DNA of 64,000 nt from Sulfurovum sp. TSL6 (GTDB lineage: Bacteria; Campylobacterota; Campylobacteria; Campylobacterales; Sulfurovaceae). Position numbers and translations under genes: made by a program. Below the pieces are notes generated by a model. It did no database searches. It was not told the origin of the DNA and saw only the letters and a list, made by a program, of their open reading frames with translations. Location: positions 372,001 through 436,000 of the forward strand of contig NZ_BPFJ01000003.1 of assembly GCF_019972115.1 (NCBI RefSeq), read 5' to 3'. Numbering within the stretch: position 1 is the stretch's first letter; every line of letters begins with the position of its first letter. This document shows, piece by piece, positions 1 through 64,000 of this stretch.

Positions 1-1
1 T

Positions 2-987
<986 letters not shown>

Positions 988-989
988 CC

Positions 990-1796
990 TTGTCATTTCG
1001 TAATCAGATCAAGCGGATCGCCATAGGTTCATTTGACGGTATACATCTTGGACATCAGGCGCTTATAGATAAAGTGGATGCATTGGTGATCATAGAAAGA
1101 AATAGCGGCTATTTGACACCTGGGTATAAACGTTCTCTCTTTACCTCTAAAGTCTGCTGCTTTTACCATTTTGATAAAATAAAATCGCTGACACCTGAAG
1201 CGTTTGTACATAAACTTGAAGTTGATTTTCCTGCACTTGAAACGATCGTTGTGGGGTATGATTTCCATTTTGGTAAAAATAAAGCAGGGAATGCGATGAT
1301 GATGAAAACCCTATCTAATAAACACATAGACATCGTTGATCAGGTAACGCTTGGGGAGACACCCGTCCACTCTCGTATCATTAAAACGTATTTGCGTGAG
1401 GGGAAAATCGAACCGGTAAATAGATTACTGGGTAGAACGTATTACATTCAAGGTACGGTGGTACAAGGACAGGGATTGGGTAAAAAAGAGTTGGTTCCAA
1501 CGATCAATTTAAATGTAAAAGAGTATCAACTCCCATTGGAAGGTGTGTATACGACACGTACACGCATTGATGGTCAATGGTTAGGCTCTGTGAGCTTTTT
1601 AGGACACCGCGGCACAACAGATGACTCTTATGCGGTAGAGACACATATTTTAGATCAAGAGATCGGTGAAGTCAGTGGAGAAATCATGTTGGAATTTGTA
1701 GACTTCATTCGTATCAACCAAAAGTTTGATAGTTTAGATACCCTAAGAGAACAAATTCACGCTGATATAGCTATAGCAAAAAAGAGATTATCATAA
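990..1796 (+). CDS. ribF: Bifunctional riboflavin kinase/FAD synthetase
   Basis: The N-terminal nucleotidyltransferase domain carries GSFDGIHLGH (residues 13-22), the adenylyl-transfer signature, and the C-terminal flavokinase domain carries the PTIN motif at about residues 169-172. The enzyme makes FMN and then FAD from riboflavin in the cytosol. At 268 residues it is slightly shorter than most RibF proteins, but both domains are present. The start is TTG at 990, preceded by GAGGGAG inside the end of tlyA; no ATG lies closer to the conserved N-terminus. Confidence 0.92.
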   Translation: MSFRNQIKRIAIGSFDGIHLGHQALIDKVDALVIIERNSGYLTPGYKRSLFTSKVCCFYHFDKIKSLTPEAFVHKLEVDFPALETIVVGYDFHFGKNKAGNAMMMKTLSNKHIDIVDQVTLGETPVHSRIIKTYLREGKIEPVNRLLGRTYYIQGTVVQGQGLGKKELVPTINLNVKEYQLPLEGVYTTRTRIDGQWLGSVSFLGHRGTTDDSYAVETHILDQEIGEVSGEIMLEFVDFIRINQKFDSLDTLREQIHADIAIAKKRLS

Positions 1797-1797
1797 A

Positions 1798-1810
1798 GAG
1801 GATATTCCTC
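1798..1810. terminator. Short hairpin between convergent ribF and the GGDEF gene
   Basis: GAGGA and TCCTC are perfect arms around TAT in the 26-bp gap between two convergent genes, followed on the plus strand by GTTT. It is a weak stem of five pairs, so termination here is only suggested. Confidence 0.3.
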
Positions 1811-1822
1811 GTTTAAACTATG

Positions 1823-3667
1823 TTACGTAGAATATTGTATGTCTGCCTCACCTATCTCTTTGTATTTTTTTAGACAATATAAATCAGGATTAGACTGAGA
1901 ATACTCTATACGATTTTTACCACCATTTTTTGCTCTGTACATGGCTGTATCTGCAGATTTGATCAAGGCTTCTGATGTTACACCGTCATCGGGATAGATC
2001 GAAGCACCGATACTCATACCTATAGTGATCGCATTACCATCGATAACACAAGGTGTATGGGTAAGTTCATTGATCCTACGTAAAATGTCGTTAAGATACT
2101 CAAAACTGTTCAACTCTTCAACAAGGATCACAAATTCATCACCACCAAAACGACATACGGTATCCTCTTTTCTTAAGATCCCTTGAAGAGCACTTCCTAC
2201 TCTTTTGAGTATCTCATCACCTGTGGTGTGGCCATAGGTATCATTGATCGGTTTAAAATTGTCCAAGTCACAAAATATGAGACTGATACATTTATTGAAC
2301 CTGTCTGCATGGTTGATCGCGTGTTCCAATCTATCGTCGAATAAAAGTCGATTGGAAAGACCGGTAAGGGGATCATGTGTGGCTAAGTAAGCCTGGTCAT
2401 GCGCATCTTTTCGTTGGTGAGTTACATCTGAAAAGATACCGATAAAATTTTCGATTCCACCTTGAGCATTTTTGATCGTATTGATACTGAGCCATTCAAT
2501 ATAAATTTCACCATTTTTTTTACGATTGGTGATCTCTCCTTGCCAATATCCATTCTTGGATAATTGATGCCATATTTTTTGGTAAAAGTGTTTATCATGT
2601 TTTCCGGATTTTAGGATTTTAGGATCTTTACCTATCACATTCTCCAGTGAATAGCCTGTAATATCAAGAAATGCATCATTGACATGAAGAATACGGTTAC
2701 GTCTATCTGTGATCAAAACACCATCCATGGTATGCTCATAGACCGCTGAAGACATTTCAAGTGATTGTAGGTTGTTTCTGTTATTGATAGCAGCACCGAT
2801 GATGGATGCAGCTGTACTGAGCATTTCGACATTGGTAGATTCGAGTGTTTGTTTGTGTTCATCTCCGATACCAAGAAATCCCCACCATTTATCCTGTACA
2901 AAGATAGGCAATATCAGTAAAGAATTGATTTTAAAGAGGTCTAAGAGTTTCTTTTTTGACTTATCATAATCCTCTCTACTTCCATTGATAGGCAAGTTTT
3001 TCTCTAGTTGGTTTTTCCATCGCATAAAATAGTGTTTACGGTAGTGGATACGTTTTTTAGTTTTTGCTTCTGGATTATCATTGATATATAAAAGTTTTTG
3101 CGCTGAGAGATTATCATTCTCTTGCTCATTTTGGTATATAAATATAGATGACATGTCAGAAGCCTGTTTAAGGTTCTGCATCTCTTGTTTGAGCGCATTC
3201 ATCCAGTCTGATTGCTGTAAAAAGTTATGGGACATTTCATTGATGGCATGAAGTATATTCTGCTGTCTTTGAATTTCCCTGTTACTATGTCTTTTCTCTA
3301 TCACATCAGCATAAAGGTTCTGTATCGTCTTTGAAAAACTTTTAGATGCAAATGGTTTTGAAAGAAATTGATTCACTCCAAGCTCAATCGCTTTAAGGAG
3401 AATATCACGTCTTTCAAAGTCTGTAAAAATGGCTATCTTTACATTTTCATCTGTTTTTCTTATCTTCTCAACCATTTCCAGACCATTCATACGCGGCATA
3501 TTGATATCAGAGAGGATGATATCTGGATGCCAGGTTTGATAAAGCTCAAGCCCCTCTACACCATCAGATGCTGTAAGGATGTGGTCTGTATATGTATATA
3601 ACATATGGTTAAGTATTGAAGTGGTAGTTTTGTCATCATCTACGATAAGTATAGTTAATTTTTCCAT
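1823..3667 (-). CDS. Response regulator-GAF-PAS-GGDEF diguanylate cyclase
   Basis: This 614-residue cytosolic protein has a receiver domain (residues 1-125, phospho-acceptor Asp54 in ILSDINMPR), a GAF-like region (about 150-290), a PAS domain (about 305-420) and a GGDEF domain (about 435-595). The active-site GGDEF (508-512) is intact and the inhibitory-site RxxD (RKED, 499-502) sits five residues before it, so it should make cyclic di-GMP with product inhibition. No EAL domain is present. It is convergent with ribF and has no adjacent histidine kinase, so its phosphodonor is unknown. Confidence 0.9.
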   Translation of the reverse strand: MEKLTILIVDDDKTTTSILNHMLYTYTDHILTASDGVEGLELYQTWHPDIILSDINMPRMNGLEMVEKIRKTDENVKIAIFTDFERRDILLKAIELGVNQFLSKPFASKSFSKTIQNLYADVIEKRHSNREIQRQQNILHAINEMSHNFLQQSDWMNALKQEMQNLKQASDMSSIFIYQNEQENDNLSAQKLLYINDNPEAKTKKRIHYRKHYFMRWKNQLEKNLPINGSREDYDKSKKKLLDLFKINSLLILPIFVQDKWWGFLGIGDEHKQTLESTNVEMLSTAASIIGAAINNRNNLQSLEMSSAVYEHTMDGVLITDRRNRILHVNDAFLDITGYSLENVIGKDPKILKSGKHDKHFYQKIWHQLSKNGYWQGEITNRKKNGEIYIEWLSINTIKNAQGGIENFIGIFSDVTHQRKDAHDQAYLATHDPLTGLSNRLLFDDRLEHAINHADRFNKCISLIFCDLDNFKPINDTYGHTTGDEILKRVGSALQGILRKEDTVCRFGGDEFVILVEELNSFEYLNDILRRINELTHTPCVIDGNAITIGMSIGASIYPDDGVTSEALIKSADTAMYRAKNGGKNRIEYSQSNPDLYCLKKYKEIGEADIQYST

Positions 3668-3810
3668 ATTTTTAATTCTAATCCCTTACTACAATTCTAA
3701 TCTAAAAAACTTTGACTTTGATGAAAAAACATGAAATAAGCAAATTTAACGCTTCAACTGATTTAGTAGACTCTTTTAATATAATGATAAAAATAAAATC
3801 TAAAGAAAAA

Positions 3811-4521
3811 ATGATGCAAGATAAAGTGTTTAATAAGCCTATAGAAAAAAAGTTTGAATTTGATGAAGCAGTCGCTTCAGTTTTCGATGATATGTTAAGC
3901 CGTTCGGTACCTTTTTATGATGAGGTTCGGAAGTTGATCATCTCTTTGATACTTTCAGAACAGAAAGAGGGGTTAAAAGTGCTTGATCTTGGTTCTTCTA
4001 CGGCAAAGTTCTTACTCGATCTTCACGGTAAAATGGATGTTAAAATGCAACTCAAAGGTTTGGATAATTCACAAGCGATGCTAGACAGGGCAGAGCAAAA
4101 ATGTCAGGCTTTCGGTGCAGACATAGCGTTGGAATTGGCTGACATGTTGACGTATCACTACCAAAAAGAAGATATCATTGTGGCAAACTATACTTTACAG
4201 TTCATCCGGCCTATGCAGCGTGTTGAACTTGTAAAGAAGCTTTATGAAGGATTAAATGAGGATGGTATGTTCATTTTTTCTGAGAAAGTGGTCTTTGAAG
4301 ATAAAAAGCTTGACAAGGAGCTCATAGATATTTATTATGACTATAAAAAAGAGCAGGGATACAGTGAATATGAGATTGCACAAAAGCGTGAAGCGTTGGA
4401 AAATGTACTGATTCCTTTTACCATTAAAGAGAATATACAGATGTGTAGAGATGCAGGATTTAAGAGTGTTGAAACTGTATTTCAATGGGCGAACTTTGTA
4501 ACCTTTGTTGTGAAAAAGTAA
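3811..4521 (+). CDS. cmoA: CmoA-like carboxy-SAM synthase
   Basis: The protein is a class I SAM-binding Rossmann enzyme with motif [13 protein letters not shown] and the CmoA-like segments [10 protein letters not shown] and NYTLQFI. CmoA converts S-adenosylmethionine and prephenate to carboxy-SAM, which CmoB uses to modify uridine 34 of tRNAs. The frame is open upstream to a TTG at 3712, but those 33 residues are Lys- and Asn-rich and unlike the family, so I place the start at ATG 3811 (ATG 3814 equally possible), giving about 236 residues as usual for CmoA. A strong hairpin terminator follows, so it is probably monocistronic. Confidence 0.85.
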
Positions 4522-4543
4522 ATCTTATTCTAATCATAAAGTG

Positions 4544-4596
4544 AAGTTATTCACCCCTCTTTCACCCCTGTGAATAACTTGATTCCTTTTTTTCAT
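4544..4596 (+). terminator. Rho-independent terminator after cmoA
   Basis: AAGTTATTCAC (4544-4554) and GTGAATAACTT (4570-4580) are perfect 11-bp inverted arms with a 15-base loop, followed by a T-rich run. A smaller nested hairpin (GTGAA/TTCAC) uses the 5' arm. Confidence 0.85.
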
Positions 4597-4606
4597 TTTT
4601 TTTAGC

Positions 4607-4612
4607 TATAAT
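4607..4612 (+). promoter_or_regulatory. Sigma-70 -10 box (TATAAT) of the DAHP synthase gene
   Basis: A perfect TATAAT preceded by phased T-tracts, the usual sigma-70 promoter form in Campylobacterota, where a -35 box is often poorly defined. It lies 27 bases before the ATG, directly after the cmoA terminator. Confidence 0.7.
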
Positions 4613-4639
4613 CATCCAATTTATTTTTAAGGATATACT

Positions 4640-5986
4640 ATGAGTTGGACACCGAGCAGTTGGAGAAATTTTCCCATAAAGCAACAACCAATATATCAAG
4701 ACCAAGAACTTCTTAAAAAAGTAGAAGAAGAATTAAGATCTTACCCGCCACTTATTTTTGCTGGTGAAGCAAGAGACTTGAAAGAGAAGCTTGCAAAAGC
4801 AGGGCGTGGAGAAGCATTTTTACTCCAAGGTGGAGATTGTGCAGAGAGTTTTTCTGACTTTAATGCAAAAAATATAAAAAACCTTTTTAGACTAATGCTT
4901 CAGATGAACATGGTTTTGATGTATGGTACTGGTAAACCAGTAGTAAAAGTAGGTCGTATTGCAGGACAGTTTGCAAAACCGAGATCGTCTGATTTTGAAG
5001 AGATCGATGGCGTACGTCTTCCAAGTTATCGTGGTGATATTATTAATAGTATCGAGTTCACTGAAGCGGCAAGAGAACCAAATCCTAAAAATATGCTCAA
5101 AGCCTATAATCAGTCTGCGGCCACTGAGAATCTTTTACGTGCATTTTCGAGAGGTGGTTTGGCGGATCTTAATAAAGTACATCAATGGAACCTTGAGTTT
5201 ATTAAAGACAATCCGCTTGGAAAGCGTTATGATGCACTGAGTACTAAAATTGACCATGCGATGAAGTTTATGGCAGCATGTGGACTTAACAGTGACAGTA
5301 TGCCACAATTACACCAAACAACACTGTATACCTCGCATGAAGCACTGCTTCTAAACTATGAAGAGGCATTAACCAGAAAAGACACTGAGACTGGTGAATG
5401 GTATGACTGTTCAGCGCATATGTTATGGATAGGTGATAGAACAAGAGATCTCAATGAAGCACATATTGAGTACTTTAGAGGGATCAAAAACCCTATTGGC
5501 TGTAAAGTCGGTCCAACGATGGAAGAGGATGAACTTATCGAGCTTATCGATGCATTGAACCCGGATAACGAAGAGGGAAGATTGAACCTTATCGTTCGTA
5601 TGGGTGCTAGTAAGATCAGAGAGTATTTCCCTAAACTTCTTAAGCGTGTAAGAGATGAAGGAAAAAATGTTGTATGGTCTTGTGACCCTATGCATGGAAA
5701 TGTTGAAAAGAGTTCAACTGGATTTAAAACCAGAGATTTTGATAACATTCTCTCAGAAGTGGAACAGTTTGTTGCTATTCATAAAGAAATGGGTACTGTC
5801 GCTGCAGGTATCCATTTAGAGATGACAGGAAACGATGTTACTGAGTGTACGGGTAGTACATCTTGTGCCATTACTGCTGAGGGTCTTGCAAGTCGTTACC
5901 ATACACAATGTGACCCTAGGCTTAACGCATCTCAAGCCTTAGAGCTTGCATTTATGCTTTCAGATACAGATGAAGAATCTGAATGA
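4640..5986 (+). CDS. Class II 3-deoxy-7-phosphoheptulonate (DAHP) synthase
   Basis: The enzyme condenses phosphoenolpyruvate and erythrose 4-phosphate, the first step of the shikimate pathway. It belongs to the class II (plant/mycobacterial, AroH/AroG) type: the start SWTPSSWR, the motif QGGDCAESF near residue 60, and the downstream [14 protein letters not shown] and CDPMHGN are family hallmarks. Length (448 residues) is typical. Its own promoter and terminator-insulated upstream region suggest single-gene transcription. Two other aromatic-pathway genes, aroE and trpE, lie nearby on the opposite strand. The 3' end is one base from the convergent histidine kinase stop. Confidence 0.95.
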
Positions 5987-5987
5987 T

Positions 5988-7178
5988 CTATACCAGTGTG
6001 AAGATATTTTCTCCATCTTCATGCTGATAGTGTAACTCCATTTGATGAATATCTAAAATACTCTTTACAATATACAGCCCTAAACCTAAACCTTTTTTCG
6101 AGGCATGGAAAGGTTTAAAATAATTTTCTAATGGCTCTGGTAATGCTTCGCCTTTATTGATGACTTTCAGGGTATTGCCATCGATCACCACGGTAATATG
6201 TTTATCGGTACTGTACTTTATACCGTTATCAAGCAGATTCTTTATCACGAGAGTGAAAAGTTCAAAATCAACAGAGACACTATAATCTTTTTCAATTTTT
6301 GTTGTGATAAGACGTTTTGGTTTCTCTATCATGAGCATATCTTCACTGGCTTCGAGCAAGTCACTCATCTTGTAAGTTTTGATCGTCAGTTCAAAGTTTT
6401 TAGAAGTGATCTGCTCAATCTTTGCAAATTCATCTATAAGAAGATTGAGTCTCTCAAAGATACTATGCATACGGGCTTTATTTTTTTCATCCTCAAGCAT
6501 TTCACTGACAAGACGCCCTTTGGCTATAGGTGTTTTAAGCTCGTGCATGATGGCACGTAAAAAGAGTTGACGAGAGTGCAGAAGTTCACGTATCATGGTG
6601 ACGGCATGATCAAACTCATTTGCCACTTCGGCTATCTCATCTTCTTTATCACTTTTACACTCTATATCCAGGTTACCTTTAGAGAAGGTTTTGATCTGGC
6701 TTTTTAATGCAGAAAGCGGTTGTAGACTTTTCATAATCCATAGATACAAAAAGATGATGAGGAGAAAAACAGTGGAGAAGATAAGTACACGTTTAATCGG
6801 GAACTGTGGTTTGTTCTTGTTTTCAAGTATGAGTTTAAATCGATCATTGTTAATAATAATAATACGCTTTAAACGAAAGGTGTCTACCGCATAACGTTTA
6901 AGTTCCCCCTTCTCTTTGAAAAAGCGTTCTATCTGAACGACCATGCCTTTATCGGTAATGAGTGAAACATTTTGTGCCTCAAGATAGGCTTCATCGATCT
7001 TTCCGTATTTTAAATAATAGGTATAGAGATAGTGGGAAATGGCTTGTTCTTGCGCAATATTTCTTTCTTCTATCATTGCATGATCATATTTGATAGAAAA
7101 TATAAAGAGTGCACCCAGTAAAAGCAGTGTAACAGAAAATACAACCCTTATTTTACTACGCAATGAAGTGATGATCAT
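5988..7178 (-). CDS. ArsS-family sensor histidine kinase
   Basis: This inner-membrane kinase has an N-terminal membrane segment (about residues 10-28), a periplasmic sensor of roughly 85 residues, a second membrane segment (about 128-150), a HAMP-like linker, a DHp domain with phospho-acceptor His in MHELKTPIAKGR, and an HATPase domain (N-box LLDNGIKYS, G-box GLGLGLYIV). The H-box is close to that of ArsS/HP0165, the acid-responsive kinase of Helicobacter pylori; the signal here is unknown. Its start overlaps the response regulator stop by four bases, so the two are co-translated. Confidence 0.9.
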   Translation of the reverse strand: MIITSLRSKIRVVFSVTLLLLGALFIFSIKYDHAMIEERNIAQEQAISHYLYTYYLKYGKIDEAYLEAQNVSLITDKGMVVQIERFFKEKGELKRYAVDTFRLKRIIIINNDRFKLILENKNKPQFPIKRVLIFSTVFLLIIFLYLWIMKSLQPLSALKSQIKTFSKGNLDIECKSDKEDEIAEVANEFDHAVTMIRELLHSRQLFLRAIMHELKTPIAKGRLVSEMLEDEKNKARMHSIFERLNLLIDEFAKIEQITSKNFELTIKTYKMSDLLEASEDMLMIEKPKRLITTKIEKDYSVSVDFELFTLVIKNLLDNGIKYSTDKHITVVIDGNTLKVINKGEALPEPLENYFKPFHASKKGLGLGLYIVKSILDIHQMELHYQHEDGENIFTLV

Positions 7179-7828
7179 ACGAGTTTATATCCTACACCAC
7201 GCACGGCCTGTATACGTTTATTATCACCCAGTTTGGTACGTATCTTTGAGATGATCACATCCAAACTTTTCCCTTGTGAATCCATACTCATAGTTCTGGA
7301 AGTATTAATGATCTGTTCACGTGATTGTGTAATGCCCTGATGTTTTACTAGCAAAGAGAGGACTTCAAATTCCGCAGGTGTTAAAGAGAGTGCTTCTCCT
7401 TTAAAATAGATCGTGTCCCCTTTCAGTTCAAAATCACTCTTAGGTGTGACCAGTTTGTTATTCTCTGATTTAGAGTAACGTCTAAGCAGTGAGGTAATAC
7501 GTGCATACATCTCTTTGGGATCATAGGGTTTAGGCAGGTAGTCATCTGCACCTAGTGCAAAACCTTCCACTTTATCATTGATGTCGGAACGTGCGGATGA
7601 GATAATAATAGGAATATCATACTTCTCCACGACCTCTTTACATACTTCCAGGCCATCCATACCCGGAAGGGTAAGATCCAATATGAGAAGATCATATTTT
7701 TTCACACCGGCACTCAGTCCAAGATAGGGGTCTTCATAGTTCGTGACTTTGATGTCATATTGTGCAAGATACTCAGTGAGAAGTTCTGCAAACTCTGTAT
7801 CATCCTCGATCATTAAAATATTTATCAT
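7175..7828 (-). CDS. OmpR-family response regulator (ArsR/HP0166-like)
   Basis: The receiver domain (residues 1-115) has acidic residues IEDD near the start, a phospho-acceptor Asp in LLILDLTLPGMDG and the conserved Lys in YLPKPYDP. The C-terminal winged helix (about 130-217) ends with the OmpR-class VRGVGYKLV. It is the upstream partner of the ArsS-like kinase in one operon. Synteny and sequence resemble HP0166 (ArsR), an essential regulator in H. pylori, but the regulon cannot be deduced here. Confidence 0.9.
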   Translation of the reverse strand: MINILMIEDDTEFAELLTEYLAQYDIKVTNYEDPYLGLSAGVKKYDLLILDLTLPGMDGLEVCKEVVEKYDIPIIISSARSDINDKVEGFALGADDYLPKPYDPKEMYARITSLLRRYSKSENNKLVTPKSDFELKGDTIYFKGEALSLTPAEFEVLSLLVKHQGITQSREQIINTSRTMSMDSQGKSLDVIISKIRTKLGDNKRIQAVRGVGYKLV

Positions 7829-7897
7829 GCTTACCTCATAGTGTGTCTGTATATTCTCATTTTAATGACTAAAGGTTAATTGAAGTCAAATGGAATG

Positions 7898-8692
7898 CTA
7901 TAGTATAAATGCTTTTTGCATATACGGTTTGATCTCCTCAAAGCTAAAAGCTTGCTCTGTAAAATACTCAAACGCGATGATGCCTTGATAGAGCAGCATA
8001 TCAGATCCATCTTTTGTCGGTTTCTTGTATTTTCTTGCAAGTTTTAAAAAGGGTGTCTCTTTTCCATAGATGACATCTACACAGGCCTTTGCCGTAGGTA
8101 TGACTTTTCCCAGTATTTCAGATGGTGCAGGGAGTGAATCATCTTCCAGACCGGCAGAAGTCATATTGATCACCAAATCATAGGGCTTTGGATCAAAGTC
8201 ATCGAAGGTATATGTTTCAAATCCATGGTCCTTGAAGTAAGTGAGTCTACCTCCACTACGATTCAGGATAGTTACATCATAGTCTGCTTCTTTGAGGATG
8301 ATCGAAGTAGATTTTGCTGTACCCCCAGCACCTAAGAAAAGTACGGTTTTGACATTCTCAAATTCTGAAATGGCTTTTAAAAAACCTGGTGCATCTGTAT
8401 TGTATCCATAGAGTTTTCCCTCTTTTTCAACGATCGTATTCACCGCACCCACTTTTTGGGCAAAAGGATCCAAGACATCACAGGCAGCATACGCATGCTC
8501 TTTGTGAGGGACGGTAATGTTGATACCTTTGAGGCCAAGTGAAAAAAAGGTCTCCTTGAGCTTACTTCCTTCTTCAAGCAAATAGCGTGCATAACATCCG
8601 TCAAAACGCAATCCCTGAAAAGAGAGGTTGTGCATCAGTGGGGATTTGGAGTGAGAAACAGGATTTCCAAAGATGGCAAAGAGCTGTTTCAT
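7898..8692 (-). CDS. aroE: Shikimate dehydrogenase
   Basis: AroE reduces 3-dehydroshikimate to shikimate with NADPH. The substrate-binding motif NPVSHSKSPLMHN lies at residues 10-22, the catalytic Lys is in NITVPHKE, and the nucleotide-binding glycine motif is FLGAGGTAKS. Length (264) is normal. It is the last gene of the minus-strand run cvpA-fur-lysS-glyA-DUF1882-SPOR-trpE-aroE; the same order apart from trpE is known to me from Campylobacter jejuni (Cj0399-Cj0405). Confidence 0.95.
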   Translation of the reverse strand: MKQLFAIFGNPVSHSKSPLMHNLSFQGLRFDGCYARYLLEEGSKLKETFFSLGLKGINITVPHKEHAYAACDVLDPFAQKVGAVNTIVEKEGKLYGYNTDAPGFLKAISEFENVKTVLFLGAGGTAKSTSIILKEADYDVTILNRSGGRLTYFKDHGFETYTFDDFDPKPYDLVINMTSAGLEDDSLPAPSEILGKVIPTAKACVDVIYGKETPFLKLARKYKKPTKDGSDMLLYQGIIAFEYFTEQAFSFEEIKPYMQKAFIL

Positions 8693-8711
8693 AGGAATAA
8701 TGGACCCATCT

Positions 8712-10118
8712 TTAAAGTGTCTCCATTTCTTTCAGTGTGGAGAGAAGAGCCCCTAGCTTGTTTTTCACTTCCAGGTACTCTAATTCCGGTTTTGAATCAG
8801 CAACCACACCGGCACCAGCCTGCAGTGTAATACTGTCTGGCTTAATCAGTGAAGTACGTATGGCAATGGCTGAATCCATGTTCCCATCAAAAGAGAAGTA
8901 TCCTACAGACCCAGAGTAGAAACCACGTTTTAAACCTTCATATTGTGCGATGAGCTTCATGGCTTCTATTTTGGGAGCACCTGTCATGGTTCCTGCAGTA
9001 AAAGTAGCGGCAAAGAGGTCAAACATATCTTTATCCTCTTGTAACATCGCTTCAACATCCGATACCATATGCATCACATGAGAGTATTTTTCAACGCGCA
9101 TCATATCGGTGACTTTTACTGTACCTGTCTGTGCCACACGACCCACATCATTTCGCCCCAAGTCTATAAGCATTAGGTGCTCTGCACACTCCTTAGGATC
9201 GTTCAACATTTCAAGTTCCAACTCTTTGTCTCGTGCTTTATTTTTACCCCGTTTACGTGTACCTGCGATAGGACGTAGAAGTATCTCACCTTCTGTCAGA
9301 CGTACCATCACTTCTGGGGAAGAACCGCAGATAGAGAAATCTTCATAGTCCAGTAAGAAAAGATAAGGTGAAGGGTTCTTAGAGCGCAGTACCCTGTAAA
9401 AACTCAATGGATCGATCTTCCCTTTTTGTGTATATCTGTTGGCTAAAAGTATTTGGAAAATATCTCCGGAACGTATGTTCTCTTTAGACTCCACAACCAG
9501 TTCTTTAAAACGTTCTTCATCTATACTGAAACTGCCTTCACCTTCAAGCTCTACTGCTTTAAGAGGCATTGGGGTACATGAGTTTTTTAAGATAGCTTCA
9601 ATAGCACTCATGCCCTCTTCCATAGAGTCATCATTTAATATCATTGTGAGTTTCGCACTCTTGTGTGAGTAGGCAATGATGATCTTTGGGCGTACCAGGT
9701 CAAGGTCAGGGGTATCAAGTGGATCAAGTAGATCATCCATGCTCTCTTCCAGTACAGGTTCAAACACTTTGACCATATCATAGGCGATAAAACCTATAAA
9801 TCCATCTACAAAAGAGAAGCCAAGTTCTAAAGCTTTTTCTTTATAGGCCGTTTGGTCAACACCCTTATAGTATGTTTTTAAAAAAGTGAAGGGGTCTTCT
9901 TTTAACGTTTTTTTATGACCGCTTTTGTCGGTATAGGTGGTTGTTTTATTTTTATAGCTGAGGCGTTCTTGTGCACCTACCGTTATAAAAGAGAAGTTAC
10001 CATCACTGGTATTGACAACACTCTCAAAAAGCATGGTGACTTCATTGGGAAAAATTTCTTTTATTTTTCCATAGAGTGCAACAGGGGTGAGTTGATCAAA
10101 AAGTATTGTTTTATGCAT
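8712..10118 (-). CDS. trpE: Anthranilate synthase component I
   Basis: This 468-residue chorismate-utilising enzyme makes anthranilate from chorismate with ammonia from a TrpG partner not in this window. The C-terminal catalytic domain has PIAGTRKRG, LIDLGRNDVGRV, ATFTAGTMTGAPK and GFYSGSVGYF; the N-terminal MLFESV resembles the tryptophan-binding LLES region that allows feedback inhibition. It lies between the SPOR gene (6-bp gap) and aroE (19-bp gap). Aminodeoxychorismate synthase PabB is the main alternative, but the motifs fit TrpE better. Confidence 0.88.
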   Translation of the reverse strand: MHKTILFDQLTPVALYGKIKEIFPNEVTMLFESVVNTSDGNFSFITVGAQERLSYKNKTTTYTDKSGHKKTLKEDPFTFLKTYYKGVDQTAYKEKALELGFSFVDGFIGFIAYDMVKVFEPVLEESMDDLLDPLDTPDLDLVRPKIIIAYSHKSAKLTMILNDDSMEEGMSAIEAILKNSCTPMPLKAVELEGEGSFSIDEERFKELVVESKENIRSGDIFQILLANRYTQKGKIDPLSFYRVLRSKNPSPYLFLLDYEDFSICGSSPEVMVRLTEGEILLRPIAGTRKRGKNKARDKELELEMLNDPKECAEHLMLIDLGRNDVGRVAQTGTVKVTDMMRVEKYSHVMHMVSDVEAMLQEDKDMFDLFAATFTAGTMTGAPKIEAMKLIAQYEGLKRGFYSGSVGYFSFDGNMDSAIAIRTSLIKPDSITLQAGAGVVADSKPELEYLEVKNKLGALLSTLKEMETL

Positions 10119-10124
10119 TGTTAT

Positions 10125-11066
10125 TTACCTCTTTACTATAAAAGCACGTTTATGTACACGGTCTTTTATATCGATGAGAGCACGATTCACGGATGCTCTA
10201 TTGCTATAAGGACCTATAAGTATTCTTTTGATGCCGTTTCTATCAGGCTTTGTCATGATATATTTGTACCTATTATTTCGAATGACCGACATAAAACGTG
10301 TGCTTGGTTTCTTTCTATATGCACCTACTTGAACATAGTACTTTCTACTCTCTACCGTTTTAGGCACAGACTTGGTGGTTAAAGGTTTTCTCACTGGTTT
10401 TTTTACATACTGTGCTGCAGGCTTAGGTGTTTTAACTATAGGCGTTTGTACTTTTTTAGGTTTGACAGGTGCTGTAACCTGAACGCTTTCTTCGCGTTTT
10501 CTTTCTGCGGCCTTTCTTTTCTCCTGTACTGCTTTCCAGTAGGCTATGTCAGCTGCATCTTTTGCTTCTTTTTCTTTTCTTGTTAACGAAGGCTCTTGCT
10601 CTATGACTGCTTTGGTTGTTTTGGCCACAGGTGCTTTAATCTCTTGATCCAGTATATTTGAAAGTACAGGTTCTTTTTGTGTCTCGTCTGCTTTAGGTAT
10701 CACTGGCAGTTTTGGTTCTTCTTTTTGAATCACTACAGCCGGTTTTTCAATACCATCAGTTTTTTTTGTTTCAACTACCGGTGCTTGGGGTTTACTCTCA
10801 ATCATATTTGAAAGTGATGGTTCTTCTTTGACTTTTTGTGGCTTAGGTACTTCTTTTAGCTGGAGCTCTGGCGCTATCAACTCTGTGGTATCCTCTTTAA
10901 AAGCAAGTCCATTTTCATCGGGTGTTTTAAGTAAAATTTTCGTGAGGATAATAGCCACGATCAATACAACGATCAGTAATGCGATAATGGTTAAAAAGCT
11001 TTTGGTTTTACTATTTTTAGGTTCGATATTATCGATAATGAGGTCATCAAGATTGTGATCATGCAT
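10125..11066 (-). CDS. SPOR-domain membrane protein
   Basis: Single-pass inner-membrane protein: a short cytosolic N-terminus, one transmembrane helix (about residues 23-46, FLTIIALLIVVLIVAIIL), a long Lys/Pro/Glu-rich low-complexity periplasmic linker (about 60-230), and a C-terminal SPOR domain (about 235-313, beginning YYVQVGAY). SPOR domains bind denuded glycan strands at division septa, so a role in envelope growth or division is likely. It matches the position of Cj0404 in the conserved Campylobacter order. Confidence 0.85.
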   Translation of the reverse strand: MHDHNLDDLIIDNIEPKNSKTKSFLTIIALLIVVLIVAIILTKILLKTPDENGLAFKEDTTELIAPELQLKEVPKPQKVKEEPSLSNMIESKPQAPVVETKKTDGIEKPAVVIQKEEPKLPVIPKADETQKEPVLSNILDQEIKAPVAKTTKAVIEQEPSLTRKEKEAKDAADIAYWKAVQEKRKAAERKREESVQVTAPVKPKKVQTPIVKTPKPAAQYVKKPVRKPLTTKSVPKTVESRKYYVQVGAYRKKPSTRFMSVIRNNRYKYIMTKPDRNGIKRILIGPYSNRASVNRALIDIKDRVHKRAFIVKR

Positions 11067-11099
11067 AAGGGGAGTGTCTCCAGATATAATTTTGTATTG

Positions 11100-11105
11100 A
11101 TTATA
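11100..11105 (-). promoter_or_regulatory. Possible -10 box (TATAAT) before the SPOR gene
   Basis: Perfect TATAAT on the minus strand in the 65-bp AT-rich gap between the DUF1882 gene and the SPOR gene. It would let SPOR-trpE-aroE be transcribed separately from the upstream genes. Confidence 0.4.
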
Positions 11106-11131
11106 TCATATTTATATATATTATTTAAATG

Positions 11132-11626
11132 TTAGAGTCTATTATAGGGAAGTGTGACGATATTGTATGCTTCTGGCAGTGTTATTGAAGGCAGACATTT
11201 CCACTTTTTCGTCATTTTTTCTTTGAGTGCATTTGAAAGTTTTTGAAGTTGTGCATCTGCCTCTTCCAATGGTAAGTGGTCTACTCTTATAAAGACCTGC
11301 AGGCGTTCAATATCTTTACCCTGATAGATATGATAGTCGGTGATATTAAGTGTTTTAAAGAGGTGCTTGATAAGATGCTGAAACCGTTTGTGTTCATCAC
11401 CTTTGTATTCGATCACAAGATAGTTGGTATGGTTCTCTTTCAGCAGGGGGGCTGCAATCGTAAATTGCCTATTTTGGTGTTGTTCTAACAGCAGAGGTGT
11501 CAGCGGTTCATTAATACGTTCAAATTTAGCATAAAAGGTACGATTGCTGAACTGTATCTGTTCAACGATCGTATTCCTTTTAATGTAATAATGGTCATCA
11601 AAAAGATCTAAATCAAAAACTTTTAT
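11132..11626 (-). CDS. DUF1882-family protein with a non-AUG start
   Basis: An uninterrupted frame follows the glyA stop directly and runs to 11132. The first possible GTG (11416) would give only 94 residues and cut off well-formed upstream sequence (KVFDLDLFDDHYYIKR, RTFYAKFERINEP). An AAGG stretch at the glyA stop lies seven bases before an ATA codon at 11626-11624, so I propose ATA as start, giving 164 residues. The frame is the same as that of glyA, with three codons between the UAA and the ATA. The position after glyA matches HP0184 and Cj0403, proteins of unknown function. A sequencing error turning ATG into ATA is the alternative. Confidence 0.75.
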   Translation of the reverse strand: MKVFDLDLFDDHYYIKRNTIVEQIQFSNRTFYAKFERINEPLTPLLLEQHQNRQFTIAAPLLKENHTNYLVIEYKGDEHKRFQHLIKHLFKTLNITDYHIYQGKDIERLQVFIRVDHLPLEEADAQLQKLSNALKEKMTKKWKCLPSITLPEAYNIVTLPYNRL

Positions 11627-11635
11627 GGTTGTACC

Positions 11636-12886
11636 TTAGTAGATAGGTTTGTCATAGATCACAAAATCTTGTGCCAGTACTTTCATCTCTTCTTTGATCG
11701 TTGCATGCAGTGCAGCATCATTGATATTGTCAAGTACATCCGCAATCTTATTTGCGATGATTTCAAACTCTTTCTCTTTCATCCCTCTGCTTGTAAGTGC
11801 AGGAGAACCAATACGTACACCTGAAGTCACAAATGGACTTCTTGTCTCACCAGGGACAGTGTTTTTGTTTACGGTGATACCTGCTGCACCCAGTGCCGCA
11901 TCCGCATCTTTACCGGAGAAATCTTTGTTCAGGAATGAAACCAGCACTAAGTGATTGTCTGTACCGTCAGAGACGACATCGTAGCCTCTTTCCATGAGAA
12001 CATTTGCAAGTACTGCTGCATTTGCTTTGACCTGTTTTGCATAGACTTTCCACGCATCACTGAGGTTGTGTTTGAAACCTACTGCTTTTGCAGCGATTAC
12101 ATGTACAAGCGGCCCGCCTTGAAGTCCAGGGAAGATAGCTGAATTGATCTTTTTAGCTATATCCTCATCATTTGTCATGATCATACCACCACGAGGTCCC
12201 GCAAGTGTTTTATGTGTAGTCGTTGTGACAACATCCGCATATGGGAATGGGCTAGGGTGTTCACCTGCACATACCAAACCTGCAATGTGAGCGATATCTG
12301 CAAAAAGGATCGCTCCCACTTCATCAGCGATCTCTCTAAACTTTTTAAAGTCTATCTCTCTTGCATAAGCAGAAGCACCACATACGATGATCTTAGGTTG
12401 TACGATCTTAGCGATCTCAAGTACTCTATCATAGTTGATACGACCATCAAGCTCTACACCGTAAGTGAAAGATGAGTAGTTTTTACCAGAAAAACTTGGC
12501 TTTGAACCATGTGTCAAGTGACCACCGTGGCTTAAGTCCATTCCAAGTATCTTTTCTCCGGCTTTAAGAAGTGCTGCATAGACAGCTCCATTTGCCTGCG
12601 AACCAGAATGCGGTTGAACATTCGCATAGTTACAGTTAAAAAGCTCACATGCTCTGTCAATAGCAAGTTGTTCTACGGTATCAGCAAACTCACATCCGCC
12701 ATAGTATCTTTTATATGGATAACCTTCGGCATATTTGTTTGTAAATACTGAACCCATCGCTTCCATCACAGCAGGGATCGTAAAGTTCTCAGAGGCGATC
12801 ATCTCTAGGTGATCTGTTTGTCTTTCTCTCTCATTTTCAATCGCTTCAAAAATCTCCGGGTCAAATGTTTCTATAGCATAACTCAT
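11636..12886 (-). CDS. glyA: Serine hydroxymethyltransferase
   Basis: PLP-dependent cytosolic enzyme converting serine and tetrahydrofolate to glycine and methylene-tetrahydrofolate. The cofactor Lys lies in [13 protein letters not shown], and [14 protein letters not shown] and [10 protein letters not shown] are family hallmarks. The 416-residue length is standard. It lies 44 bp downstream of lysS and directly upstream of the DUF1882 gene, the order found in Campylobacter and Helicobacter. Confidence 0.97.
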
Positions 12887-12930
12887 AAGGTATCCTTTGT
12901 TAGGTTTATTAGTGGATTTATATCCAAATT

Positions 12931-14586
12931 TTACTTTTGCTTCTCTTGCATTCTTTGTTTACAGGCAGCGACATCTATACAGAACATACCCTTGCCTTTT
13001 TTGGCAGGTTTAAGTTCAATTAGATTTTCGTTTCCACACTTTTTACATTTACTCTCTGGTGCACAGATAGGAGCAAGCTCTTCTCTTGGTACTTCCGGTT
13101 TCATCGCTGGGAACAGAAGTACATCACGGATACTGTGTTGGTTGGTCAGCATCATCACAAGTCTGTCTATACCGATACCCTCACCGGCTGTCGGTGTCAT
13201 ACCGTAGCTCAGTGCCTTCACATAGTCTGTATCCATATGCATTGCTTCGTCATCACCTGTAGCTTCTTTGGCATCTACTTGCCCCTTAAATCTCTCATAC
13301 TGGTCGATAGGGTCATTAAGTTCAGAGAAACCATTGGCAATCTCTTTACCCGCCATGAAGAGCTCAAAACGCTCTGCAATGTCCGGATTCTCATCACTTC
13401 TTCTTGCAAGTGGCGAGATATCTACAGGGAAATCTGTAATAAAAGTAGGGTTAATAAGTTTCCCTTCGACAAATTCATCAAAGAGTTCAGCCTGCAGATA
13501 ACCCAATGTAAGGTTAGGATCTACTTTGACATTATGTTCTTGGAGATACGCCAATGCTTTTTCTTTATCTGTGGCAACATCTGCGGGTACACCACCTATG
13601 CTTGTCAGTGATTCGATATACGGTATTTTCGCAAACGGTGTTGCAAAGTCTATCTCTACTTCACCATAAGGCAACTTTCTCTCAAGAGCAAGATTATCAA
13701 AGAGATAGTCAAACAACTCTTCGGTGATTTCCATCAGTTCAATATAGGTTTTATAAGCCCAGTAAAACTCTATCATTGTAAATTCAGGGTTATGCGTATG
13801 GTCCATTCCTTCATTTCTAAAGTTTCTGTTTATCTCAAAAACAGCTTCCATTCCACCAACGATAAGACGCTTGAGGTAAAGTTCAGGTGCGATACGCAGA
13901 TAACGCTCTACATCCAGAGCATTGTGGTGTGTGATAAATGGCTTTGCATTTGCACCACCAGGAATAGGGTGCATCATAGGCGTTTCAACTTCTAGGAACT
14001 CTTTATTTTCAAAAAATCTTCTGACCATTGAAACAATTTTAGATCTCATGACAAAGTTCTTTTTGACATCAGGGTTCATGATCATGTCAAGGTAGCGTTG
14101 TCTGTATCTAAGTTCCTGGTCTTGCAATCCATGGAACTTTTCAGGTAGTGGAGAGATCGCTTTGGAAACGATTTTCATATCTTTACAGTGCAGTGTGAGT
14201 TCACCTGTTTGTGTGACAAAAGGGTATCCTGTCACTTCGATGATATCTCCGACCTCAAAGAGTTTCTTTGCTATATTGTTGTAAAAACCTTCCGGTAGTT
14301 CATCTCTATTGTAATAGATTTGAACTAAACCTTCTGCATCTTCTATTTTTGCAAAAGCAGCTTTCCCCATGATACGGATAAACTTGATCCGACCTGTCAG
14401 TGAGTAGCTTTTGTTCTCATCTTTTTTCTCATCACTCTCTTGCTCTTTGATATAAGCACACTCTTCTAAAAACTGTGTTGAAGGGGTTCCTTTTTGTATC
14501 TGGTTAGGGTAAGGATTGATACCTTCTTCTCTTAGTCTCTCTGTTTTTTTAATTCGTTCTTGGATATATTGATTTTCAAATATCAA
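12931..14586 (-). CDS. lysS: Lysyl-tRNA synthetase, class II, with Cys-rich C-terminal extension
   Basis: The protein has the N-terminal OB-fold anticodon-binding domain (about residues 55-170) and the class II catalytic core (motif 2 region [19 protein letters not shown], motif 3 [11 protein letters not shown]). After the core ends at about residue 498, a tail of roughly 50 residues carries six cysteines including CKKCG, C-x-x-x-x-x-A-A-C like spacing, and a basic end. This looks like a small zinc-ribbon module absent from the usual ~500-residue LysS. It could add RNA binding or metal sensing; I infer no specific role. Confidence 0.95.
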
Positions 14587-14715
14587 GCTCTCTCCTGTTG
14601 TTGATCTAATTATTGCATGCTATAGAGTCAAACCCTATAGACTATTTTTGATGTTGAGGCTGCTTTTCAAGCAATCCCACATGATTGATTGTATGTATGA
14701 GCGGGTTCAGTCTGG

Positions 14716-15153
14716 TTATTGGCACTTCTCACAAAGACCGATGATCTTCATCGTATGGTCTGTCATTTGAAAGTTGAACTTCTTTGCTATCGCTTCTTGT
14801 CTCTCTTCAATGGTTTCGTCGTAAAATTCTATAATACTACCACATTTTGTACAGATAAGATGATCATGGTGTTTCTTAAGCCCAAGTTCATATTTTTTGC
14901 CTTGTACACCAAAGGAGATAGAACTGGCGATCTCTGATGTTTCAAGTAAGGCAAGTGTACGATATACAGTTGCAATACCGATATTAACATCAGGGTGTTG
15001 TTCTTTCAGTAAGGTATAAATATCCTCAGGCGTAAAGTGACCATTATTTTCATAAAGAAACTTCAAAACAAGTTCTCGTTGTTTTGTGAACTTCAGTGCG
15101 TTTTCTTTTAGAAGTGTTTGGAACTTTTCTAAAAGTAGAGGATATTCAATCAT
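14716..15153 (-). CDS. fur: Ferric uptake regulator family repressor (Fur)
   Basis: The 145-residue protein has the N-terminal winged helix (IGIATVYRTLALLE recognition region) and a C-terminal dimerisation domain with metal-site histidines (KKHHDHLICTKCG) and two CxxC pairs (CTKC, CEKC) for structural zinc. It sits between cvpA and lysS as fur does in Campylobacter jejuni (Cj0400), which supports assignment to the iron regulator. A second, shorter Fur-family gene lies at 55238. Confidence 0.92.
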   Translation of the reverse strand: MIEYPLLLEKFQTLLKENALKFTKQRELVLKFLYENNGHFTPEDIYTLLKEQHPDVNIGIATVYRTLALLETSEIASSISFGVQGKKYELGLKKHHDHLICTKCGSIIEFYDETIEERQEAIAKKFNFQMTDHTMKIIGLCEKCQ

Positions 15154-15161
15154 ACTGAACC

Positions 15162-15791
15162 TTATTTTTCTATAGTACTGTTGGTTTCAACAATCGAAGC
15201 ATTGGTCTCAACTGAAACATTCGTTTCAGCAGAAGCAACGACTTCTGTTGTATCAGAAACAGTCAGCCCCAGATCAGAGGTATCCAGGTTGATAAGGTAT
15301 GAACCTACTTCTCTAAGGTAGGGATACAGGACAGAATCATTGATGTACTTTTCTAAATTGTCTTTGACGAGTGTTACGTTTGATAAAGCAGTCACGATCA
15401 ACGCAAAAATAAGGAAATACTTCCCTCCTCCTGCGATGAAACCAAAAAGACGATTAAGAAAACCTAAACCACTTTCACTGGTAAGTTTGGAAAATATAGT
15501 ACCAAGGATGGTAGCACTAAACCAAATAACGATCAAAATGGCAAGGAAACCAATCAGTTGAAGCAGGGATGCATTCTCTAAATGCAAAAAGTTCGTATCA
15601 ATAAATGTTGCAGCTTTATCAGAAAGTCTAGAGGCAAAGTAGACTCCGGCTACAAGACCTAAAAGGCCAAATACCTCTTTGATAAACCCCTGCATAAAAC
15701 CTTTGATCCCCAGTATCAGTACAATGGCTGAAATCGTGACATCAAAGTAATTGAAGTCCATCATTGAAAAACTTTCCATTGAAAAATCCAT
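15162..15791 (-). CDS. cvpA: CvpA-family inner-membrane protein
   Basis: About four hydrophobic segments occupy residues 15-150, and the GIKGFMQGFIKEVFGLLGLVAG start region is typical of CvpA/colicin V production family proteins. The C-terminal ~45 residues are Thr/Val/Glu-rich and probably disordered. CvpA proteins affect envelope homeostasis; the molecular role is not known. First gene of the cvpA-fur-lysS-glyA run, with nine bases between it and fur. Confidence 0.88.
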   Translation of the reverse strand: MDFSMESFSMMDFNYFDVTISAIVLILGIKGFMQGFIKEVFGLLGLVAGVYFASRLSDKAATFIDTNFLHLENASLLQLIGFLAILIVIWFSATILGTIFSKLTSESGLGFLNRLFGFIAGGGKYFLIFALIVTALSNVTLVKDNLEKYINDSVLYPYLREVGSYLINLDTSDLGLTVSDTTEVVASAETNVSVETNASIVETNSTIEK

Positions 15792-15873
15792 ATTATCCCC
15801 TGTGTTTACTATAATTTTTGCGTATTGTATCTATATCTCTCTAAAAATGTTTTGAGAGAGTTTTTTGTTAAGA

Positions 15874-16932
15874 TCATGCTTTTCCAGAAAGTTCAGCCGG
15901 TCTGTTAGCATACTGCATAGCAACGTCACGACTTATCTTCCCGTCTTGGAGGAATTTAAGCAGTGCCTGTGTTTGCGTTTGCATACCGGTATCACCTTGT
16001 CCCAGTTGCATTTGTGAATAGATCTGGTGTACTTTATCTTCACGTATGAGGTTTGAAATAGCATGATTGGTTACCAGGATCTCAGAAGCAGCTACACGAC
16101 CTCCTCCTAATTTAGGAAGAAGTGCCTGTGCGATAACAGCAACCAGTGAAGAGGCGATCATGGCTCTGATCTGTGGTTGTTCATCTCCGGTAAATACATC
16201 GATAATACGGTTAATGGTTCCCGGTGCTGATGAAGTATGCAGGGTACCAAAGACAAGGTGACCGGTTTCTGCAGCAGTCAGTCCGGCTTCTATGGTTTCT
16301 TTATCTCTCATTTCCCCGATCAGTATGATGTCAGGGTCTTGACGCATGGCAAATTTAAGTGCGACTGCAAAAGACGCAGTATCTTCACCTACACCTCTAT
16401 GCGAGAAGACACATTTTTTATTCTGGTGAATAAATTCCACAGGATCTTCCACGGTGACGATGTGTTTTTGTTCGTGAAGGTTTATCTCATTGAGCATTGC
16501 AGCCAATGTGGTTGATTTACCAGAACCCGTTGGTCCGGTTACCAGAATAAGCCCTTTTTCTCTTTTGATAAGTTTTTTATAGACCTCAGGAGCACCCAAG
16601 TCATCCAATGAAGGCACATCAATAGGAATGATCCTGAAGGCCGCGGCAGTGTCTCCCAAGGTACGATAGTAGTTTGCTCTGAATCGTCCTATACCAGGCA
16701 GTAAGAGTGCGAAGTCAAGTTCATCATGCTCTTCAAAGTGTTGTTTTTGCTTTTCTGTGATAAGCGAGTAACACATCTCCTCGATATCTTCTCCTGTAAG
16801 TGCAGGAAGGTTTACGGGTTTAAGTACCCCATCAAGTCTTATTTGTGGTTCTGTACGACTTACGAGGTGAAGATCCGATGCGCCGTGTGTAACAACACTT
16901 TGAAGCAGTTTTTTGATATCAAAAGCAGCCAT
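15874..16932 (-). CDS. pilT: PilT-type twitching/retraction ATPase
   Basis: Cytosolic hexameric secretion ATPase with an N-terminal PAS-like domain and a RecA-like core: Walker A GPTGSGKST at residues 133-141, Asp-box glutamates, Walker B DPDIILIGEMRD and the His box TGHLVFGTLHT. The AIRNLIRE-like C-terminal segment appears as ISNLIREDK, typical of PilT rather than PilB. It would drive type IV pilus retraction, but no pilin genes are in this window. Length (352) is normal. Confidence 0.92.
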   Translation of the reverse strand: MAAFDIKKLLQSVVTHGASDLHLVSRTEPQIRLDGVLKPVNLPALTGEDIEEMCYSLITEKQKQHFEEHDELDFALLLPGIGRFRANYYRTLGDTAAAFRIIPIDVPSLDDLGAPEVYKKLIKREKGLILVTGPTGSGKSTTLAAMLNEINLHEQKHIVTVEDPVEFIHQNKKCVFSHRGVGEDTASFAVALKFAMRQDPDIILIGEMRDKETIEAGLTAAETGHLVFGTLHTSSAPGTINRIIDVFTGDEQPQIRAMIASSLVAVIAQALLPKLGGGRVAASEILVTNHAISNLIREDKVHQIYSQMQLGQGDTGMQTQTQALLKFLQDGKISRDVAMQYANRPAELSGKA

Positions 16933-16945
16933 TATTATCCTTTTT

Positions 16946-17287
16946 TTAATGTATAGTTTCTAGATATTGAGACTCATTATACCCAACTATCACCTTGTTA
17001 TCAAGCTCAATAACAGGCCTTTTAATGAGCATGTTTTCTTTTGCCAGCCAACGTTGTTTGTCTTCGTCAGAAAGAGCAAGGTCTTTGAGTTTTAAAGTTC
17101 GGTAGGTTGTGCCTCTGGTATTGAAAAGGGTTTTTATATCGGTGTGTCTTAGCCATGAAGCAATCGTTTTTTCATCTACCGGTGTTTCACGGAAATCTAT
17201 AAACTCATAGGATATCTCATGGGATTTAAGATATTTTATCGCTTTTCTGACACTGTCACAATTTTTGATACCATAGATCTTTAACAT
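16946..17287 (-). CDS. ArsC/Spx-family thioredoxin-fold protein
   Basis: About 113 residues with a thioredoxin-like fold and one N-terminal cysteine in IKNCDSVRKA, then RPVIELDNKVIVGY near the end. That pattern places it in the ArsC/Spx/YffB family. The second cysteine of Spx is missing and the arsenate-binding Arg motif is only partly kept (IKRPVIE), so reductase activity is uncertain; YffB-like glutathione-linked or unknown function is as likely. I choose the ATG at 17287 over an earlier GTG that touches the gatC stop. Confidence 0.8.
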   Translation of the reverse strand: MLKIYGIKNCDSVRKAIKYLKSHEISYEFIDFRETPVDEKTIASWLRHTDIKTLFNTRGTTYRTLKLKDLALSDEDKQRWLAKENMLIKRPVIELDNKVIVGYNESQYLETIH

Positions 17288-17296
17288 GAAATGCAC

Positions 17297-17587
17297 TTAT
17301 TCAATGATCGCTGGTACGATGAAAAAGTCATCTTTTGCTTGAGGTGCATGTGATAAGATATCTTTTGCAATATCATTGGCTTTTCTGGGACTATCATCTC
17401 TTAAAGGTGTACCCCCTTCAAGCGTTGAAAAAGAAGCATCTAATGTTTCCGTATCAAGTTCATTGAGATTATCTACGTAATTGAGAATACCTGAGAGTTG
17501 TTCTATTACTTCTTCTTTTTTAGAATCATCGATCTTTAGGTGTGAAAGTTTTTCAAGTTTCTCTAAAACTGTGTTATCTATTTGCAT
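17297..17587 (-). CDS. gatC: Asp/Glu-tRNA amidotransferase subunit C
   Basis: Small stabilising subunit of the GatCAB complex, which converts Glu-tRNA(Gln) and Asp-tRNA(Asn) to the amides. The 96 residues show the family pattern LEKLSHLKI near the start, LNYVDNLNELDT in the middle and PLRDDSPR in the second half. GatA and GatB are not nearby, as is common in Campylobacterota where gatC sits alone. Confidence 0.92.
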   Translation of the reverse strand: MQIDNTVLEKLEKLSHLKIDDSKKEEVIEQLSGILNYVDNLNELDTETLDASFSTLEGGTPLRDDSPRKANDIAKDILSHAPQAKDDFFIVPAIIE

Positions 17588-17690
17588 GATATCCCTTGCG
17601 TAATGGTCAATTTTTATAATTGCTCTTATTATATATTAATTTAGTTTAAGATATAACTACAGCTCAAATAACGAACCAAGGGGATAAAGT

Positions 17691-18032
17691 ATGCAGAAAT
17701 TGGATATGAATTCAGAAGAATTTAAAGCAGAAATGGAAAAGACAAAAAACTTTACAGATAAAGTATGTGAAAGTAAAGGTTGGGTTTACAACAGCAATGA
17801 AGAGGTGAATGAAGCTATCATCATGGGCCTTTCACGTCACAAATTACTTTATGGAAAAAGATTTTGTCCATGTTTCATGGTTGAGCCTGATGAGTCAAAG
17901 CCAGGAAAATTCAAAAGCGTTGATGACAGAATCTGCCCATGTAAACCTGCGATAGAAAAAGAGCTCCCTGAAGATGGAGTGTGCCATTGTCAAATCTTTT
18001 GTACACCTGAGTATCGCGCAGCACAAGAATAG
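17691..18032 (+). CDS. Ferredoxin-thioredoxin reductase catalytic-chain-like protein
   Basis: The 113-residue protein has the three Cys pairs of the FTR catalytic subunit in order: CPC (59-61), CPC (82-84) and CHC (98-100), with IMGLSRHKLLYGKRF before them and FCTPEYRA after. In the plant enzyme these bind a [4Fe-4S] cluster next to a redox-active disulfide that passes ferredoxin electrons to thioredoxin. The spacing between pairs (20 and 13 residues) is longer than in the plant enzyme, as in many non-photosynthetic bacteria. A strong AAGGGG ribosome site precedes it. The partner thioredoxin is not obvious in the window. Confidence 0.85.
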   Translation: MQKLDMNSEEFKAEMEKTKNFTDKVCESKGWVYNSNEEVNEAIIMGLSRHKLLYGKRFCPCFMVEPDESKPGKFKSVDDRICPCKPAIEKELPEDGVCHCQIFCTPEYRAAQE

Positions 18033-18119
18033 TTAAGTAAATAGTATTTTTAAGTTAACAGCAAGTTATAATTTTGATTGACTATAATACTAGATTATTT
18101 TCAGTCAGGAGATCATAGT

Positions 18120-18473
18120 ATGCAAGGTATGCAAGAGTTACTTGAAAAAGATGATATTAATTCAGAAGAATTAGAAATTTTATTGGAAGCACGTGATGAA
18201 GGGAAAGTAGATTTCCTTTTGGTTGATGTAAGAGAAGATATGGAATATGACATGGGTCATATTAAAGGTGTGGATATGCTGAAACCGACCACTGCTTTTC
18301 AACAATGGGCACAAGAGCTTTTTAATGAGACCCAAGATAAAAAAGTCATCTTCACCTGCCGTACAGGCAGTAGAAGCGGGCAGGTACAACATGTATTTAA
18401 GCAAAATGGTCATACAGGCGCATTAAACCATTTTGGCGGTATTGTGACCTATCATGGTGAAATAGAAAAATAA
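18120..18473 (+). CDS. Single-domain rhodanese-like protein
   Basis: About 117 residues with a rhodanese fold: LLVDVREDMEYDMGHIKG in the first half and the active-site loop beginning at the Cys of TCRTGSRS, followed by HFGGIVTYHGEI. Such proteins carry sulfane sulfur as a persulfide in the cytosol. I place the start at ATG 18120 behind CAGGAG; an in-frame TTG at 18078 lies at the probable -10 box (TATAAT, 18083-18088) and is unlikely. The next gene begins two bases after its stop. Confidence 0.88.
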   Translation: MQGMQELLEKDDINSEELEILLEARDEGKVDFLLVDVREDMEYDMGHIKGVDMLKPTTAFQQWAQELFNETQDKKVIFTCRTGSRSGQVQHVFKQNGHTGALNHFGGIVTYHGEIEK

Positions 18474-18474
18474 A

Positions 18475-19023
18475 ATGTCTAAAATCCTCTATCTTCACGG
18501 TTTTGCATCTTGCGGAGAAGGGAATAAATCTTTACTCCTTAAATCCTATTTTGGTGCAGATAATGTTATCGCACCGGATCTCCCACCTTCCCCGATCGAT
18601 GCTATAGAGTTGATCGAAGAGATTTTAGGATCTACAAACATTGACTGTTTGATAGGTTCATCGTTAGGCGGATATTATGCAACCGTTTTGGCTGAAAAAT
18701 ACTGTATGAAAGCCATACTTCTTAATCCATCGACCCAACCGTGGGAAACCTTGGCTGCCTATACAGGGTGGCAAAAACGTTTTTGTGATGAAGAGGTATT
18801 TGAATTCAAGCCGGTGTATCTCGAACAACTTAAAATGTTACAAACAGCTCCAGAGAAAGGGAGATATCTGCTTCTTTTGCAAAGTGGGGATGAAGTGTTA
18901 GATTATACTAAAGCACAATCTTTTTATAATACACACAAAGTTATCGTTGAGTATGGTGGTAATCACCGTTTTGAAAACCTAGATGAGTATCTCTCAATGG
19001 TAGAAAAATTTATAAATAAATGA
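18475..19023 (+). CDS. YqiA/YcfP-like alpha/beta-hydrolase
   Basis: The 182-residue protein starts ILYLHGFASCGEGNKS and has the nucleophile elbow GSSLGGYYA, matching the YqiA/YcfP esterase family. The catalytic His is probably in YGGNHRFENLDEY near the C-terminus. The physiological substrate is unknown. It lies between the rhodanese gene (2 bp) and dapE (6 bp) in a probable operon. Confidence 0.85.
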   Translation: MSKILYLHGFASCGEGNKSLLLKSYFGADNVIAPDLPPSPIDAIELIEEILGSTNIDCLIGSSLGGYYATVLAEKYCMKAILLNPSTQPWETLAAYTGWQKRFCDEEVFEFKPVYLEQLKMLQTAPEKGRYLLLLQSGDEVLDYTKAQSFYNTHKVIVEYGGNHRFENLDEYLSMVEKFINK

Positions 19024-19029
19024 GTCTAA

Positions 19030-20139
19030 ATGAATGTAGTTGACCTATTGCTCAAACTGTTGAGTTTTGAATCTTTGACACCTGATGATGCAGGATCGTT
19101 AAAATTCATAGAAGAGTATCTTGATGAGTATGAAGCAATCTATGTAAATAAAGAGGGTGTGAAAAACCTCATGTTAAGTAAAAAGTTCTCAGAGGGACCG
19201 CATCTTTGTTTTGCCGGACATGTAGATGTCGTTCCTGCGGGGAATGGCTGGGAGACTAACCCTTTTGTTCCTGTGATCAAAGAGGGTAATATTTATGCGC
19301 GTGGGGCACAAGATATGAAAAGCGGTGTGGCTGCTTTTGTACAAGCCTGCAAAGAGAGTGAGCATTTTGAAGGAACACTTTCCGTACTGCTGACCTCTGA
19401 TGAGGAGGGTGAAGGTAAATATGGTACGGCTGTGATGCTTGAGCACCTCAAAGAGATAGGTTTTTTACCAGATTACTGTATTGTCGCAGAACCAACGTGC
19501 GAGCGTCTGTTTGGTGATGCGATCAAGATAGGAAGAAGGGGTTCCATTAATGGGTATTTAACGTTAAACGGTAAACAGGGGCATGCTGCGTATCCTGAGA
19601 AAGCGATCAACCCGGTTCACCAGATAGCCTCTGTTCTAGATAAAATTGCCGGTGTAGACCTGGACCAGGGTGATGATGATTTCGCTCCAAGTAAAATGGT
19701 GATCACGGATATCCGTGCAGGTATGCAAGTCACCAATGTAACACCGGGGGAATTAAAAATGATGTTTAATGTACGTAACTCCACTAAAACTACACAACAA
19801 GAGGTTAAACTCCATATAGCCAAATGTTTTGACGGTTTGGATTACAGTTTGGAACTCACGCAAGGCTCATACCCGTTTGTGACCAAAAGAGATTCAAAGA
19901 TAGTACAGAATCTCACATCAAGCATCAAAAAACTTACGGGGGTGGATACAAAACTTTCTACTGCCGGTGGTACCAGTGATGCAAGATTTATGGGGGCTTT
20001 TGGCATAGATGTCGTAGAGTTTGGTGTGATCAATGACACTATTCATGCACCGAATGAAAGAACATCCATCAAAGAAGTTGAAGCACTTTGTGATGTCTTT
20101 AAAGATACAGTGAAACATTTTAATGAAGGAAAAATATGA
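19030..20139 (+). CDS. dapE: Succinyl-diaminopimelate desuccinylase
   Basis: M20-family zinc hydrolase of the lysine/diaminopimelate pathway, needed for peptidoglycan. The metal and catalytic motifs are [25 protein letters not shown], and SDEEGEG; the C-terminal His lies in NDTIHAPNE. At 369 residues it is a normal DapE. Its stop overlaps the next start by four bases (ATGA), so it is coupled to the exported thioredoxin-like gene. Confidence 0.94.
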
Positions 20140-20519
20140 ACAAAATAGTTTTAGGACTTTTACTCCTCTCAAGTATGCTCTTTTCAGTAGAGTGGAGCAA
20201 GGATTTGGATACAGCATTTGACTTAGCAAAAAAAGAACACAAAAAGATCATGGTCTTGGTTGAAAGTAAAACCTGCAGATGGTGTAAAAAACTGAAACAC
20301 CGTACGTTGTCAGATGAAGCTGTAGAGAAGAGACTTTCAAAATTTGTGACCGTTAAAGTCATGAGAGAAGATGCTTTTGCAATGTCTGAATTACCAGAAG
20401 TAAAAGGTGTCCCTACGATATTTTTTATGAATGAAGATAAAGTCATTTTAGACGAAATACTAGGTTATGTGGATGTGGAGGATTTTATCTTTTATATCAA
20501 TGAGATAGAAAAAAAGTAG
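20136..20519 (+). CDS. Exported thioredoxin-like protein with CRWC motif
   Basis: An N-terminal hydrophobic stretch (residues 3-17) looks like a signal peptide, followed by a thioredoxin-like fold with Cys47 and Cys50 in SKTCRWCKK and a cis-Pro region GVPTIFFM. It resembles the SoxW/DUF255-like family of periplasmic thiol proteins. Overlap with dapE is four bases, and a longer paralogue follows seven bases after the stop. A role in periplasmic thiol or sulfur-compound reduction is an inference. Confidence 0.82.
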
Positions 20520-20525
20520 AGATTA

Positions 20526-21041
20526 GTGTTGAACATTAAAGGGATCATCACGGGTATGGCATGTATCGGGTTACTCTTTTGTCCCGTATGTGGCGAAGAA
20601 ACAGTAAAAACAGCGACACTCAGTACTTTAAAAAGTCAAAAACATGAAACCAGCCAAAAGATGCAAAAAAAAGACGGAACACTTAGTGTATTTGAGCAAC
20701 TGAGTTGGGAAACAGATATGAATCATGCTTTTGAACGTGCTAAAAAAGAGCATAAAAATGTGATGGTCATGGTAGAAGACAGACGGTGCAAATGGTGTAA
20801 AAATATGAAAATGGGTGCATTGTCTGATCCCAATGTACAGGATAAATTACAATCTTATATCTTGTTAAAAGTGCAAAGATCAGATAAGAAAACCGCTGGT
20901 CGTATTGAAGATTTTACCGGGGCTATTCCAAGTTTTTATTTTATGGAGCCAGATCAGGAACTGTTTGAATCTGTGGTGGGCTATTTTGCTACAGAAGATT
21001 TTTTAAGGTTTTTAACTGAAATCCAAGAAGATGAATTATGA
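20526..21041 (+). CDS. Exported thioredoxin-like protein with CKWC motif
   Basis: The 171-residue paralogue of the preceding gene has a signal peptide or lipoprotein-like N-terminus ending near residues 19-22 (FCPVCGEE), a spacer of about 35 residues, and a thioredoxin fold with Cys88 and Cys91 in DRRCKWCKN. The start is GTG at 20526, with no closer ATG. Its stop overlaps the histidine kinase start by four bases. The tandem arrangement suggests duplication. Confidence 0.8.
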   Translation: MLNIKGIITGMACIGLLFCPVCGEETVKTATLSTLKSQKHETSQKMQKKDGTLSVFEQLSWETDMNHAFERAKKEHKNVMVMVEDRRCKWCKNMKMGALSDPNVQDKLQSYILLKVQRSDKKTAGRIEDFTGAIPSFYFMEPDQELFESVVGYFATEDFLRFLTEIQEDEL

Positions 21042-22057
21042 TCTATAGACGTCCTCACTTTACAGAATATATCATGGCAAGACTTGTGACGCTGGCCGTT
21101 TTTACAGGGTTTGTCTTTAGTACGCTTTTGTATATTTTTATTCCTGAAGTGACCATTGCTTTTTCTGCTATAACGCTTTTAATATTAGGTTTCACCATAT
21201 TTATTTATGCTATCAATCGCGGTGCAAGACGTATGCAAAAAGAACTTATGCTTATCAATAAATATTTGGACAATCTTGAAAAGATAGAGAAGGTGGACTA
21301 TAAAGCACACTTTTTCACCCAAGAGTTTGAAGATCTTAATCAGAATCTTATTAAAGTACTTGACAGTGCCAAGAAACGTGAAGATATCAAGCAGCGTTAT
21401 ACTGCAAAATTGAAGCTTAAAAATCGCCAGCGTGCAGATATGATCTCAGCGATCGCCCATGAGTTTCGCAACCCTATAGCTTCTATTATGGGATACGCAC
21501 AGACATTGGAAGAAGATAAAGAAATTCCTCAGGCATTGCAAGAAAAATTTTTAAGTAAGATATATAACAATGGTGTCAAAATAGAAGCACTCCTCAGCAG
21601 ACTAGTTCTGTGGAATCAATTTGAGAGTGGTGAAGCCACACTGCATCCAAGTGAGTTCGATCTCTATACACTGGCACAAGAAGTCACCACATCTTTGGAA
21701 GAGAAGTACCCTCAAAGAGAGATCGTATTAGAAGGGAATAGTCATATGGTTGAAGCGGACCGCACACTTTTGGAAATCGTACTCAAAAACTTGATAGAAA
21801 ATGCACTGAAGTATTCCAAAGATGAAGTCGTGGTCAAGATTGATGATCGTATATCGGTGATAGATAAAGGTGCAGGTATCTCCTCTTCAGACATTAGCAA
21901 AGTCACCAAAAAGTTTTATCGTTCAGGTACACACAGCTGGGATAACTCTATGGGATTAGGGCTCTCTATCGTCAAGAGTATCCTAGCGTTACACGGTACA
22001 GAATTAGAGATCGAAAGTGAAGAAGAAAAGGGCTCTACCTTCTCTTTTCATCTTTAA
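21038..22057 (+). CDS. Sensor histidine kinase without adjacent regulator
   Basis: Two membrane helices (about residues 15-35 and 38-60) with almost no periplasmic loop, a coiled linker, a HisKA domain with phospho-acceptor His in AIAHEFRNPIASIMGY and an HATPase domain (N-box NLIENALKYS, G-boxes DKGAGIS and SMGLGLSIV). The lack of a periplasmic sensor suggests it senses a membrane or cytosolic signal. No response regulator is next to it; coupling to two exported thioredoxin-like genes by four-base overlap hints at a redox link. Confidence 0.88.
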   Translation: MIYRRPHFTEYIMARLVTLAVFTGFVFSTLLYIFIPEVTIAFSAITLLILGFTIFIYAINRGARRMQKELMLINKYLDNLEKIEKVDYKAHFFTQEFEDLNQNLIKVLDSAKKREDIKQRYTAKLKLKNRQRADMISAIAHEFRNPIASIMGYAQTLEEDKEIPQALQEKFLSKIYNNGVKIEALLSRLVLWNQFESGEATLHPSEFDLYTLAQEVTTSLEEKYPQREIVLEGNSHMVEADRTLLEIVLKNLIENALKYSKDEVVVKIDDRISVIDKGAGISSSDISKVTKKFYRSGTHSWDNSMGLGLSIVKSILALHGTELEIESEEEKGSTFSFHL

Positions 22058-22081
22058 AATTTCTCATTGATTATTAATAGT

Positions 22082-22549
22082 TTAATCCCCAACAGGTATA
22101 TACGCATACCCTTCATTCTGTTTGTCTATCAACCCTATCGTTGAAGTAGGGATGATCTTTACAAAGTCATAGATATCTTTTTTTTCTAGACCATGTTTAT
22201 GTAAGCCTACTCCGCATACTAGAAACTCAACATCATAGGTGCTGGCCAGGGTTTCAATACGTTTTCCCAGATCTTGATGTGTAGAAACCAATGCTTTGTC
22301 ATCCTTGTATTCACTGTTTGCAGGGTCTTTTAGAAAGAACCTGTAGGCACCGCCATGGATGACAACTGTCACATCTAGCTCGCGCAAGGTACTTTCATAA
22401 TGTACTTTATTTGTGACGGTAGCACTTAATATACGCAGTTCAAAATTCTTCAGATCTTTGGTAGTTAAATCATATACCACTTTGGCAGAATCCTCTTGTG
22501 CGTATAGTATGCCTAGACTTAAGAGTAGACTGCAGATAATTTTTTTCAT
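22082..22549 (-). CDS. Exported DsrE-family protein (first of three)
   Basis: The 155-residue protein has a clear signal peptide (residues 1-17, ending LYAQE) and a DsrE/DsrF/TusD-like fold with a cysteine at position 112 in EFLVCGVGLHKHG, the place of the persulfide-carrying Cys of the family. Exported DsrE proteins are often found beside sulfur-oxidation genes. It is transcribed divergently from the cache/regulator/kinase operon, and its upstream region contains the direct-repeat promoter motif described at 22577-22608. Paralogues lie at 27324 and 35517. Confidence 0.82.
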   Translation of the reverse strand: MKKIICSLLLSLGILYAQEDSAKVVYDLTTKDLKNFELRILSATVTNKVHYESTLRELDVTVVIHGGAYRFFLKDPANSEYKDDKALVSTHQDLGKRIETLASTYDVEFLVCGVGLHKHGLEKKDIYDFVKIIPTSTIGLIDKQNEGYAYIPVGD

Positions 22550-22576
22550 GTGTGTTCCTTTTAGTAAGATTAAGAT

Positions 22577-22608
22577 AGGATACCGTTATAATATAAAAAA
22601 AATGTAAA
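22577..22608 (-). promoter_or_regulatory. Direct-repeat promoter of the first dsrE gene
   Basis: On the minus strand TTTACA (22608-22603), five bases, TTTATA (22597-22592), nine bases, then TATCCT (22582-22577) as a weak -10. Half-sites are 11 bp apart, as expected for two monomers of an OmpR-class regulator. The same spacing occurs before three other units of the sulfur island. The site also overlaps the start region of the divergent regulatory operon. Confidence 0.6.
22587..22592 (+). promoter_or_regulatory. -10 box (TATAAT) of the cache/regulator/kinase operon
   Basis: Perfect TATAAT 40 bases before the ATG at 22633. The direct repeat on the other strand (22592-22608) covers the expected transcription start, which would allow autoregulation. 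Confidence 0.5.
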
Positions 22609-22632
22609 CACTAAGGAATAGGATCCAACTTT

Positions 22633-23769
22633 ATGCGTGCAAAATTAAAATCATGTACCCCTTCAAAATACATCAGTAAAATAGCGGCCTATATAACGTT
22701 TGGTGTATTGATGATTCTTTTTGTCTCGGTTTTTTTCTTTGTGAAACAAAGTAAAGAAGACAGACTCATCAGTTTGGGTGATCATATAGTCAGTGATTTT
22801 AGAGCAGGACTTGACTATGAGATGGTCGATCTGCTTTCATTGTCTTTGGCACTCTCTGAAGATGGCGAACTTAAAAATGCACTTACTGCCGAAGATGAGT
22901 CTCAAGGCTATCGCATCCTAAGTAAGATCACAGAACGGTTTAAAAAATATACACATGTAAAAACTTTGCGTATCCAAGTACTTACCCCAGATTTTTTCAT
23001 TTTCGCACGTAGTTGGGATGAAGGGTATGAAGGGATGCCCATTTGGTGGTTTAGAGATGATCTGGCTTCTTTAAATAAGAACAGCCGTCCAAAAGTAGGG
23101 ATGGAAACCGGTAGGTTACTTACTTTGAAAGCAACGATACCTATACGCAGTGGAGATAAAGTACTTGGCTACCTCGAAGTGATTAAGTTTATTGATGAGT
23201 TTACAGTGAAGTTACGTCAAAAAGGCATAGAACTTTTTGCACTGATGGATGAGGAATATCTGGAAAAAGCTGAACTGATGCGGAATTTTCCCTTGTTGAA
23301 TGGATATATTGTTTCCAATCAAAATTATAATCAACAATATATGGATAAAATAGAAATGTTAGATTGGGAAAGTTTTTTACTCAATAATTATGGATATGAA
23401 GACGGTATTCTTTATTTGCATGAACCTATGTTGAATGGAGAAGGAAAACAGATCGGTATGTACTTATTGTGTATTCCGGAGGATGCACTGAAACAACATG
23501 AAAAAACAAGCCAAAGTATGTCGATCTTCACACAGTTTTCAGATGCAGATATTAAGAATGTGGTGGATGCCTGGAAGGCTCCACATGACAGTTTTCGTAA
23601 TCATTATGACAAGGAGATCATAGGGATATTACCAAAGTTGAACGAAGAAGATAAGAAAGAACTTGAAATAGAAGCAAAACGACTACTGTATGACTATAGC
23701 AAAGATGAACTTATTGATATCATTCTGGATAATAAGCATAATGAAAAAAAGACAGGGATTGTCAAATGA
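22633..23769 (+). CDS. Membrane-anchored cache-domain sensor protein
   Basis: The 378-residue protein has one N-terminal transmembrane helix (about residues 18-38) and then a long extracytoplasmic region with double-cache character (FFIFARSWDEGYEGMPIWWFRDDLA, then LKATIPIRSGDKVLGYLEV). No second membrane helix and no kinase, methyl-accepting or cyclase domain is present, so it is a stand-alone periplasmic ligand sensor with a helical C-terminal tail. It overlaps the response regulator by four bases and is co-transcribed with a histidine kinase, forming a probable three-component system. Confidence 0.8.
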   Translation: MRAKLKSCTPSKYISKIAAYITFGVLMILFVSVFFFVKQSKEDRLISLGDHIVSDFRAGLDYEMVDLLSLSLALSEDGELKNALTAEDESQGYRILSKITERFKKYTHVKTLRIQVLTPDFFIFARSWDEGYEGMPIWWFRDDLASLNKNSRPKVGMETGRLLTLKATIPIRSGDKVLGYLEVIKFIDEFTVKLRQKGIELFALMDEEYLEKAELMRNFPLLNGYIVSNQNYNQQYMDKIEMLDWESFLLNNYGYEDGILYLHEPMLNGEGKQIGMYLLCIPEDALKQHEKTSQSMSIFTQFSDADIKNVVDAWKAPHDSFRNHYDKEIIGILPKLNEEDKKELEIEAKRLLYDYSKDELIDIILDNKHNEKKTGIVK

Positions 23770-24425
23770 AAATACTAATTTTAGAAGATGAAAGAATACT
23801 TGCGTTAAGTATGAGAGAATTTTTAGAAGAGAGTGGTTATGAGGTTGAATCTTTTACAGATTCTGATGCAGCATATGATGCTATTTATGATAATGTCTAT
23901 GATCTATTGCTTCTGGATGTGAAAGTACCTGGTGAAAAAAATGGTTTTGAGATGTTGGAGGAGTTACGTGAAGATGGCAATATAACACCGGCTATCTTCA
24001 TTACCTCGCTAACGGATATAGATGATCTAAGCCGCGGGTATGAGTGTGGTGCCTGTGATTATATACGGAAACCTTTTGACCTTGCAGAACTGAAATTACG
24101 TGTGGAGCAGGTGATGAAAGTACAATGTTTTGCTTCACCTGAAGAAAGTATAGAGTTGCCATCAGGATATAATTATGATCTCAAAAAAATGAAGCTTACT
24201 TTTAATGGTGAAACTGTATATCTTGCTAAGACAGAGACAAAGATATTAGAGCTTCTTATCAAGAAAAGAGGTTCTGTGGTGAGTTGTGAAATGTTTTGGG
24301 AAGAGGTATGGGGAGAGTGGGTAGATTCTGCCAATATTCGTGTCCAAGTAGGTAATTTGCGTAAAAAACTTGAAAAAGATTTCATAAAAAATGTACGTGG
24401 CGTAGGGTACAGCATTGATTTTTAA
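23766..24425 (+). CDS. OmpR-family response regulator of the sulfur island
   Basis: Receiver domain (residues 1-115) with acidic EDE near the start, phospho-acceptor Asp in LLLLDVKVPG and Lys in YIRKPFDL; C-terminal winged helix ending VRGVGYSIDF, the OmpR/PhoB class. Start overlaps the cache gene by four bases, and its end overlaps the kinase start. It is the best candidate to bind the TTTACA direct repeats before the porin, sox, DUF302 and dsrE genes. Confidence 0.9.
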   Translation: MKILILEDERILALSMREFLEESGYEVESFTDSDAAYDAIYDNVYDLLLLDVKVPGEKNGFEMLEELREDGNITPAIFITSLTDIDDLSRGYECGACDYIRKPFDLAELKLRVEQVMKVQCFASPEESIELPSGYNYDLKKMKLTFNGETVYLAKTETKILELLIKKRGSVVSCEMFWEEVWGEWVDSANIRVQVGNLRKKLEKDFIKNVRGVGYSIDF

Positions 24426-25560
24426 TACCCAAGAGTTTGCCCGTAAATATGCATTGTTCTATACGGGGATATTGGCTGTTTTACTGATAGCGCCATTGGT
24501 GGTCTATGTCCAATTGCTTTTACAGATAGATGAAGCCAAAGTGAAACTCTCTCTTGAGTCACAAGCAAAAAAGATCATCACTTCTATGCAGCAGTATCAA
24601 AATGAAGATCAAGTCTACCATTTCCCACGCTATAAAGAGTATAAAGCAGCACTCTATACAGATCAGTATGAAGTTGTATTTTCAAATTTAGAGTTTGAAC
24701 CTTTGTCCTTTACGGAAGGTTTTCATCAAAAAAGAAATCGTTATTATTATGTCTATCCCCTTCCTGATGCCTATTATTTTGGTGCAAACTATTTACTGGT
24801 CTCTACGGTGCATACGGCCAATAATATTTACTTTTTTGCCGCGATGATCATGATCGCTATTGTGATCGCTTTATTCATATTTTCATTTTTATTGCTTAGA
24901 AATTTTTCAAGACCTTTTGAAAAACTCAATGAACAGCTTGATAACTTTATTAAAGATTCTATGCATGAGATCAATACTCCTTTGAGTATCATTAACTTGA
25001 ATTCTGATCTTTTTGCTAGTAAATATGGTGAAAATAAATACTTGTTGCGTATGAAGTCTGCTGCAAAAACGCTTGCCACTATTTACAATGATATGGATTA
25101 TCTTGTGAAAGAGGGTAGGGTAGCGCATAAAAAGAGCGTCTTGGACTTTAGTGAATTTATTCAAAATAGAGTAGATTATTTTCAAGAAATTGCAAACCTT
25201 AAGCAGATACAACTTGATACAAATATTCTTCCCGGACTCACACATACATTTTCAAAAACGAAACTGCAGCGTATTGTTGACAATACAATTTCAAATGCGA
25301 TCAAATACAGCAATGACGACAGCCATGTTGAGATCAATGTATATACGATCGATGCACATATCGTTTTTGAAGTCATAGATTATGGTGTGGGTATAAAGGA
25401 CACCAGTAAAATATTTTCACGATATTATAGAGAGAATGAAGCCAAGGGTGGCTTTGGTATAGGATTGAATATCGTAAAGAAAATTATAGATGAAGAAGAT
25501 ATTCTTCTGGAAATCAAATCTGCATTGGGGGAAGGTGCAAGATTCCGCTATACCTTTTAG
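24415..25560 (+). CDS. Sensor histidine kinase of the sulfur island
   Basis: Two transmembrane helices (about residues 12-35 and 137-160) flank a periplasmic region of about 100 residues rich in Tyr. The DHp phospho-acceptor His lies in DSMHEINTPLSIIN, followed by an HATPase domain (N-box NTISNAIKYS, G-boxes DYGVGIK and GFGIGLNIV). The start is TTG at 24415, overlapping the regulator by 11 bases. Together with the cache protein it would sense a sulfur-related signal, which is an inference from location. Confidence 0.88.
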   Translation: MIFNTQEFARKYALFYTGILAVLLIAPLVVYVQLLLQIDEAKVKLSLESQAKKIITSMQQYQNEDQVYHFPRYKEYKAALYTDQYEVVFSNLEFEPLSFTEGFHQKRNRYYYVYPLPDAYYFGANYLLVSTVHTANNIYFFAAMIMIAIVIALFIFSFLLLRNFSRPFEKLNEQLDNFIKDSMHEINTPLSIINLNSDLFASKYGENKYLLRMKSAAKTLATIYNDMDYLVKEGRVAHKKSVLDFSEFIQNRVDYFQEIANLKQIQLDTNILPGLTHTFSKTKLQRIVDNTISNAIKYSNDDSHVEINVYTIDAHIVFEVIDYGVGIKDTSKIFSRYYRENEAKGGFGIGLNIVKKIIDEEDILLEIKSALGEGARFRYTF

Positions 25561-25836
25561 ACTATCTCTCCTATTATATATTTATTATATTAAAAATATA
25601 TTAATATATAAATTAAAATTATAATAAATTTATTAATATAATTAAATATATTACATATACGAATAATATAGACCGATGAAGCCAAATTTTCTTTTTAGAT
25701 AACCAAAAACACTGTTATACTGGCCATTAATGATGAAAAACATTTTATTTTATTTGATTCATTTTTGGAAAAAATACGATTTTTATTATCATTTTTCCAT
25801 GATATAAATATATTTTATACTAAATAATAAGTTATT
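25561..25836. other. Extremely AT-rich spacer before the porin gene
   Basis: This is the first part of a 337-bp gene-free stretch. From 25573 to about 25670 it is almost purely A and T, with repeated TATTAT/ATTAATATA units, no coding potential and no clear hairpin terminator. Such DNA is likely to be bent or easily melted. The rest of the gap holds the direct-repeat promoter. Confidence 0.6.
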
Positions 25837-25868
25837 TTTACACTTTATTTATACTTCCTAGATACTAT
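25837..25868 (+). promoter_or_regulatory. Direct-repeat promoter of the porin-dsrE operon
   Basis: TTTACA (25837-25842), five bases, TTTATA (25848-25853), nine bases, TACTAT (25863-25868) as -10. Spacing is identical to the motifs before soxX, the DUF302 gene and the first dsrE gene. The ribosome site AAAAAGGACAGG follows just before the ATG. Confidence 0.65.
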
Positions 25869-25897
25869 ATTTCTTGAAATTATAAAAAGGACAGGAA

Positions 25898-27310
25898 ATG
25901 ATTCAAGGAAAAACAAGTGTTTCAAAACGATCTATATTGAAATTTGCTTTGGTCGCACCACTATTATTTAGTGGGGTGGAAGTGAATGCAGCAAACTGGC
26001 TAATGCTTCAAGGTACACAACCAGATATGGTAGCCCCCAAAGGGGTGAAAGTGCCCTATAGAAGCAAGATGCCAAAAGTATGGGGTTTTATTCAAGCCAA
26101 CTACAAGGAAGATTTTGGGGATGTATTTGTAGCGCCAGATGGTAAAAATAAAACACCATTTTCATACCTTAATCCAAATCTAGAAGATCAGAAAGGGTTT
26201 AATGTATTTAGAGCACGACTGGCACTTAGAGGAATGGCTGATAGTGAGAACCTTGTTAACTATTTCTTTATGACAGAATTTGGGAACAGTGCCGTCAATA
26301 ATCTTGCCGGGCATGACGTGGCTACCTATTTTACAGATGCTTCTATTACACTCAAGCATATACCTGGAGCCAAGGTTCGTGTGGGGATGTTTAAGACACC
26401 CGGAAGTGAAGAAGGACTTCAAGCCGTATTCGTCTCTCCTTATATAGAATTTACCACGATGACGAATCACCATCTTCTTGAACGACAGGTCAGTGATGTT
26501 GGTGTTGCACAAACTGGTAAAGCTGCCGGAGGTGCTTCGACAACACATTATACCAGCACAAGTGTAGATAAACCGATTGCGGCATTTAGGGATTCAGGAG
26601 TACAGATATTTGACACGTTCAAACTTCAGGATGACTGGGATGTGAGCTATGCATATATGTATGGTAACGGCACAGGTGTTTCACACAGTAGCTCCAATAA
26701 GCAGGCAACACACTACGGATATCTGGCAGCTGAGAAATCATTTGGCAAAGGTAAAGGGTATTATACAGAAGCGATGAAATTTTTTGTATGGGCACAGGAT
26801 GGTAAACGTTCATTAGATTCATATGACGGAAATGTCACATATGAATCGATTGATGCTAACCGTCAACGCTATGGTATTGGGATGACATATTATCATAATG
26901 GTATACGTTTTGAAGCAGAGTATATGAAGGCAAAAGGGATGATATTTGCCGGTGCAAAAGAGGTGGATACAGATCCGAATCCTTCGGTTCAGGATTGGCA
27001 GTTTCAGTTTGCTACAGGCGATGAAAATGAAGCTGACGGTGGTTATGTGAACTTACAATATGAGATCATACCCAAAAAGTTCGAAGTATTTGGACGTTAT
27101 GACTACTGTGATCGTTTGACCAATGATATAAAGGGTGAACGTCAGTTTAAAACAACTACTCTGGGAGCATCCTATCGATACAGAGGCCCAACACGGATTG
27201 ACTTGAACTATATTATGAAAGATGCAGAAGCACCGGGCAACCCTAATGCACAAAAAGTATTAGACAATATGGGTAATCGAATTGCGGTTCAGATTACGGC
27301 AGCATTTTAA
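25898..27310 (+). CDS. Outer-membrane porin (OprO/OprP-like)
   Basis: The 470-residue protein has a signal peptide (about residues 1-32, ending VEVNAAN) and a beta-barrel pattern with alternating hydrophobic residues to a terminal Phe (QITAAF). The central region NVFRARLALRGMADSENLVNYFFMTEFGN and VRVGMFKTPGSEE resembles phosphate-selective porins of the OprO/OprP family. In this context an anion such as thiosulfate or sulfate is a plausible substrate, which is inference. It is followed after 13 bp by a dsrE gene. Confidence 0.8.
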   Translation: MIQGKTSVSKRSILKFALVAPLLFSGVEVNAANWLMLQGTQPDMVAPKGVKVPYRSKMPKVWGFIQANYKEDFGDVFVAPDGKNKTPFSYLNPNLEDQKGFNVFRARLALRGMADSENLVNYFFMTEFGNSAVNNLAGHDVATYFTDASITLKHIPGAKVRVGMFKTPGSEEGLQAVFVSPYIEFTTMTNHHLLERQVSDVGVAQTGKAAGGASTTHYTSTSVDKPIAAFRDSGVQIFDTFKLQDDWDVSYAYMYGNGTGVSHSSSNKQATHYGYLAAEKSFGKGKGYYTEAMKFFVWAQDGKRSLDSYDGNVTYESIDANRQRYGIGMTYYHNGIRFEAEYMKAKGMIFAGAKEVDTDPNPSVQDWQFQFATGDENEADGGYVNLQYEIIPKKFEVFGRYDYCDRLTNDIKGERQFKTTTLGASYRYRGPTRIDLNYIMKDAEAPGNPNAQKVLDNMGNRIAVQITAAF

Positions 27311-27323
27311 GAAAGGATAAAGA

Positions 27324-27821
27324 ATGAAACAAAAAAAAACCCTATGGATGCTTATGGCACTTATGATGACAGCTACCTTACCGGCATTAGCTAAAGAGAA
27401 GAAAGTTACAAAGATCGTTTATCAATGTGATTTCCCGGATGTAAAGCGTGTGCATCTCATGCTAAATACACTGAACAATGCGGTAAAACATTACCAAAGT
27501 ACATTAGAAGAGTATGAGATAAATGTCGTAGCCCTTGGTCCCTGTCTGCAATATGTGATGAAGGACTTTAAAGATACGGGATTTGAGAAAAAGCCTTATA
27601 TTGAGCATGGTGGACCTGCAGGAAATGGTACTTCGGGACGTATTAAGAGTTTACTCATGACAGCAGGTGACAATATGAAAATTATCGCATGCCAGAATAC
27701 CATGAAGAAGAAAAATGTTAAAGAAGAACAAATGGAAGATTATGCAGAACTAACTCCAGGAGGGATTATTAAAATCATTGATCTTCAGAAAGAGGGAGCT
27801 TCATATATTAAAATAATGTAA
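27324..27821 (+). CDS. Exported DsrE-family protein (second of three)
   Basis: Signal peptide (residues 1-23, ending ALAKEK) and a DsrE-like fold of about 140 residues. The conserved position is Cys123 in KIIACQNTMKKK; extra cysteines at 35 and 74. It is co-transcribed with the porin from a direct-repeat promoter and followed by a hairpin terminator. A role as periplasmic sulfur carrier or binding protein is inferred from the family. Confidence 0.82.
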   Translation: MKQKKTLWMLMALMMTATLPALAKEKKVTKIVYQCDFPDVKRVHLMLNTLNNAVKHYQSTLEEYEINVVALGPCLQYVMKDFKDTGFEKKPYIEHGGPAGNGTSGRIKSLLMTAGDNMKIIACQNTMKKKNVKEEQMEDYAELTPGGIIKIIDLQKEGASYIKIM

Positions 27822-27837
27822 TACTTCTTACTGTAAG

Positions 27838-27868
27838 CATAAACAGGTCAAAGCTGTTTATGTTTTGA
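27838..27868 (+). terminator. Hairpin terminator after porin-dsrE
   Basis: CATAAACAG (27838-27846) and CTGTTTATG (27854-27862) are perfect 9-bp arms around GTCAAAG, followed by TTTTGACCTT. It separates the porin-dsrE unit from soxXYZAB. Confidence 0.75.
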
Positions 27869-28006
27869 CCTTATCTCCAAAACATTATTTAAATCATGAT
27901 TTATAGAGCATTCTCATAAAGTGGTTGTTATCTTTCTTATGAAAAATATTAGCCTTTATAATAATACTTTTTGATTATAAAAGATAATGAAAATATTTTT
28001 ATAAAA

Positions 28007-28038
28007 TTTACACTTTCTTTACATTCCTTAGTTATGAT
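28007..28038 (+). promoter_or_regulatory. Direct-repeat promoter of soxXYZAB
   Basis: TTTACA (28007-28012), five bases, TTTACA (28018-28023), nine bases, TATGAT (28033-28038) as -10. The second half-site takes the place of a -35 box, the layout of class II activation by PhoB/OmpR regulators. The best-preserved copy of the four motifs, with two identical half-sites. Confidence 0.7.
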
Positions 28039-28071
28039 ACTTCCTGAAAAAACAAATTAAAAGGAGTATGA

Positions 28072-28647
28072 ATGCATACAAAGATCAAATGTTTTGCCTA
28101 TGCAACATTGTTTTTATCAGCTTCAGCATCACTATGTGCTGTGGATTTGACAAAAGCATATGATATGCCAGATGCAACAAAGATGATAGAGAAGGATCTA
28201 TTCCCGGCAGCTAAAAAGTACACAATGCCAAAGAGCTGCGATCTCACAGATGCGAATGCAATTGCTAGAGGGAAATTTATGTTCCATAATCTCAATGGAA
28301 AAAAAGCAAAAGCAAATCCACCAGCAGGGTTGGCTAAGTTTGTTGAGAAAAAAGGTAAAGACGGTAAAGTAACAAAAAAGCCAAAACAGTATGGTAACTG
28401 TGTAGCATGTCATGACATTGAAGGTGCAAAAGGTGCAGGAAACATCGGTCCTAGTCTTACAGGATACAAGGAAATGTTCTTGGATACAAAAGTAAGAGAT
28501 GCACAATTTGTTTATCAAAAAATTGCAGATCCTAGAGTGGACAATGCAAATACACATATGACGGTTAATCTTACTACAGGACTCTTTAATGAGCAAGAGA
28601 TTTGTGATTATACTGCGTACGTTGTATCGGAAAAAAAGAAAAAGTAA
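28072..28647 (+). CDS. soxX: Thiosulfate-oxidising c-type cytochrome SoxX
   Basis: Periplasmic monohaem cytochrome, partner of SoxA, that attaches thiosulfate to the SoxY cysteine and takes up the electrons. A signal peptide (residues 1-23, ending LCAVD) precedes a single haem site CVACH (110-114) followed by GNIGPSLTGYKE; a candidate axial Met is in NTHMTVNLT. First gene of soxXYZAB, with AAGGAG before the ATG and a direct-repeat promoter. A lysine-rich stretch ends the protein. Confidence 0.9.
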   Translation: MHTKIKCFAYATLFLSASASLCAVDLTKAYDMPDATKMIEKDLFPAAKKYTMPKSCDLTDANAIARGKFMFHNLNGKKAKANPPAGLAKFVEKKGKDGKVTKKPKQYGNCVACHDIEGAKGAGNIGPSLTGYKEMFLDTKVRDAQFVYQKIADPRVDNANTHMTVNLTTGLFNEQEICDYTAYVVSEKKKK

Positions 28648-28660
28648 AGGAAAATAAAGA

Positions 28661-29128
28661 ATGGAAAGAAGAAATTTTATAAAAAGTATCTGTGCAGCAT
28701 CAGCTGTAGCAGCGACAGTGACACCTTCAGCACTACTTGCGAAAGAAGCACCAAAGGGTGGAAATATATTGAGTTATGATGCTGCTGTAGCAGCTATTAC
28801 AGGTGGGAAAGCGGTAGCAGACAGCGATAAAGTGAAGTTGACAGTACCTGAAATCGCAGAGAATGGTGCCGTTGTACCTGTAAAGGTTGAAGTAGATAAT
28901 CCTATGGAAGAAAGTAATTATGTAAAAGCGATCCATGTACTGAGTACTAAAAATGGTAATGCAAGATGTGCAGATGTCATGCTTACACCACTGAATGGAA
29001 AAGGATATTTTGCAACAAGAGTAAAATTGGGCGGAACACAAGATGTTGTTGCATTGGTAGAGCTTAGCGATGGTACTTTTATGAAATCAGCGAAAAGTGT
29101 TAAAGTAACTATCGGTGGATGTGGTTGA
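28661..29128 (+). CDS. soxY: Sulfur-carrier protein SoxY
   Basis: The C-terminal GGCG (Cys154) is the swinging arm that carries sulfur intermediates in the Sox pathway. The N-terminus has a twin-arginine-type signal (ERRNFIKS then a hydrophobic run to about residue 28), so SoxY is exported folded, probably with SoxZ. The middle (NYVKAIHVLSTKNGNARCADVML) matches SoxY. Thirteen bases after soxX, 108 bases before soxZ. Confidence 0.95.
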   Translation: MERRNFIKSICAASAVAATVTPSALLAKEAPKGGNILSYDAAVAAITGGKAVADSDKVKLTVPEIAENGAVVPVKVEVDNPMEESNYVKAIHVLSTKNGNARCADVMLTPLNGKGYFATRVKLGGTQDVVALVELSDGTFMKSAKSVKVTIGGCG

Positions 29129-29138
29129 TGATATCAAG

Positions 29139-29161
29139 TGATGTTTACATGGAAAACATCA
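29139..29161 (+). other. Stem-loop between soxY and soxZ
   Basis: TGATGTTT (29139-29146) and AAACATCA (29154-29161) form a perfect 8-bp stem with a 7-base loop, just after the soxY stop. No T-run follows, so it is more likely an mRNA processing or 3'-end stabilising element than a strong terminator. Confidence 0.5.
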
Positions 29162-29236
29162 AGATTTAGTAAGAGAGATGGAAAAAGAAAAGATCTTTTT
29201 TCAATAGAAAAAATAATAATTAAAAAAGGATAATAG

Positions 29237-29575
29237 ATGGCAGAAAAAAGAAAATCGATGATTAAAATCAAACCTAAAAAATATAAAACGGGAGATTTGG
29301 TAAAAGTTGATTTTATTGTAATTCACCCGATGGATACAGGTTTACAAAAAGATAAAAAAACTGGAGAGATCATACCAGCACATTTTATCGATAACATTAC
29401 TTTCTCTTTAGATGGTAAACCATTTACAACAATGAAAGTTTGGGAAACTGTTTCAACAAACCCTTATTTCTCTGTAAACCTAAAAGTACCTGGTAAAGGT
29501 AAAATAACGGTTGAGTATACAGACAATACAGGTGAGAAAAATACAAAGAGTAAAAAACTTAAGCCAAAAGGATAA
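29237..29575 (+). CDS. soxZ: Sulfur-carrier partner SoxZ
   Basis: Small immunoglobulin-fold subunit that forms the SoxYZ heterodimer. At 112 residues it has the family pattern: IKPKKYKTGDLVKVDF near the start, HFIDNITFSLDGKPF in the middle and KGKITVEYTDNTGE near the end. No signal peptide; it is expected to leave the cytosol with SoxY by the Tat system. soxA starts three bases after its stop. Confidence 0.95.
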   Translation: MAEKRKSMIKIKPKKYKTGDLVKVDFIVIHPMDTGLQKDKKTGEIIPAHFIDNITFSLDGKPFTTMKVWETVSTNPYFSVNLKVPGKGKITVEYTDNTGEKNTKSKKLKPKG

Positions 29576-29578
29576 GCA

Positions 29579-30355
29579 ATGAAAAGAGTAATATTACCTT
29601 TAGCTCTTTTGGCAACCATGGGAACTGTAACGGTAAATGCCGGTGAGCAGTTCGCTATGAGTGATGCTGATAGAGCCATGTATCAAGAGATGCTAGAAAA
29701 TAATCCCGCTGAAATCTATGTAGAAGAAGGTGGAGAAATTTTTGAAGAAGAATTAGGTGGAGAAGCAGCTTTAGCAAAATTTTTAGGAGTCTCTGAAAAA
29801 GAGTTGCCTAAATACATTGCAGGATTCCCAAGATATATAGCAAAACTTGGTAATGTTGTCGGACTCGATCAAGTGATGCAAGCGATGCAAGTAGAGCAAG
29901 GTAAAGAGAAAACAAAACTCAAATCAGGGAAAATGTTCTCTATGCTTGCTTATGTAAAATCATTAGCAAATGATGAAGTGATCAATATCGATGTGACTGC
30001 AGATGAACACATTAAAGCAGCCTATGCTTTAGGTGAAAAAACCTATATGACTCCAAGAGGGGGAAGAGGTCTTTCATGTAACTCTTGCCATAGTGCAGAT
30101 ATCGTGGGACAAGTACTGAGAACACAGCCACTTCCGGATCTAGGTGACAATAATGTTGCTGGTACATGGCCGGCTTACCGTATGACAAAGTCAAGTCTTA
30201 GAACGACACAAAGAAGATTTCAAGGATGTATGAACAATGCATTGCTTAAAGTTATTCCTATAGGATCTAAAGAGATGAATGCACTCGAAGTATACGTGAC
30301 TAAACTTGCAGCGGATAAGAAAAAGCCAATGGCTATCCCTGGTTTGAAGAGATAA
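29579..30355 (+). CDS. soxA: Thiosulfate-oxidising c-type cytochrome SoxA
   Basis: Signal peptide (residues 1-21) and one covalent haem site CNSCH (167-171); Cys217 in RRFQGCMNN is at the position of the axial, persulfide-type cysteine of SoxA. Only one CxxCH is present, so this is the monohaem SoxA type. With SoxX it forms the SoxAX complex in the periplasm. The second gene boundary is tight: soxB begins nine bases after the stop. Confidence 0.92.
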   Translation: MKRVILPLALLATMGTVTVNAGEQFAMSDADRAMYQEMLENNPAEIYVEEGGEIFEEELGGEAALAKFLGVSEKELPKYIAGFPRYIAKLGNVVGLDQVMQAMQVEQGKEKTKLKSGKMFSMLAYVKSLANDEVINIDVTADEHIKAAYALGEKTYMTPRGGRGLSCNSCHSADIVGQVLRTQPLPDLGDNNVAGTWPAYRMTKSSLRTTQRRFQGCMNNALLKVIPIGSKEMNALEVYVTKLAADKKKPMAIPGLKR

Positions 30356-30364
30356 GGGGATAAA

Positions 30365-32143
30365 ATGGAAATAGATAGACGAGACTTCCTACAGATTGCT
30401 GCATCACTAGGTTTACTAGGGGCAACTGGAGGAACCAATCTTTTTGCTGGTGAAGCCGGTAAAGAGCGTATCAAAAAATTGACTTTTTCTGATATCGTAG
30501 ATTTCAAGCCTAAAGGAAAAGCAACGCTACTTCACATTTGTGATCTGCATGCACACCTTAAGCCACTATACTGGAGAGAACCATCTACACTTATTTCTGC
30601 AAAGAATTTAGTAGGAACACCAGGATTTATTTGTGGAGAGAGTTTCCAAAAATACTATGGTATTGCTCCAGGAAGTTTAGATGCGTACTTTGATACACAC
30701 AATGACTTTACCGAACTTGCTAAAAAGTTTGGAAAAATGGGTGGTATCGCACATATGAAGCCTATTATCGATCATGTGAAAAAAGAGAGAGGTTCAGAGA
30801 ATGTACTTCTTTTAGACAGTGGTGATACATGGCAAGGTACAGCAGTTGCACTCAAAACTGATGGTGAAGCGATCGTAGATGCGCAAAACTATCTGGGTGT
30901 AGATGTGATGGTCGGACACTGGGAATTTACCTATGGTAAAGAGCGTGTTCATGAATTGATCGGTATGCTAAAAGGAGATTTCATTTCCCAAAATGTGATC
31001 GACAATGATCCATTCTCAGATGAGTTTGAAGAGTTGATCTTCCCACCATACTCTATCCAAGAGGTAGGTGGTGCAAAGATAGGTATTATCGGGCAGTCAT
31101 TCCCGTTCACATCTACTGCAAACCCTAAAAAGTTTACAGAAGGTTGGAGTTTCGCTCTTCGTCATGAATCACTGCAAGAGTATGTAAATGAACTTCGTAA
31201 TGAGAAAAAAGTAGATGCAGTGGTTGTATTGAGTCATGATGGATTCTCTGTAGATCAGGAATTGGCTAAAAAAGTGACAGGTGTTGACTTCATTTTAAGT
31301 GGTCACACACACGATCCTAGCCCAGAGCCTATTATTGTGAATGATACAATCATTCTCATTTCAGGAAGTCATGGTAAGTATATTTCAAGACTTGATCTAG
31401 ATATTCAAGATAAAAAAGTCGTTGATTACAGTTATAAACTCATACCTGTAGCTTCAAACCTTATCCCTGCGGATAAAGCGGGAGTTGATTTAGTTGAAAA
31501 ATGGTATAAGCCTTATAATAAAGAGCTCAATGAAGTACTTGGTACTACCAAAGGACTTCTGTATAAAAGAGATACTTTCTACTCAACGTTTGATTCGCTT
31601 ATAGGTATGGCGATTCAAGACGAGATGAAATGTGATATCAACTTTAATCCAGGATATAGATGGGGTACAACAGTACTTCCGGGTGATGACATCTTAAAAG
31701 ACAATGTCTATGAGATGACGGCGATCACATACCCTGAGGTTTATACATTTGACCTCAAAGGTAAAGTGATAGCAAAATTGATGGAAGACATTGCAGATAA
31801 TGTATTTAACGCAAATCCACTTCTGCAACAAGGTGGTGACATGAGTAGAATCACAGGTGCAAGTTATAGCATCAAAATATCTGCTCCATCGGGTAAGCGT
31901 ATTTCTGACTTTATGATAGGTGGAAAGCCTATCGATATGGAAAAAACCTATAGGGTCTCATCATGGGGAGGAAACTTGCAGAATGTAGGTGAAAACCTTG
32001 ATGAAAAAGCGATACGTCCAGTCTATGAGGTGGTCAGTGATTATATTCGTAGACAAAAAGTGATCGACATTCCTATGGAATCTAATGTGAAAGTGTTAGA
32101 TATGGATTGTGGATGTCCGGTCGAAGGTGCTAAGTGTTCATAA
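30365..32143 (+). CDS. soxB: Sulfate thiohydrolase SoxB
   Basis: The 592-residue periplasmic dimanganese enzyme releases sulfate from SoxY-bound thiosulfonate. It has a Tat signal (DRRDFLQIA then a hydrophobic stretch), the metal motif ICDLHAHLKP, LLLDSGDTWQGTA, GHWEFTYG and SGHTHDPSPEP, all of the 5'-nucleotidase-related metallophosphoesterase fold. Last gene of soxXYZAB. No soxC or soxD is present in this window. Confidence 0.96.
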   Translation: MEIDRRDFLQIAASLGLLGATGGTNLFAGEAGKERIKKLTFSDIVDFKPKGKATLLHICDLHAHLKPLYWREPSTLISAKNLVGTPGFICGESFQKYYGIAPGSLDAYFDTHNDFTELAKKFGKMGGIAHMKPIIDHVKKERGSENVLLLDSGDTWQGTAVALKTDGEAIVDAQNYLGVDVMVGHWEFTYGKERVHELIGMLKGDFISQNVIDNDPFSDEFEELIFPPYSIQEVGGAKIGIIGQSFPFTSTANPKKFTEGWSFALRHESLQEYVNELRNEKKVDAVVVLSHDGFSVDQELAKKVTGVDFILSGHTHDPSPEPIIVNDTIILISGSHGKYISRLDLDIQDKKVVDYSYKLIPVASNLIPADKAGVDLVEKWYKPYNKELNEVLGTTKGLLYKRDTFYSTFDSLIGMAIQDEMKCDINFNPGYRWGTTVLPGDDILKDNVYEMTAITYPEVYTFDLKGKVIAKLMEDIADNVFNANPLLQQGGDMSRITGASYSIKISAPSGKRISDFMIGGKPIDMEKTYRVSSWGGNLQNVGENLDEKAIRPVYEVVSDYIRRQKVIDIPMESNVKVLDMDCGCPVEGAKCS

Positions 32144-32153
32144 GTTAGAACCG

Positions 32154-32205
32154 TGCCTCGTCTTTCTATTTGAAATGTTGTAGTCTCCTTTTGAAAGACG
32201 GGGCA
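32154..32205 (+). terminator. Long-stem hairpin after soxB
   Basis: TGCCTCGTCTTTC (32154-32166) pairs with GAAAGACGGGGCA (32193-32205) with one T-G wobble, around a 26-base loop. It lies 11 bases after the soxB stop and has no T-run, so it may stabilise the sox mRNA 3' end. Confidence 0.55.
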
Positions 32206-32210
32206 TTGGA

Positions 32211-32239
32211 AGTTGTGATAAAATCACAACTTTATTATA
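32211..32239 (+). terminator. Rho-independent terminator after soxB
   Basis: AGTTGTGAT (32211-32219) and ATCACAACT (32223-32231) form a perfect 9-bp stem with loop AAA, followed by TTATTATAA. Together with the preceding hairpin it separates soxB from the OprD-like porin gene. Confidence 0.65.
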
Positions 32240-32266
32240 ACACAGTGTTAATAAAGTCATTATGAC
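32238..32266 (+). promoter_or_regulatory. Two small palindromes before the OprD-like porin gene
   Basis: TAACAC-A-GTGTTA (32238-32250) and GTCAT-T-ATGAC (32256-32266) are perfect short dyads 24 to 52 bases before the ATG. They could be operator half-sites of a dimeric regulator. The TTTACA direct repeat is absent here. Confidence 0.35.
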
Positions 32267-32289
32267 AAAAAATAATAAAAGGGGTAAAA

Positions 32290-33816
32290 ATGAACAAGGG
32301 AAGAATAAAAATCAGTTTAGCAGCATCAGTGCTATTATGTATGGGAACATCTGCTATAGCAGGTGGAGACATCGCTCCAGTTGAGCCGGTAGTATCGGTT
32401 AAAAAAGATACACCTAAACGTAAACTCAAAGGTAATATGGTAGTTGAATATAATGTGTTACCGGGAAGCGTAGACAATATCCGTGATATGTTTGGTGAAG
32501 GTATCTTTTACGGAAGACTCAGATCGAATACATTCTATTGGGATTGGGATAATGAGGATTACGGAACAGGCGGAAAGCAAAAAGACAATAAAAACTGGGG
32601 TGTAGGTGGAAGCCTTATCTATAAATCAGCTGTATTGGACGGGTTCAGCTTTACGATGGGCTATTATGGTTCATTAAATCCTGAAATCTTCAGAATGGAT
32701 GACGATGAAGTCGGATTTGCAAAAGCGGGTAAAGATACATTCAGTAGACATAAAGTTGACACAACAGGTGCTTATGGTATGCACGTTCTAGGTCAAGCAT
32801 ACCTTGAATACAACAATGGTACTGTTGATGTGAAAGCTGGACGTCAACTCTTTGAATCTGTCTTTACGGCTTCAAATGACACGAAAATGATACCAAATAC
32901 CTTTGATGGTGTGAGTGTAAGTGCAAAAGTTGCACCAAAAACTACAGCGAGAGTCGCATGGTTTGCTAAACAAAAATTAAGAGACCATGAAAATGCACAT
33001 GATGTGGTTACATTTAAAAATGTAGATGGTGAGAGCTGGGATAATAATGATGATGCGGGGGTTCACAAAGGACTTTCATATGCTAATTTTACAGATCCAG
33101 CTATTAATGAAGACCCGAACCATGATATGTTCCTAGGGGATATCAAGACAAAAGCGATAGACAATCTAGACTTTACGTTAAGTGCTTTAACAGTGCCTGG
33201 TGTAGTGACGGATGTTGTTGGTGAAGCACACTATAGATTTAATCTAGACAATGGTTGGGCAGTAAGACCTGGTGTGAGATATTTCCATCAAATGGATGAT
33301 GGTGGTGGGGAAGTTGCCGGATATACAAATCTGACTGGTAAGGTTGCAACAGGTTATGATGCAGGCGTAGCTACTTCACTTGATAGTAGTCTTTTCTGTG
33401 GAAGAGTTGACCTAGAAATGCCAAACAAAAAAGGTTTCTTTAGACTTGGTTACTCAAAAGTGGCAGATGAAGCAGATATCGTTGCACCATGGAGAGGATT
33501 CCCTACAGGTGGATTTACAAGAGCAATGGCACAGTATAACTGGTATGCAAATACTGAAACATTCATGGCTAGAGCTGTGTATAAGTTCAACTCAACATGG
33601 AAAGCTAGTTTAAGATATGCGATTCAGGATTTTGATGATGCTAAAACAACTATTCAACCTGATAGTAATGTATGGCACTTAGATACTTGGACGAATATCA
33701 CAAAAAGACTTCAAATGAGAACACGTATCGGTTTGGTTGATGCTGATGTTGGTTCAACAGGAAAAACAGATACTTCTTATAATGAATATCGTTTAGAGTT
33801 TAACTACCTCTTCTAG
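32290..33816 (+). CDS. OprD-family outer-membrane porin
   Basis: The 508-residue barrel protein has a signal peptide (residues 1-24, ending AIAGGD), alternating beta-strand pattern and a terminal FNYLF typical of outer-membrane insertion. GIFYGRLRSNTFYWDWD and GMHVLGQAYLEYNNGTVDVKAGRQ match OprD/Campylobacter porins of the Opr family. It begins an apparent operon with a SoxH-like hydrolase, a cytochrome-thioredoxin fusion and a dsrE gene. The substrate is unknown. Confidence 0.82.
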   Translation: MNKGRIKISLAASVLLCMGTSAIAGGDIAPVEPVVSVKKDTPKRKLKGNMVVEYNVLPGSVDNIRDMFGEGIFYGRLRSNTFYWDWDNEDYGTGGKQKDNKNWGVGGSLIYKSAVLDGFSFTMGYYGSLNPEIFRMDDDEVGFAKAGKDTFSRHKVDTTGAYGMHVLGQAYLEYNNGTVDVKAGRQLFESVFTASNDTKMIPNTFDGVSVSAKVAPKTTARVAWFAKQKLRDHENAHDVVTFKNVDGESWDNNDDAGVHKGLSYANFTDPAINEDPNHDMFLGDIKTKAIDNLDFTLSALTVPGVVTDVVGEAHYRFNLDNGWAVRPGVRYFHQMDDGGGEVAGYTNLTGKVATGYDAGVATSLDSSLFCGRVDLEMPNKKGFFRLGYSKVADEADIVAPWRGFPTGGFTRAMAQYNWYANTETFMARAVYKFNSTWKASLRYAIQDFDDAKTTIQPDSNVWHLDTWTNITKRLQMRTRIGLVDADVGSTGKTDTSYNEYRLEFNYLF

Positions 33817-33824
33817 GAGTAAGA

Positions 33825-34742
33825 GTGAAAAGCATCATAGCATTCTGTTTATGTTTATGGACAGCACAGGCGTACGAATATGATTTGACGCCTGTTAAGG
33901 TCTCTGAAAATGTACATTGCTTTTTTGGTGCACTAGAAAATATCACCAAAGAAAACGGTGGTAATATGGTTAATACATGTTTTGTTCAAACAAAACAGGG
34001 GTTTGTTGTCATAGACAGCGGCCCTACTTATGCCTATGCCAAACAGGCATATACGCAAATGCAAAAGATCCAAAACCTCCCTGTAAAGTATGTTATCAAT
34101 ACGCATGATCATGACGACCATTGGTTAGGCAATAGTTTTTATAAAAGCAAAGGCGCTTTGTTGATAGGTCCACGGACGTATGAACAAAATGTAGTTGTGG
34201 GTATGGAAACGCGAATGCAGCGTACTTTAGGCAGTGAAATTTACGCTAAAACAGAGATCGTGGATCTTGACACTATCGTAGATGACGACCTTACACTCAA
34301 TGTCGGAGACAAGACCTTTAAAATTAAACAATTGGTAGCAAAAGCACACACCCAAGGTGATCTTATTGTATACTTACCGAATGAAAAAGTACTATTTGCA
34401 GGAGATCTTGTGTTTAATGGCAGGGTCACGTCTATACGAGATGGTTCAATCATAGGTTCTATCAAGGCATTGGCAAAAATAGATGCACTGCATCCTAATG
34501 TCATCATAGGCGGGCATGGATACAAAACAGATGCCAATGCTACAAAAGCACTCAAAGAATACCTGCTTGAAATGAAAGAAGAGGTACTCGATGCGTTGGA
34601 TAATGACGTCTCTATGGAACAGGTCACTAAAAAAGTAACTATGCCAAAATATAAAGATATGAAACTCTATGATGTGTTGCACAGCCGCAATGTATTTGAA
34701 GCGTATCGAGAACTTGAAATGTATGATGAGGATGAAGAATGA
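33825..34742 (+). CDS. SoxH-like exported metallo-beta-lactamase-fold hydrolase
   Basis: Signal peptide (residues 1-16) followed by an MBL fold: zinc motif THDHDDHWLGN with His94, His96, Asp98 and His99, further ligands in KAHTQGD and the Asp of LFAGDLVF, and GGHGYKT near the C-terminus. Related proteins (SoxH, PqqB-linked hydrolases) occur in sulfur-oxidation operons; the reaction is unknown. The GTG start at 33825 follows the porin by eight bases. The end overlaps the next gene by four bases. Confidence 0.82.
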   Translation: MKSIIAFCLCLWTAQAYEYDLTPVKVSENVHCFFGALENITKENGGNMVNTCFVQTKQGFVVIDSGPTYAYAKQAYTQMQKIQNLPVKYVINTHDHDDHWLGNSFYKSKGALLIGPRTYEQNVVVGMETRMQRTLGSEIYAKTEIVDLDTIVDDDLTLNVGDKTFKIKQLVAKAHTQGDLIVYLPNEKVLFAGDLVFNGRVTSIRDGSIIGSIKALAKIDALHPNVIIGGHGYKTDANATKALKEYLLEMKEEVLDALDNDVSMEQVTKKVTMPKYKDMKLYDVLHSRNVFEAYRELEMYDEDEE

Positions 34743-35506
34743 GAATAGCATTGGCTATGTTAATTTATTTAAATGCACTTTTTGCGATGGAAGGAAAGGA
34801 AGTCTATGAAAAAAAATGTGCTTCTTGTCATCCGGGCTATATCTCTATGTCTAAACTTAAAGAGAATTTTCAAGACTATAACAATACACTCCTGAAGCTT
34901 ACTGCACCCACGTTAAACCAGCTCTCTTATAGATTAAAAAAGAGTATAGGAGATCCTAAAGGTGACAATGAGATACATCGTATGGAAGTGGCAGCATTTA
35001 TCAGTGAGTATGTGCTGCATCCAGACAGACAAAAAAGTCTCTGTTTAGACGAAGTGATGCAGTCTTTTCAAACCATGCCCAGTCTTGAAGGAAAGATCAG
35101 CGAAGAGGAACTTGAAGCAGTAAGTACCTACATTTATGATTTTGATGAGAAGGTCTTAGCAGAGAAAGGTGTACACTATGAAGGCTTCGAAAAAGCATTG
35201 CAAAAAGCAAAGCAAGAGGATAAGATCATTATGCTTAAAGTGATGACGAAAGATTGTTATTTCTGTAGAAAAATGGAGAGAGAAGTAATGATAGAAAAAG
35301 AGATAGTCGAGTTTTTAGAACAGGATTTTATCCCTGTCTCGATCGACATTTCTACGACAGAACTTCCTTTGGGATTACAAACCGAATTGACACCAAGCTT
35401 TATTTTTATAGATAAAAATGCTAAAGTATTATTAAACATACCCGGAGCATGGAATAAGATGGATTTTCTTGACATATTAAGAGAAGCCAAAACGAAACAG
35501 AGGTAA
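34739..35506 (+). CDS. Exported cytochrome c-thioredoxin fusion
   Basis: The 255-residue protein has a signal peptide (residues 1-16), a small c-type cytochrome domain with haem site CASCH (27-31; a possible axial Met in RMEVAAF), and a C-terminal thioredoxin fold with Cys173 and Cys176 in KDCYFCRKM and a cis-Pro in LTPSFIFI. It joins electron transfer and thiol-disulfide chemistry in one periplasmic polypeptide, like SoxW fused to a cytochrome. The start overlaps the SoxH-like gene by four bases. Confidence 0.85.
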   Translation: MRIALAMLIYLNALFAMEGKEVYEKKCASCHPGYISMSKLKENFQDYNNTLLKLTAPTLNQLSYRLKKSIGDPKGDNEIHRMEVAAFISEYVLHPDRQKSLCLDEVMQSFQTMPSLEGKISEEELEAVSTYIYDFDEKVLAEKGVHYEGFEKALQKAKQEDKIIMLKVMTKDCYFCRKMEREVMIEKEIVEFLEQDFIPVSIDISTTELPLGLQTELTPSFIFIDKNAKVLLNIPGAWNKMDFLDILREAKTKQR

Positions 35507-35516
35507 AGGATAAAAG

Positions 35517-35954
35517 ATGAAAAAAATATTGATAGCATTAGCATGTTTACTCAGTTTTACTGTAGCCGAGACAGAGTTCGCAGAACCAAAACCGGCGATA
35601 GACAATCCTAGACAGCTTGTATTTGGTATACCAAGTGGTGAGATCAAAGAGATAAACCGTATTTTAAGCACAGTCAATAATGTCATGAAGTTTTATAGAC
35701 CAGAAAATACGGAAATCGTGATCGTAGCCTATGGACAGGGATTAAAGTCTTTACTTAAAAAAGGTGATGTCGATGTACGGAAACGTATAGAAGCACTCAT
35801 GACCTATGACGTAGAGTTTATTGCGTGCGGAAATACCATGAGAACACTTCATATAGATAAAAAAGATCTGCTTGATGACATAGGATTTGCAACCGCAGGG
35901 ATCGTTGAAATTATAGAAAGACAACTTCAAGGGTACACTTACGCCCAACCCTAA
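35517..35954 (+). CDS. Exported DsrE-family protein (third of three)
   Basis: Signal peptide (residues 1-18) and a DsrE-like fold with Cys104 in EFIACGNTMRTLHI, aligned with Cys112 and Cys123 of the other two copies. It ends the OprD-SoxH-cytochrome/thioredoxin operon, ten bases after the fusion gene. Closer to the copy at 27324 (shared ACxNTM) than to the one at 22082. Confidence 0.83.
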   Translation: MKKILIALACLLSFTVAETEFAEPKPAIDNPRQLVFGIPSGEIKEINRILSTVNNVMKFYRPENTEIVIVAYGQGLKSLLKKGDVDVRKRIEALMTYDVEFIACGNTMRTLHIDKKDLLDDIGFATAGIVEIIERQLQGYTYAQP

Positions 35955-35968
35955 CCTGGATTGAAACT

Positions 35969-36000
35969 TTTACATATTATTTACAGAAGATTGTTATATT
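35969..36000 (+). promoter_or_regulatory. Direct-repeat promoter of the DUF302 gene
   Basis: TTTACA (35969-35974), five bases, TTTACA (35980-35985), nine bases, TATATT (35995-36000) as -10. Same spacing as before soxX and the first porin. AAAAGGAATTC precedes the ATG at 36029. Confidence 0.65.
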
Positions 36001-36028
36001 ACGGTATAAAATCAAAAGGAATTCAAAT

Positions 36029-37006
36029 ATGAAATTGTTAATTAAGGGGATGCTTTGCGCATCATTGGTCGTGTCAAGTGTACAGTCTAAAGAATCAATA
36101 AAAGTAGCAGCTAAAGAGCCTACTGCTATGAAAAGTACTGCTGCAGATATAGAAATAATTACTTCAGAAAATGCAGATGGTAAAATCACACCTGCAAGTA
36201 TAGAACAGGCATTTAAAGATGCAGGTTTTGTCATTTCAGCTAATAGGGATATGAATGGCCCTTTTGAGATACAGTTTAAAGAATCAGGTTTTGATATCTA
36301 TAATCTCTTTACACTTTATAAGCCGGATGCCGTTTTGGAACTGGTGAAAAAATACCCGAATGTTGGTCTTTTTGCGCCTATGAGTATGTCTATTTATACT
36401 AAAAAAGGTGAAAAAAAGATTTCAGTCTCTTCTCTCACGGCAGAAGCGATGGCTAAGATCATGAAAGCGCCAAGTGATGACAAAACGTTGCATGACTTAA
36501 GAGCACTTGTCAAACAAACATTAAAAAAGGCAATGCCGAATGGTTCATATGAAACATTACCGTATGTGCAAACAGAGCCAAAAGGTGAGCTTGTTACGAG
36601 TTTTAGTATGGAAATGGATCCGGATGAGTGGGAAGATCAGTTAGATGAATTTAAGATGGGCTTTGAAGGTGAGCTTGCACCTAATGGCTTTGTCATCGCA
36701 GGGCACAATAATTTGGGTGATGACTTTGAAGAATCAAACTATGAAGCATTTAATTTTTATGAAGTCTACTCTGTTTGTAAACTACCGGTGATCTACACTA
36801 TCGCTAAAACAAGACCAGAAGCAGGAGCCTATGCGCCATGTTCACTCTACCTTAGTAAAAAGAAAGATGAAGAGGAGATGCATATAGGATTTCCTTCTGT
36901 CTATAATTGGATGAGCTCTATGGCTATAGAGAGTAAAGAAGATATGGAAGTATTGGAAAAAGCACAGGCAGGTATGAACAAGATATTAACTGGACTCACT
37001 GAGTAA
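36029..37006 (+). CDS. Exported protein with two DUF302-like domains
   Basis: Signal peptide (residues 1-21) followed by two similar halves: about residues 60-165 (VELVKKYPNVGLFAPMSMSIYTKKG in the first) and 200-310 (YEVYSVCKLPVIYTIAKTRPEAGAYAPC in the second), both with the DUF302 pattern. The function of DUF302 is unknown, though such proteins occur beside sulfur-oxidation genes. It has its own direct-repeat promoter, so it appears to belong to the same regulon as sox. Confidence 0.72.
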   Translation: MKLLIKGMLCASLVVSSVQSKESIKVAAKEPTAMKSTAADIEIITSENADGKITPASIEQAFKDAGFVISANRDMNGPFEIQFKESGFDIYNLFTLYKPDAVLELVKKYPNVGLFAPMSMSIYTKKGEKKISVSSLTAEAMAKIMKAPSDDKTLHDLRALVKQTLKKAMPNGSYETLPYVQTEPKGELVTSFSMEMDPDEWEDQLDEFKMGFEGELAPNGFVIAGHNNLGDDFEESNYEAFNFYEVYSVCKLPVIYTIAKTRPEAGAYAPCSLYLSKKKDEEEMHIGFPSVYNWMSSMAIESKEDMEVLEKAQAGMNKILTGLTE

Positions 37007-37167
37007 TCTGATCTGTTGATAGCGTAGATATCGTTTTTGATGAAATATAAATAGCAGATGGCACCTATCAATTTTTTTTGATAAAAATGTTCCATTTGCT
37101 ACACTAGATTAAAAACGTAAAGTTTCTTTAAACAAATAACCGTTTTTTAAAGCAAACTTTAATAGTA

Positions 37168-37204
37168 TTAATCTATGCGTTTACCCCGCGTCTGATTAGA
37201 TTAA
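37168..37204 (+). promoter_or_regulatory. Inverted repeat upstream of the molybdoenzyme operon
   Basis: TTAATCTA (37168-37175) and TAGATTAA (37197-37204) are perfect arms 21 bases apart in the 245-bp gap before the Fe-S subunit gene. The loop contains a GC-rich CCCCGCG island unlike the surrounding AT-rich DNA. It may be a regulator site or a 5'-leader hairpin; the rest of the gap is AT-rich without other clear elements. Confidence 0.4.
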
Positions 37205-37251
37205 CGGGTTCTTATAGTTATTATAAGATTAGCTAAATTAAAGGAGGAAGC

Positions 37252-38010
37252 ATGAAATTAGGTTTCTTAGTTGACCTTAACCTATGTATGGGTTGTAAAG
37301 GTTGTGAGATTGCTTGTAAAGTGGAAAATGAAGTTCCATTGAGTACTTGGCGTTTACGTGTTAAATATATAGATTTAGGAACATTCCCGGATACTAGAAG
37401 ATCATTTACACCATTACGTTGTAATCATTGTGAGAATGCGCCATGTGAGCGTATTTGTCCTGTATCGGCATTACATTATTTAGAGAATGGTATTGTAAAT
37501 ATTGATAGTGACAGATGTATCGGTTGTGCTGGTTGTATGATGGCGTGTCCTTATGGAGCGATCTATATGGACCCTGAAACGAACACAGCAGATAAATGTA
37601 CATACTGTGCACACCGTATTGAGAGCGGTATGATGCCAGCATGTGTGGTTGCGTGTCCAGTTGAAGCAAATATCTTTGGTGATATTGAAGATGATCATAG
37701 TCACATTTCACTCTATATTATGGAACATAAAGGTGCTGTTCAAGTACGTAAACCTGAAAAGCATACAAGTCCAACACACTTTTATGTAGGTGGTGGTAAT
37801 GCAACATTGAACCCTCTAGCGCATCAGAGAATTGAAGGATTCAGTCTCTTTAATGATATTACTCACCTAGAACATGTAGGGGATAAAAATCACGGGATCC
37901 TTGATAGATTCTTAGCACCGTTTGCTGGACATCATGGTCCAACAGATAACGCAAGTTTTATTGAATCAGCGATAGATGCTGACTCACACGAACAAGAGGG
38001 AGGTCACTAA
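37252..38010 (+). CDS. Four-cluster Fe-S subunit of a molybdopterin oxidoreductase
   Basis: The 252-residue PsrB/PhsB/TtrB-type protein has four [4Fe-4S] motifs: CMGCKGCEIAC, CNHCENAPCERIC, CIGCAGCMMAC, and CTYC with CVVAC further on. It passes electrons between the catalytic subunit and the membrane anchor. No signal peptide; it should cross the membrane together with the Tat-signalled catalytic subunit. GGAGG precedes the ATG. First gene of a B-C-A operon. The His-rich C-terminal tail (HHGPTDN, HEQEGGH) is not part of the family core. Confidence 0.9.
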   Translation: MKLGFLVDLNLCMGCKGCEIACKVENEVPLSTWRLRVKYIDLGTFPDTRRSFTPLRCNHCENAPCERICPVSALHYLENGIVNIDSDRCIGCAGCMMACPYGAIYMDPETNTADKCTYCAHRIESGMMPACVVACPVEANIFGDIEDDHSHISLYIMEHKGAVQVRKPEKHTSPTHFYVGGGNATLNPLAHQRIEGFSLFNDITHLEHVGDKNHGILDRFLAPFAGHHGPTDNASFIESAIDADSHEQEGGH

Positions 38011-38011
38011 G

Positions 38012-38962
38012 ATGGTAGAAAGTACAATTAACGCAACTCAAGCAGTTGTTACACTCGACGTACCTATTCAAGGAATTGTTTGGGGTAGTATTATTACTGT
38101 AAATATGTGGGCTAAAAGTATCGGTACAGGTGTTGTATTTTTAGCAGCATTCCTATGGTTTAGACATAATAAAGAGGATATGCCTAACTTAAGATGGCTT
38201 ATGCCGGTACTTGCATTCGTATCACTGAATGTGTTTTTATTGTTTACATTGATAGATCTACATCAGCCGTACAGAATGATCCATATATTTACGCATCCGC
38301 ATTGGACTTCGTCTATTACGGTGGGTGCTTGGATGGCATCTCTTTTCTTAGGTCTTATTACGATCCTTATGGTTATCGGTGCTGCAGATGCATTCCCTGG
38401 TCTTGGCGGTAAGAAAAATAAACTTGCTGAAATCGCTAGAAATAACTCTGCAGTGTATGAAAAGATCATGCCATTTTTAGTATTTTTAGCGATCCCTGTT
38501 ACAACCTATACAGCGATCATTATGGCACAATCCAGTGCAAGAGAGTTATGGCAAGCACCTACTGAAGTCATGCAAATGATGTGGGCGGCACTTATGGCTG
38601 GTTCTGCAGCACTTATCTTCATATCTGGTTCATGGAGTAAAGAAGCAAGAAAAGATTTAGCACTTGTACTTACATTTGCTGTATTCTTCAGTTTCATGAT
38701 GTATATGGGTGAGTATTTCTTCTCATTCAAATCTTCAGAAGCAGAAGCTGTTTTAGCATATGTACACTCAGGTGGAGCGTATAGTGTTGAATTCTGGATC
38801 GGTATGACACTTGGATTTATTATCCCATTCTTCTTAGGAATGAGTTACATGAAATCAGAAAACACAACGCTGCTTAGATTTGCAGCTATCTTAGCATTAG
38901 TAGGGCTATTCTTGGTAAAAGATGTATGGCTTAAGATCCCACAAATGTTACCATTAAGTTAA
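38012..38962 (+). CDS. NrfD/PsrC-family membrane anchor subunit
   Basis: About 316 residues with eight or nine predicted membrane helices; conserved features include LIDLHQPYRMIHIFTHPHW, which resembles quinone-site regions of PsrC. It connects the periplasmic enzyme to the quinone pool. I choose ATG 38012, directly after the GAGGGAGGTCACTAA ribosome site and stop of the Fe-S gene, over an earlier start inside that gene. Confidence 0.9.
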   Translation: MVESTINATQAVVTLDVPIQGIVWGSIITVNMWAKSIGTGVVFLAAFLWFRHNKEDMPNLRWLMPVLAFVSLNVFLLFTLIDLHQPYRMIHIFTHPHWTSSITVGAWMASLFLGLITILMVIGAADAFPGLGGKKNKLAEIARNNSAVYEKIMPFLVFLAIPVTTYTAIIMAQSSARELWQAPTEVMQMMWAALMAGSAALIFISGSWSKEARKDLALVLTFAVFFSFMMYMGEYFFSFKSSEAEAVLAYVHSGGAYSVEFWIGMTLGFIIPFFLGMSYMKSENTTLLRFAAILALVGLFLVKDVWLKIPQMLPLS

Positions 38963-38975
38963 GGAGAAGATATCT

Positions 38976-41900
38976 ATGACAAAATCAATGAATACAGAAG
39001 ATAAAAATTTTATCGAAGGTAGAAGAAGTTTCCTTAAAGGTACAGCTTACTCTGTAGCAGGTGCAACACTTGCTGCAGGTGTATTTAAAACTGTAGCTGA
39101 TACGCCAGCAATGGCAGAAACAAAGTTCACACCTACACCAAAGACACTTTCATTCTATCCGCCGCTTGATGAGTGGGATAGCTTTACTGAGTTAGATGGT
39201 GATGATTGGAAAAGAGGTGGTACAAGTAGAAATGGTGTTCAAAGCGAAGATAACCCTGATGGGATCAAAGCGACTGAATACATGCTTGTTCCTACAGCAT
39301 GTTCAAACTGTGAAGCATCATGTGGTCTGACTGCATGGGTTGACCTTTCTACATACAAAGCTGGTGGACAGCTTGCAGTACGTAAATACATGGGTAACCC
39401 GCTTCACTCAGGTTCTCGTGGTAGAAACTGTGCAAAAGGTTATGCAACACAGTCGCAAATGTATGATCCAGATAGAATACCTTTCCCACTTAAAAGAGCT
39501 CCAGGTTCAAAAAGAGGTGAAGGTAAATGGGTAAGAACAACTTGGGATGAAGCGATGAAAGAGATCGGGCAAAAAATGCACGATACACTTAAAACAGGTG
39601 ATGAGATCTCTAAAAAGTCGATCATGTACCATGTGGGTCGTCCAAATGAAAATGGTTTTGGTCACCGTGTACCACACTCTATGGGGATCGATGGTTATGA
39701 TTCTCATACAAACATCTGTTCTGCGGGTGCAAGACAAGGTACGATTCAGTGGACAAACGATGACAGAAACTCTCCGGATTGGTCTAATGCAAAGTTGATC
39801 TTCCTTCAGTCTTCTCACGCTGCAGATGCGGGACACTACTTCCAACAGGCCGCAGGTCGTATTGCTGAAGCACGTAAAAAAGGTGCGAAACTTGTTGTTA
39901 TGGATCCACGTTTGTCAAACTCTGCTGGTATGGCGGATCTATGGGTTCCATGTTGGCCAGGAACAGAGACAGCACTTTATCTCTATCTTGCAAACAGAAT
40001 CTTGAATGAAAAAGGTGTGAATGGTGAAGATCTTGTAAATCACAACTTTGTGAAAAACTGGGTAAACTGGGACCACCTCATGAAAGACAGAGAGTACCTT
40101 AACCTACTTGTAGAAAAAGGATACATCAAGTCAGTACCTGCAGGTAACTCTTATGAAGAATTCATTGAGATGATCTCAGAAATGTATAGTCCTTATACAC
40201 TTGACTTTGTAGCTGAAGAGTGTCGTATCGAAAAGCGTATCGTAGAAAAACTTTATGATATGTTCATCGATGCAGGCGCAAGAGTTGCAACGTATATCTG
40301 GAGAGCAGGACCGATAGGTCACAAAGGTGGATGGATGATCGCTAGATCGGCATTCTTACCGTTTGTTCTTCGTGGTGCAATGGCAGGTGATAAAGGTGGT
40401 GTTGGATTACACCACTGGCATGTTATTTCTGTTAACGGTAAGGGTAATGCTGCAACTGTGGATGGTTCAGCACCTGCAAAAGTTGACGTATGGAATGAGA
40501 TCGCTTGGCCACCTGAGTATCCGTTGAGCTCTTATGAAATGAGTCACATCATGCCTCACCTTCTTATGGATGATGAGTGGAGAAACAAATGGAATGCCAA
40601 AGGATTGAATGTTCCTGAGAAGTTGGCTGTTTGGATCCCTCGTATGTACAACCCTGTCTGGATCAACCCGGATGGATTTAGATGGATTGAAGCACTCAAA
40701 AGAGAAGATAAGATCGAAATGTCATTCAACCTCTCACCAACATGGTCTGAGACAAACTGGTACTGTGACTTTATCTTACCTGTAGGACTTGCTGGTGAAA
40801 GACATGACCAACACTCAGAAGCAACTGAACCAAAAAGATGGCTTTCTTTCCGTAACCCGGCACTGAGAGTTGCACTAGAAAAAATGGGTTGGAAACCAAA
40901 AGATCCAACAAGAGCTACGCTAGAAGCACACATTAAAGCAGGTCTTGGTGAAGTATGGGAAGAGGTAGAGTTCTGGGCAAACATTATGACGCATTATGTC
41001 GATCCAGACGGTTCATTGGGTATCAGAAAGCATTGGGCTTCTAAAGAAGATCCAAGTAGATGTGTAACGATTGCTGAGTGGTATCAAGCAGCCTTTGATA
41101 ATCTGCCAAACCTTAGAAAAGCAGCAAAAGCGGCCTATCCTGACTCTAGATATCCAAACTATGAGATGATGAGAGACAGAGGTACATGGTTAGAAGAAGA
41201 TAATATCTATAAACCACAAGAGAGACCACTTAAAAAAGTAGGTGAGACATATATCGCTCATGGCCACGAGTATCATGAAAGTGAAGTAACCAAAGATGAG
41301 TTTGGTGTACTTCTTGCTACGGGGCATGATGGTAAAGAGACTGCGATCGGTGTAGAAGTAGATGGTGAATTGGTACAAGGTTTCCATACATTGACTAAAA
41401 AACTTGACTTCTACTGTGAGTGGTTCAAAGAGTGGAAATGGCCTGAGTACGCTATACCTATCTATCCGACCAATGCTGAAGATAGAAAGAAAATGACGCA
41501 TGTTGTAACACAAGTACACCATGACTTCATGCAAAAAGAGAATGAATTTGCGTTGAATACAGTATTTAGATTACCATACAATATTCATACACGTTCAGTA
41601 AACTCTAAACACCTTATGGAGATTTCACAAAACCATAATCCAGTATGGATCTATACTGAAGATGCGAAGAAACTTGGCATTAAAAGAGGTGATGCAGTGA
41701 AGGTTACGATTCAAGATACAGTATCAGGTCTTGAGTCAGGTTACTTTATTGCTATGGCTGTACCAACTGAAGCTACAATGCCTGGTGTACTTGCATGTTC
41801 ACACCACGCAGGTAGATGGAAACTCAAAAATGCGGTGGATATCCCTGGATTTGAACATAAACTAGGTGTGATGGGTCTTGGTGCACCACTTTATGAAATG

Positions 41901-42305
41901 ACCATGGATGGTAAAGAGGGTACACTTAAGCCAACTCAAGGTATCGTAGCTGGTATGGATGAGCACAAAGACTCTTGGCAGTTTAAAGAGTACAATAGAG
42001 ACCTTGACAACATTTGGTGGGATGGTCTTTCTGGTTCATGGCAAAATGCTGTAGCACCTTCTCATCCGGATCCAATTGCAGGTAACCATGCTTGGCATCA
42101 AAAAGTTGTGATGGAACCTGCAGGAAAAGATGACCAGATCGGTGATATTTATGTGAACTATGAGAACAACATGAAAGTATATCAAGCTTGGAGAGATAAA
42201 TTAACGCGTCCACTTGATAGTACAGATACACTCAGACGTCCTCAACATATCAAACGTCCTTGTGTACCTTTGTCTGACAAAGCATACGCAGTAAAAATCA
42301 AGTAA
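38976..42305 (+). CDS. Periplasmic molybdopterin oxidoreductase, catalytic subunit
   Basis: This 1109-residue DMSO-reductase-family enzyme has a Tat signal (GRRSFLKGTAY, about residues 16-26) and an N-terminal cluster motif of Cys109, Cys112, Cys116 and Cys152, so a [4Fe-4S] cluster is expected. Cys248 in TNICSAG is the probable molybdenum ligand. It is larger than polysulfide or thiosulfate reductases (about 750), closer to the TtrA/SoeA size class, with inserts around residues 700-850. The B-C-A gene order is like ttrBCA. Substrate is not determinable; a sulfur oxyanion is likely from context. Confidence 0.88.
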   Translation: MTKSMNTEDKNFIEGRRSFLKGTAYSVAGATLAAGVFKTVADTPAMAETKFTPTPKTLSFYPPLDEWDSFTELDGDDWKRGGTSRNGVQSEDNPDGIKATEYMLVPTACSNCEASCGLTAWVDLSTYKAGGQLAVRKYMGNPLHSGSRGRNCAKGYATQSQMYDPDRIPFPLKRAPGSKRGEGKWVRTTWDEAMKEIGQKMHDTLKTGDEISKKSIMYHVGRPNENGFGHRVPHSMGIDGYDSHTNICSAGARQGTIQWTNDDRNSPDWSNAKLIFLQSSHAADAGHYFQQAAGRIAEARKKGAKLVVMDPRLSNSAGMADLWVPCWPGTETALYLYLANRILNEKGVNGEDLVNHNFVKNWVNWDHLMKDREYLNLLVEKGYIKSVPAGNSYEEFIEMISEMYSPYTLDFVAEECRIEKRIVEKLYDMFIDAGARVATYIWRAGPIGHKGGWMIARSAFLPFVLRGAMAGDKGGVGLHHWHVISVNGKGNAATVDGSAPAKVDVWNEIAWPPEYPLSSYEMSHIMPHLLMDDEWRNKWNAKGLNVPEKLAVWIPRMYNPVWINPDGFRWIEALKREDKIEMSFNLSPTWSETNWYCDFILPVGLAGERHDQHSEATEPKRWLSFRNPALRVALEKMGWKPKDPTRATLEAHIKAGLGEVWEEVEFWANIMTHYVDPDGSLGIRKHWASKEDPSRCVTIAEWYQAAFDNLPNLRKAAKAAYPDSRYPNYEMMRDRGTWLEEDNIYKPQERPLKKVGETYIAHGHEYHESEVTKDEFGVLLATGHDGKETAIGVEVDGELVQGFHTLTKKLDFYCEWFKEWKWPEYAIPIYPTNAEDRKKMTHVVTQVHHDFMQKENEFALNTVFRLPYNIHTRSVNSKHLMEISQNHNPVWIYTEDAKKLGIKRGDAVKVTIQDTVSGLESGYFIAMAVPTEATMPGVLACSHHAGRWKLKNAVDIPGFEHKLGVMGLGAPLYEMTMDGKEGTLKPTQGIVAGMDEHKDSWQFKEYNRDLDNIWWDGLSGSWQNAVAPSHPDPIAGNHAWHQKVVMEPAGKDDQIGDIYVNYENNMKVYQAWRDKLTRPLDSTDTLRRPQHIKRPCVPLSDKAYAVKIK

Positions 42306-42321
42306 GTTTACACTTACTGAC

Positions 42322-42349
42322 ATACTTCCAGGCATCTGCTTGGGAGTAT
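42322..42349 (+). terminator. Hairpin after the molybdoenzyme catalytic gene
   Basis: ATACTTCCAGG (42322-42332) pairs with CTTGGGAGTAT (42339-42349) over 11 positions with two G-T wobbles and a 6-base loop. It lies 17 bases after the stop. No strong T-run follows, so partial termination before the chaperone gene is possible. Confidence 0.5.
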
Positions 42350-42451
42350 CTACATTATACAATTTCCCAGATAATTAATTTTCTTATTACTTATTTATCT
42401 TGAAAGTGGTATAGTGCCAAAATATTTAACATGAAAGCAGATATATAGAAC

Positions 42452-43099
42452 ATGGATTTAATGAAACAAGAGATAGAAAACCGTATCGCAATTTATGCTT
42501 TGATCTCAAGATTGATGCTAGTGGAAGTAGATGAGACATTTTTGGAAAACATTGAGAAAGATGAAAGACTTTTGTCTTTTTTCCCTAATTACAGAGATTG
42601 GGCCAAACGCAAAGAAATTTCACGTAAAGACCTTATAGAACAATACTATAATGTGGACTTTACTAACCTCTTTTTAATGCACTTGGTGCCGTATGAGAGT
42701 TTCTATACAAGAGATGATCAAATGATAGAAAGTGGTGGAGATAACCCTATCGTAGAACTCTATAATGACTTGGATTTTCGTGTTCAACTGGATACTGCAA
42801 GGGTAGTGAGTGCAGACCATATAGGTGTGGAGTTAGAATTTATGTATATGTTATGTGTTGCACTGCAAAAAGCTTTAGCAGCGAATGACAAAGATGGTAT
42901 CTGTGAATTACTTCAGGTACAACGTGCATTTTTAAAAGAACATCTTTTAGAATGGGCACCACTCTTTTTGATCAATGCAAAACGTGAGTCACGTACACCG
43001 CTTTATCATGATGGTGCTGAACTGGCTTTAGAGTTCTTGCTCAGTGACTTTGAATACGTGACAGAAAAGTTATCGACACATTGTGGGGATGAAGCGTAG
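42452..43099 (+). CDS. TorD/DmsD-like molybdoenzyme chaperone
   Basis: The 215-residue all-helical protein has the TorD family features YNVDFTNLFL and LVPYESFYTRDD. Such chaperones bind the Tat signal and insert the cofactor of their partner, here almost certainly the upstream catalytic subunit. The gap of 146 bp holds a hairpin and a possible weak promoter (TATAGT). Followed after three bases by a ferredoxin-type gene. Confidence 0.85.
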   Translation: MDLMKQEIENRIAIYALISRLMLVEVDETFLENIEKDERLLSFFPNYRDWAKRKEISRKDLIEQYYNVDFTNLFLMHLVPYESFYTRDDQMIESGGDNPIVELYNDLDFRVQLDTARVVSADHIGVELEFMYMLCVALQKALAANDKDGICELLQVQRAFLKEHLLEWAPLFLINAKRESRTPLYHDGAELALEFLLSDFEYVTEKLSTHCGDEA

Positions 43100-43102
43100 T
43101 TT

Positions 43103-44218
43103 ATGGGTTTACATTTTGATGTGGGTGCGTGTGTAAGAGCGACAAGTAAATTTTCTCAGTGTACTAAGTGTGTGGATATTTGTCCAGATTCCATAAGTTT
43201 GGTAGACAATCTCCCTAGTTTTAGTGCGTCGACCGGTGTAGAAGCAGCCGCATGTGTGGGTATCTGTCCTACAGAAGCTTTTGCACTGTCAGATTTTTCT
43301 ACCACAGAGTTTTTCTTTACGTTTTTAGAATCTAAAGTGAGACTCATTTCACCAAAGTTCAACGTCCCTTGTATCTCAGTGTTGAGTGTGGAACATTTGA
43401 TCTCTCTGGCTTTGGCAAGCGAGGAGACGATCACGATCGATCTGAGTTCTTATGATGAGGATTCATTACTTTTCGAGCATATTGAAGAGCGCATAGATGA
43501 GGCTAATTTCGTCTTATCGAGTTTTTCTGACAAACAACTTGCAACAAACCATGTAGCATCTGAAGAAGTCAAACAAAAAAATGAGCATGAGAATGATGAG
43601 GAAGTTACATCAAGACGCTCATTCTTAGGGAATGCTTCACTTGAAGGTGTGGTGAAACACAAAAAAGCATTCGATGATGCAGTAGAGGAAGATGAATTAC
43701 AGCATTTTGAGATCGATGCATCCGTCATAGCCAAGATAAAAGATAAAAATCTACCAAATAAACGTAAGATACTTTTTACTACACTTAAACGTGCAGGAGT
43801 ACCGGATGTATTTGAAGTACTTCCCGAAGAAGAAGTGAGTTTCACTTCTCAGAAGTTCGTGGATGAGAGTTGTACCAATTGTCAGATATGTTATCGTATC
43901 TGTCCTACCGGTGCACTTTCGACCGACGGTAAGTTCTCACTCATACACTTTGATGCTATGCTTTGTGTAAAGTGTCGTTTGTGTCATGATGTATGTGAAC
44001 CTGATGCGATACAGCTGCAAAGCGGATTTGAGATCAAAGAATTCTTTGAACCTACACAAAGAACACTTGCAACGTTTAACATCAAACGTTGCAATGAGTG
44101 CGGTAACAACTTTACCTACACAGGTGGAGAACAGACTTGTCCGCGTTGTGCAGTGGAAGAAGAAGAAGCGATGTTCCTTCATGATAATGCCAGACGTATG
44201 AGAGGGGAAGAAGAGTAA
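43103..44218 (+). CDS. Multi-cluster ferredoxin-like protein with zinc-ribbon tail
   Basis: The 371-residue cytosolic protein has an N-terminal ferredoxin-like part (CTKCVDICPD, then CVGICPTEA), a long acidic linker with no cysteines (about residues 100-245), a second ferredoxin part (CTNCQICYRICPTGA and CVKCRLCHDVCEPDA) and a C-terminal CNECG/CPRC ribbon. It probably supplies electrons or assists maturation of the molybdoenzyme. Similar proteins accompany TorD-like chaperones in Campylobacterota; the role is not established. Next gene overlaps its stop. Confidence 0.78.
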   Translation: MGLHFDVGACVRATSKFSQCTKCVDICPDSISLVDNLPSFSASTGVEAAACVGICPTEAFALSDFSTTEFFFTFLESKVRLISPKFNVPCISVLSVEHLISLALASEETITIDLSSYDEDSLLFEHIEERIDEANFVLSSFSDKQLATNHVASEEVKQKNEHENDEEVTSRRSFLGNASLEGVVKHKKAFDDAVEEDELQHFEIDASVIAKIKDKNLPNKRKILFTTLKRAGVPDVFEVLPEEEVSFTSQKFVDESCTNCQICYRICPTGALSTDGKFSLIHFDAMLCVKCRLCHDVCEPDAIQLQSGFEIKEFFEPTQRTLATFNIKRCNECGNNFTYTGGEQTCPRCAVEEEEAMFLHDNARRMRGEEE

Positions 44219-44688
44219 TGGAACCACATGAAATAAAACCTGATACAGGACTCTGCACCATACTGGGGTATAATGCCCAAACAGGGTATATGAGAAAATA
44301 CTTTAATAAGATCATGAAACGCAATGGGATTAATGCAACAGCCATTGCCCTGAATATTAAAGATGAACACTTTGATTACACCATGGCAAATGTCGGAGAG
44401 TCAAAAGTCACACAAATGATGATCGAAAAAGAGTTTGGCGCTAAAGCGGTACATTATTGTGAAAGTTTGGACAGTTGTGCACAGAGAGAGGGACGTGTAG
44501 ACTTTATCGAAGTTACTGATGGAAAAGTAAAAGGATTTTGTCTGGATGATGAGGCAAAAGTACTGTATGACAAACCGGAGTTTCTGGATGACCAGATCAT
44601 TTTTGTGACAAAGATGATGCTTATTGCCAATAGATGGTTTGATGCAAAAATTAATGTGGATGATATTCCGCTACTAATAGGAGAGTAA
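44218..44688 (+). CDS. Unknown protein resembling the AroE substrate domain
   Basis: I do not firmly recognise this 156-residue protein. Its start, LCTILGYNAQTGYMRKYFNKIMKRNGINATAIALNI, has the rhythm of the N-terminal domain of shikimate dehydrogenase, but the shikimate-binding Ser-x-Ser and catalytic Lys are missing, and there is no nucleotide domain. Three cysteines occur (VHYCES, SCAQRE, GFCLDD). It overlaps the ferredoxin-like gene by one base and sits three bases from the next gene, so it belongs to the molybdoenzyme operon. Confidence 0.6.
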   Translation: MEPHEIKPDTGLCTILGYNAQTGYMRKYFNKIMKRNGINATAIALNIKDEHFDYTMANVGESKVTQMMIEKEFGAKAVHYCESLDSCAQREGRVDFIEVTDGKVKGFCLDDEAKVLYDKPEFLDDQIIFVTKMMLIANRWFDAKINVDDIPLLIGE

Positions 44689-44690
44689 GA

Positions 44691-45164
44691 ATGAGAGATA
44701 TAGACGATTTAAGAAAAGAATTTGAAAACTTTAATGAGAAAAATTTTAATGGGAATCCAGCATTTGGTCCTGATGGACAATGTGCTGCTGATGAAGAGGT
44801 AGATCTTAAAGACTATCCGTCCTATACAGAAGCACTGTATGCGAAACTTATCGCTCCGCATGTAAGCGGTATTTATATTTCAAGATGGGACATTAAAGAT
44901 ATCGCTCTTGAAGCAGGTGACTCTATGGCGATCCATCCACGTAAACGTATGTTTGAGTTACTCATGAAGTTTGCAACGAGCAGAGAGAATATGCAAGCTG
45001 TACTTGATGCACTTGAAGCACATATGGAAGATAAAATTGCTATTTATACAGAGTGTATGACAAAATTTCCAAACTCTGCAGAAGTATTTCAGCCTAAGAT
45101 AGACAAGGCCAGAAAAACAATGAAACTTTTCCCTCAAATCATTGAAGAGTATTTCCCGGAATAA
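44691..45164 (+). CDS. Unknown acidic helical protein of the molybdoenzyme operon
   Basis: The 157-residue protein has no signal peptide or membrane helix and is predicted to be mostly helical (RKRMFELLMKFATSRENMQAVLDALEAHMEDKI). The N-terminal third is acidic and disordered-looking. No family is recognised with confidence; a chaperone-like or docking role for the molybdoenzyme is inferred only from operon position. It ends the run that begins at 42452. Confidence 0.6.
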   Translation: MRDIDDLRKEFENFNEKNFNGNPAFGPDGQCAADEEVDLKDYPSYTEALYAKLIAPHVSGIYISRWDIKDIALEAGDSMAIHPRKRMFELLMKFATSRENMQAVLDALEAHMEDKIAIYTECMTKFPNSAEVFQPKIDKARKTMKLFPQIIEEYFPE

Positions 45165-45191
45165 TTAGAGTTACCCTTATTATTCTTTCAG

Positions 45192-45197
45192 TATAAT
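45192..45197 (+). promoter_or_regulatory. -10 box (TATAAT) of the malic enzyme gene
   Basis: Perfect TATAAT 28 bases before the ATG at 45226, with TAAGGT as ribosome site in between. Confidence 0.6.
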
Positions 45198-45225
45198 AGA
45201 TTATCTTGAAATTGTAAGGTCCAGT

Positions 45226-46500
45226 ATGTCTGAAATCAACAAAGAAGAAGTATTAGCATATCATAAGCAAGGGAAGATAGGTATAGACATTACTAAACCT
45301 TGTGATACGCAACATGAACTCTCACTTGCCTACACCCCTGGTGTAGCGATACCCTGTCTTGAAATCGCAAAAGATGAAAGTCTTTCTTTTGAATATACCA
45401 ATCGCTCCAATCTAGTTGCAGTGATCTCTGACGGTACGGCAGTACTTGGTCTAGGGGACATTGGACCTTTTGCATCTAAACCTGTTATGGAAGGTAAATC
45501 AGTACTTTTTAAAAAGTTTGCGAATGTGGATGCTTTTGATATAGAACTGGATGTGCATACCATAGAGGAGATCGTCACTACCTGTAAAGCGATCGCTCCC
45601 ACTTTTGGAGGCATTAACCTTGAAGATATCAAAGCCCCTCAATGTTTTGAGATAGAAAGAAAGTTACAAGAAGCACTTGATATTCCTGTGTTTCATGATG
45701 ACCAGCATGGTACTGCTATCATCACGACTGCAGGATTGATGAATGTACTCGAATTGACAGGTAAAAAAGTGGATGAGATCAAAATAGTAGTGAGTGGTGC
45801 AGGTGCTGCGGGTCTTTCCTGTGCAAAAATGTATCAAAGACTGGGTGTCAAAAAGATCGTTGTGTGTGACAGCAAAGGGCCCATTACCACGGCAAGAACA
45901 GATTTAAATGCATATAAAGCGCCTTTCGCTATAGATTCAGACGCTAAGACACTTGAGGATGTGATAGAGAATGCAGATATGTTTTTAGGTTTGAGTGTTG
46001 CAGGTGCATTGAGTAAGGAGATGGTAGCCAAAATGGCACCTGAACCTATTATCTTTGCTTTAGCCAATCCTGTACCTGAAATCTTGCCGTCTGAGGTGAT
46101 GGAAGTACGTGACGATGCGATTGTCGGTACAGGACGTTCTGATTATCCCAACCAGATCAACAATGTATTGGGGTTCCCATTTATCTTTAGAGGTGCATTG
46201 GATATGCGTGCAAAAAAGATCACTGAAGGTATGAAAATGGCAGCAGCTGAAGCATTGGCGGCTTTAGCGAAAGAGCCAGTGCCTGACTATGTGAAGAGTG
46301 CATATCATAATGACAACATCACCTATGGGAAAGATCATATTATTCCTTTACCTTTTAACAAGGAAGCCTTGGTTTGGGTTGCTTCAGCCGTAGCAAAAGC
46401 TGCCTATGATGAGGGTGTTGCGCGAGTCGAGCATTATGATCATGAGGAATATAAAGAGCAATTACGATACATGATTTATGGTCGTCCTGAGAACAAGTGA
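45226..46500 (+). CDS. NAD(P)-dependent malic enzyme
   Basis: Decarboxylating malate dehydrogenase giving pyruvate. Substrate and metal motifs include SLAYTPGVA near residue 30, FHDDQHGTAI (metal-binding Asp) and the nucleotide fold VVSGAGAAGLSCA. The 424-residue length matches short bacterial malic enzymes without a phosphotransacetylase domain. The coenzyme preference cannot be read with certainty. It is followed after three bases by the DUF2868 gene. Confidence 0.94.
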   Translation: MSEINKEEVLAYHKQGKIGIDITKPCDTQHELSLAYTPGVAIPCLEIAKDESLSFEYTNRSNLVAVISDGTAVLGLGDIGPFASKPVMEGKSVLFKKFANVDAFDIELDVHTIEEIVTTCKAIAPTFGGINLEDIKAPQCFEIERKLQEALDIPVFHDDQHGTAIITTAGLMNVLELTGKKVDEIKIVVSGAGAAGLSCAKMYQRLGVKKIVVCDSKGPITTARTDLNAYKAPFAIDSDAKTLEDVIENADMFLGLSVAGALSKEMVAKMAPEPIIFALANPVPEILPSEVMEVRDDAIVGTGRSDYPNQINNVLGFPFIFRGALDMRAKKITEGMKMAAAEALAALAKEPVPDYVKSAYHNDNITYGKDHIIPLPFNKEALVWVASAVAKAAYDEGVARVEHYDHEEYKEQLRYMIYGRPENK

Positions 46501-46503
46501 TCA

Positions 46504-47931
46504 ATGAATATAAAATCTTATGTAAATCTTTATGAGCTATTGGGGTTAGATCATTCGACACGGGAAGAAAACCGTGCTTTTGGCTTAACCCATGTAATGT
46601 TAAAAAATAAACCTATTGAACAACTTTTAGCATGGGTAGAGAAGTATCAAGACAGGTTGAAAAAACCACTTTTAAGTGATACTTTTTCTTCTTATTTGTA
46701 CAGGGTCACTTTTACACTTGTTGTGATTGCATTTGTCTTGGGACTAGTATCGGGTGTGGCTTTACTTTCTTACCATGGACACGAACCGGTCAATGTCATT
46801 TATTTTATGGCTGTGGCTGTTTTTCTTCCTCTCTTGACGATGTTACTGACACTTTTTGCAATGCTTAGAGCCAGTAGTGCCGAGAATGTTTTGATACATC
46901 TTTCGCCTGCTTTTTGGATGGAAAAGATATTGGGGTTTTTACCCGGCAAGGTACAAGAGCAGATCAAAGGTTTGAAGATCAATCCATTACTTGCAAACTG
47001 GATCATTATTAAACGTTCACAGATCATTGTTCTGTTTTTTTCTCTGGGGTTACTCTTGGCACTTTTGGGGGTGATCGTGACCAAAGATATAGCCTTTGCA
47101 TGGAGTACAACCCTGCATATCTCTCCTGAGGTATTTCATGGTTTTTTACAAACGATAGCATTTCCATGGAGAGAATTCGCTCCGTCTGCCGTGCCATCAC
47201 TTGAACTCATAGCACAGAGTCAATATTTCAGATTGGGTGATAAACTGGATGAAGAGATGATCGCACATGCATCAGAGCTTGGAGAGTGGTGGAAGTTTTT
47301 GGCTTTTTCTACCCTTTTTTATGCGATTTTCTTACGTTTTGTAATATTCATCCTTGCCTCTTTTGGATATAACGCTGCCATAAAACGATCGCTTTTAACT
47401 TTAAAGGGAGCGATAAAATTACTGAGAGAGATCAATGAACCGATTATCTCTACGCATGCTGATAAAAATGAAAAGGTATTTCACTCAGGTGAGGGGCATT
47501 ATAGTCAAATTGTAAACACATTAGATGCCTCTTATGATGGCATACAAGGATGGGCGATACCGTATGATGAGCTTTTGGTATTGGGTGAAAGGTTGAAGAT
47601 CATTGCACCTGCACATTGTGAAGTTGGGGGTGCAAACACGCTTGAGGAAGACACTGAGATCGTCTTTAAAAGTCATGGTGAAATACTTTTGTTTGTAAAA
47701 GCATGGGAGCCTCCGACAATGGATTTTGTAGATTATCTCAGTGAATTGACCGACAAAGTGGATAAAGTGATAGTGGTACCCATAGGTACGGCAGAAAATC
47801 ATTATGAAGCAACCCATAAAGAGATCGATGTATGGGAAAATAAACTCACTATGCTTGGAGATAGCAAAGTGTGGTTAAAAAGATCCAGTGCTAAAGTGCA
47901 GAGCAGGGAGGCACTGAATGCAGAGTCGTAA
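46504..47931 (+). CDS. DUF2868 membrane protein
   Basis: The 475-residue protein has membrane helices around residues 68-90, 96-120, 178-200 and 270-300, and a soluble C-terminal half (about 320-475). DUF2868 proteins are almost always encoded next to a DUF3482 GTPase, as here, where the genes overlap by 14 bases. The pair is uncharacterised; membrane stress or remodelling has been suggested only by analogy with other GTPase/membrane pairs. Confidence 0.82.
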   Translation: MNIKSYVNLYELLGLDHSTREENRAFGLTHVMLKNKPIEQLLAWVEKYQDRLKKPLLSDTFSSYLYRVTFTLVVIAFVLGLVSGVALLSYHGHEPVNVIYFMAVAVFLPLLTMLLTLFAMLRASSAENVLIHLSPAFWMEKILGFLPGKVQEQIKGLKINPLLANWIIIKRSQIIVLFFSLGLLLALLGVIVTKDIAFAWSTTLHISPEVFHGFLQTIAFPWREFAPSAVPSLELIAQSQYFRLGDKLDEEMIAHASELGEWWKFLAFSTLFYAIFLRFVIFILASFGYNAAIKRSLLTLKGAIKLLREINEPIISTHADKNEKVFHSGEGHYSQIVNTLDASYDGIQGWAIPYDELLVLGERLKIIAPAHCEVGGANTLEEDTEIVFKSHGEILLFVKAWEPPTMDFVDYLSELTDKVDKVIVVPIGTAENHYEATHKEIDVWENKLTMLGDSKVWLKRSSAKVQSREALNAES

Positions 47932-49333
47932 ACAGATCGATTTTTCTCACCCTAAATTTGCTGTTGTAGGGCATCCGAATAAAGGTAAGAGTTCCATTGT
48001 CTCAGCTTTGGCACTGGATGACTCTGTACAGATATCTGATACACCGGGAACCACAACAAAAAAACGCTCTTTCCCTTTAACGGTAGATGGAAAGGTTTTA
48101 TATGAACTTTTTGATACACCTGGTTTTCAAAGAGCCCGAAAGGTACTTGCATGGCTAGAAAGACATGATGTCCCTGCAAATAAAAAACATGAAGTGGTAC
48201 AGGCATTTATCGATACGCATAAAGAGGATGAACGTTTTAATGATGAAATAGAACTGCTTGAACCTATCATGGATGGAGCAGGCATTATTTATGTGGTAGA
48301 CGGTTCACAACCCTATGGGGAAGAGTACGAAACCGAAATGGAAATTCTACGCTGGACAGGACAGCCTTCTATGGCACTGATCAACCATATTGATGAGACA
48401 GATTACAGTGAAGAGTGGAAGCGGGCACTGGAACATTATTTTAAGATGGTCCGTACCTTTAATCCTATGCAGACAAGCTTCGAACAGCACATGAGTATAC
48501 TGGAGAGTATGGCTCAGCTTAAAGAAGAGTGGATAGCCCCGCTCAAAGCATCGATCAAACTTTTTAAACAGTACCAGCAACAAATGCTTGAACGCAGTGC
48601 CTCTCTCATAGCAGGATTGGTGTCTGAGTCTGTCAGTACTGTAGAGAAACTCCCTTTTTATACCCAAGAGGCCAGTGAAGAAGAGAGACAGAAGATAGAA
48701 AGTCATTATAAAGACCGGTTACGAGACTTAGAAGTGACCACACAAAAGCATATAGAAGAGATTTGGAACCATGGTCACCTTCAAAAAGAAGAGAAAGCTT
48801 TAACGTTTGAAGGGATGGATCTTTTTTCGGAAGAGACAGCCTCTGTATTTGGACTGACACGTAAAGAACTTCTCATTACTGGTGTGACTTCAGGTGCAGT
48901 CACGGGTGCAGGTATTGATTTACTTTTTGCAGGGCATACACTTCTTTTGGGCGGAGCCATAGGGGCAATGGTAGGGGGTGCAGGTGCATATTTTGGTTTC
49001 AATGAACTTTCAGAAGTAAAGGTCTTGGGTCAAACCATGGGTAAACGCTACCTAGAGATGGGACCTATGGAAAATAGAAATTTTCCTTATATCTTACTGG
49101 GACGTGCTATCTATCATACCATGAAGGTAGCACAAACTTCCCATGCCAAAAGAGAAGTGTTTGAGATTGAAATGGATCAGACATTTAAAGAGAAATGGTT
49201 GGATGATGTGTCAAGAAAGTCTTTAGAAAAATACCATAAGAAGTTTCGTTCAGGAAGTGCTTTGGAAGCAGGGGAACTCAAAGAGTATGAAGCGCTCATT
49301 CAGCGTATATTAAAGCATTTGATCGATGCCTGA
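47918..49333 (+). CDS. DUF3482 Era/TrmE-like GTPase
   Basis: The 471-residue protein begins with a G domain: G1 GHPNKGKSS (residues 18-26), G2 Thr in DTPGTTTKK, G3 DTPGF, and a probable G4 NHID. The C-terminal half contains a Gly-rich hydrophobic segment (about 330-365, TSGAVTGAGIDLLFAGHTLLLGGA in part) that may enter a membrane. A strong CAGGGAGG ribosome site precedes the ATG inside the DUF2868 gene. Confidence 0.85.
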   Translation: MQSRKQIDFSHPKFAVVGHPNKGKSSIVSALALDDSVQISDTPGTTTKKRSFPLTVDGKVLYELFDTPGFQRARKVLAWLERHDVPANKKHEVVQAFIDTHKEDERFNDEIELLEPIMDGAGIIYVVDGSQPYGEEYETEMEILRWTGQPSMALINHIDETDYSEEWKRALEHYFKMVRTFNPMQTSFEQHMSILESMAQLKEEWIAPLKASIKLFKQYQQQMLERSASLIAGLVSESVSTVEKLPFYTQEASEEERQKIESHYKDRLRDLEVTTQKHIEEIWNHGHLQKEEKALTFEGMDLFSEETASVFGLTRKELLITGVTSGAVTGAGIDLLFAGHTLLLGGAIGAMVGGAGAYFGFNELSEVKVLGQTMGKRYLEMGPMENRNFPYILLGRAIYHTMKVAQTSHAKREVFEIEMDQTFKEKWLDDVSRKSLEKYHKKFRSGSALEAGELKEYEALIQRILKHLIDA

Positions 49334-50009
49334 AAACAATCCTTTTAAACATTTACATCAAGATCACGTTGAGGGAGAGCCGACAGAATCTTCTTTGCAC
49401 TCCAAAACTATGGCAAAGAGAGTCACCTTAGGGATCTTTGTCGTATTTCTCCTACTTTTCCCTCACTACGCACCATGGGAGCCAGGCTATGAGCAAGATG
49501 GCTCTTTGGTACAGAGGTTATTTACCCTGTATTTTTTTGTAGCCAATCAGACTTTGGGTATTGTGCATGAAGGTGGACATGGTGTCTGTTATATCTTACC
49601 TTGTCCGGAGTTTTTGACTATGGCCAATGGAACGATCTTTCAGTTACTTTTTCCGGGGTTGATCGCCTACTATTATTATAGGAAAGGTAATCTGTTTGCT
49701 GCCCTGATCGCACTATTTTTTGTAGGATTCTCTCTCCAGTACACAGCATGGTATCTTTCTACAGCCCATGAAGGCCTCATACTTCCGGCACATAAATCTT
49801 TTTTAGGTGTAGATGCGATCCATGATTTTAACTATATGCTCAGTGCACTGGGACTTTTAGCTTATGAATCTTTGATAGCAGGATTGACAAGGTTTATAGC
49901 CTATCTGATAATGCTTGCAGCTGTGATAGGGATGTTTTTTGAAGCGTTTCCAAATAAGCCTAAGAAAAGAGTAAAGAGGGGATGGCGTCGAAGAAAAAAA
50001 GACTTTTAA
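49326..50009 (+). CDS. Polytopic membrane protein with HEGGH metalloprotease-like motif
   Basis: The 227-residue protein has about five or six hydrophobic helices and a basic C-terminus (KRVKRGWRRRKKDF). In the second helix VHEGGHGVCYI gives HExxH, as in site-2-protease (M50) zinc enzymes, and an Asp later (GVDAIHDFNYM) could complete the site. The family is not otherwise clear. It overlaps the GTPase by eight bases and is part of that operon. Its 3' end overlaps the convergent pgpA end by four bases. Confidence 0.65.
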   Translation: MPENNPFKHLHQDHVEGEPTESSLHSKTMAKRVTLGIFVVFLLLFPHYAPWEPGYEQDGSLVQRLFTLYFFVANQTLGIVHEGGHGVCYILPCPEFLTMANGTIFQLLFPGLIAYYYYRKGNLFAALIALFFVGFSLQYTAWYLSTAHEGLILPAHKSFLGVDAIHDFNYMLSALGLLAYESLIAGLTRFIAYLIMLAAVIGMFFEAFPNKPKKRVKRGWRRRKKDF

Positions 50010-50017
50010 AAAAGTCT
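50000..50017. terminator. Bidirectional hairpin made from overlapping stop codons
   Basis: AGACTTTT and AAAAGTCT are perfect 8-bp arms with loop AA. The hairpin contains the stop codons of both convergent genes (TAA ending at 50009 on plus, TAA ending at 50006 on minus). T-tracts within the arms and A-tracts flanking it could support termination in both directions. Confidence 0.55.
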
Positions 50018-50497
50018 CTCGAGCCCCATAAGTATCGCAGCACTCAAGAATCCACCGGCAATTCCTGCCAATACATCATCGAGCATCACGCCAAGACCAC
50101 CTTTAAGCTCTCTATCTATCCAACCGATAGTTGAAGGTTTCCAGATGTCAAAAAGACGAAATGCAGCAAAACTGATCACGATAGCTAAAAGTTCGGCATA
50201 AGGGTAATGCATAGTCACAGCCGTTGCATATGCGATCATCAGGCTGAGCCACATCCCTGCTGCTTCATCTATAACAATCTGCTGATGATCATGAATACCC
50301 GTAGCTTTTTCATATTTGTTCACTTCAAAGATACCTATAATGGTAATAGCCAGTGTCAGCATAAAAAGTGTTTCCATGCCAAAGTAGTAGAGTAGAGCGA
50401 CTCCTACAGGAAGAGATGCAAGTGAGCCTACTGTACCAGGTGCTTTGGGGCTAAGTCCAGCACCAAAGAATGTGAGAAAAAGTTTTTGAATTGTCAT
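50006..50497 (-). CDS. pgpA: Phosphatidylglycerophosphatase A
   Basis: Inner-membrane enzyme removing phosphate from phosphatidylglycerophosphate. The 163 residues include the metal motif IVIDEAAGMW, the start FFGAGLSPKAPGTVGSLAS and the end-region DDVLAGIAGG, all typical of PgpA, with four hydrophobic helices. Synteny with the sat-like gene, the orphan regulator and ispDF is what I recall from Campylobacter jejuni (Cj1607-Cj1610). Confidence 0.93.
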   Translation of the reverse strand: MTIQKLFLTFFGAGLSPKAPGTVGSLASLPVGVALLYYFGMETLFMLTLAITIIGIFEVNKYEKATGIHDHQQIVIDEAAGMWLSLMIAYATAVTMHYPYAELLAIVISFAAFRLFDIWKPSTIGWIDRELKGGLGVMLDDVLAGIAGGFLSAAILMGLERLF

Positions 50498-50510
50498 AAG
50501 GTCCCTTATT

Positions 50511-51701
50511 TTACGTCAGTGATGATGTTTGATACAGTTCGATAAGTTTCAGATAAAACTGTTCTTCACTCTGTTGTTCCAATAGACCTGAACCTGGCAT
50601 CAAAGAGTAATGCATCTCCTGCAGGTTTTCAAATCTGTCTGGTAGAAGTGCTGCGAGGATATTGGCTGAAACTTCTTTTCTGACCAAGATAGAAGGAGGA
50701 ATGAGTCCTGCCTGTATAAGTTTCATGATGGATGCTGAGTCATAGTGTACATGATGATGTTGTCCATGAGGACAAGTCTGTGTACTGACAAGCGTTTTAC
50801 ATGTATCACAATAGACAAGCTCATCGATGGTTTTAATGTCAATATTGATGTCCTGGCAACGATCGAAGACAGAACTTAGACGGTTTTTATCATAATACAG
50901 ACCCAGCCCACCATGATTTTTACCGATGACCAGTTGGCTGCACCCATAATTTTTCGCTAAAAGCGCATCTAAAATGAGTTCATTATACCCTGCAAAGATA
51001 TAGGTGTTCTCAAATGGAATGATGATGACTTTATTGCGTGGTAAAAAGTTATCGACAAAGGTAGTTAGTGCATTATGACGTATATCATAACGAAGTCCTT
51101 CAGAGGTAAAAGGTTTTCGTAAAAAGATCACAAGAAGATCGGAGTTACTGATAGCTTCACGGATCATTCTTTCGTGTGCACGGTTTAAAGGGTTCGCTGC
51201 AAGCATCATAGATGAGATATGCTTGGCACCTGTTTTTGTGATCATCTTTTTGATACGCTTGATGTTGTCTTCTATCAGTGGATAGGTGACAGTATACTCT
51301 CCGGATACCGCTATTTTACCTAGTCTTAATATGGTATTTCTCACGCCTGGGTGTGTAGTGTCTGAAGTACCATAGATATTCTGAAGACGCTGTACTGGAT
51401 CGACTTCAAATGTCTCTTCTACGATGAGTTCACCCACTATTTTTCCATCATTGATGAGTGAAACAACGTCATCTTTTTGTAGATCCTTTAGGGTTTGATG
51501 ATTTTTTTTACCTTGAGGTGCGAGTATAAAAGAAAAAGGGAAAGGTACACCTTTGTACATTTTAGTCTCATCGACATTTTGGGCTTCTTTTTTGTTCATC
51601 AGCTTTTCTACAGGAGAGATAAGCCCTGCTTTTACCAATGCTAAAGTAGATAAGGCCTCAGTGTCAATATAGAGTGATTTATTTCTTTTTGAATAGACCA
51701 T
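50511..51701 (-). CDS. ATP-sulfurylase-like protein with altered active site
   Basis: The 396-residue protein has the sulfate adenylyltransferase layout: a PUA-like N-terminal domain (about 1-165) and a catalytic-like domain. The usual RNPxHxxHE signature is changed to AANPLNRAHE, replacing the first conserved His with Asn, and GRDHAG is changed to GKNHGG. A zinc-like CDTC and HGQHHH segment follows. Annotations of homologues call it Sat, but the changes make ordinary ATP-sulfurylase activity doubtful. The ATG at 51701 lies inside the preceding gene behind AAGGAAAA. Confidence 0.75.
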   Translation of the reverse strand: MVYSKRNKSLYIDTEALSTLALVKAGLISPVEKLMNKKEAQNVDETKMYKGVPFPFSFILAPQGKKNHQTLKDLQKDDVVSLINDGKIVGELIVEETFEVDPVQRLQNIYGTSDTTHPGVRNTILRLGKIAVSGEYTVTYPLIEDNIKRIKKMITKTGAKHISSMMLAANPLNRAHERMIREAISNSDLLVIFLRKPFTSEGLRYDIRHNALTTFVDNFLPRNKVIIIPFENTYIFAGYNELILDALLAKNYGCSQLVIGKNHGGLGLYYDKNRLSSVFDRCQDINIDIKTIDELVYCDTCKTLVSTQTCPHGQHHHVHYDSASIMKLIQAGLIPPSILVRKEVSANILAALLPDRFENLQEMHYSLMPGSGLLEQQSEEQFYLKLIELYQTSSLT

Positions 51702-52560
51702 ATTTTTTCCTTTTCTCCCATAAACTTTTTCTTGAGATTCCTAATTTTTTAGAGAGTTCTGTATCTGGAAATTTGTATTGAAAACTATTTACAATGAATT
51801 TAACATAGTCATCAATGGTCAAGATCTCATTTTGGTCATAGAGTTTAGAGTCCGTGTTGAGGGTAATGGTCTCGAAATCAGTCTCCAGGTCTGCAGTACT
51901 GCATAAAATGAAATCATACTCCTTCAACATCTCCATCAGAGCTTCTTTGTCTGTTTTCTTGAGTTGATGGATCTCGGTAATATAAAGCAAGGTGCTTGGA
52001 CTGCTTTTTTGTATTTTTTCTTTCCAGTTTTTATCACTTAAAGGGATAAAGGTAAGCCGGGTGTTTGTTTGTGTTGCATGCTCAAAAACGATCTTATCTA
52101 CAAGCCTTTGATAGTTTGTCTCTATGACAAGTGGCGTAGTGATCTGCTCTATATCAAAACTTGTTTCTATATCTTGAAGAAGGTTTTGCATATATTCTTG
52201 ATACAAAGAGGTTTGTTGTTTCAGTGACTGGTACTCTTTATAATGCTCTATCTTACGCATAAGGTCTTCTAACATAAACGGTTTAACGATGTAGTCTTTT
52301 GCACCTAGCTTCAGTGGCTCTCCGACCGTATCATTGTTGATATAGTTCACCATCAAAATAATGATCTTATCCTTAAACTGTTTGATAAGCGGTGAAGTGT
52401 TCTGTCCTGGCAAATTTGTCGAAAGCAGATAGACATCACCTTGACTGTCCATTGCCTCTTTAATGGAACTGAATATTTCAGTCTCATAGCCATTTTCATT
52501 TAGTTTAGAGGCGATACTTTGCGCCAAATAGAGTTCATTTTCTACAATGATTATTTTCAT
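51679..52560 (-). CDS. Atypical orphan response regulator (HP1021/Cj1608-like)
   Basis: Starting at the ATG that overlaps the ispDF stop (ATGA), the protein has 293 residues: a receiver-like domain (1-115) and a C-terminal helix-turn-helix (TELSKKLGISRKSLWEKRKKYG). The phospho-acceptor position is Ser47 (VYLLSTNLPG) instead of Asp, as reported for Helicobacter HP1021, which works without phosphorylation in redox response and control of chromosome replication. Gene order with ispDF and the sat-like gene agrees. An in-frame ATG 12 bases upstream is less likely. Confidence 0.88.
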   Translation of the reverse strand: MKIIIVENELYLAQSIASKLNENGYETEIFSSIKEAMDSQGDVYLLSTNLPGQNTSPLIKQFKDKIIILMVNYINNDTVGEPLKLGAKDYIVKPFMLEDLMRKIEHYKEYQSLKQQTSLYQEYMQNLLQDIETSFDIEQITTPLVIETNYQRLVDKIVFEHATQTNTRLTFIPLSDKNWKEKIQKSSPSTLLYITEIHQLKKTDKEALMEMLKEYDFILCSTADLETDFETITLNTDSKLYDQNEILTIDDYVKFIVNSFQYKFPDTELSKKLGISRKSLWEKRKKYGLFKKK

Positions 52561-53684
52561 ATGTTTTTCCAATTCAAATAAGTTAAGTTTACTACGGAGT
52601 GCACTGTCACACCTTCTTTTCGTCCTACAAAACCGAGTTTTTCAGCCGTTGTAGCTTTGATATTCACAAAGTTTTTTCTAATACCGAGTATGGAAGCGAG
52701 TGTGGTTCTCATAGCTTCCTTATAAGGTAAAAGCTTTGGCGCTTCAGCCATGATAGTAAGATCTACATTGCCTATGGTATAGCCAAAAGACTCGATCTTT
52801 TTTACTGTGTCCTGAAGCAATACTTTAGAGTCTGCTCCAGCATAAGCCTCTTCAGTATCTGGGTAAAGTTCACCGATATCACCCATGCCTGCAGCACCTA
52901 AAAGTGCATCTATAAGTGCATGGATGGCAACATCACCATCACTGTGTGCTTTAAATCCATAATCGACATCTATCTTGACACCACATAAAAACATTGCTTT
53001 GTTTTTTTCAAAAGGATGTGTATCTAACCCAAAACCAGTGAGTGTTTTCGGTGAAGGTGCCTGAATGCACGAGAGTTTTTTCAGATCTTCCATGGTCGTA
53101 AGTTTATGCGCATCCACTGAGCCTTCCACAAAATGTACCTTTTCTCCAAGAGAAGCGATCGCAGAGCTGTCATCAGTAAATATCGTTTCAGTTTCGAGTG
53201 CTTTTTTGAGCATTTTAGTAACAGAGAGTTGAGGGGTTTGAATGATCTTTACTTTGTCTCTGTCTATAGGTGTATTATCCAGATAGAGCGTATCAGCCAC
53301 AGGGAGTACAGGTACGATGCAAGCCCCTTGTTCTTTAGCTTCCATGATACGGGCTATCATATCTGAAGGGACACAGCACCTAGCGATGTCACTCACAAGT
53401 ACATACTCTGAAGTTACTTTCTGAAGCGCATTGGTGAGTGAAGCCTGTCTACTGTCTCCACCTTCAATATAAGTAAAGGAAGCAAAATTTTTCATAAGAC
53501 GTATTTCATCCTGTGTGGATACGATTATGATCTGATCAAAATCGGCACTCTTTTCAAAGTGTTCAGCAACGTGCAACCATAAAGGAATATCCCCAGTATA
53601 GAGCCACTGTTTTTTCATCCGAGTTTTAAATCTTGAGGAGCTTCCTGCACCTAAAAGTACCAAAGTAGTGTTTGACAAGTTCAT
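52557..53684 (-). CDS. ispDF: Bifunctional IspD/IspF isoprenoid enzyme
   Basis: The N-terminal IspD part (LVLLGAGSSSRF, about residues 5-205) forms CDP-methylerythritol; the C-terminal IspF part (GFGLDTHPFEK, KAHSDGDVAIHALIDALLGA) makes the cyclodiphosphate in the MEP pathway. The fusion is typical of Campylobacterota. The frame is open to 53756, but I place the start at ATG 53684 because a TATAAT box (53735-53730) lies between the two and the added residues are unlike IspD. About 375 residues. Confidence 0.93.
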   Translation of the reverse strand: MNLSNTTLVLLGAGSSSRFKTRMKKQWLYTGDIPLWLHVAEHFEKSADFDQIIIVSTQDEIRLMKNFASFTYIEGGDSRQASLTNALQKVTSEYVLVSDIARCCVPSDMIARIMEAKEQGACIVPVLPVADTLYLDNTPIDRDKVKIIQTPQLSVTKMLKKALETETIFTDDSSAIASLGEKVHFVEGSVDAHKLTTMEDLKKLSCIQAPSPKTLTGFGLDTHPFEKNKAMFLCGVKIDVDYGFKAHSDGDVAIHALIDALLGAAGMGDIGELYPDTEEAYAGADSKVLLQDTVKKIESFGYTIGNVDLTIMAEAPKLLPYKEAMRTTLASILGIRKNFVNIKATTAEKLGFVGRKEGVTVHSVVNLTYLNWKNI

Positions 53685-53729
53685 TCCTAAATATCTATAC
53701 CAAGTATAGTGTGTATCAAATAGTAACGA

Positions 53730-53735
53730 ATTATA
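53730..53735 (-). promoter_or_regulatory. -10 box (TATAAT) of ispDF-regulator-sat-like-pgpA
   Basis: Perfect TATAAT on the minus strand 46 bases before the ispDF ATG. It supports the internal start choice, since the longer reading frame would begin upstream of transcription. Confidence 0.55.
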
Positions 53736-53879
53736 CTCATAGAACCCTTTAGTCATACTTTATCGGACAAATTTACTCTTAATTACGATATTAGGCGTTT
53801 TTTTCAATCTAATTTAAGATTCAATTGGTATAACTCCTATATCATTAACGAAATAAAAATTAAGTTAGGAATAAATAAC

Positions 53880-55067
53880 ATGACACAAGAAAATGTATTA
53901 GAAGCGTTGAAGAACGTAACATATCCGGGCTTCACGAAAGATATCGTAACATTCGGTTTTGTCAAAGATATCGTTATCAATGGAGATACTATAGGTTTGA
54001 CAATAGATATTACATCATCAGCGGATGAAGTAAAGGCACAACTTAGACTTGAAGCAACCACTGAACTCAATAAACTCGGGTTTAAAGATGTGAACATTAA
54101 TATCACTGCACCAGAAGCACCAAAACAAATGTCTAACTCAGTAAGTGGTAAGAATATTGCACCACATATTAAGAACTTTGTAATGGTAAGTTCAGGTAAA
54201 GGTGGGGTTGGTAAATCTACAACTTCTGTAAACATTGCAGTGGCTATGGCAATGCAAGGTAAGAAAGTCGGTCTTCTTGATGCAGATATTTATGGACCGA
54301 ACATTCCTCGTATGATGGGTGTTGAAGGTCAAAAACCGGAAATTGAAGGGAACAAAGCAGTACCATTAAAAGCATATGGTGTTGAAATTATGTCTATGGG
54401 TTCATTGATGGAGCCAGGAACATCTCTTATCTGGAGAGGTTCTATGATTATGAAAGCGATCGAGCAGTTCTTGAGAGATATTCTTTGGTCTGAACTGGAT
54501 GTACTTGTGATCGATATGCCTCCAGGAACTGGTGATGCACAGCTTTCACTTGCACAAGCTGTACCTGTGACTGCGGGTATCACTGTAACAACACCACAAG
54601 AGGTTTCTCTTGATGACAGTAGACGTTCATTGGACATGTTCCAAAAACTACATATTCCAACTGCGGGTATCATTGAAAATATGAGCGGATTCATCTGTCC
54701 TTCGTGTGATACTGAGTCTGATATCTTTGGTATGGGTACAACAGAACCAGTAGCTAAAGAGTATGATACAAATGTGGTCGCTCGTATTCCGATAGAGCCA
54801 GCAATTAGAGTAGGTGGAGATACTGGTATGCCAGTCACCTATCACAAACCAGACTCTGAAACGGCTAAGCGTTATCAGGAAGCTGCAACGAACCTTCTTG
54901 CATTTATAGATAAAGTAAATGCTGAAGGTGGAGCAGATAACTCTAGTGTACAACCCACAACACCTCCAGGTGTAAGTGCTTGTAGTACTGGTGCAGGAGC
55001 AGCTTCTGCACCAGCAAAGGAAAAAACTGAAGGCGAAAGCTGTGGAACAGGCTGCGGCTGCCACTAA
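53880..55067 (+). CDS. mrp: Mrp/ApbC-type iron-sulfur carrier ATPase
   Basis: The 395-residue cytosolic P-loop ATPase has an N-terminal MIP18/DUF59 domain (about 1-85), a deviant Walker A SSGKGGVGKSTTS (about residues 100-112) and the conserved cluster-binding CPSC in MSGFICPSCDT. Mrp proteins carry and transfer [4Fe-4S] clusters. An unusual Ala/Pro-rich tail ends in CGTGCGCH with an additional CSTG, giving extra cysteines at the C-terminus. Divergent from ispDF. Confidence 0.93.
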   Translation: MTQENVLEALKNVTYPGFTKDIVTFGFVKDIVINGDTIGLTIDITSSADEVKAQLRLEATTELNKLGFKDVNINITAPEAPKQMSNSVSGKNIAPHIKNFVMVSSGKGGVGKSTTSVNIAVAMAMQGKKVGLLDADIYGPNIPRMMGVEGQKPEIEGNKAVPLKAYGVEIMSMGSLMEPGTSLIWRGSMIMKAIEQFLRDILWSELDVLVIDMPPGTGDAQLSLAQAVPVTAGITVTTPQEVSLDDSRRSLDMFQKLHIPTAGIIENMSGFICPSCDTESDIFGMGTTEPVAKEYDTNVVARIPIEPAIRVGGDTGMPVTYHKPDSETAKRYQEAATNLLAFIDKVNAEGGADNSSVQPTTPPGVSACSTGAGAASAPAKEKTEGESCGTGCGCH

Positions 55068-55086
55068 ATTTTCACATTTTTTTGCA

Positions 55087-55123
55087 TTTATGACCGAATC
55101 GCTTTGTTGCGTTCGGTCATAAA
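55087..55123 (+). terminator. Strong hairpin after mrp
   Basis: TTTATGACCGAA (55087-55098) and TTCGGTCATAAA (55112-55123) are perfect 12-bp arms, with an inner CGC/GCG pair in the loop. It starts 19 bases after the mrp stop. A T-run precedes rather than follows it, so it is an imperfect rho-independent terminator or a 3' stabilising hairpin. Confidence 0.6.
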
Positions 55124-55190
55124 TATTCAGTATACTCTCTCACTTCACTCATACCACTCAATCCAATCTCTAGTAAACATCATTTAACAC

Positions 55191-55211
55191 AAGTGCAACT
55201 TAGTCGCATTT
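55191..55211 (+). promoter_or_regulatory. Palindromic operator before the Fur-family gene
   Basis: TGCAACTTAGTCGCA (55194-55208) is a near-perfect dyad (TGC.ACT-T-AGT.GCA), with flanking AA and TT also matching. It lies 18 bases before the -10 box, over the -35 region, as expected for a repressor. Fur-family dimers bind dyads of this size, so autoregulation, probably by zinc, is likely. Confidence 0.55.
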
Positions 55212-55225
55212 AATAAAGTTTCAGT

Positions 55226-55231
55226 TATAAT
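55226..55231 (+). promoter_or_regulatory. -10 box (TATAAT) giving a predicted leaderless start
   Basis: Perfect TATAAT with only six bases (CCCGCC) before the ATG at 55238. Transcription would begin at or next to the start codon, and no Shine-Dalgarno sequence is present. Confidence 0.6.
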
Positions 55232-55237
55232 CCCGCC

Positions 55238-55606
55238 ATGAAAATAGAAGAACTTATCAAAGATAAAAATATCAAGCTTACCACTGCAAGAGTAAAGCTT
55301 TTAGAGATCTTAAAAGAAGCGGACAGACCTTTATGTTATGAAGAGATCAAAAATGATATCTCTATGGATAAAGCGACTTTTTATAGAAATATTTCCAAAT
55401 TTGAGGAAGAGGATATATTGAATGCTTTTGAGTCCAATGATAAAAAAAGATACTTTGAGGTCAAATTAAATCCGCATGCACATTTTGTTTGTGTAAAGTG
55501 TAATAGTGTAGAGTGCATTAAAAATATTGATATCACATTGCCACATTATGAAATTAATAATGTGATTATCAACGGTACATGTCCGTCATGTTTAACATCA
55601 GTGTAA
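55238..55606 (+). CDS. Short Fur-family regulator, probably zinc-responsive
   Basis: The 122-residue protein has a winged helix (ISMDKATFYRNISKFEE) and a metal-binding C-terminal part with HAHFVCVKC and GTCPSC, the two structural CxxC pairs. It is shorter than the Fur at 14716 and diverged in the recognition helix. Downstream genes for a His-rich outer-membrane protein, ZnuA and ZnuB suggest that it is a Zur-like zinc repressor; PerR or another metal specificity is possible. It is preceded by a palindromic operator and appears leaderless. Confidence 0.82.
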   Translation: MKIEELIKDKNIKLTTARVKLLEILKEADRPLCYEEIKNDISMDKATFYRNISKFEEEDILNAFESNDKKRYFEVKLNPHAHFVCVKCNSVECIKNIDITLPHYEINNVIINGTCPSCLTSV

Positions 55607-55662
55607 TTTACGAATAGTTTAACACCTTATTTAATTTAATCATACGAAAGGAGACAATTTTT

Positions 55663-56016
55663 ATGAAACTAAAACAGTCTGTGAAGTTACTACTTATTGC
55701 TCTTTTTGTATGGACATCTCAGAGTACAACCATTCATTTTCAACATCATGAGCTGGAGGAGATCTCAGAATGTAACGTCTGTGATACATCCCAGAAGATG
55801 AAGCTTTATCAACACAATAGACATGTGGTTGTGAGTAATGAGAACCTTGCTGTAAAAATAAGAAGAGAAGTGGAAAAGGTTGTTGTTAATTCAAGCTTTG
55901 ACTATACAGGTGTACCACAATTTAAGCAGATTGATATTGTGAAACATTCACAATATAATGATAACTCCGTATTACTTGGGTTTAATGCTACTGCACCTCC
56001 AGTATATTTTGCATAA
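55663..56016 (+). CDS. Small exported His/Cys-containing protein of the zinc cluster
   Basis: The 117-residue protein has a signal peptide (residues 1-22) and then a likely metal site HFQHHELEEISECNVC combining three His and a CxxC. No family is recognised. Good AAAGGAGA ribosome site. Lying between the Zur-like gene and the outer-membrane zinc barrel, it may bind zinc in the periplasm, by inference. Confidence 0.65.
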   Translation: MKLKQSVKLLLIALFVWTSQSTTIHFQHHELEEISECNVCDTSQKMKLYQHNRHVVVSNENLAVKIRREVEKVVVNSSFDYTGVPQFKQIDIVKHSQYNDNSVLLGFNATAPPVYFA

Positions 56017-56083
56017 TCAAGAAATAATTCAACAAAAACCATTTTCAAAAACAAAAAATATTAATAATTAAGGACAATACACT

Positions 56084-57367
56084 ATGAAAAAAATAGTATT
56101 AACAAGTATGCTTTGTGCAGGACTCTCTTATGGTGATATAGCACAACTTTTAGAAGAAGACAAAAGAACGTTTGACAGTTCAAAATATATTCCGGATATC
56201 TCGCTCATTACGGATTTCTCTTATGTAAACAATAGCATTAAAGATGATGAGTTGTCTCATCTCGGACTTCCTGGTATCGCACATGGACTCTATGCAGAGC
56301 ATGCGCACGGTGGAAGCAATGAGGCTACATATAATGCAAACCAGGGATTTAATTTTAACTATGCGGAACTGATACTCTCAAGCAATGTGGATCCATTTTT
56401 CAGTATGGATGCTACGTTTCACTTCAGTGAAAATGGTGTCGAAGTAGAGGAGGCTTATTTTACCTCGACAGCACTGGGACACGGACTGAGATTAAGAGGT
56501 GGTAAACTGCTTTCAAATTTCGGATATATCAATGCGCAACACCATCACTATTGGGATTTTGGGGATATGCCACTCGTCTATGAATCATTTTTGGGAACGC
56601 ACGGGATCAACGAATTGGGTGCTCAGATGCAATGGACAGCGCCAACACCATTTTATCTTATGGCAGGGTTTGAGGCACTTCAAGGTGAAAATGAACAGAT
56701 GTTTGGAAATGAATCATATAAGGATGGTGAGGGTGAAGCAATTATAGATGGTTCAACAGCACCATCTCTATACGTTGGGTATGTGAAATCCTCTTTTGAT
56801 ATGGGTGATACTACCATTTTTGGTGGACTGTCATATGCTCAAGGAGATTCAATGCTAGACCATAGTGACGACCATGAAGATCCTCATGTATTTAGTGGTG
56901 ATAGCAAGCTTTATGGGGCTGATCTAGTAGTTCTTCATTCTATTGATTCATATAGCTCTATAAAATGGCAAACTGAGTGGTTAAGCAGAGAGATGGACGG
57001 TACACAATATAATTTAGATCCTAATGATATAACAAGCATCCAAACATCTCCAAGTATAAATAAAAAACAGAGCGGACTCTATTCTCAGCTGATCTATACT
57101 CATGACAAAAATTGGAGAATGGGCGTTAGATATGATACAATTTATCAAAATGATATTTCAAAGGATGGTGTCGATATGAATGAAGTTGATGATTTCAACA
57201 AGTACTCCGCAATGATTGAATACCACACGAGCGAATTTGCACGTTTTAGACTTCAATATAATCGTAATGAAGCTATGTACAATGAAGCGGGTTTAAGACA
57301 AAACCTCGATACGATTATGTTACAGGCAAATATTGCTATCGGTGCGCATGCGGCACACTCTTTCTAA
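56084..57367 (+). CDS. His-rich outer-membrane beta-barrel, probable zinc channel
   Basis: The 427-residue protein has a signal peptide (residues 1-17) and alternating beta-strand pattern through to a terminal Phe (AHAAHSF). Clusters of His occur in GIAHGLYAEHAHGG, NAQHHHYWDFG and LDHSDDHEDPH, probably in surface or pore loops. There is no TonB plug domain, so it is a porin-like channel rather than a TonB receptor. Followed one base later by znuA, so zinc is the likely substrate. Confidence 0.72.
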   Translation: MKKIVLTSMLCAGLSYGDIAQLLEEDKRTFDSSKYIPDISLITDFSYVNNSIKDDELSHLGLPGIAHGLYAEHAHGGSNEATYNANQGFNFNYAELILSSNVDPFFSMDATFHFSENGVEVEEAYFTSTALGHGLRLRGGKLLSNFGYINAQHHHYWDFGDMPLVYESFLGTHGINELGAQMQWTAPTPFYLMAGFEALQGENEQMFGNESYKDGEGEAIIDGSTAPSLYVGYVKSSFDMGDTTIFGGLSYAQGDSMLDHSDDHEDPHVFSGDSKLYGADLVVLHSIDSYSSIKWQTEWLSREMDGTQYNLDPNDITSIQTSPSINKKQSGLYSQLIYTHDKNWRMGVRYDTIYQNDISKDGVDMNEVDDFNKYSAMIEYHTSEFARFRLQYNRNEAMYNEAGLRQNLDTIMLQANIAIGAHAAHSF

Positions 57368-57368
57368 T

Positions 57369-58247
57369 ATGAAAAAGATACTTGTTTTACTAACACTTCT
57401 ACCTCTGTCTTTGTTCGCTAAACTCACTATAGCGGTGAGTTATCCCTATATTGGTGCATTGACAAAAACGATAGGTGGAGAAGATGTCAAGGTAACAGTT
57501 TTAGCAAAAGGCAAGTGGGACCCTCACTTTATCATCCCTCGTCCTTCACTTATTAGCAAGATGAGAAATGCAGACGCAGTGATCATGAATGGCGGACAGC
57601 TTGAGATAGGCTGGCTCCCTCCTATCATTAATCGTGCCGGTAATCCAAAAACGATGCCCAATACGAAAACGTTTTTAAACCTTTCGCACCATATCAAGCT
57701 TATCAACAAGCCAAAAAGTGTTGACAGGAAACATGGGGATATTCATCCTGACGGGAATCCGCATTTTCATATCAGTCCGAAAAATATCTTGATCTTGGCA
57801 AAAACCATAGAAGAGTTTCTTAGCAGAATAGATACAAAAAACAGAGATACGTATAAAAAAAACTATCATGATTTTTCTAAAGTTTGGCATCAGAAAATGG
57901 CTCTTTGGAAGAAGAAAATGAAGGACAAAAAGGGCTTGAAAGTCATTCAGTTTCATGATAATCTTGCGTATTTTAATAAAGAGTATGGTCTTGTGAATAT
58001 AGGAACGATTGAACCGCTTCCGGGGATCCCACCCTCTTCAAAACATACGATTGAGATCATTAAGCTTATCAAAAAAGAGCAGCCGTGCTGTATTTTACAT
58101 GATGTTTATCACTCGACAAAAACAGCTGATTTTATAAGCGACAAAACTGGTATCAAGGTCATTCTTATGCCACATGATATAGAAGCACTTGAAAATATTG
58201 ATAACCTGAGTGCTCTTTTTGACTATCTTACAGGTGCGATAAAATGA
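57369..58247 (+). CDS. znuA: ZnuA-like metal-binding ABC transporter protein
   Basis: The periplasmic solute-binding protein of cluster A-I type starts at ATG 57369, one base after the barrel gene, with a signal peptide (residues 1-17). Metal ligands probably include the His in KWDPHFI, the His in GNPHFHI and the Asp/His in LHDVYHS, and a short His-rich loop (KHGDIHPDGNPHFH) resembles zinc-type ZnuA. Its stop overlaps the permease start by four bases. Confidence 0.85.
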   Translation: MKKILVLLTLLPLSLFAKLTIAVSYPYIGALTKTIGGEDVKVTVLAKGKWDPHFIIPRPSLISKMRNADAVIMNGGQLEIGWLPPIINRAGNPKTMPNTKTFLNLSHHIKLINKPKSVDRKHGDIHPDGNPHFHISPKNILILAKTIEEFLSRIDTKNRDTYKKNYHDFSKVWHQKMALWKKKMKDKKGLKVIQFHDNLAYFNKEYGLVNIGTIEPLPGIPPSSKHTIEIIKLIKKEQPCCILHDVYHSTKTADFISDKTGIKVILMPHDIEALENIDNLSALFDYLTGAIK

Positions 58248-58993
58248 TAGATATTTTGCTCATTCCCATTCTTTTGGTTGTTGTGCTTGTGATGCTTCAT
58301 GCCTACTTTGGTATGGAAATTTTAAAGCGGGGGATTATCTTTACAGACCTTGCTATTGCTCAGTTTGCAGCGCTTGGTTCATCGATCAGCCTGGGGTATT
58401 TCCATGAAGAGTACTTTTATCTTTTGACCCTGAGTTTTGCTTTGTTGTGCGCTTTTTTGATCGCTTTTACTTCGACTAGAAAACTTCATTTGGAAGCATT
58501 TATAGGGATCCTTTATATTTTGGGTGCCAGTGGAATCATGATGGTCCTTTCACACTCCTCTGAAGGTATGGAGCATTTCAAATCACTTCTTGCAAGCGAT
58601 ATACTTTTCACACCCCTTAATGATGTTTTGCAAAGTATTATTATCTATACTTTCATTGCCATGGCACTCTACTTTGTCTACCCGAAACTAAGCGGGTTTT
58701 TTAGGGAACTCTTTTTCTTCTCGCTTCTTGCGATCACAGTCACTTCTTCCGTTTCACTTGCAGGTGTTTTTGTGGTGTTTGTACTTCTTATTGCACCACC
58801 CTTTGTTTCTCTTTCTTTAAATGTGCAAAGACCATTGTTCAGCAGTTTTATTTTTGGATGGTTCTTTAGTATCGGTGCCATTATCATATCTTATTTTTAT
58901 GATTTACCGACAGGTTACAGTATTGTCTTTATGGGTGCACTTCTCACTGTTATTATCGTCATGATGGCATCCAAAAGCGAGCAGAAAAAATGA
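58244..58993 (+). CDS. znuB: ZnuB-like ABC-3 family metal permease
   Basis: The 249-residue membrane protein has about seven helices and the ABC-3 features FTDLAIAQFAALGSSI (coupling region) and SVSLAGVFVVFVLLIAPPFVS. It should form the transmembrane channel for ZnuA-delivered metal. No ATPase gene (znuC) is in this cluster: the usual A-C-B order is A-B here, so the ATPase must be elsewhere. Confidence 0.87.
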   Translation: MIDILLIPILLVVVLVMLHAYFGMEILKRGIIFTDLAIAQFAALGSSISLGYFHEEYFYLLTLSFALLCAFLIAFTSTRKLHLEAFIGILYILGASGIMMVLSHSSEGMEHFKSLLASDILFTPLNDVLQSIIIYTFIAMALYFVYPKLSGFFRELFFFSLLAITVTSSVSLAGVFVVFVLLIAPPFVSLSLNVQRPLFSSFIFGWFFSIGAIIISYFYDLPTGYSIVFMGALLTVIIVMMASKSEQKK

Positions 58994-59056
58994 TCTCTCT
59001 GATCATTTTTTGAGTGATTGCATATTTATTTCGCTACAATACATAAAAATAAACAT

Positions 59057-59326
59057 ATGGACAACACAATGACACCAGCAGAAAAACTCAAAAACCTATT
59101 AGAACTTGAGATCATTCCAGATTTGGAAGTAGCGATTGACGAACTTTTTGCAGCCATAGACAAAGCAAAATCTGCTTCAAAAGAACAAAAAGAAGACCTC
59201 GAAGAGATGCGAGAGATGCGAACAGAATGTTTTGCGATCATCGAAGAACTTGGACGTAATGAGCTTGAAGAAGAAGAGATAGAAGAACTCCTTGCTGAAC
59301 TAGTCGATATGAAGACGGAAGAATAG
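59057..59326 (+). CDS. Small acidic coiled-coil protein
   Basis: About 89 residues from ATG 59057 (ATG 59069 also possible), almost entirely charged and helical, with heptad-like Leu/Ile spacing in LLELEIIPDLEVAIDELFAAID and an acidic Glu-rich end. No known family recognised. An earlier TTG start at 59018 overlaps a possible -10 box (TACAAT) and is unlikely. Cytosolic; function unknown. Confidence 0.6.
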   Translation: MDNTMTPAEKLKNLLELEIIPDLEVAIDELFAAIDKAKSASKEQKEDLEEMREMRTECFAIIEELGRNELEEEEIEELLAELVDMKTEE

Positions 59327-59398
59327 GCGAGTATAACCTTTTTCAAAAGGAACGGAGCGAGTTTGTAGTTATAAAATGATCAAAACTTGATTTCTCTA

Positions 59399-59426
59399 TT
59401 GACATTTTAATATTAATTGATATAAT
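59399..59426 (+). promoter_or_regulatory. Sigma-70 promoter of the small barrel gene
   Basis: TTGACA (59399-59404), 16 bases, TATAAT (59421-59426): both consensus hexamers. ACAAGGAAAA just before the ATG is the ribosome site. Confidence 0.75.
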
Positions 59427-59465
59427 ATCACCGCTTTTTAAAAATTTAAAATACAAGGAAAAAAA

Positions 59466-60023
59466 ATGAAAAAAGTTTCACTATCAATCGTTGCACTATT
59501 GGCAATGAATACATTTACATTTGCAGGTGGGGATTTCACTACTCCGGTAGAACCGCAGGTCACTATACCAGAAGTCGATGAATCAACTGGATCTTTTTAT
59601 GTAGGTGCAGGTTATACATATATAAATTTAGATGCTTCAGGGAACTTTGGTGAGCACGATGGTGATGCAACACTTTTACTGGCAGGTTACAACTTCAACC
59701 AATATATCGGTGTAGAGGCTAGATATGCCGGTTTAACTGACTGTCTTGAGAATGCTGCTATCTATGCGAAGCCAATGTACCCAATCGGTGATGCTAAAGT
59801 ATACGCACTGCTTGGATACGGAGAAACTACATTTGACAAGGGTCCTTCATTTTCAGAAAGTGGTTTCCAATGGGGTCTAGGTGCAAACTATGCAGTGACT
59901 GAAAATATCGGCGTATTTGCAGACTATACAAAACTGTATGATGATACAGGATTTGATAATGTTGCTGTTAAAGAAGATGTTACAGTCGATGCTATCAACG
60001 TAGGTGTAACGTATACTTTTTAA
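59466..60023 (+). CDS. Small outer-membrane beta-barrel protein
   Basis: The 185-residue protein has a signal peptide (residues 1-20, ending FAGGD) and an eight-stranded barrel pattern (FYVGAGYTYINLDASG, LLLAGYNFNQYIGVEARYAG, FQWGLGANYAVTENIGVFADYT) ending in VTYTF, with the aromatic C-terminus needed for outer-membrane assembly. It resembles the OmpA-like/OmpW-type porin-family barrels; specific function unknown. A consensus promoter suggests high expression. Confidence 0.78.
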   Translation: MKKVSLSIVALLAMNTFTFAGGDFTTPVEPQVTIPEVDESTGSFYVGAGYTYINLDASGNFGEHDGDATLLLAGYNFNQYIGVEARYAGLTDCLENAAIYAKPMYPIGDAKVYALLGYGETTFDKGPSFSESGFQWGLGANYAVTENIGVFADYTKLYDDTGFDNVAVKEDVTVDAINVGVTYTF

Positions 60024-60032
60024 GTAGATATA

Positions 60033-60079
60033 TCTGTGGTGGCTGTTCAGATTTTCTCTGGCGGCCACAGACTTTTTTT
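60033..60079 (+). terminator. Rho-independent terminator after the barrel gene
   Basis: TCTGTGG (60033-60039) pairs with CCACAGA (60065-60071), extended inward by wobble pairs, followed by a run of seven T. Confidence 0.8.
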
Positions 60080-60212
60080 AAAAATAATTTTATATTTTCT
60101 ATAATAACTAGAGAATTTTTTCCCTTCATAAATTCATAAATTTTTTATCCCTCTTTTATTGTTTTAAACTTAAGTCTATTTTTAGCCTTTTTACACTATA
60201 GTTCGTTATCAA

Positions 60213-60317
60213 CCTCTCGGGGCGCTAATACCTTTTAACAAGGGTATGGGCTGAGATAGCATTAAAAGTGCTTGTCCCGCTGAACTTGAACTGGTTAGGA
60301 CCAGCGTAAGGAAGAGA
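60213..60317 (+). ncRNA. Thiamine pyrophosphate (TPP) riboswitch
   Basis: The THI-box elements are in order: GGGGCGC at the P2 start, GGGCTGAGATAGC (pyrimidine-sensing loop), the CCCGCTGAACTTGAACTGG segment and CCAGCGTAAGGAA at the 3' end. P1 is formed by CTCT (60214-60217) and AGAG (60313-60316). The element lies 95 bases before thiC. The 3' strand GGAAGAG can pair instead with CTCTTCC at 60372-60378, which in turn can pair with the thiC ribosome site, so translational control is likely. Confidence 0.93.
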
Positions 60318-60371
60318 ATTGTGACTAATTATATAAATTTTAAAACTTAGAATTTATCTGCTTTTTTACTC

Positions 60372-62301
<1,930 letters not shown>

Positions 62302-62305
62302 AAAC

Positions 62306-63334
62306 ATGAATATAGGTATTGCAGGTGCTGGTTTAGTAGGTAGGGTGTTAGCACTTAATCTACTGCAACGTGGCCACACAGTCACACTTTTTGATGAAGA
62401 TACAGCCTATGGAGATAAAGCTGCAGGAATGACTGCAGCTGGTATGTTGGCTGTCTTTGCTGAATTAGAGAGTGCAGAGTCTGTCATTTTTGACCATGGA
62501 AATCGCTCTATTTCCCTTTGGCCGGCTCTGTTAGAACAGGTTGGTATTGCAGATGCGTATCAGCAAGAGGGCAGTATTATTACAGCACATCCTCAAGATT
62601 ATAATGAGTTAGATCATTTTATCGATACGTTAAAATCGAAGGTAGAAAAAGCATCAGAAATAAAACTTCTGGACAGACAAGCATTGACACAACTTGAACC
62701 AGATTTGGATCAACATGCCAAAGCTTTCTATATACCACATGAAGGACAGGTAGATGCACAGCGTTTTATGAAAGCTTCAAGTGATTATTTGCTTGCACAT
62801 TCTGACGTTACGTGGCACCAAGAGTCTAAAGTGACCCATGTCTCAGATGGTACTGTTACAGTAGGTGATGAGAGTAAAACATTTGATTGGGTATTTGATG
62901 CACGAGGACTTGGTGCTCAAGAAGAAATGGATGGTTTGCGTGGTGTACGTGGGGAGGTATTCTGGCTTGATGCTCCTGAGGTAAACATAACCAGACCCAC
63001 ACGTATGTTGCACCCCCGCTATAAAATCTATATCGTCCCACGGCCTAATAACAGGTATGTCATCGGTGCGACTGAGATAGAGAGTGAAGATAAAAGTCCA
63101 ATGTCTGTACGTTCAAGTCTGGAGTTACTCTCAGCAGTCTATAGTATGCACTCAGGATTTGCAGAAGCACGTATTGTCAATATGCTTACAAATTGTCGTC
63201 CTACACTTAGAGATAATTTGCCAAAGATTGAACATACTACAAAAATGACACGTATTAATGGACTATACCGACATGGTTATCTATTGGCACCGGCGGTAGT
63301 AGAAGAAGCGTTGAATGGAGGAGTAAACAGATGA
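62306..63334 (+). CDS. thiO: Glycine oxidase-like FAD protein ThiO
   Basis: The 342-residue DAO-family flavoprotein starts with the dinucleotide fold GIAGAGLVGRVLALNL and ends with RHGYLLAPAVVEEAL, typical for ThiO. It supplies the glycine imine (dehydroglycine) for the thiazole ring. Located four bases after thiC and overlapping thiS by four bases. An aerobic route to dehydroglycine (ThiO instead of ThiH) is thus used; other D-amino-acid oxidase functions are less likely in this operon. Confidence 0.88.
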   Translation: MNIGIAGAGLVGRVLALNLLQRGHTVTLFDEDTAYGDKAAGMTAAGMLAVFAELESAESVIFDHGNRSISLWPALLEQVGIADAYQQEGSIITAHPQDYNELDHFIDTLKSKVEKASEIKLLDRQALTQLEPDLDQHAKAFYIPHEGQVDAQRFMKASSDYLLAHSDVTWHQESKVTHVSDGTVTVGDESKTFDWVFDARGLGAQEEMDGLRGVRGEVFWLDAPEVNITRPTRMLHPRYKIYIVPRPNNRYVIGATEIESEDKSPMSVRSSLELLSAVYSMHSGFAEARIVNMLTNCRPTLRDNLPKIEHTTKMTRINGLYRHGYLLAPAVVEEALNGGVNR

Positions 63335-63534
63335 TAAAAGTATCAGTGAACGGTGAAGTAAAAGAGCTTGAAGAAAATTTAAATGTAAGTCAGATGATAG
63401 ACGCACTTGAATATAAAGTCAAAGGTTTTGCTGTTGCTGTCAATACTACTTTTGTTCCCATTGCCAAGTATGATCAGACAATTATAAAAGAGGGAGATAC
63501 CATAGATATTTTGGCTCCCGTACAAGGTGGATAA
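63331..63534 (+). CDS. thiS: Thiamine sulfur-carrier protein
   Basis: The 67-residue ubiquitin-like protein ends in GG (VQGG), the residues that are adenylated and thiocarboxylated to deliver sulfur to the thiazole. [16 protein letters not shown] and [11 protein letters not shown] match ThiS. Overlaps thiO and lies one base from thiG. Confidence 0.93.
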
Positions 63535-63535
63535 A

Positions 63536-64000
63536 ATGACTAAACACATAGAGACCAATGATACATGGCAGATAGGCGGAAAAACGTTAAGCAGTAGACT
63601 GCTTATAGGTTCTGCACTTTATCCAAGTCCGGCCAATATGGAAGATGCTATTAGAATTTCAGGTGCCCAAATTGTTACAGTGTCTTTGAGACGGCAAGCC
63701 GCAGGTGAAGGTGGGGGTAACCCATTTTGGGATATTATCAAATCTTTAGGCATAGAGGTATTGCCGAATACAGCAGGTTCACACTCTGCCAAAGAAGCTA
63801 TCACCACAGCGCAGATGGCCAGAGAGGTTTTTGGTACGAACTGGGTAAAGCTTGAAGTGATAGGAGATCAGTACAATTTACAGCCAGACCCTTTTGAAAC
63901 GGTAAAGGCAGCTGAAGTCCTTATCAAAGAAGGATTTGAAGTGTTTCCTTATACCACGGATGATCTGGTTGTTGCAAAGCGTTTAGCAGATGTGGGCTGT
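63536..64000 (+). CDS. thiG: Thiazole synthase (partial, runs off window)
   Basis: The first 155 residues are present and the frame is open to the last base. [19 protein letters not shown] near the start, the QIVTVSLRR region and the catalytic Lys in WVKLEVIGD identify ThiG, which joins deoxyxylulose phosphate, dehydroglycine and ThiS-thiocarboxylate. Start is ATG 63536, one base after the thiS stop. Confidence 0.95.

Follow-up and report, generated by a model that had tools for sequence, protein, structure and literature searches.

A conserved direct-repeat promoter element and a sensor-regulator-kinase trio likely to control thiosulfate oxidation in Sulfurovum and other Campylobacterota

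Copies of a 32-bp promoter element, TTTACA-N5-TTTAYA-N9-TATNNT, precede four gene units around soxXYZAB in Sulfurovum sp. TSL6. The existence, rarity, deep conservation and rigid spacing of this element, its target set and its co-occurrence with one regulator were computed from the window (the whole 64-kb stretch of DNA analysed, 64,000 nucleotides) and from related genomes. In our preferred reading, to which we give a probability of about 0.78, the OmpR-family response regulator encoded at 23766 binds the four sites and activates soxXYZAB with its downstream genes, dsrE, the porin-dsrE pair and a DUF302 gene, while a Cache protein and a histidine kinase sense the cue. Thiosulfate oxidation in the phylum is likely under the control of this trio, which appears not to have been described before. 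The four sites are as follows:

22577-22608, minus strand: site 1, TTTACA (22603-22608), N5, TTTATA (22592-22597), N9, -10 TATCCT (22577-22582), upstream of the exported DsrE-like gene at 22082-22549 (minus)
25837-25868, plus strand: site 2, TTTACA, N5, TTTATA, N9, -10 TACTAT (25863-25868), upstream of porin-dsrE2 at 25898-27821
28007-28038, plus strand: site 3, TTTACA, N5, TTTACA, N9, -10 TATGAT (28033-28038), upstream of soxXYZAB
35969-36000, plus strand: site 4, TTTACA, N5, TTTACA, N9, -10 TATATT (35995-36000), upstream of the DUF302 gene at 36029-37006

All four 32-base copies had been reported in a first-pass annotation and are present on these strands. The pattern given there holds exactly in three of them; the copy at 25837 carries TACTAT, one mismatch to TATNNT. 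The annotation had also held that the remaining bases differ between copies; it overlooked a shared G that stands two positions ahead of the -10 hexamer in all four (the G of an extended -10). With up to two mismatches allowed, the window contains these four matches and no others; shuffled sequences averaged 0.41 and never reached four. When the window was scored with a matrix built solely from soxX promoters of other families, the four sites took ranks 1-4 (26.9, 24.0, 20.9, and 18.8) and rank 5 scored 2.8; the best score in simulated windows (n = 30) was 12.9 with the same matrix.

Across the whole 2.25-Mb genome, the motif has 5, 4, and 52 matches at zero, one, and two mismatches, compared with 0, 0.6, and 15 in order-2 Markov genomes; its density thus exceeds that of random DNA, where a similar density would have counted against a regulon. 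Three of the five exact genome copies fall inside the window, and the TTTACA repeats are almost missing from genomes without a 23766-type regulator. Further exact or one-mismatch copies in the same genome (C1:573760, C1:666011, C1:775373, and C2:558680) are at best lineage-specific; the last lies upstream of a multicopper-oxidase-like gene, which differs from the gene behind a similar site in G026. Separately, sites of the same geometry with the form TTCACA-N5-TTCAYA-N9-TATACT were seen at loci L011 and L023 (G000:C1:148796 and C1:457031), and also at C2:83111 and C1:740613. Those at C1:148796 and C1:457031 stand upstream of small exported proteins of the type MKK(F/L)TAILLLTIGLASSAMAHHPAPVDQAGSG, and the TTCACA sites look as if they carried the own hexamer of a paralogous regulator.

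The proposed sensory and regulatory genes lie between sites 1 and 2:

22633-23769, plus strand: membrane-anchored double-Cache sensor protein with no kinase domain (Pfam dCache_3 below cut-off; AF2 model)
23766-24425, plus strand: response regulator of the OmpR family, proposed to bind the four sites (Pfam Response_reg and Trans_reg_C)
24415-25560, plus strand: membrane histidine kinase with HisKA and HATPase_c (Pfam; synteny in several families)

The AF2 model of the 22633 protein (pLDDT 77) resembles dCache sensor domains such as that of DctB, and on this predicted fold the protein is classed as a double-Cache sensor. The 23766 protein combines a receiver with a winged-helix Trans_reg_C domain, as expected for an OmpR/PhoB-family regulon; D8, the phospho-acceptor D51, and K102 are invariant in the ortholog alignment, so the receiver is intact. 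Two other features of such regulons are present, namely direct repeats spaced about 11 bp near the -35 position and an adjoining histidine kinase (24415-25560), which is likely cognate to the regulator.

The element is deeply conserved across Campylobacterota families. In relatives, the site recurs in the neighbourhoods of regulator orthologs, mostly upstream of soxX. Congener soxX promoters keep the 32-bp block and a few following bases, with a variable upstream flank; neither the two TTTACA hexamers nor G25 vary in any of the 22 distinct congener sites. Both hexamers and the G are again prominent in the soxX promoters of other families (n = 37), where G25 occurs in 33/37; because each of these 37 windows was picked for its fit to the congener matrix, part of their near-invariance reflects selection. 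The T preceding G25 is common, not invariant. An exact-pattern count, independent of the congener matrix, found TTTAYA-N5-TTTAYA in the upstream regions of soxX (70/78), DUF302 (6/6), porin (3/3), and dsrE1 (11/17) genes. Among these repeat-bearing regions, 63 soxX, 6 DUF302, 3 porin, and 9 dsrE1 cases have a 9-base gap to GnTAnnnT. The 11-bp half-site spacing and 9-base gap noted in the annotation are kept across families, the gap being almost always 9; the 10-base exceptions, partly found by eye, are G120, G238, and G249 of family f6, plus G128. The -10 of the element, a sigma70 box of the extended kind in which the G is near-invariant, matches the Campylobacterota sigma70 type, a TGnTATAAT-like -10 without a -35. 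Two related genomes showed a short GGGCACCTCTAAnAACCC-type element, perhaps a MITE, close to the promoter: in G023 (L137, about 3000-3085, before dsrE) it lies just past the site, and in G361 (L191) between the site and soxX.

The genes behind the four sites are:

22082-22549, minus strand: exported DsrE-like protein (Pfam DsrE), target 1
25898-27821, plus strand: porin-like gene (recognised by sequence appearance alone) and second exported DsrE-like gene (DsrE by Pfam), target 2
28072-32143, plus strand: soxX, soxY, soxZ, soxA, and soxB (NCBIfam equivalogs SoxX, SoxY, SoxA, and SoxB above cut-off; soxZ by position and synteny), target 3
32290-35954, plus strand: OprD-like porin, SoxH-like metallo-hydrolase, cytochrome/thioredoxin protein, and DsrE-like protein, a probable continuation of the sox transcript
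36029-37006, plus strand: DUF302-domain protein (domain match), target 4

With the window's own genome left out, upstream regions were scored by ortholog class at a threshold of at least 10. The threshold was reached by 95% of soxX genes (n = 76), 13/16 dsrE1 genes (81%), 5/5 DUF302 genes, and 3/3 porin genes, by 2/9 mbl genes and 15% of Cache genes, and by 0% of the RR, HK, soxY, soxZ, soxA, soxB, porin2, cytTrx, HK0, and dsrE3 orthologs. In G060, the DUF302-type site and the downstream start occur three times on a single contig in exact 3,883-bp steps (L144:2134, 6017, and 9900), likely a tandem triplication. Directly after the DUF302 gene of the window, at 37252-42305, lie genes for an iron-sulfur subunit, an NrfD-type membrane subunit, and a large molybdopterin oxidoreductase, which possibly belong to the same sulfur unit.

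From this arrangement, we infer the following mechanism. The 22633 double-Cache protein and the 24415 kinase would sense a cue outside the cytoplasm, probably thiosulfate or one of its products. The phosphorylated 23766 regulator would then sit as a head-to-tail dimer on the pair of TTTACA half-sites, which are spaced by one helical turn (11 bp). The dimer would occupy one face of the DNA from about -38 to -22, replacing the -35 on extended -10 sigma70 promoters, and would contact RNA polymerase at a fixed distance from the -10. The predicted outcome is activation of soxXYZAB and its downstream genes, dsrE, porin-dsrE, and the DUF302 gene.

Repression is another role that a site over the -35 position could have, and the regulator might bind the same sites yet chiefly repress when substrate is missing. 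The half-sites do overlap the -35 region, and the known SoxR-type Sox regulators are repressors (PMC10451225, PMC5748708). We nevertheless consider this unlikely: OmpR/PhoB-family sites so placed are usually activating, and the sites of HP1043 sit just upstream of the -10 (PMC5253667). Moreover, the promoters lack a -35, and the fixed distance to their -10 points to an interaction with the polymerase. None of these arguments is decisive.

The assignment of the sites to the 23766 regulator draws further support from its distribution. The annotation had proposed this OmpR-class protein as the regulator of the regulon and had called for a scan of related genomes; in 78 congeners, motif, regulator ortholog, and soxX occur together. 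Ortholog and tightened motif are both present in 35 genomes and both absent in 39, with 2 + 2 discordant cases, whereas the other OmpR-type regulator of the window, the only other regulator tested for co-occurrence, is found in 76/78. Regulator against soxX gave 36/1/1/40 in the congeners and 53/3/19/224 order-wide (299 genomes); the Fisher tests (p about 1e-17 to 1e-39) take no account of phylogeny and are indicative only. The discordant cases are explicable: they comprise a genome that is 79% complete (G062), a 48% match without sox (G024), a site with two mismatches (G010), and a match in G006 that is a different sequence, likewise in G009 and G030. At order level, 19 genomes have a regulator relative (cut-off 1e-58) but no soxX, and some of these relatives are probably paralogs. 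Where soxX occurs without a detectable regulator, the hexamers are degraded (G357), the site is absent (G042), or it is weak (G052); in G357, with no regulator beside soxX, the extended -10 TTGTTATAAT is retained while the TTTACA repeats have decayed. G056 retains the site, with the regulator on another contig.

Within the genus, soxX is hardly ever found without the regulator or the regulator without soxX; co-occurrence there therefore cannot by itself separate a regulator that needs the site from a sox island inherited whole. Another DNA-binding protein, co-inherited with the island, might recognise the sites, the more so as the genome has about 22 response-regulator matches and a single other regulator was compared. 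We regard this as improbable, since it is the 23766 regulator whose synteny with soxX is conserved across families, the order sensor-RR-HK-soxXYZAB recurring in several of them (L137, L139, L140, and others), and 11-bp direct repeats are the kind of site to which OmpR-type proteins bind (PMC5253667).

The second sox cluster provides a comparison. No comparable site was found at the soxCDYZ loci of G015, G023, G026, G028, and G060; the best score, 10.9, came from G023, several kb from soxC and on the opposite strand. In the window's own genome, the sole strong site at the soxCDYZ cluster lies about 5 kb upstream of soxC. At L302:711-3446, the region ahead of the soxCD cluster encodes a porin-like protein and another whose N-terminus resembles that of the 36029 DUF302 protein, a parallel to the soxXYZAB island. 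In published RNA-seq of Sulfurovum indicum, expression of soxABXY1Z1, along with dsrE, soxW, and soxH1, was higher with thiosulfate, and that of soxCDY2 with sulfur (PMC10045233). This expression pattern would fit a site on the soxXYZAB branch only. Finally, we rejected as largely refuted the idea that the motif is merely a general Campylobacterota sigma70 promoter, a periodic A/T-rich upstream region plus an extended -10: C. jejuni sigma70 promoters do show such a periodic pattern with TGxTATAAT and no -35 (PMC3656092), and the -10 half of the element is exactly of that type, but the TTTACA repeats are rare in the genome, track the regulator, are absent from the five soxCDYZ loci compared outside the window's own genome, and decay in G357 where the extended -10 is kept.

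The site near the genome's own soxCD cluster is an exact motif copy (G000:C3:154-185), located between a 5S rRNA gene and that cluster, and it precedes a candidate small RNA. Within L002:154-470 (G000:C3:154-470), the site is followed by a stretch of about 90 nt with a closed stem, AAAGATAACC...GGTTATCTTTTT, and by a tandem second copy with the promoter TTTACT-N5-TTAACT-N9-TATAAT. The arrangement is also found in G070, G075 (twice), and G100. A DNA search returned full-length matches only in four close genomes (five places), the window's own included, and weaker, partial ones elsewhere. The Rfam scan assigned the candidate to no family, with solely rRNA and tRNA above the gathering score. The two-component system may thus also drive a small RNA, an RNA arm beside the protein-level control of the thiosulfate branch, although we put this forward tentatively and think it rather doubtful.

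The architecture itself is already known from PhoB and HP1043; what sets the present system apart is its hexamer, its intact phosphorelay, and its targets. In the Pho box, two 11-bp direct repeats replace the -35, and PhoB activates with sigma70. PhoB resembles the present case in its two 11-bp repeats at the -35 place; its half-site sequence and targets are different. HP1043 (HsrA) of Helicobacter pylori, from the same phylum, is likewise an OmpR/PhoB-type regulator and recognises TTTAAG-N5-TTTAAG beside the -10, i.e., two hexamers with a 5-bp spacer and centres 11 bp apart directly upstream of the -10 (PMC5253667). However, its hexamer is TTTAAG rather than TTTACA, it is an orphan with a degenerate, phosphorylation-independent receiver, whereas the 23766 regulator keeps its receiver intact and comes with a kinase of its own and a Cache sensor, and unlike HP1043/HsrA the system described here has sulfur-oxidation targets. 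PceP/PceS of Sulfurospirillum is also a Campylobacterota two-component system with an OmpR-type regulator, one respiratory gene region, and direct repeats at the -35; its repeats are CTATW-N17-CTATW and it serves organohalide respiration (PMC7755780). SoxR of the Alphaproteobacteria controls sox genes too, but it is a sulfane-sulfur responsive repressor of the ArsR type, a different protein family from the two-component response regulator here (PMC10451225, PMC5748708); the regulator at the Sulfurovum sox locus is of the OmpR type. In the literature covered, which mostly excludes subscription journals, we found no description of a sox regulator in Campylobacterota, and the regulon appears to be undescribed.

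Campylobacterota that oxidise sulfur are dominant in many vents and sulfidic waters, and the known Sox regulators belong to other families. The proposed circuit is specific: a single regulator would act on a small set of targets through one type of 32-bp site. It would tie soxXYZAB to functionally uncharacterised proteins of the exported DsrE, porin, and DUF302 kinds, and the distribution of the site offers an explanation for the differing responses of the two sox clusters to thiosulfate and elemental sulfur.
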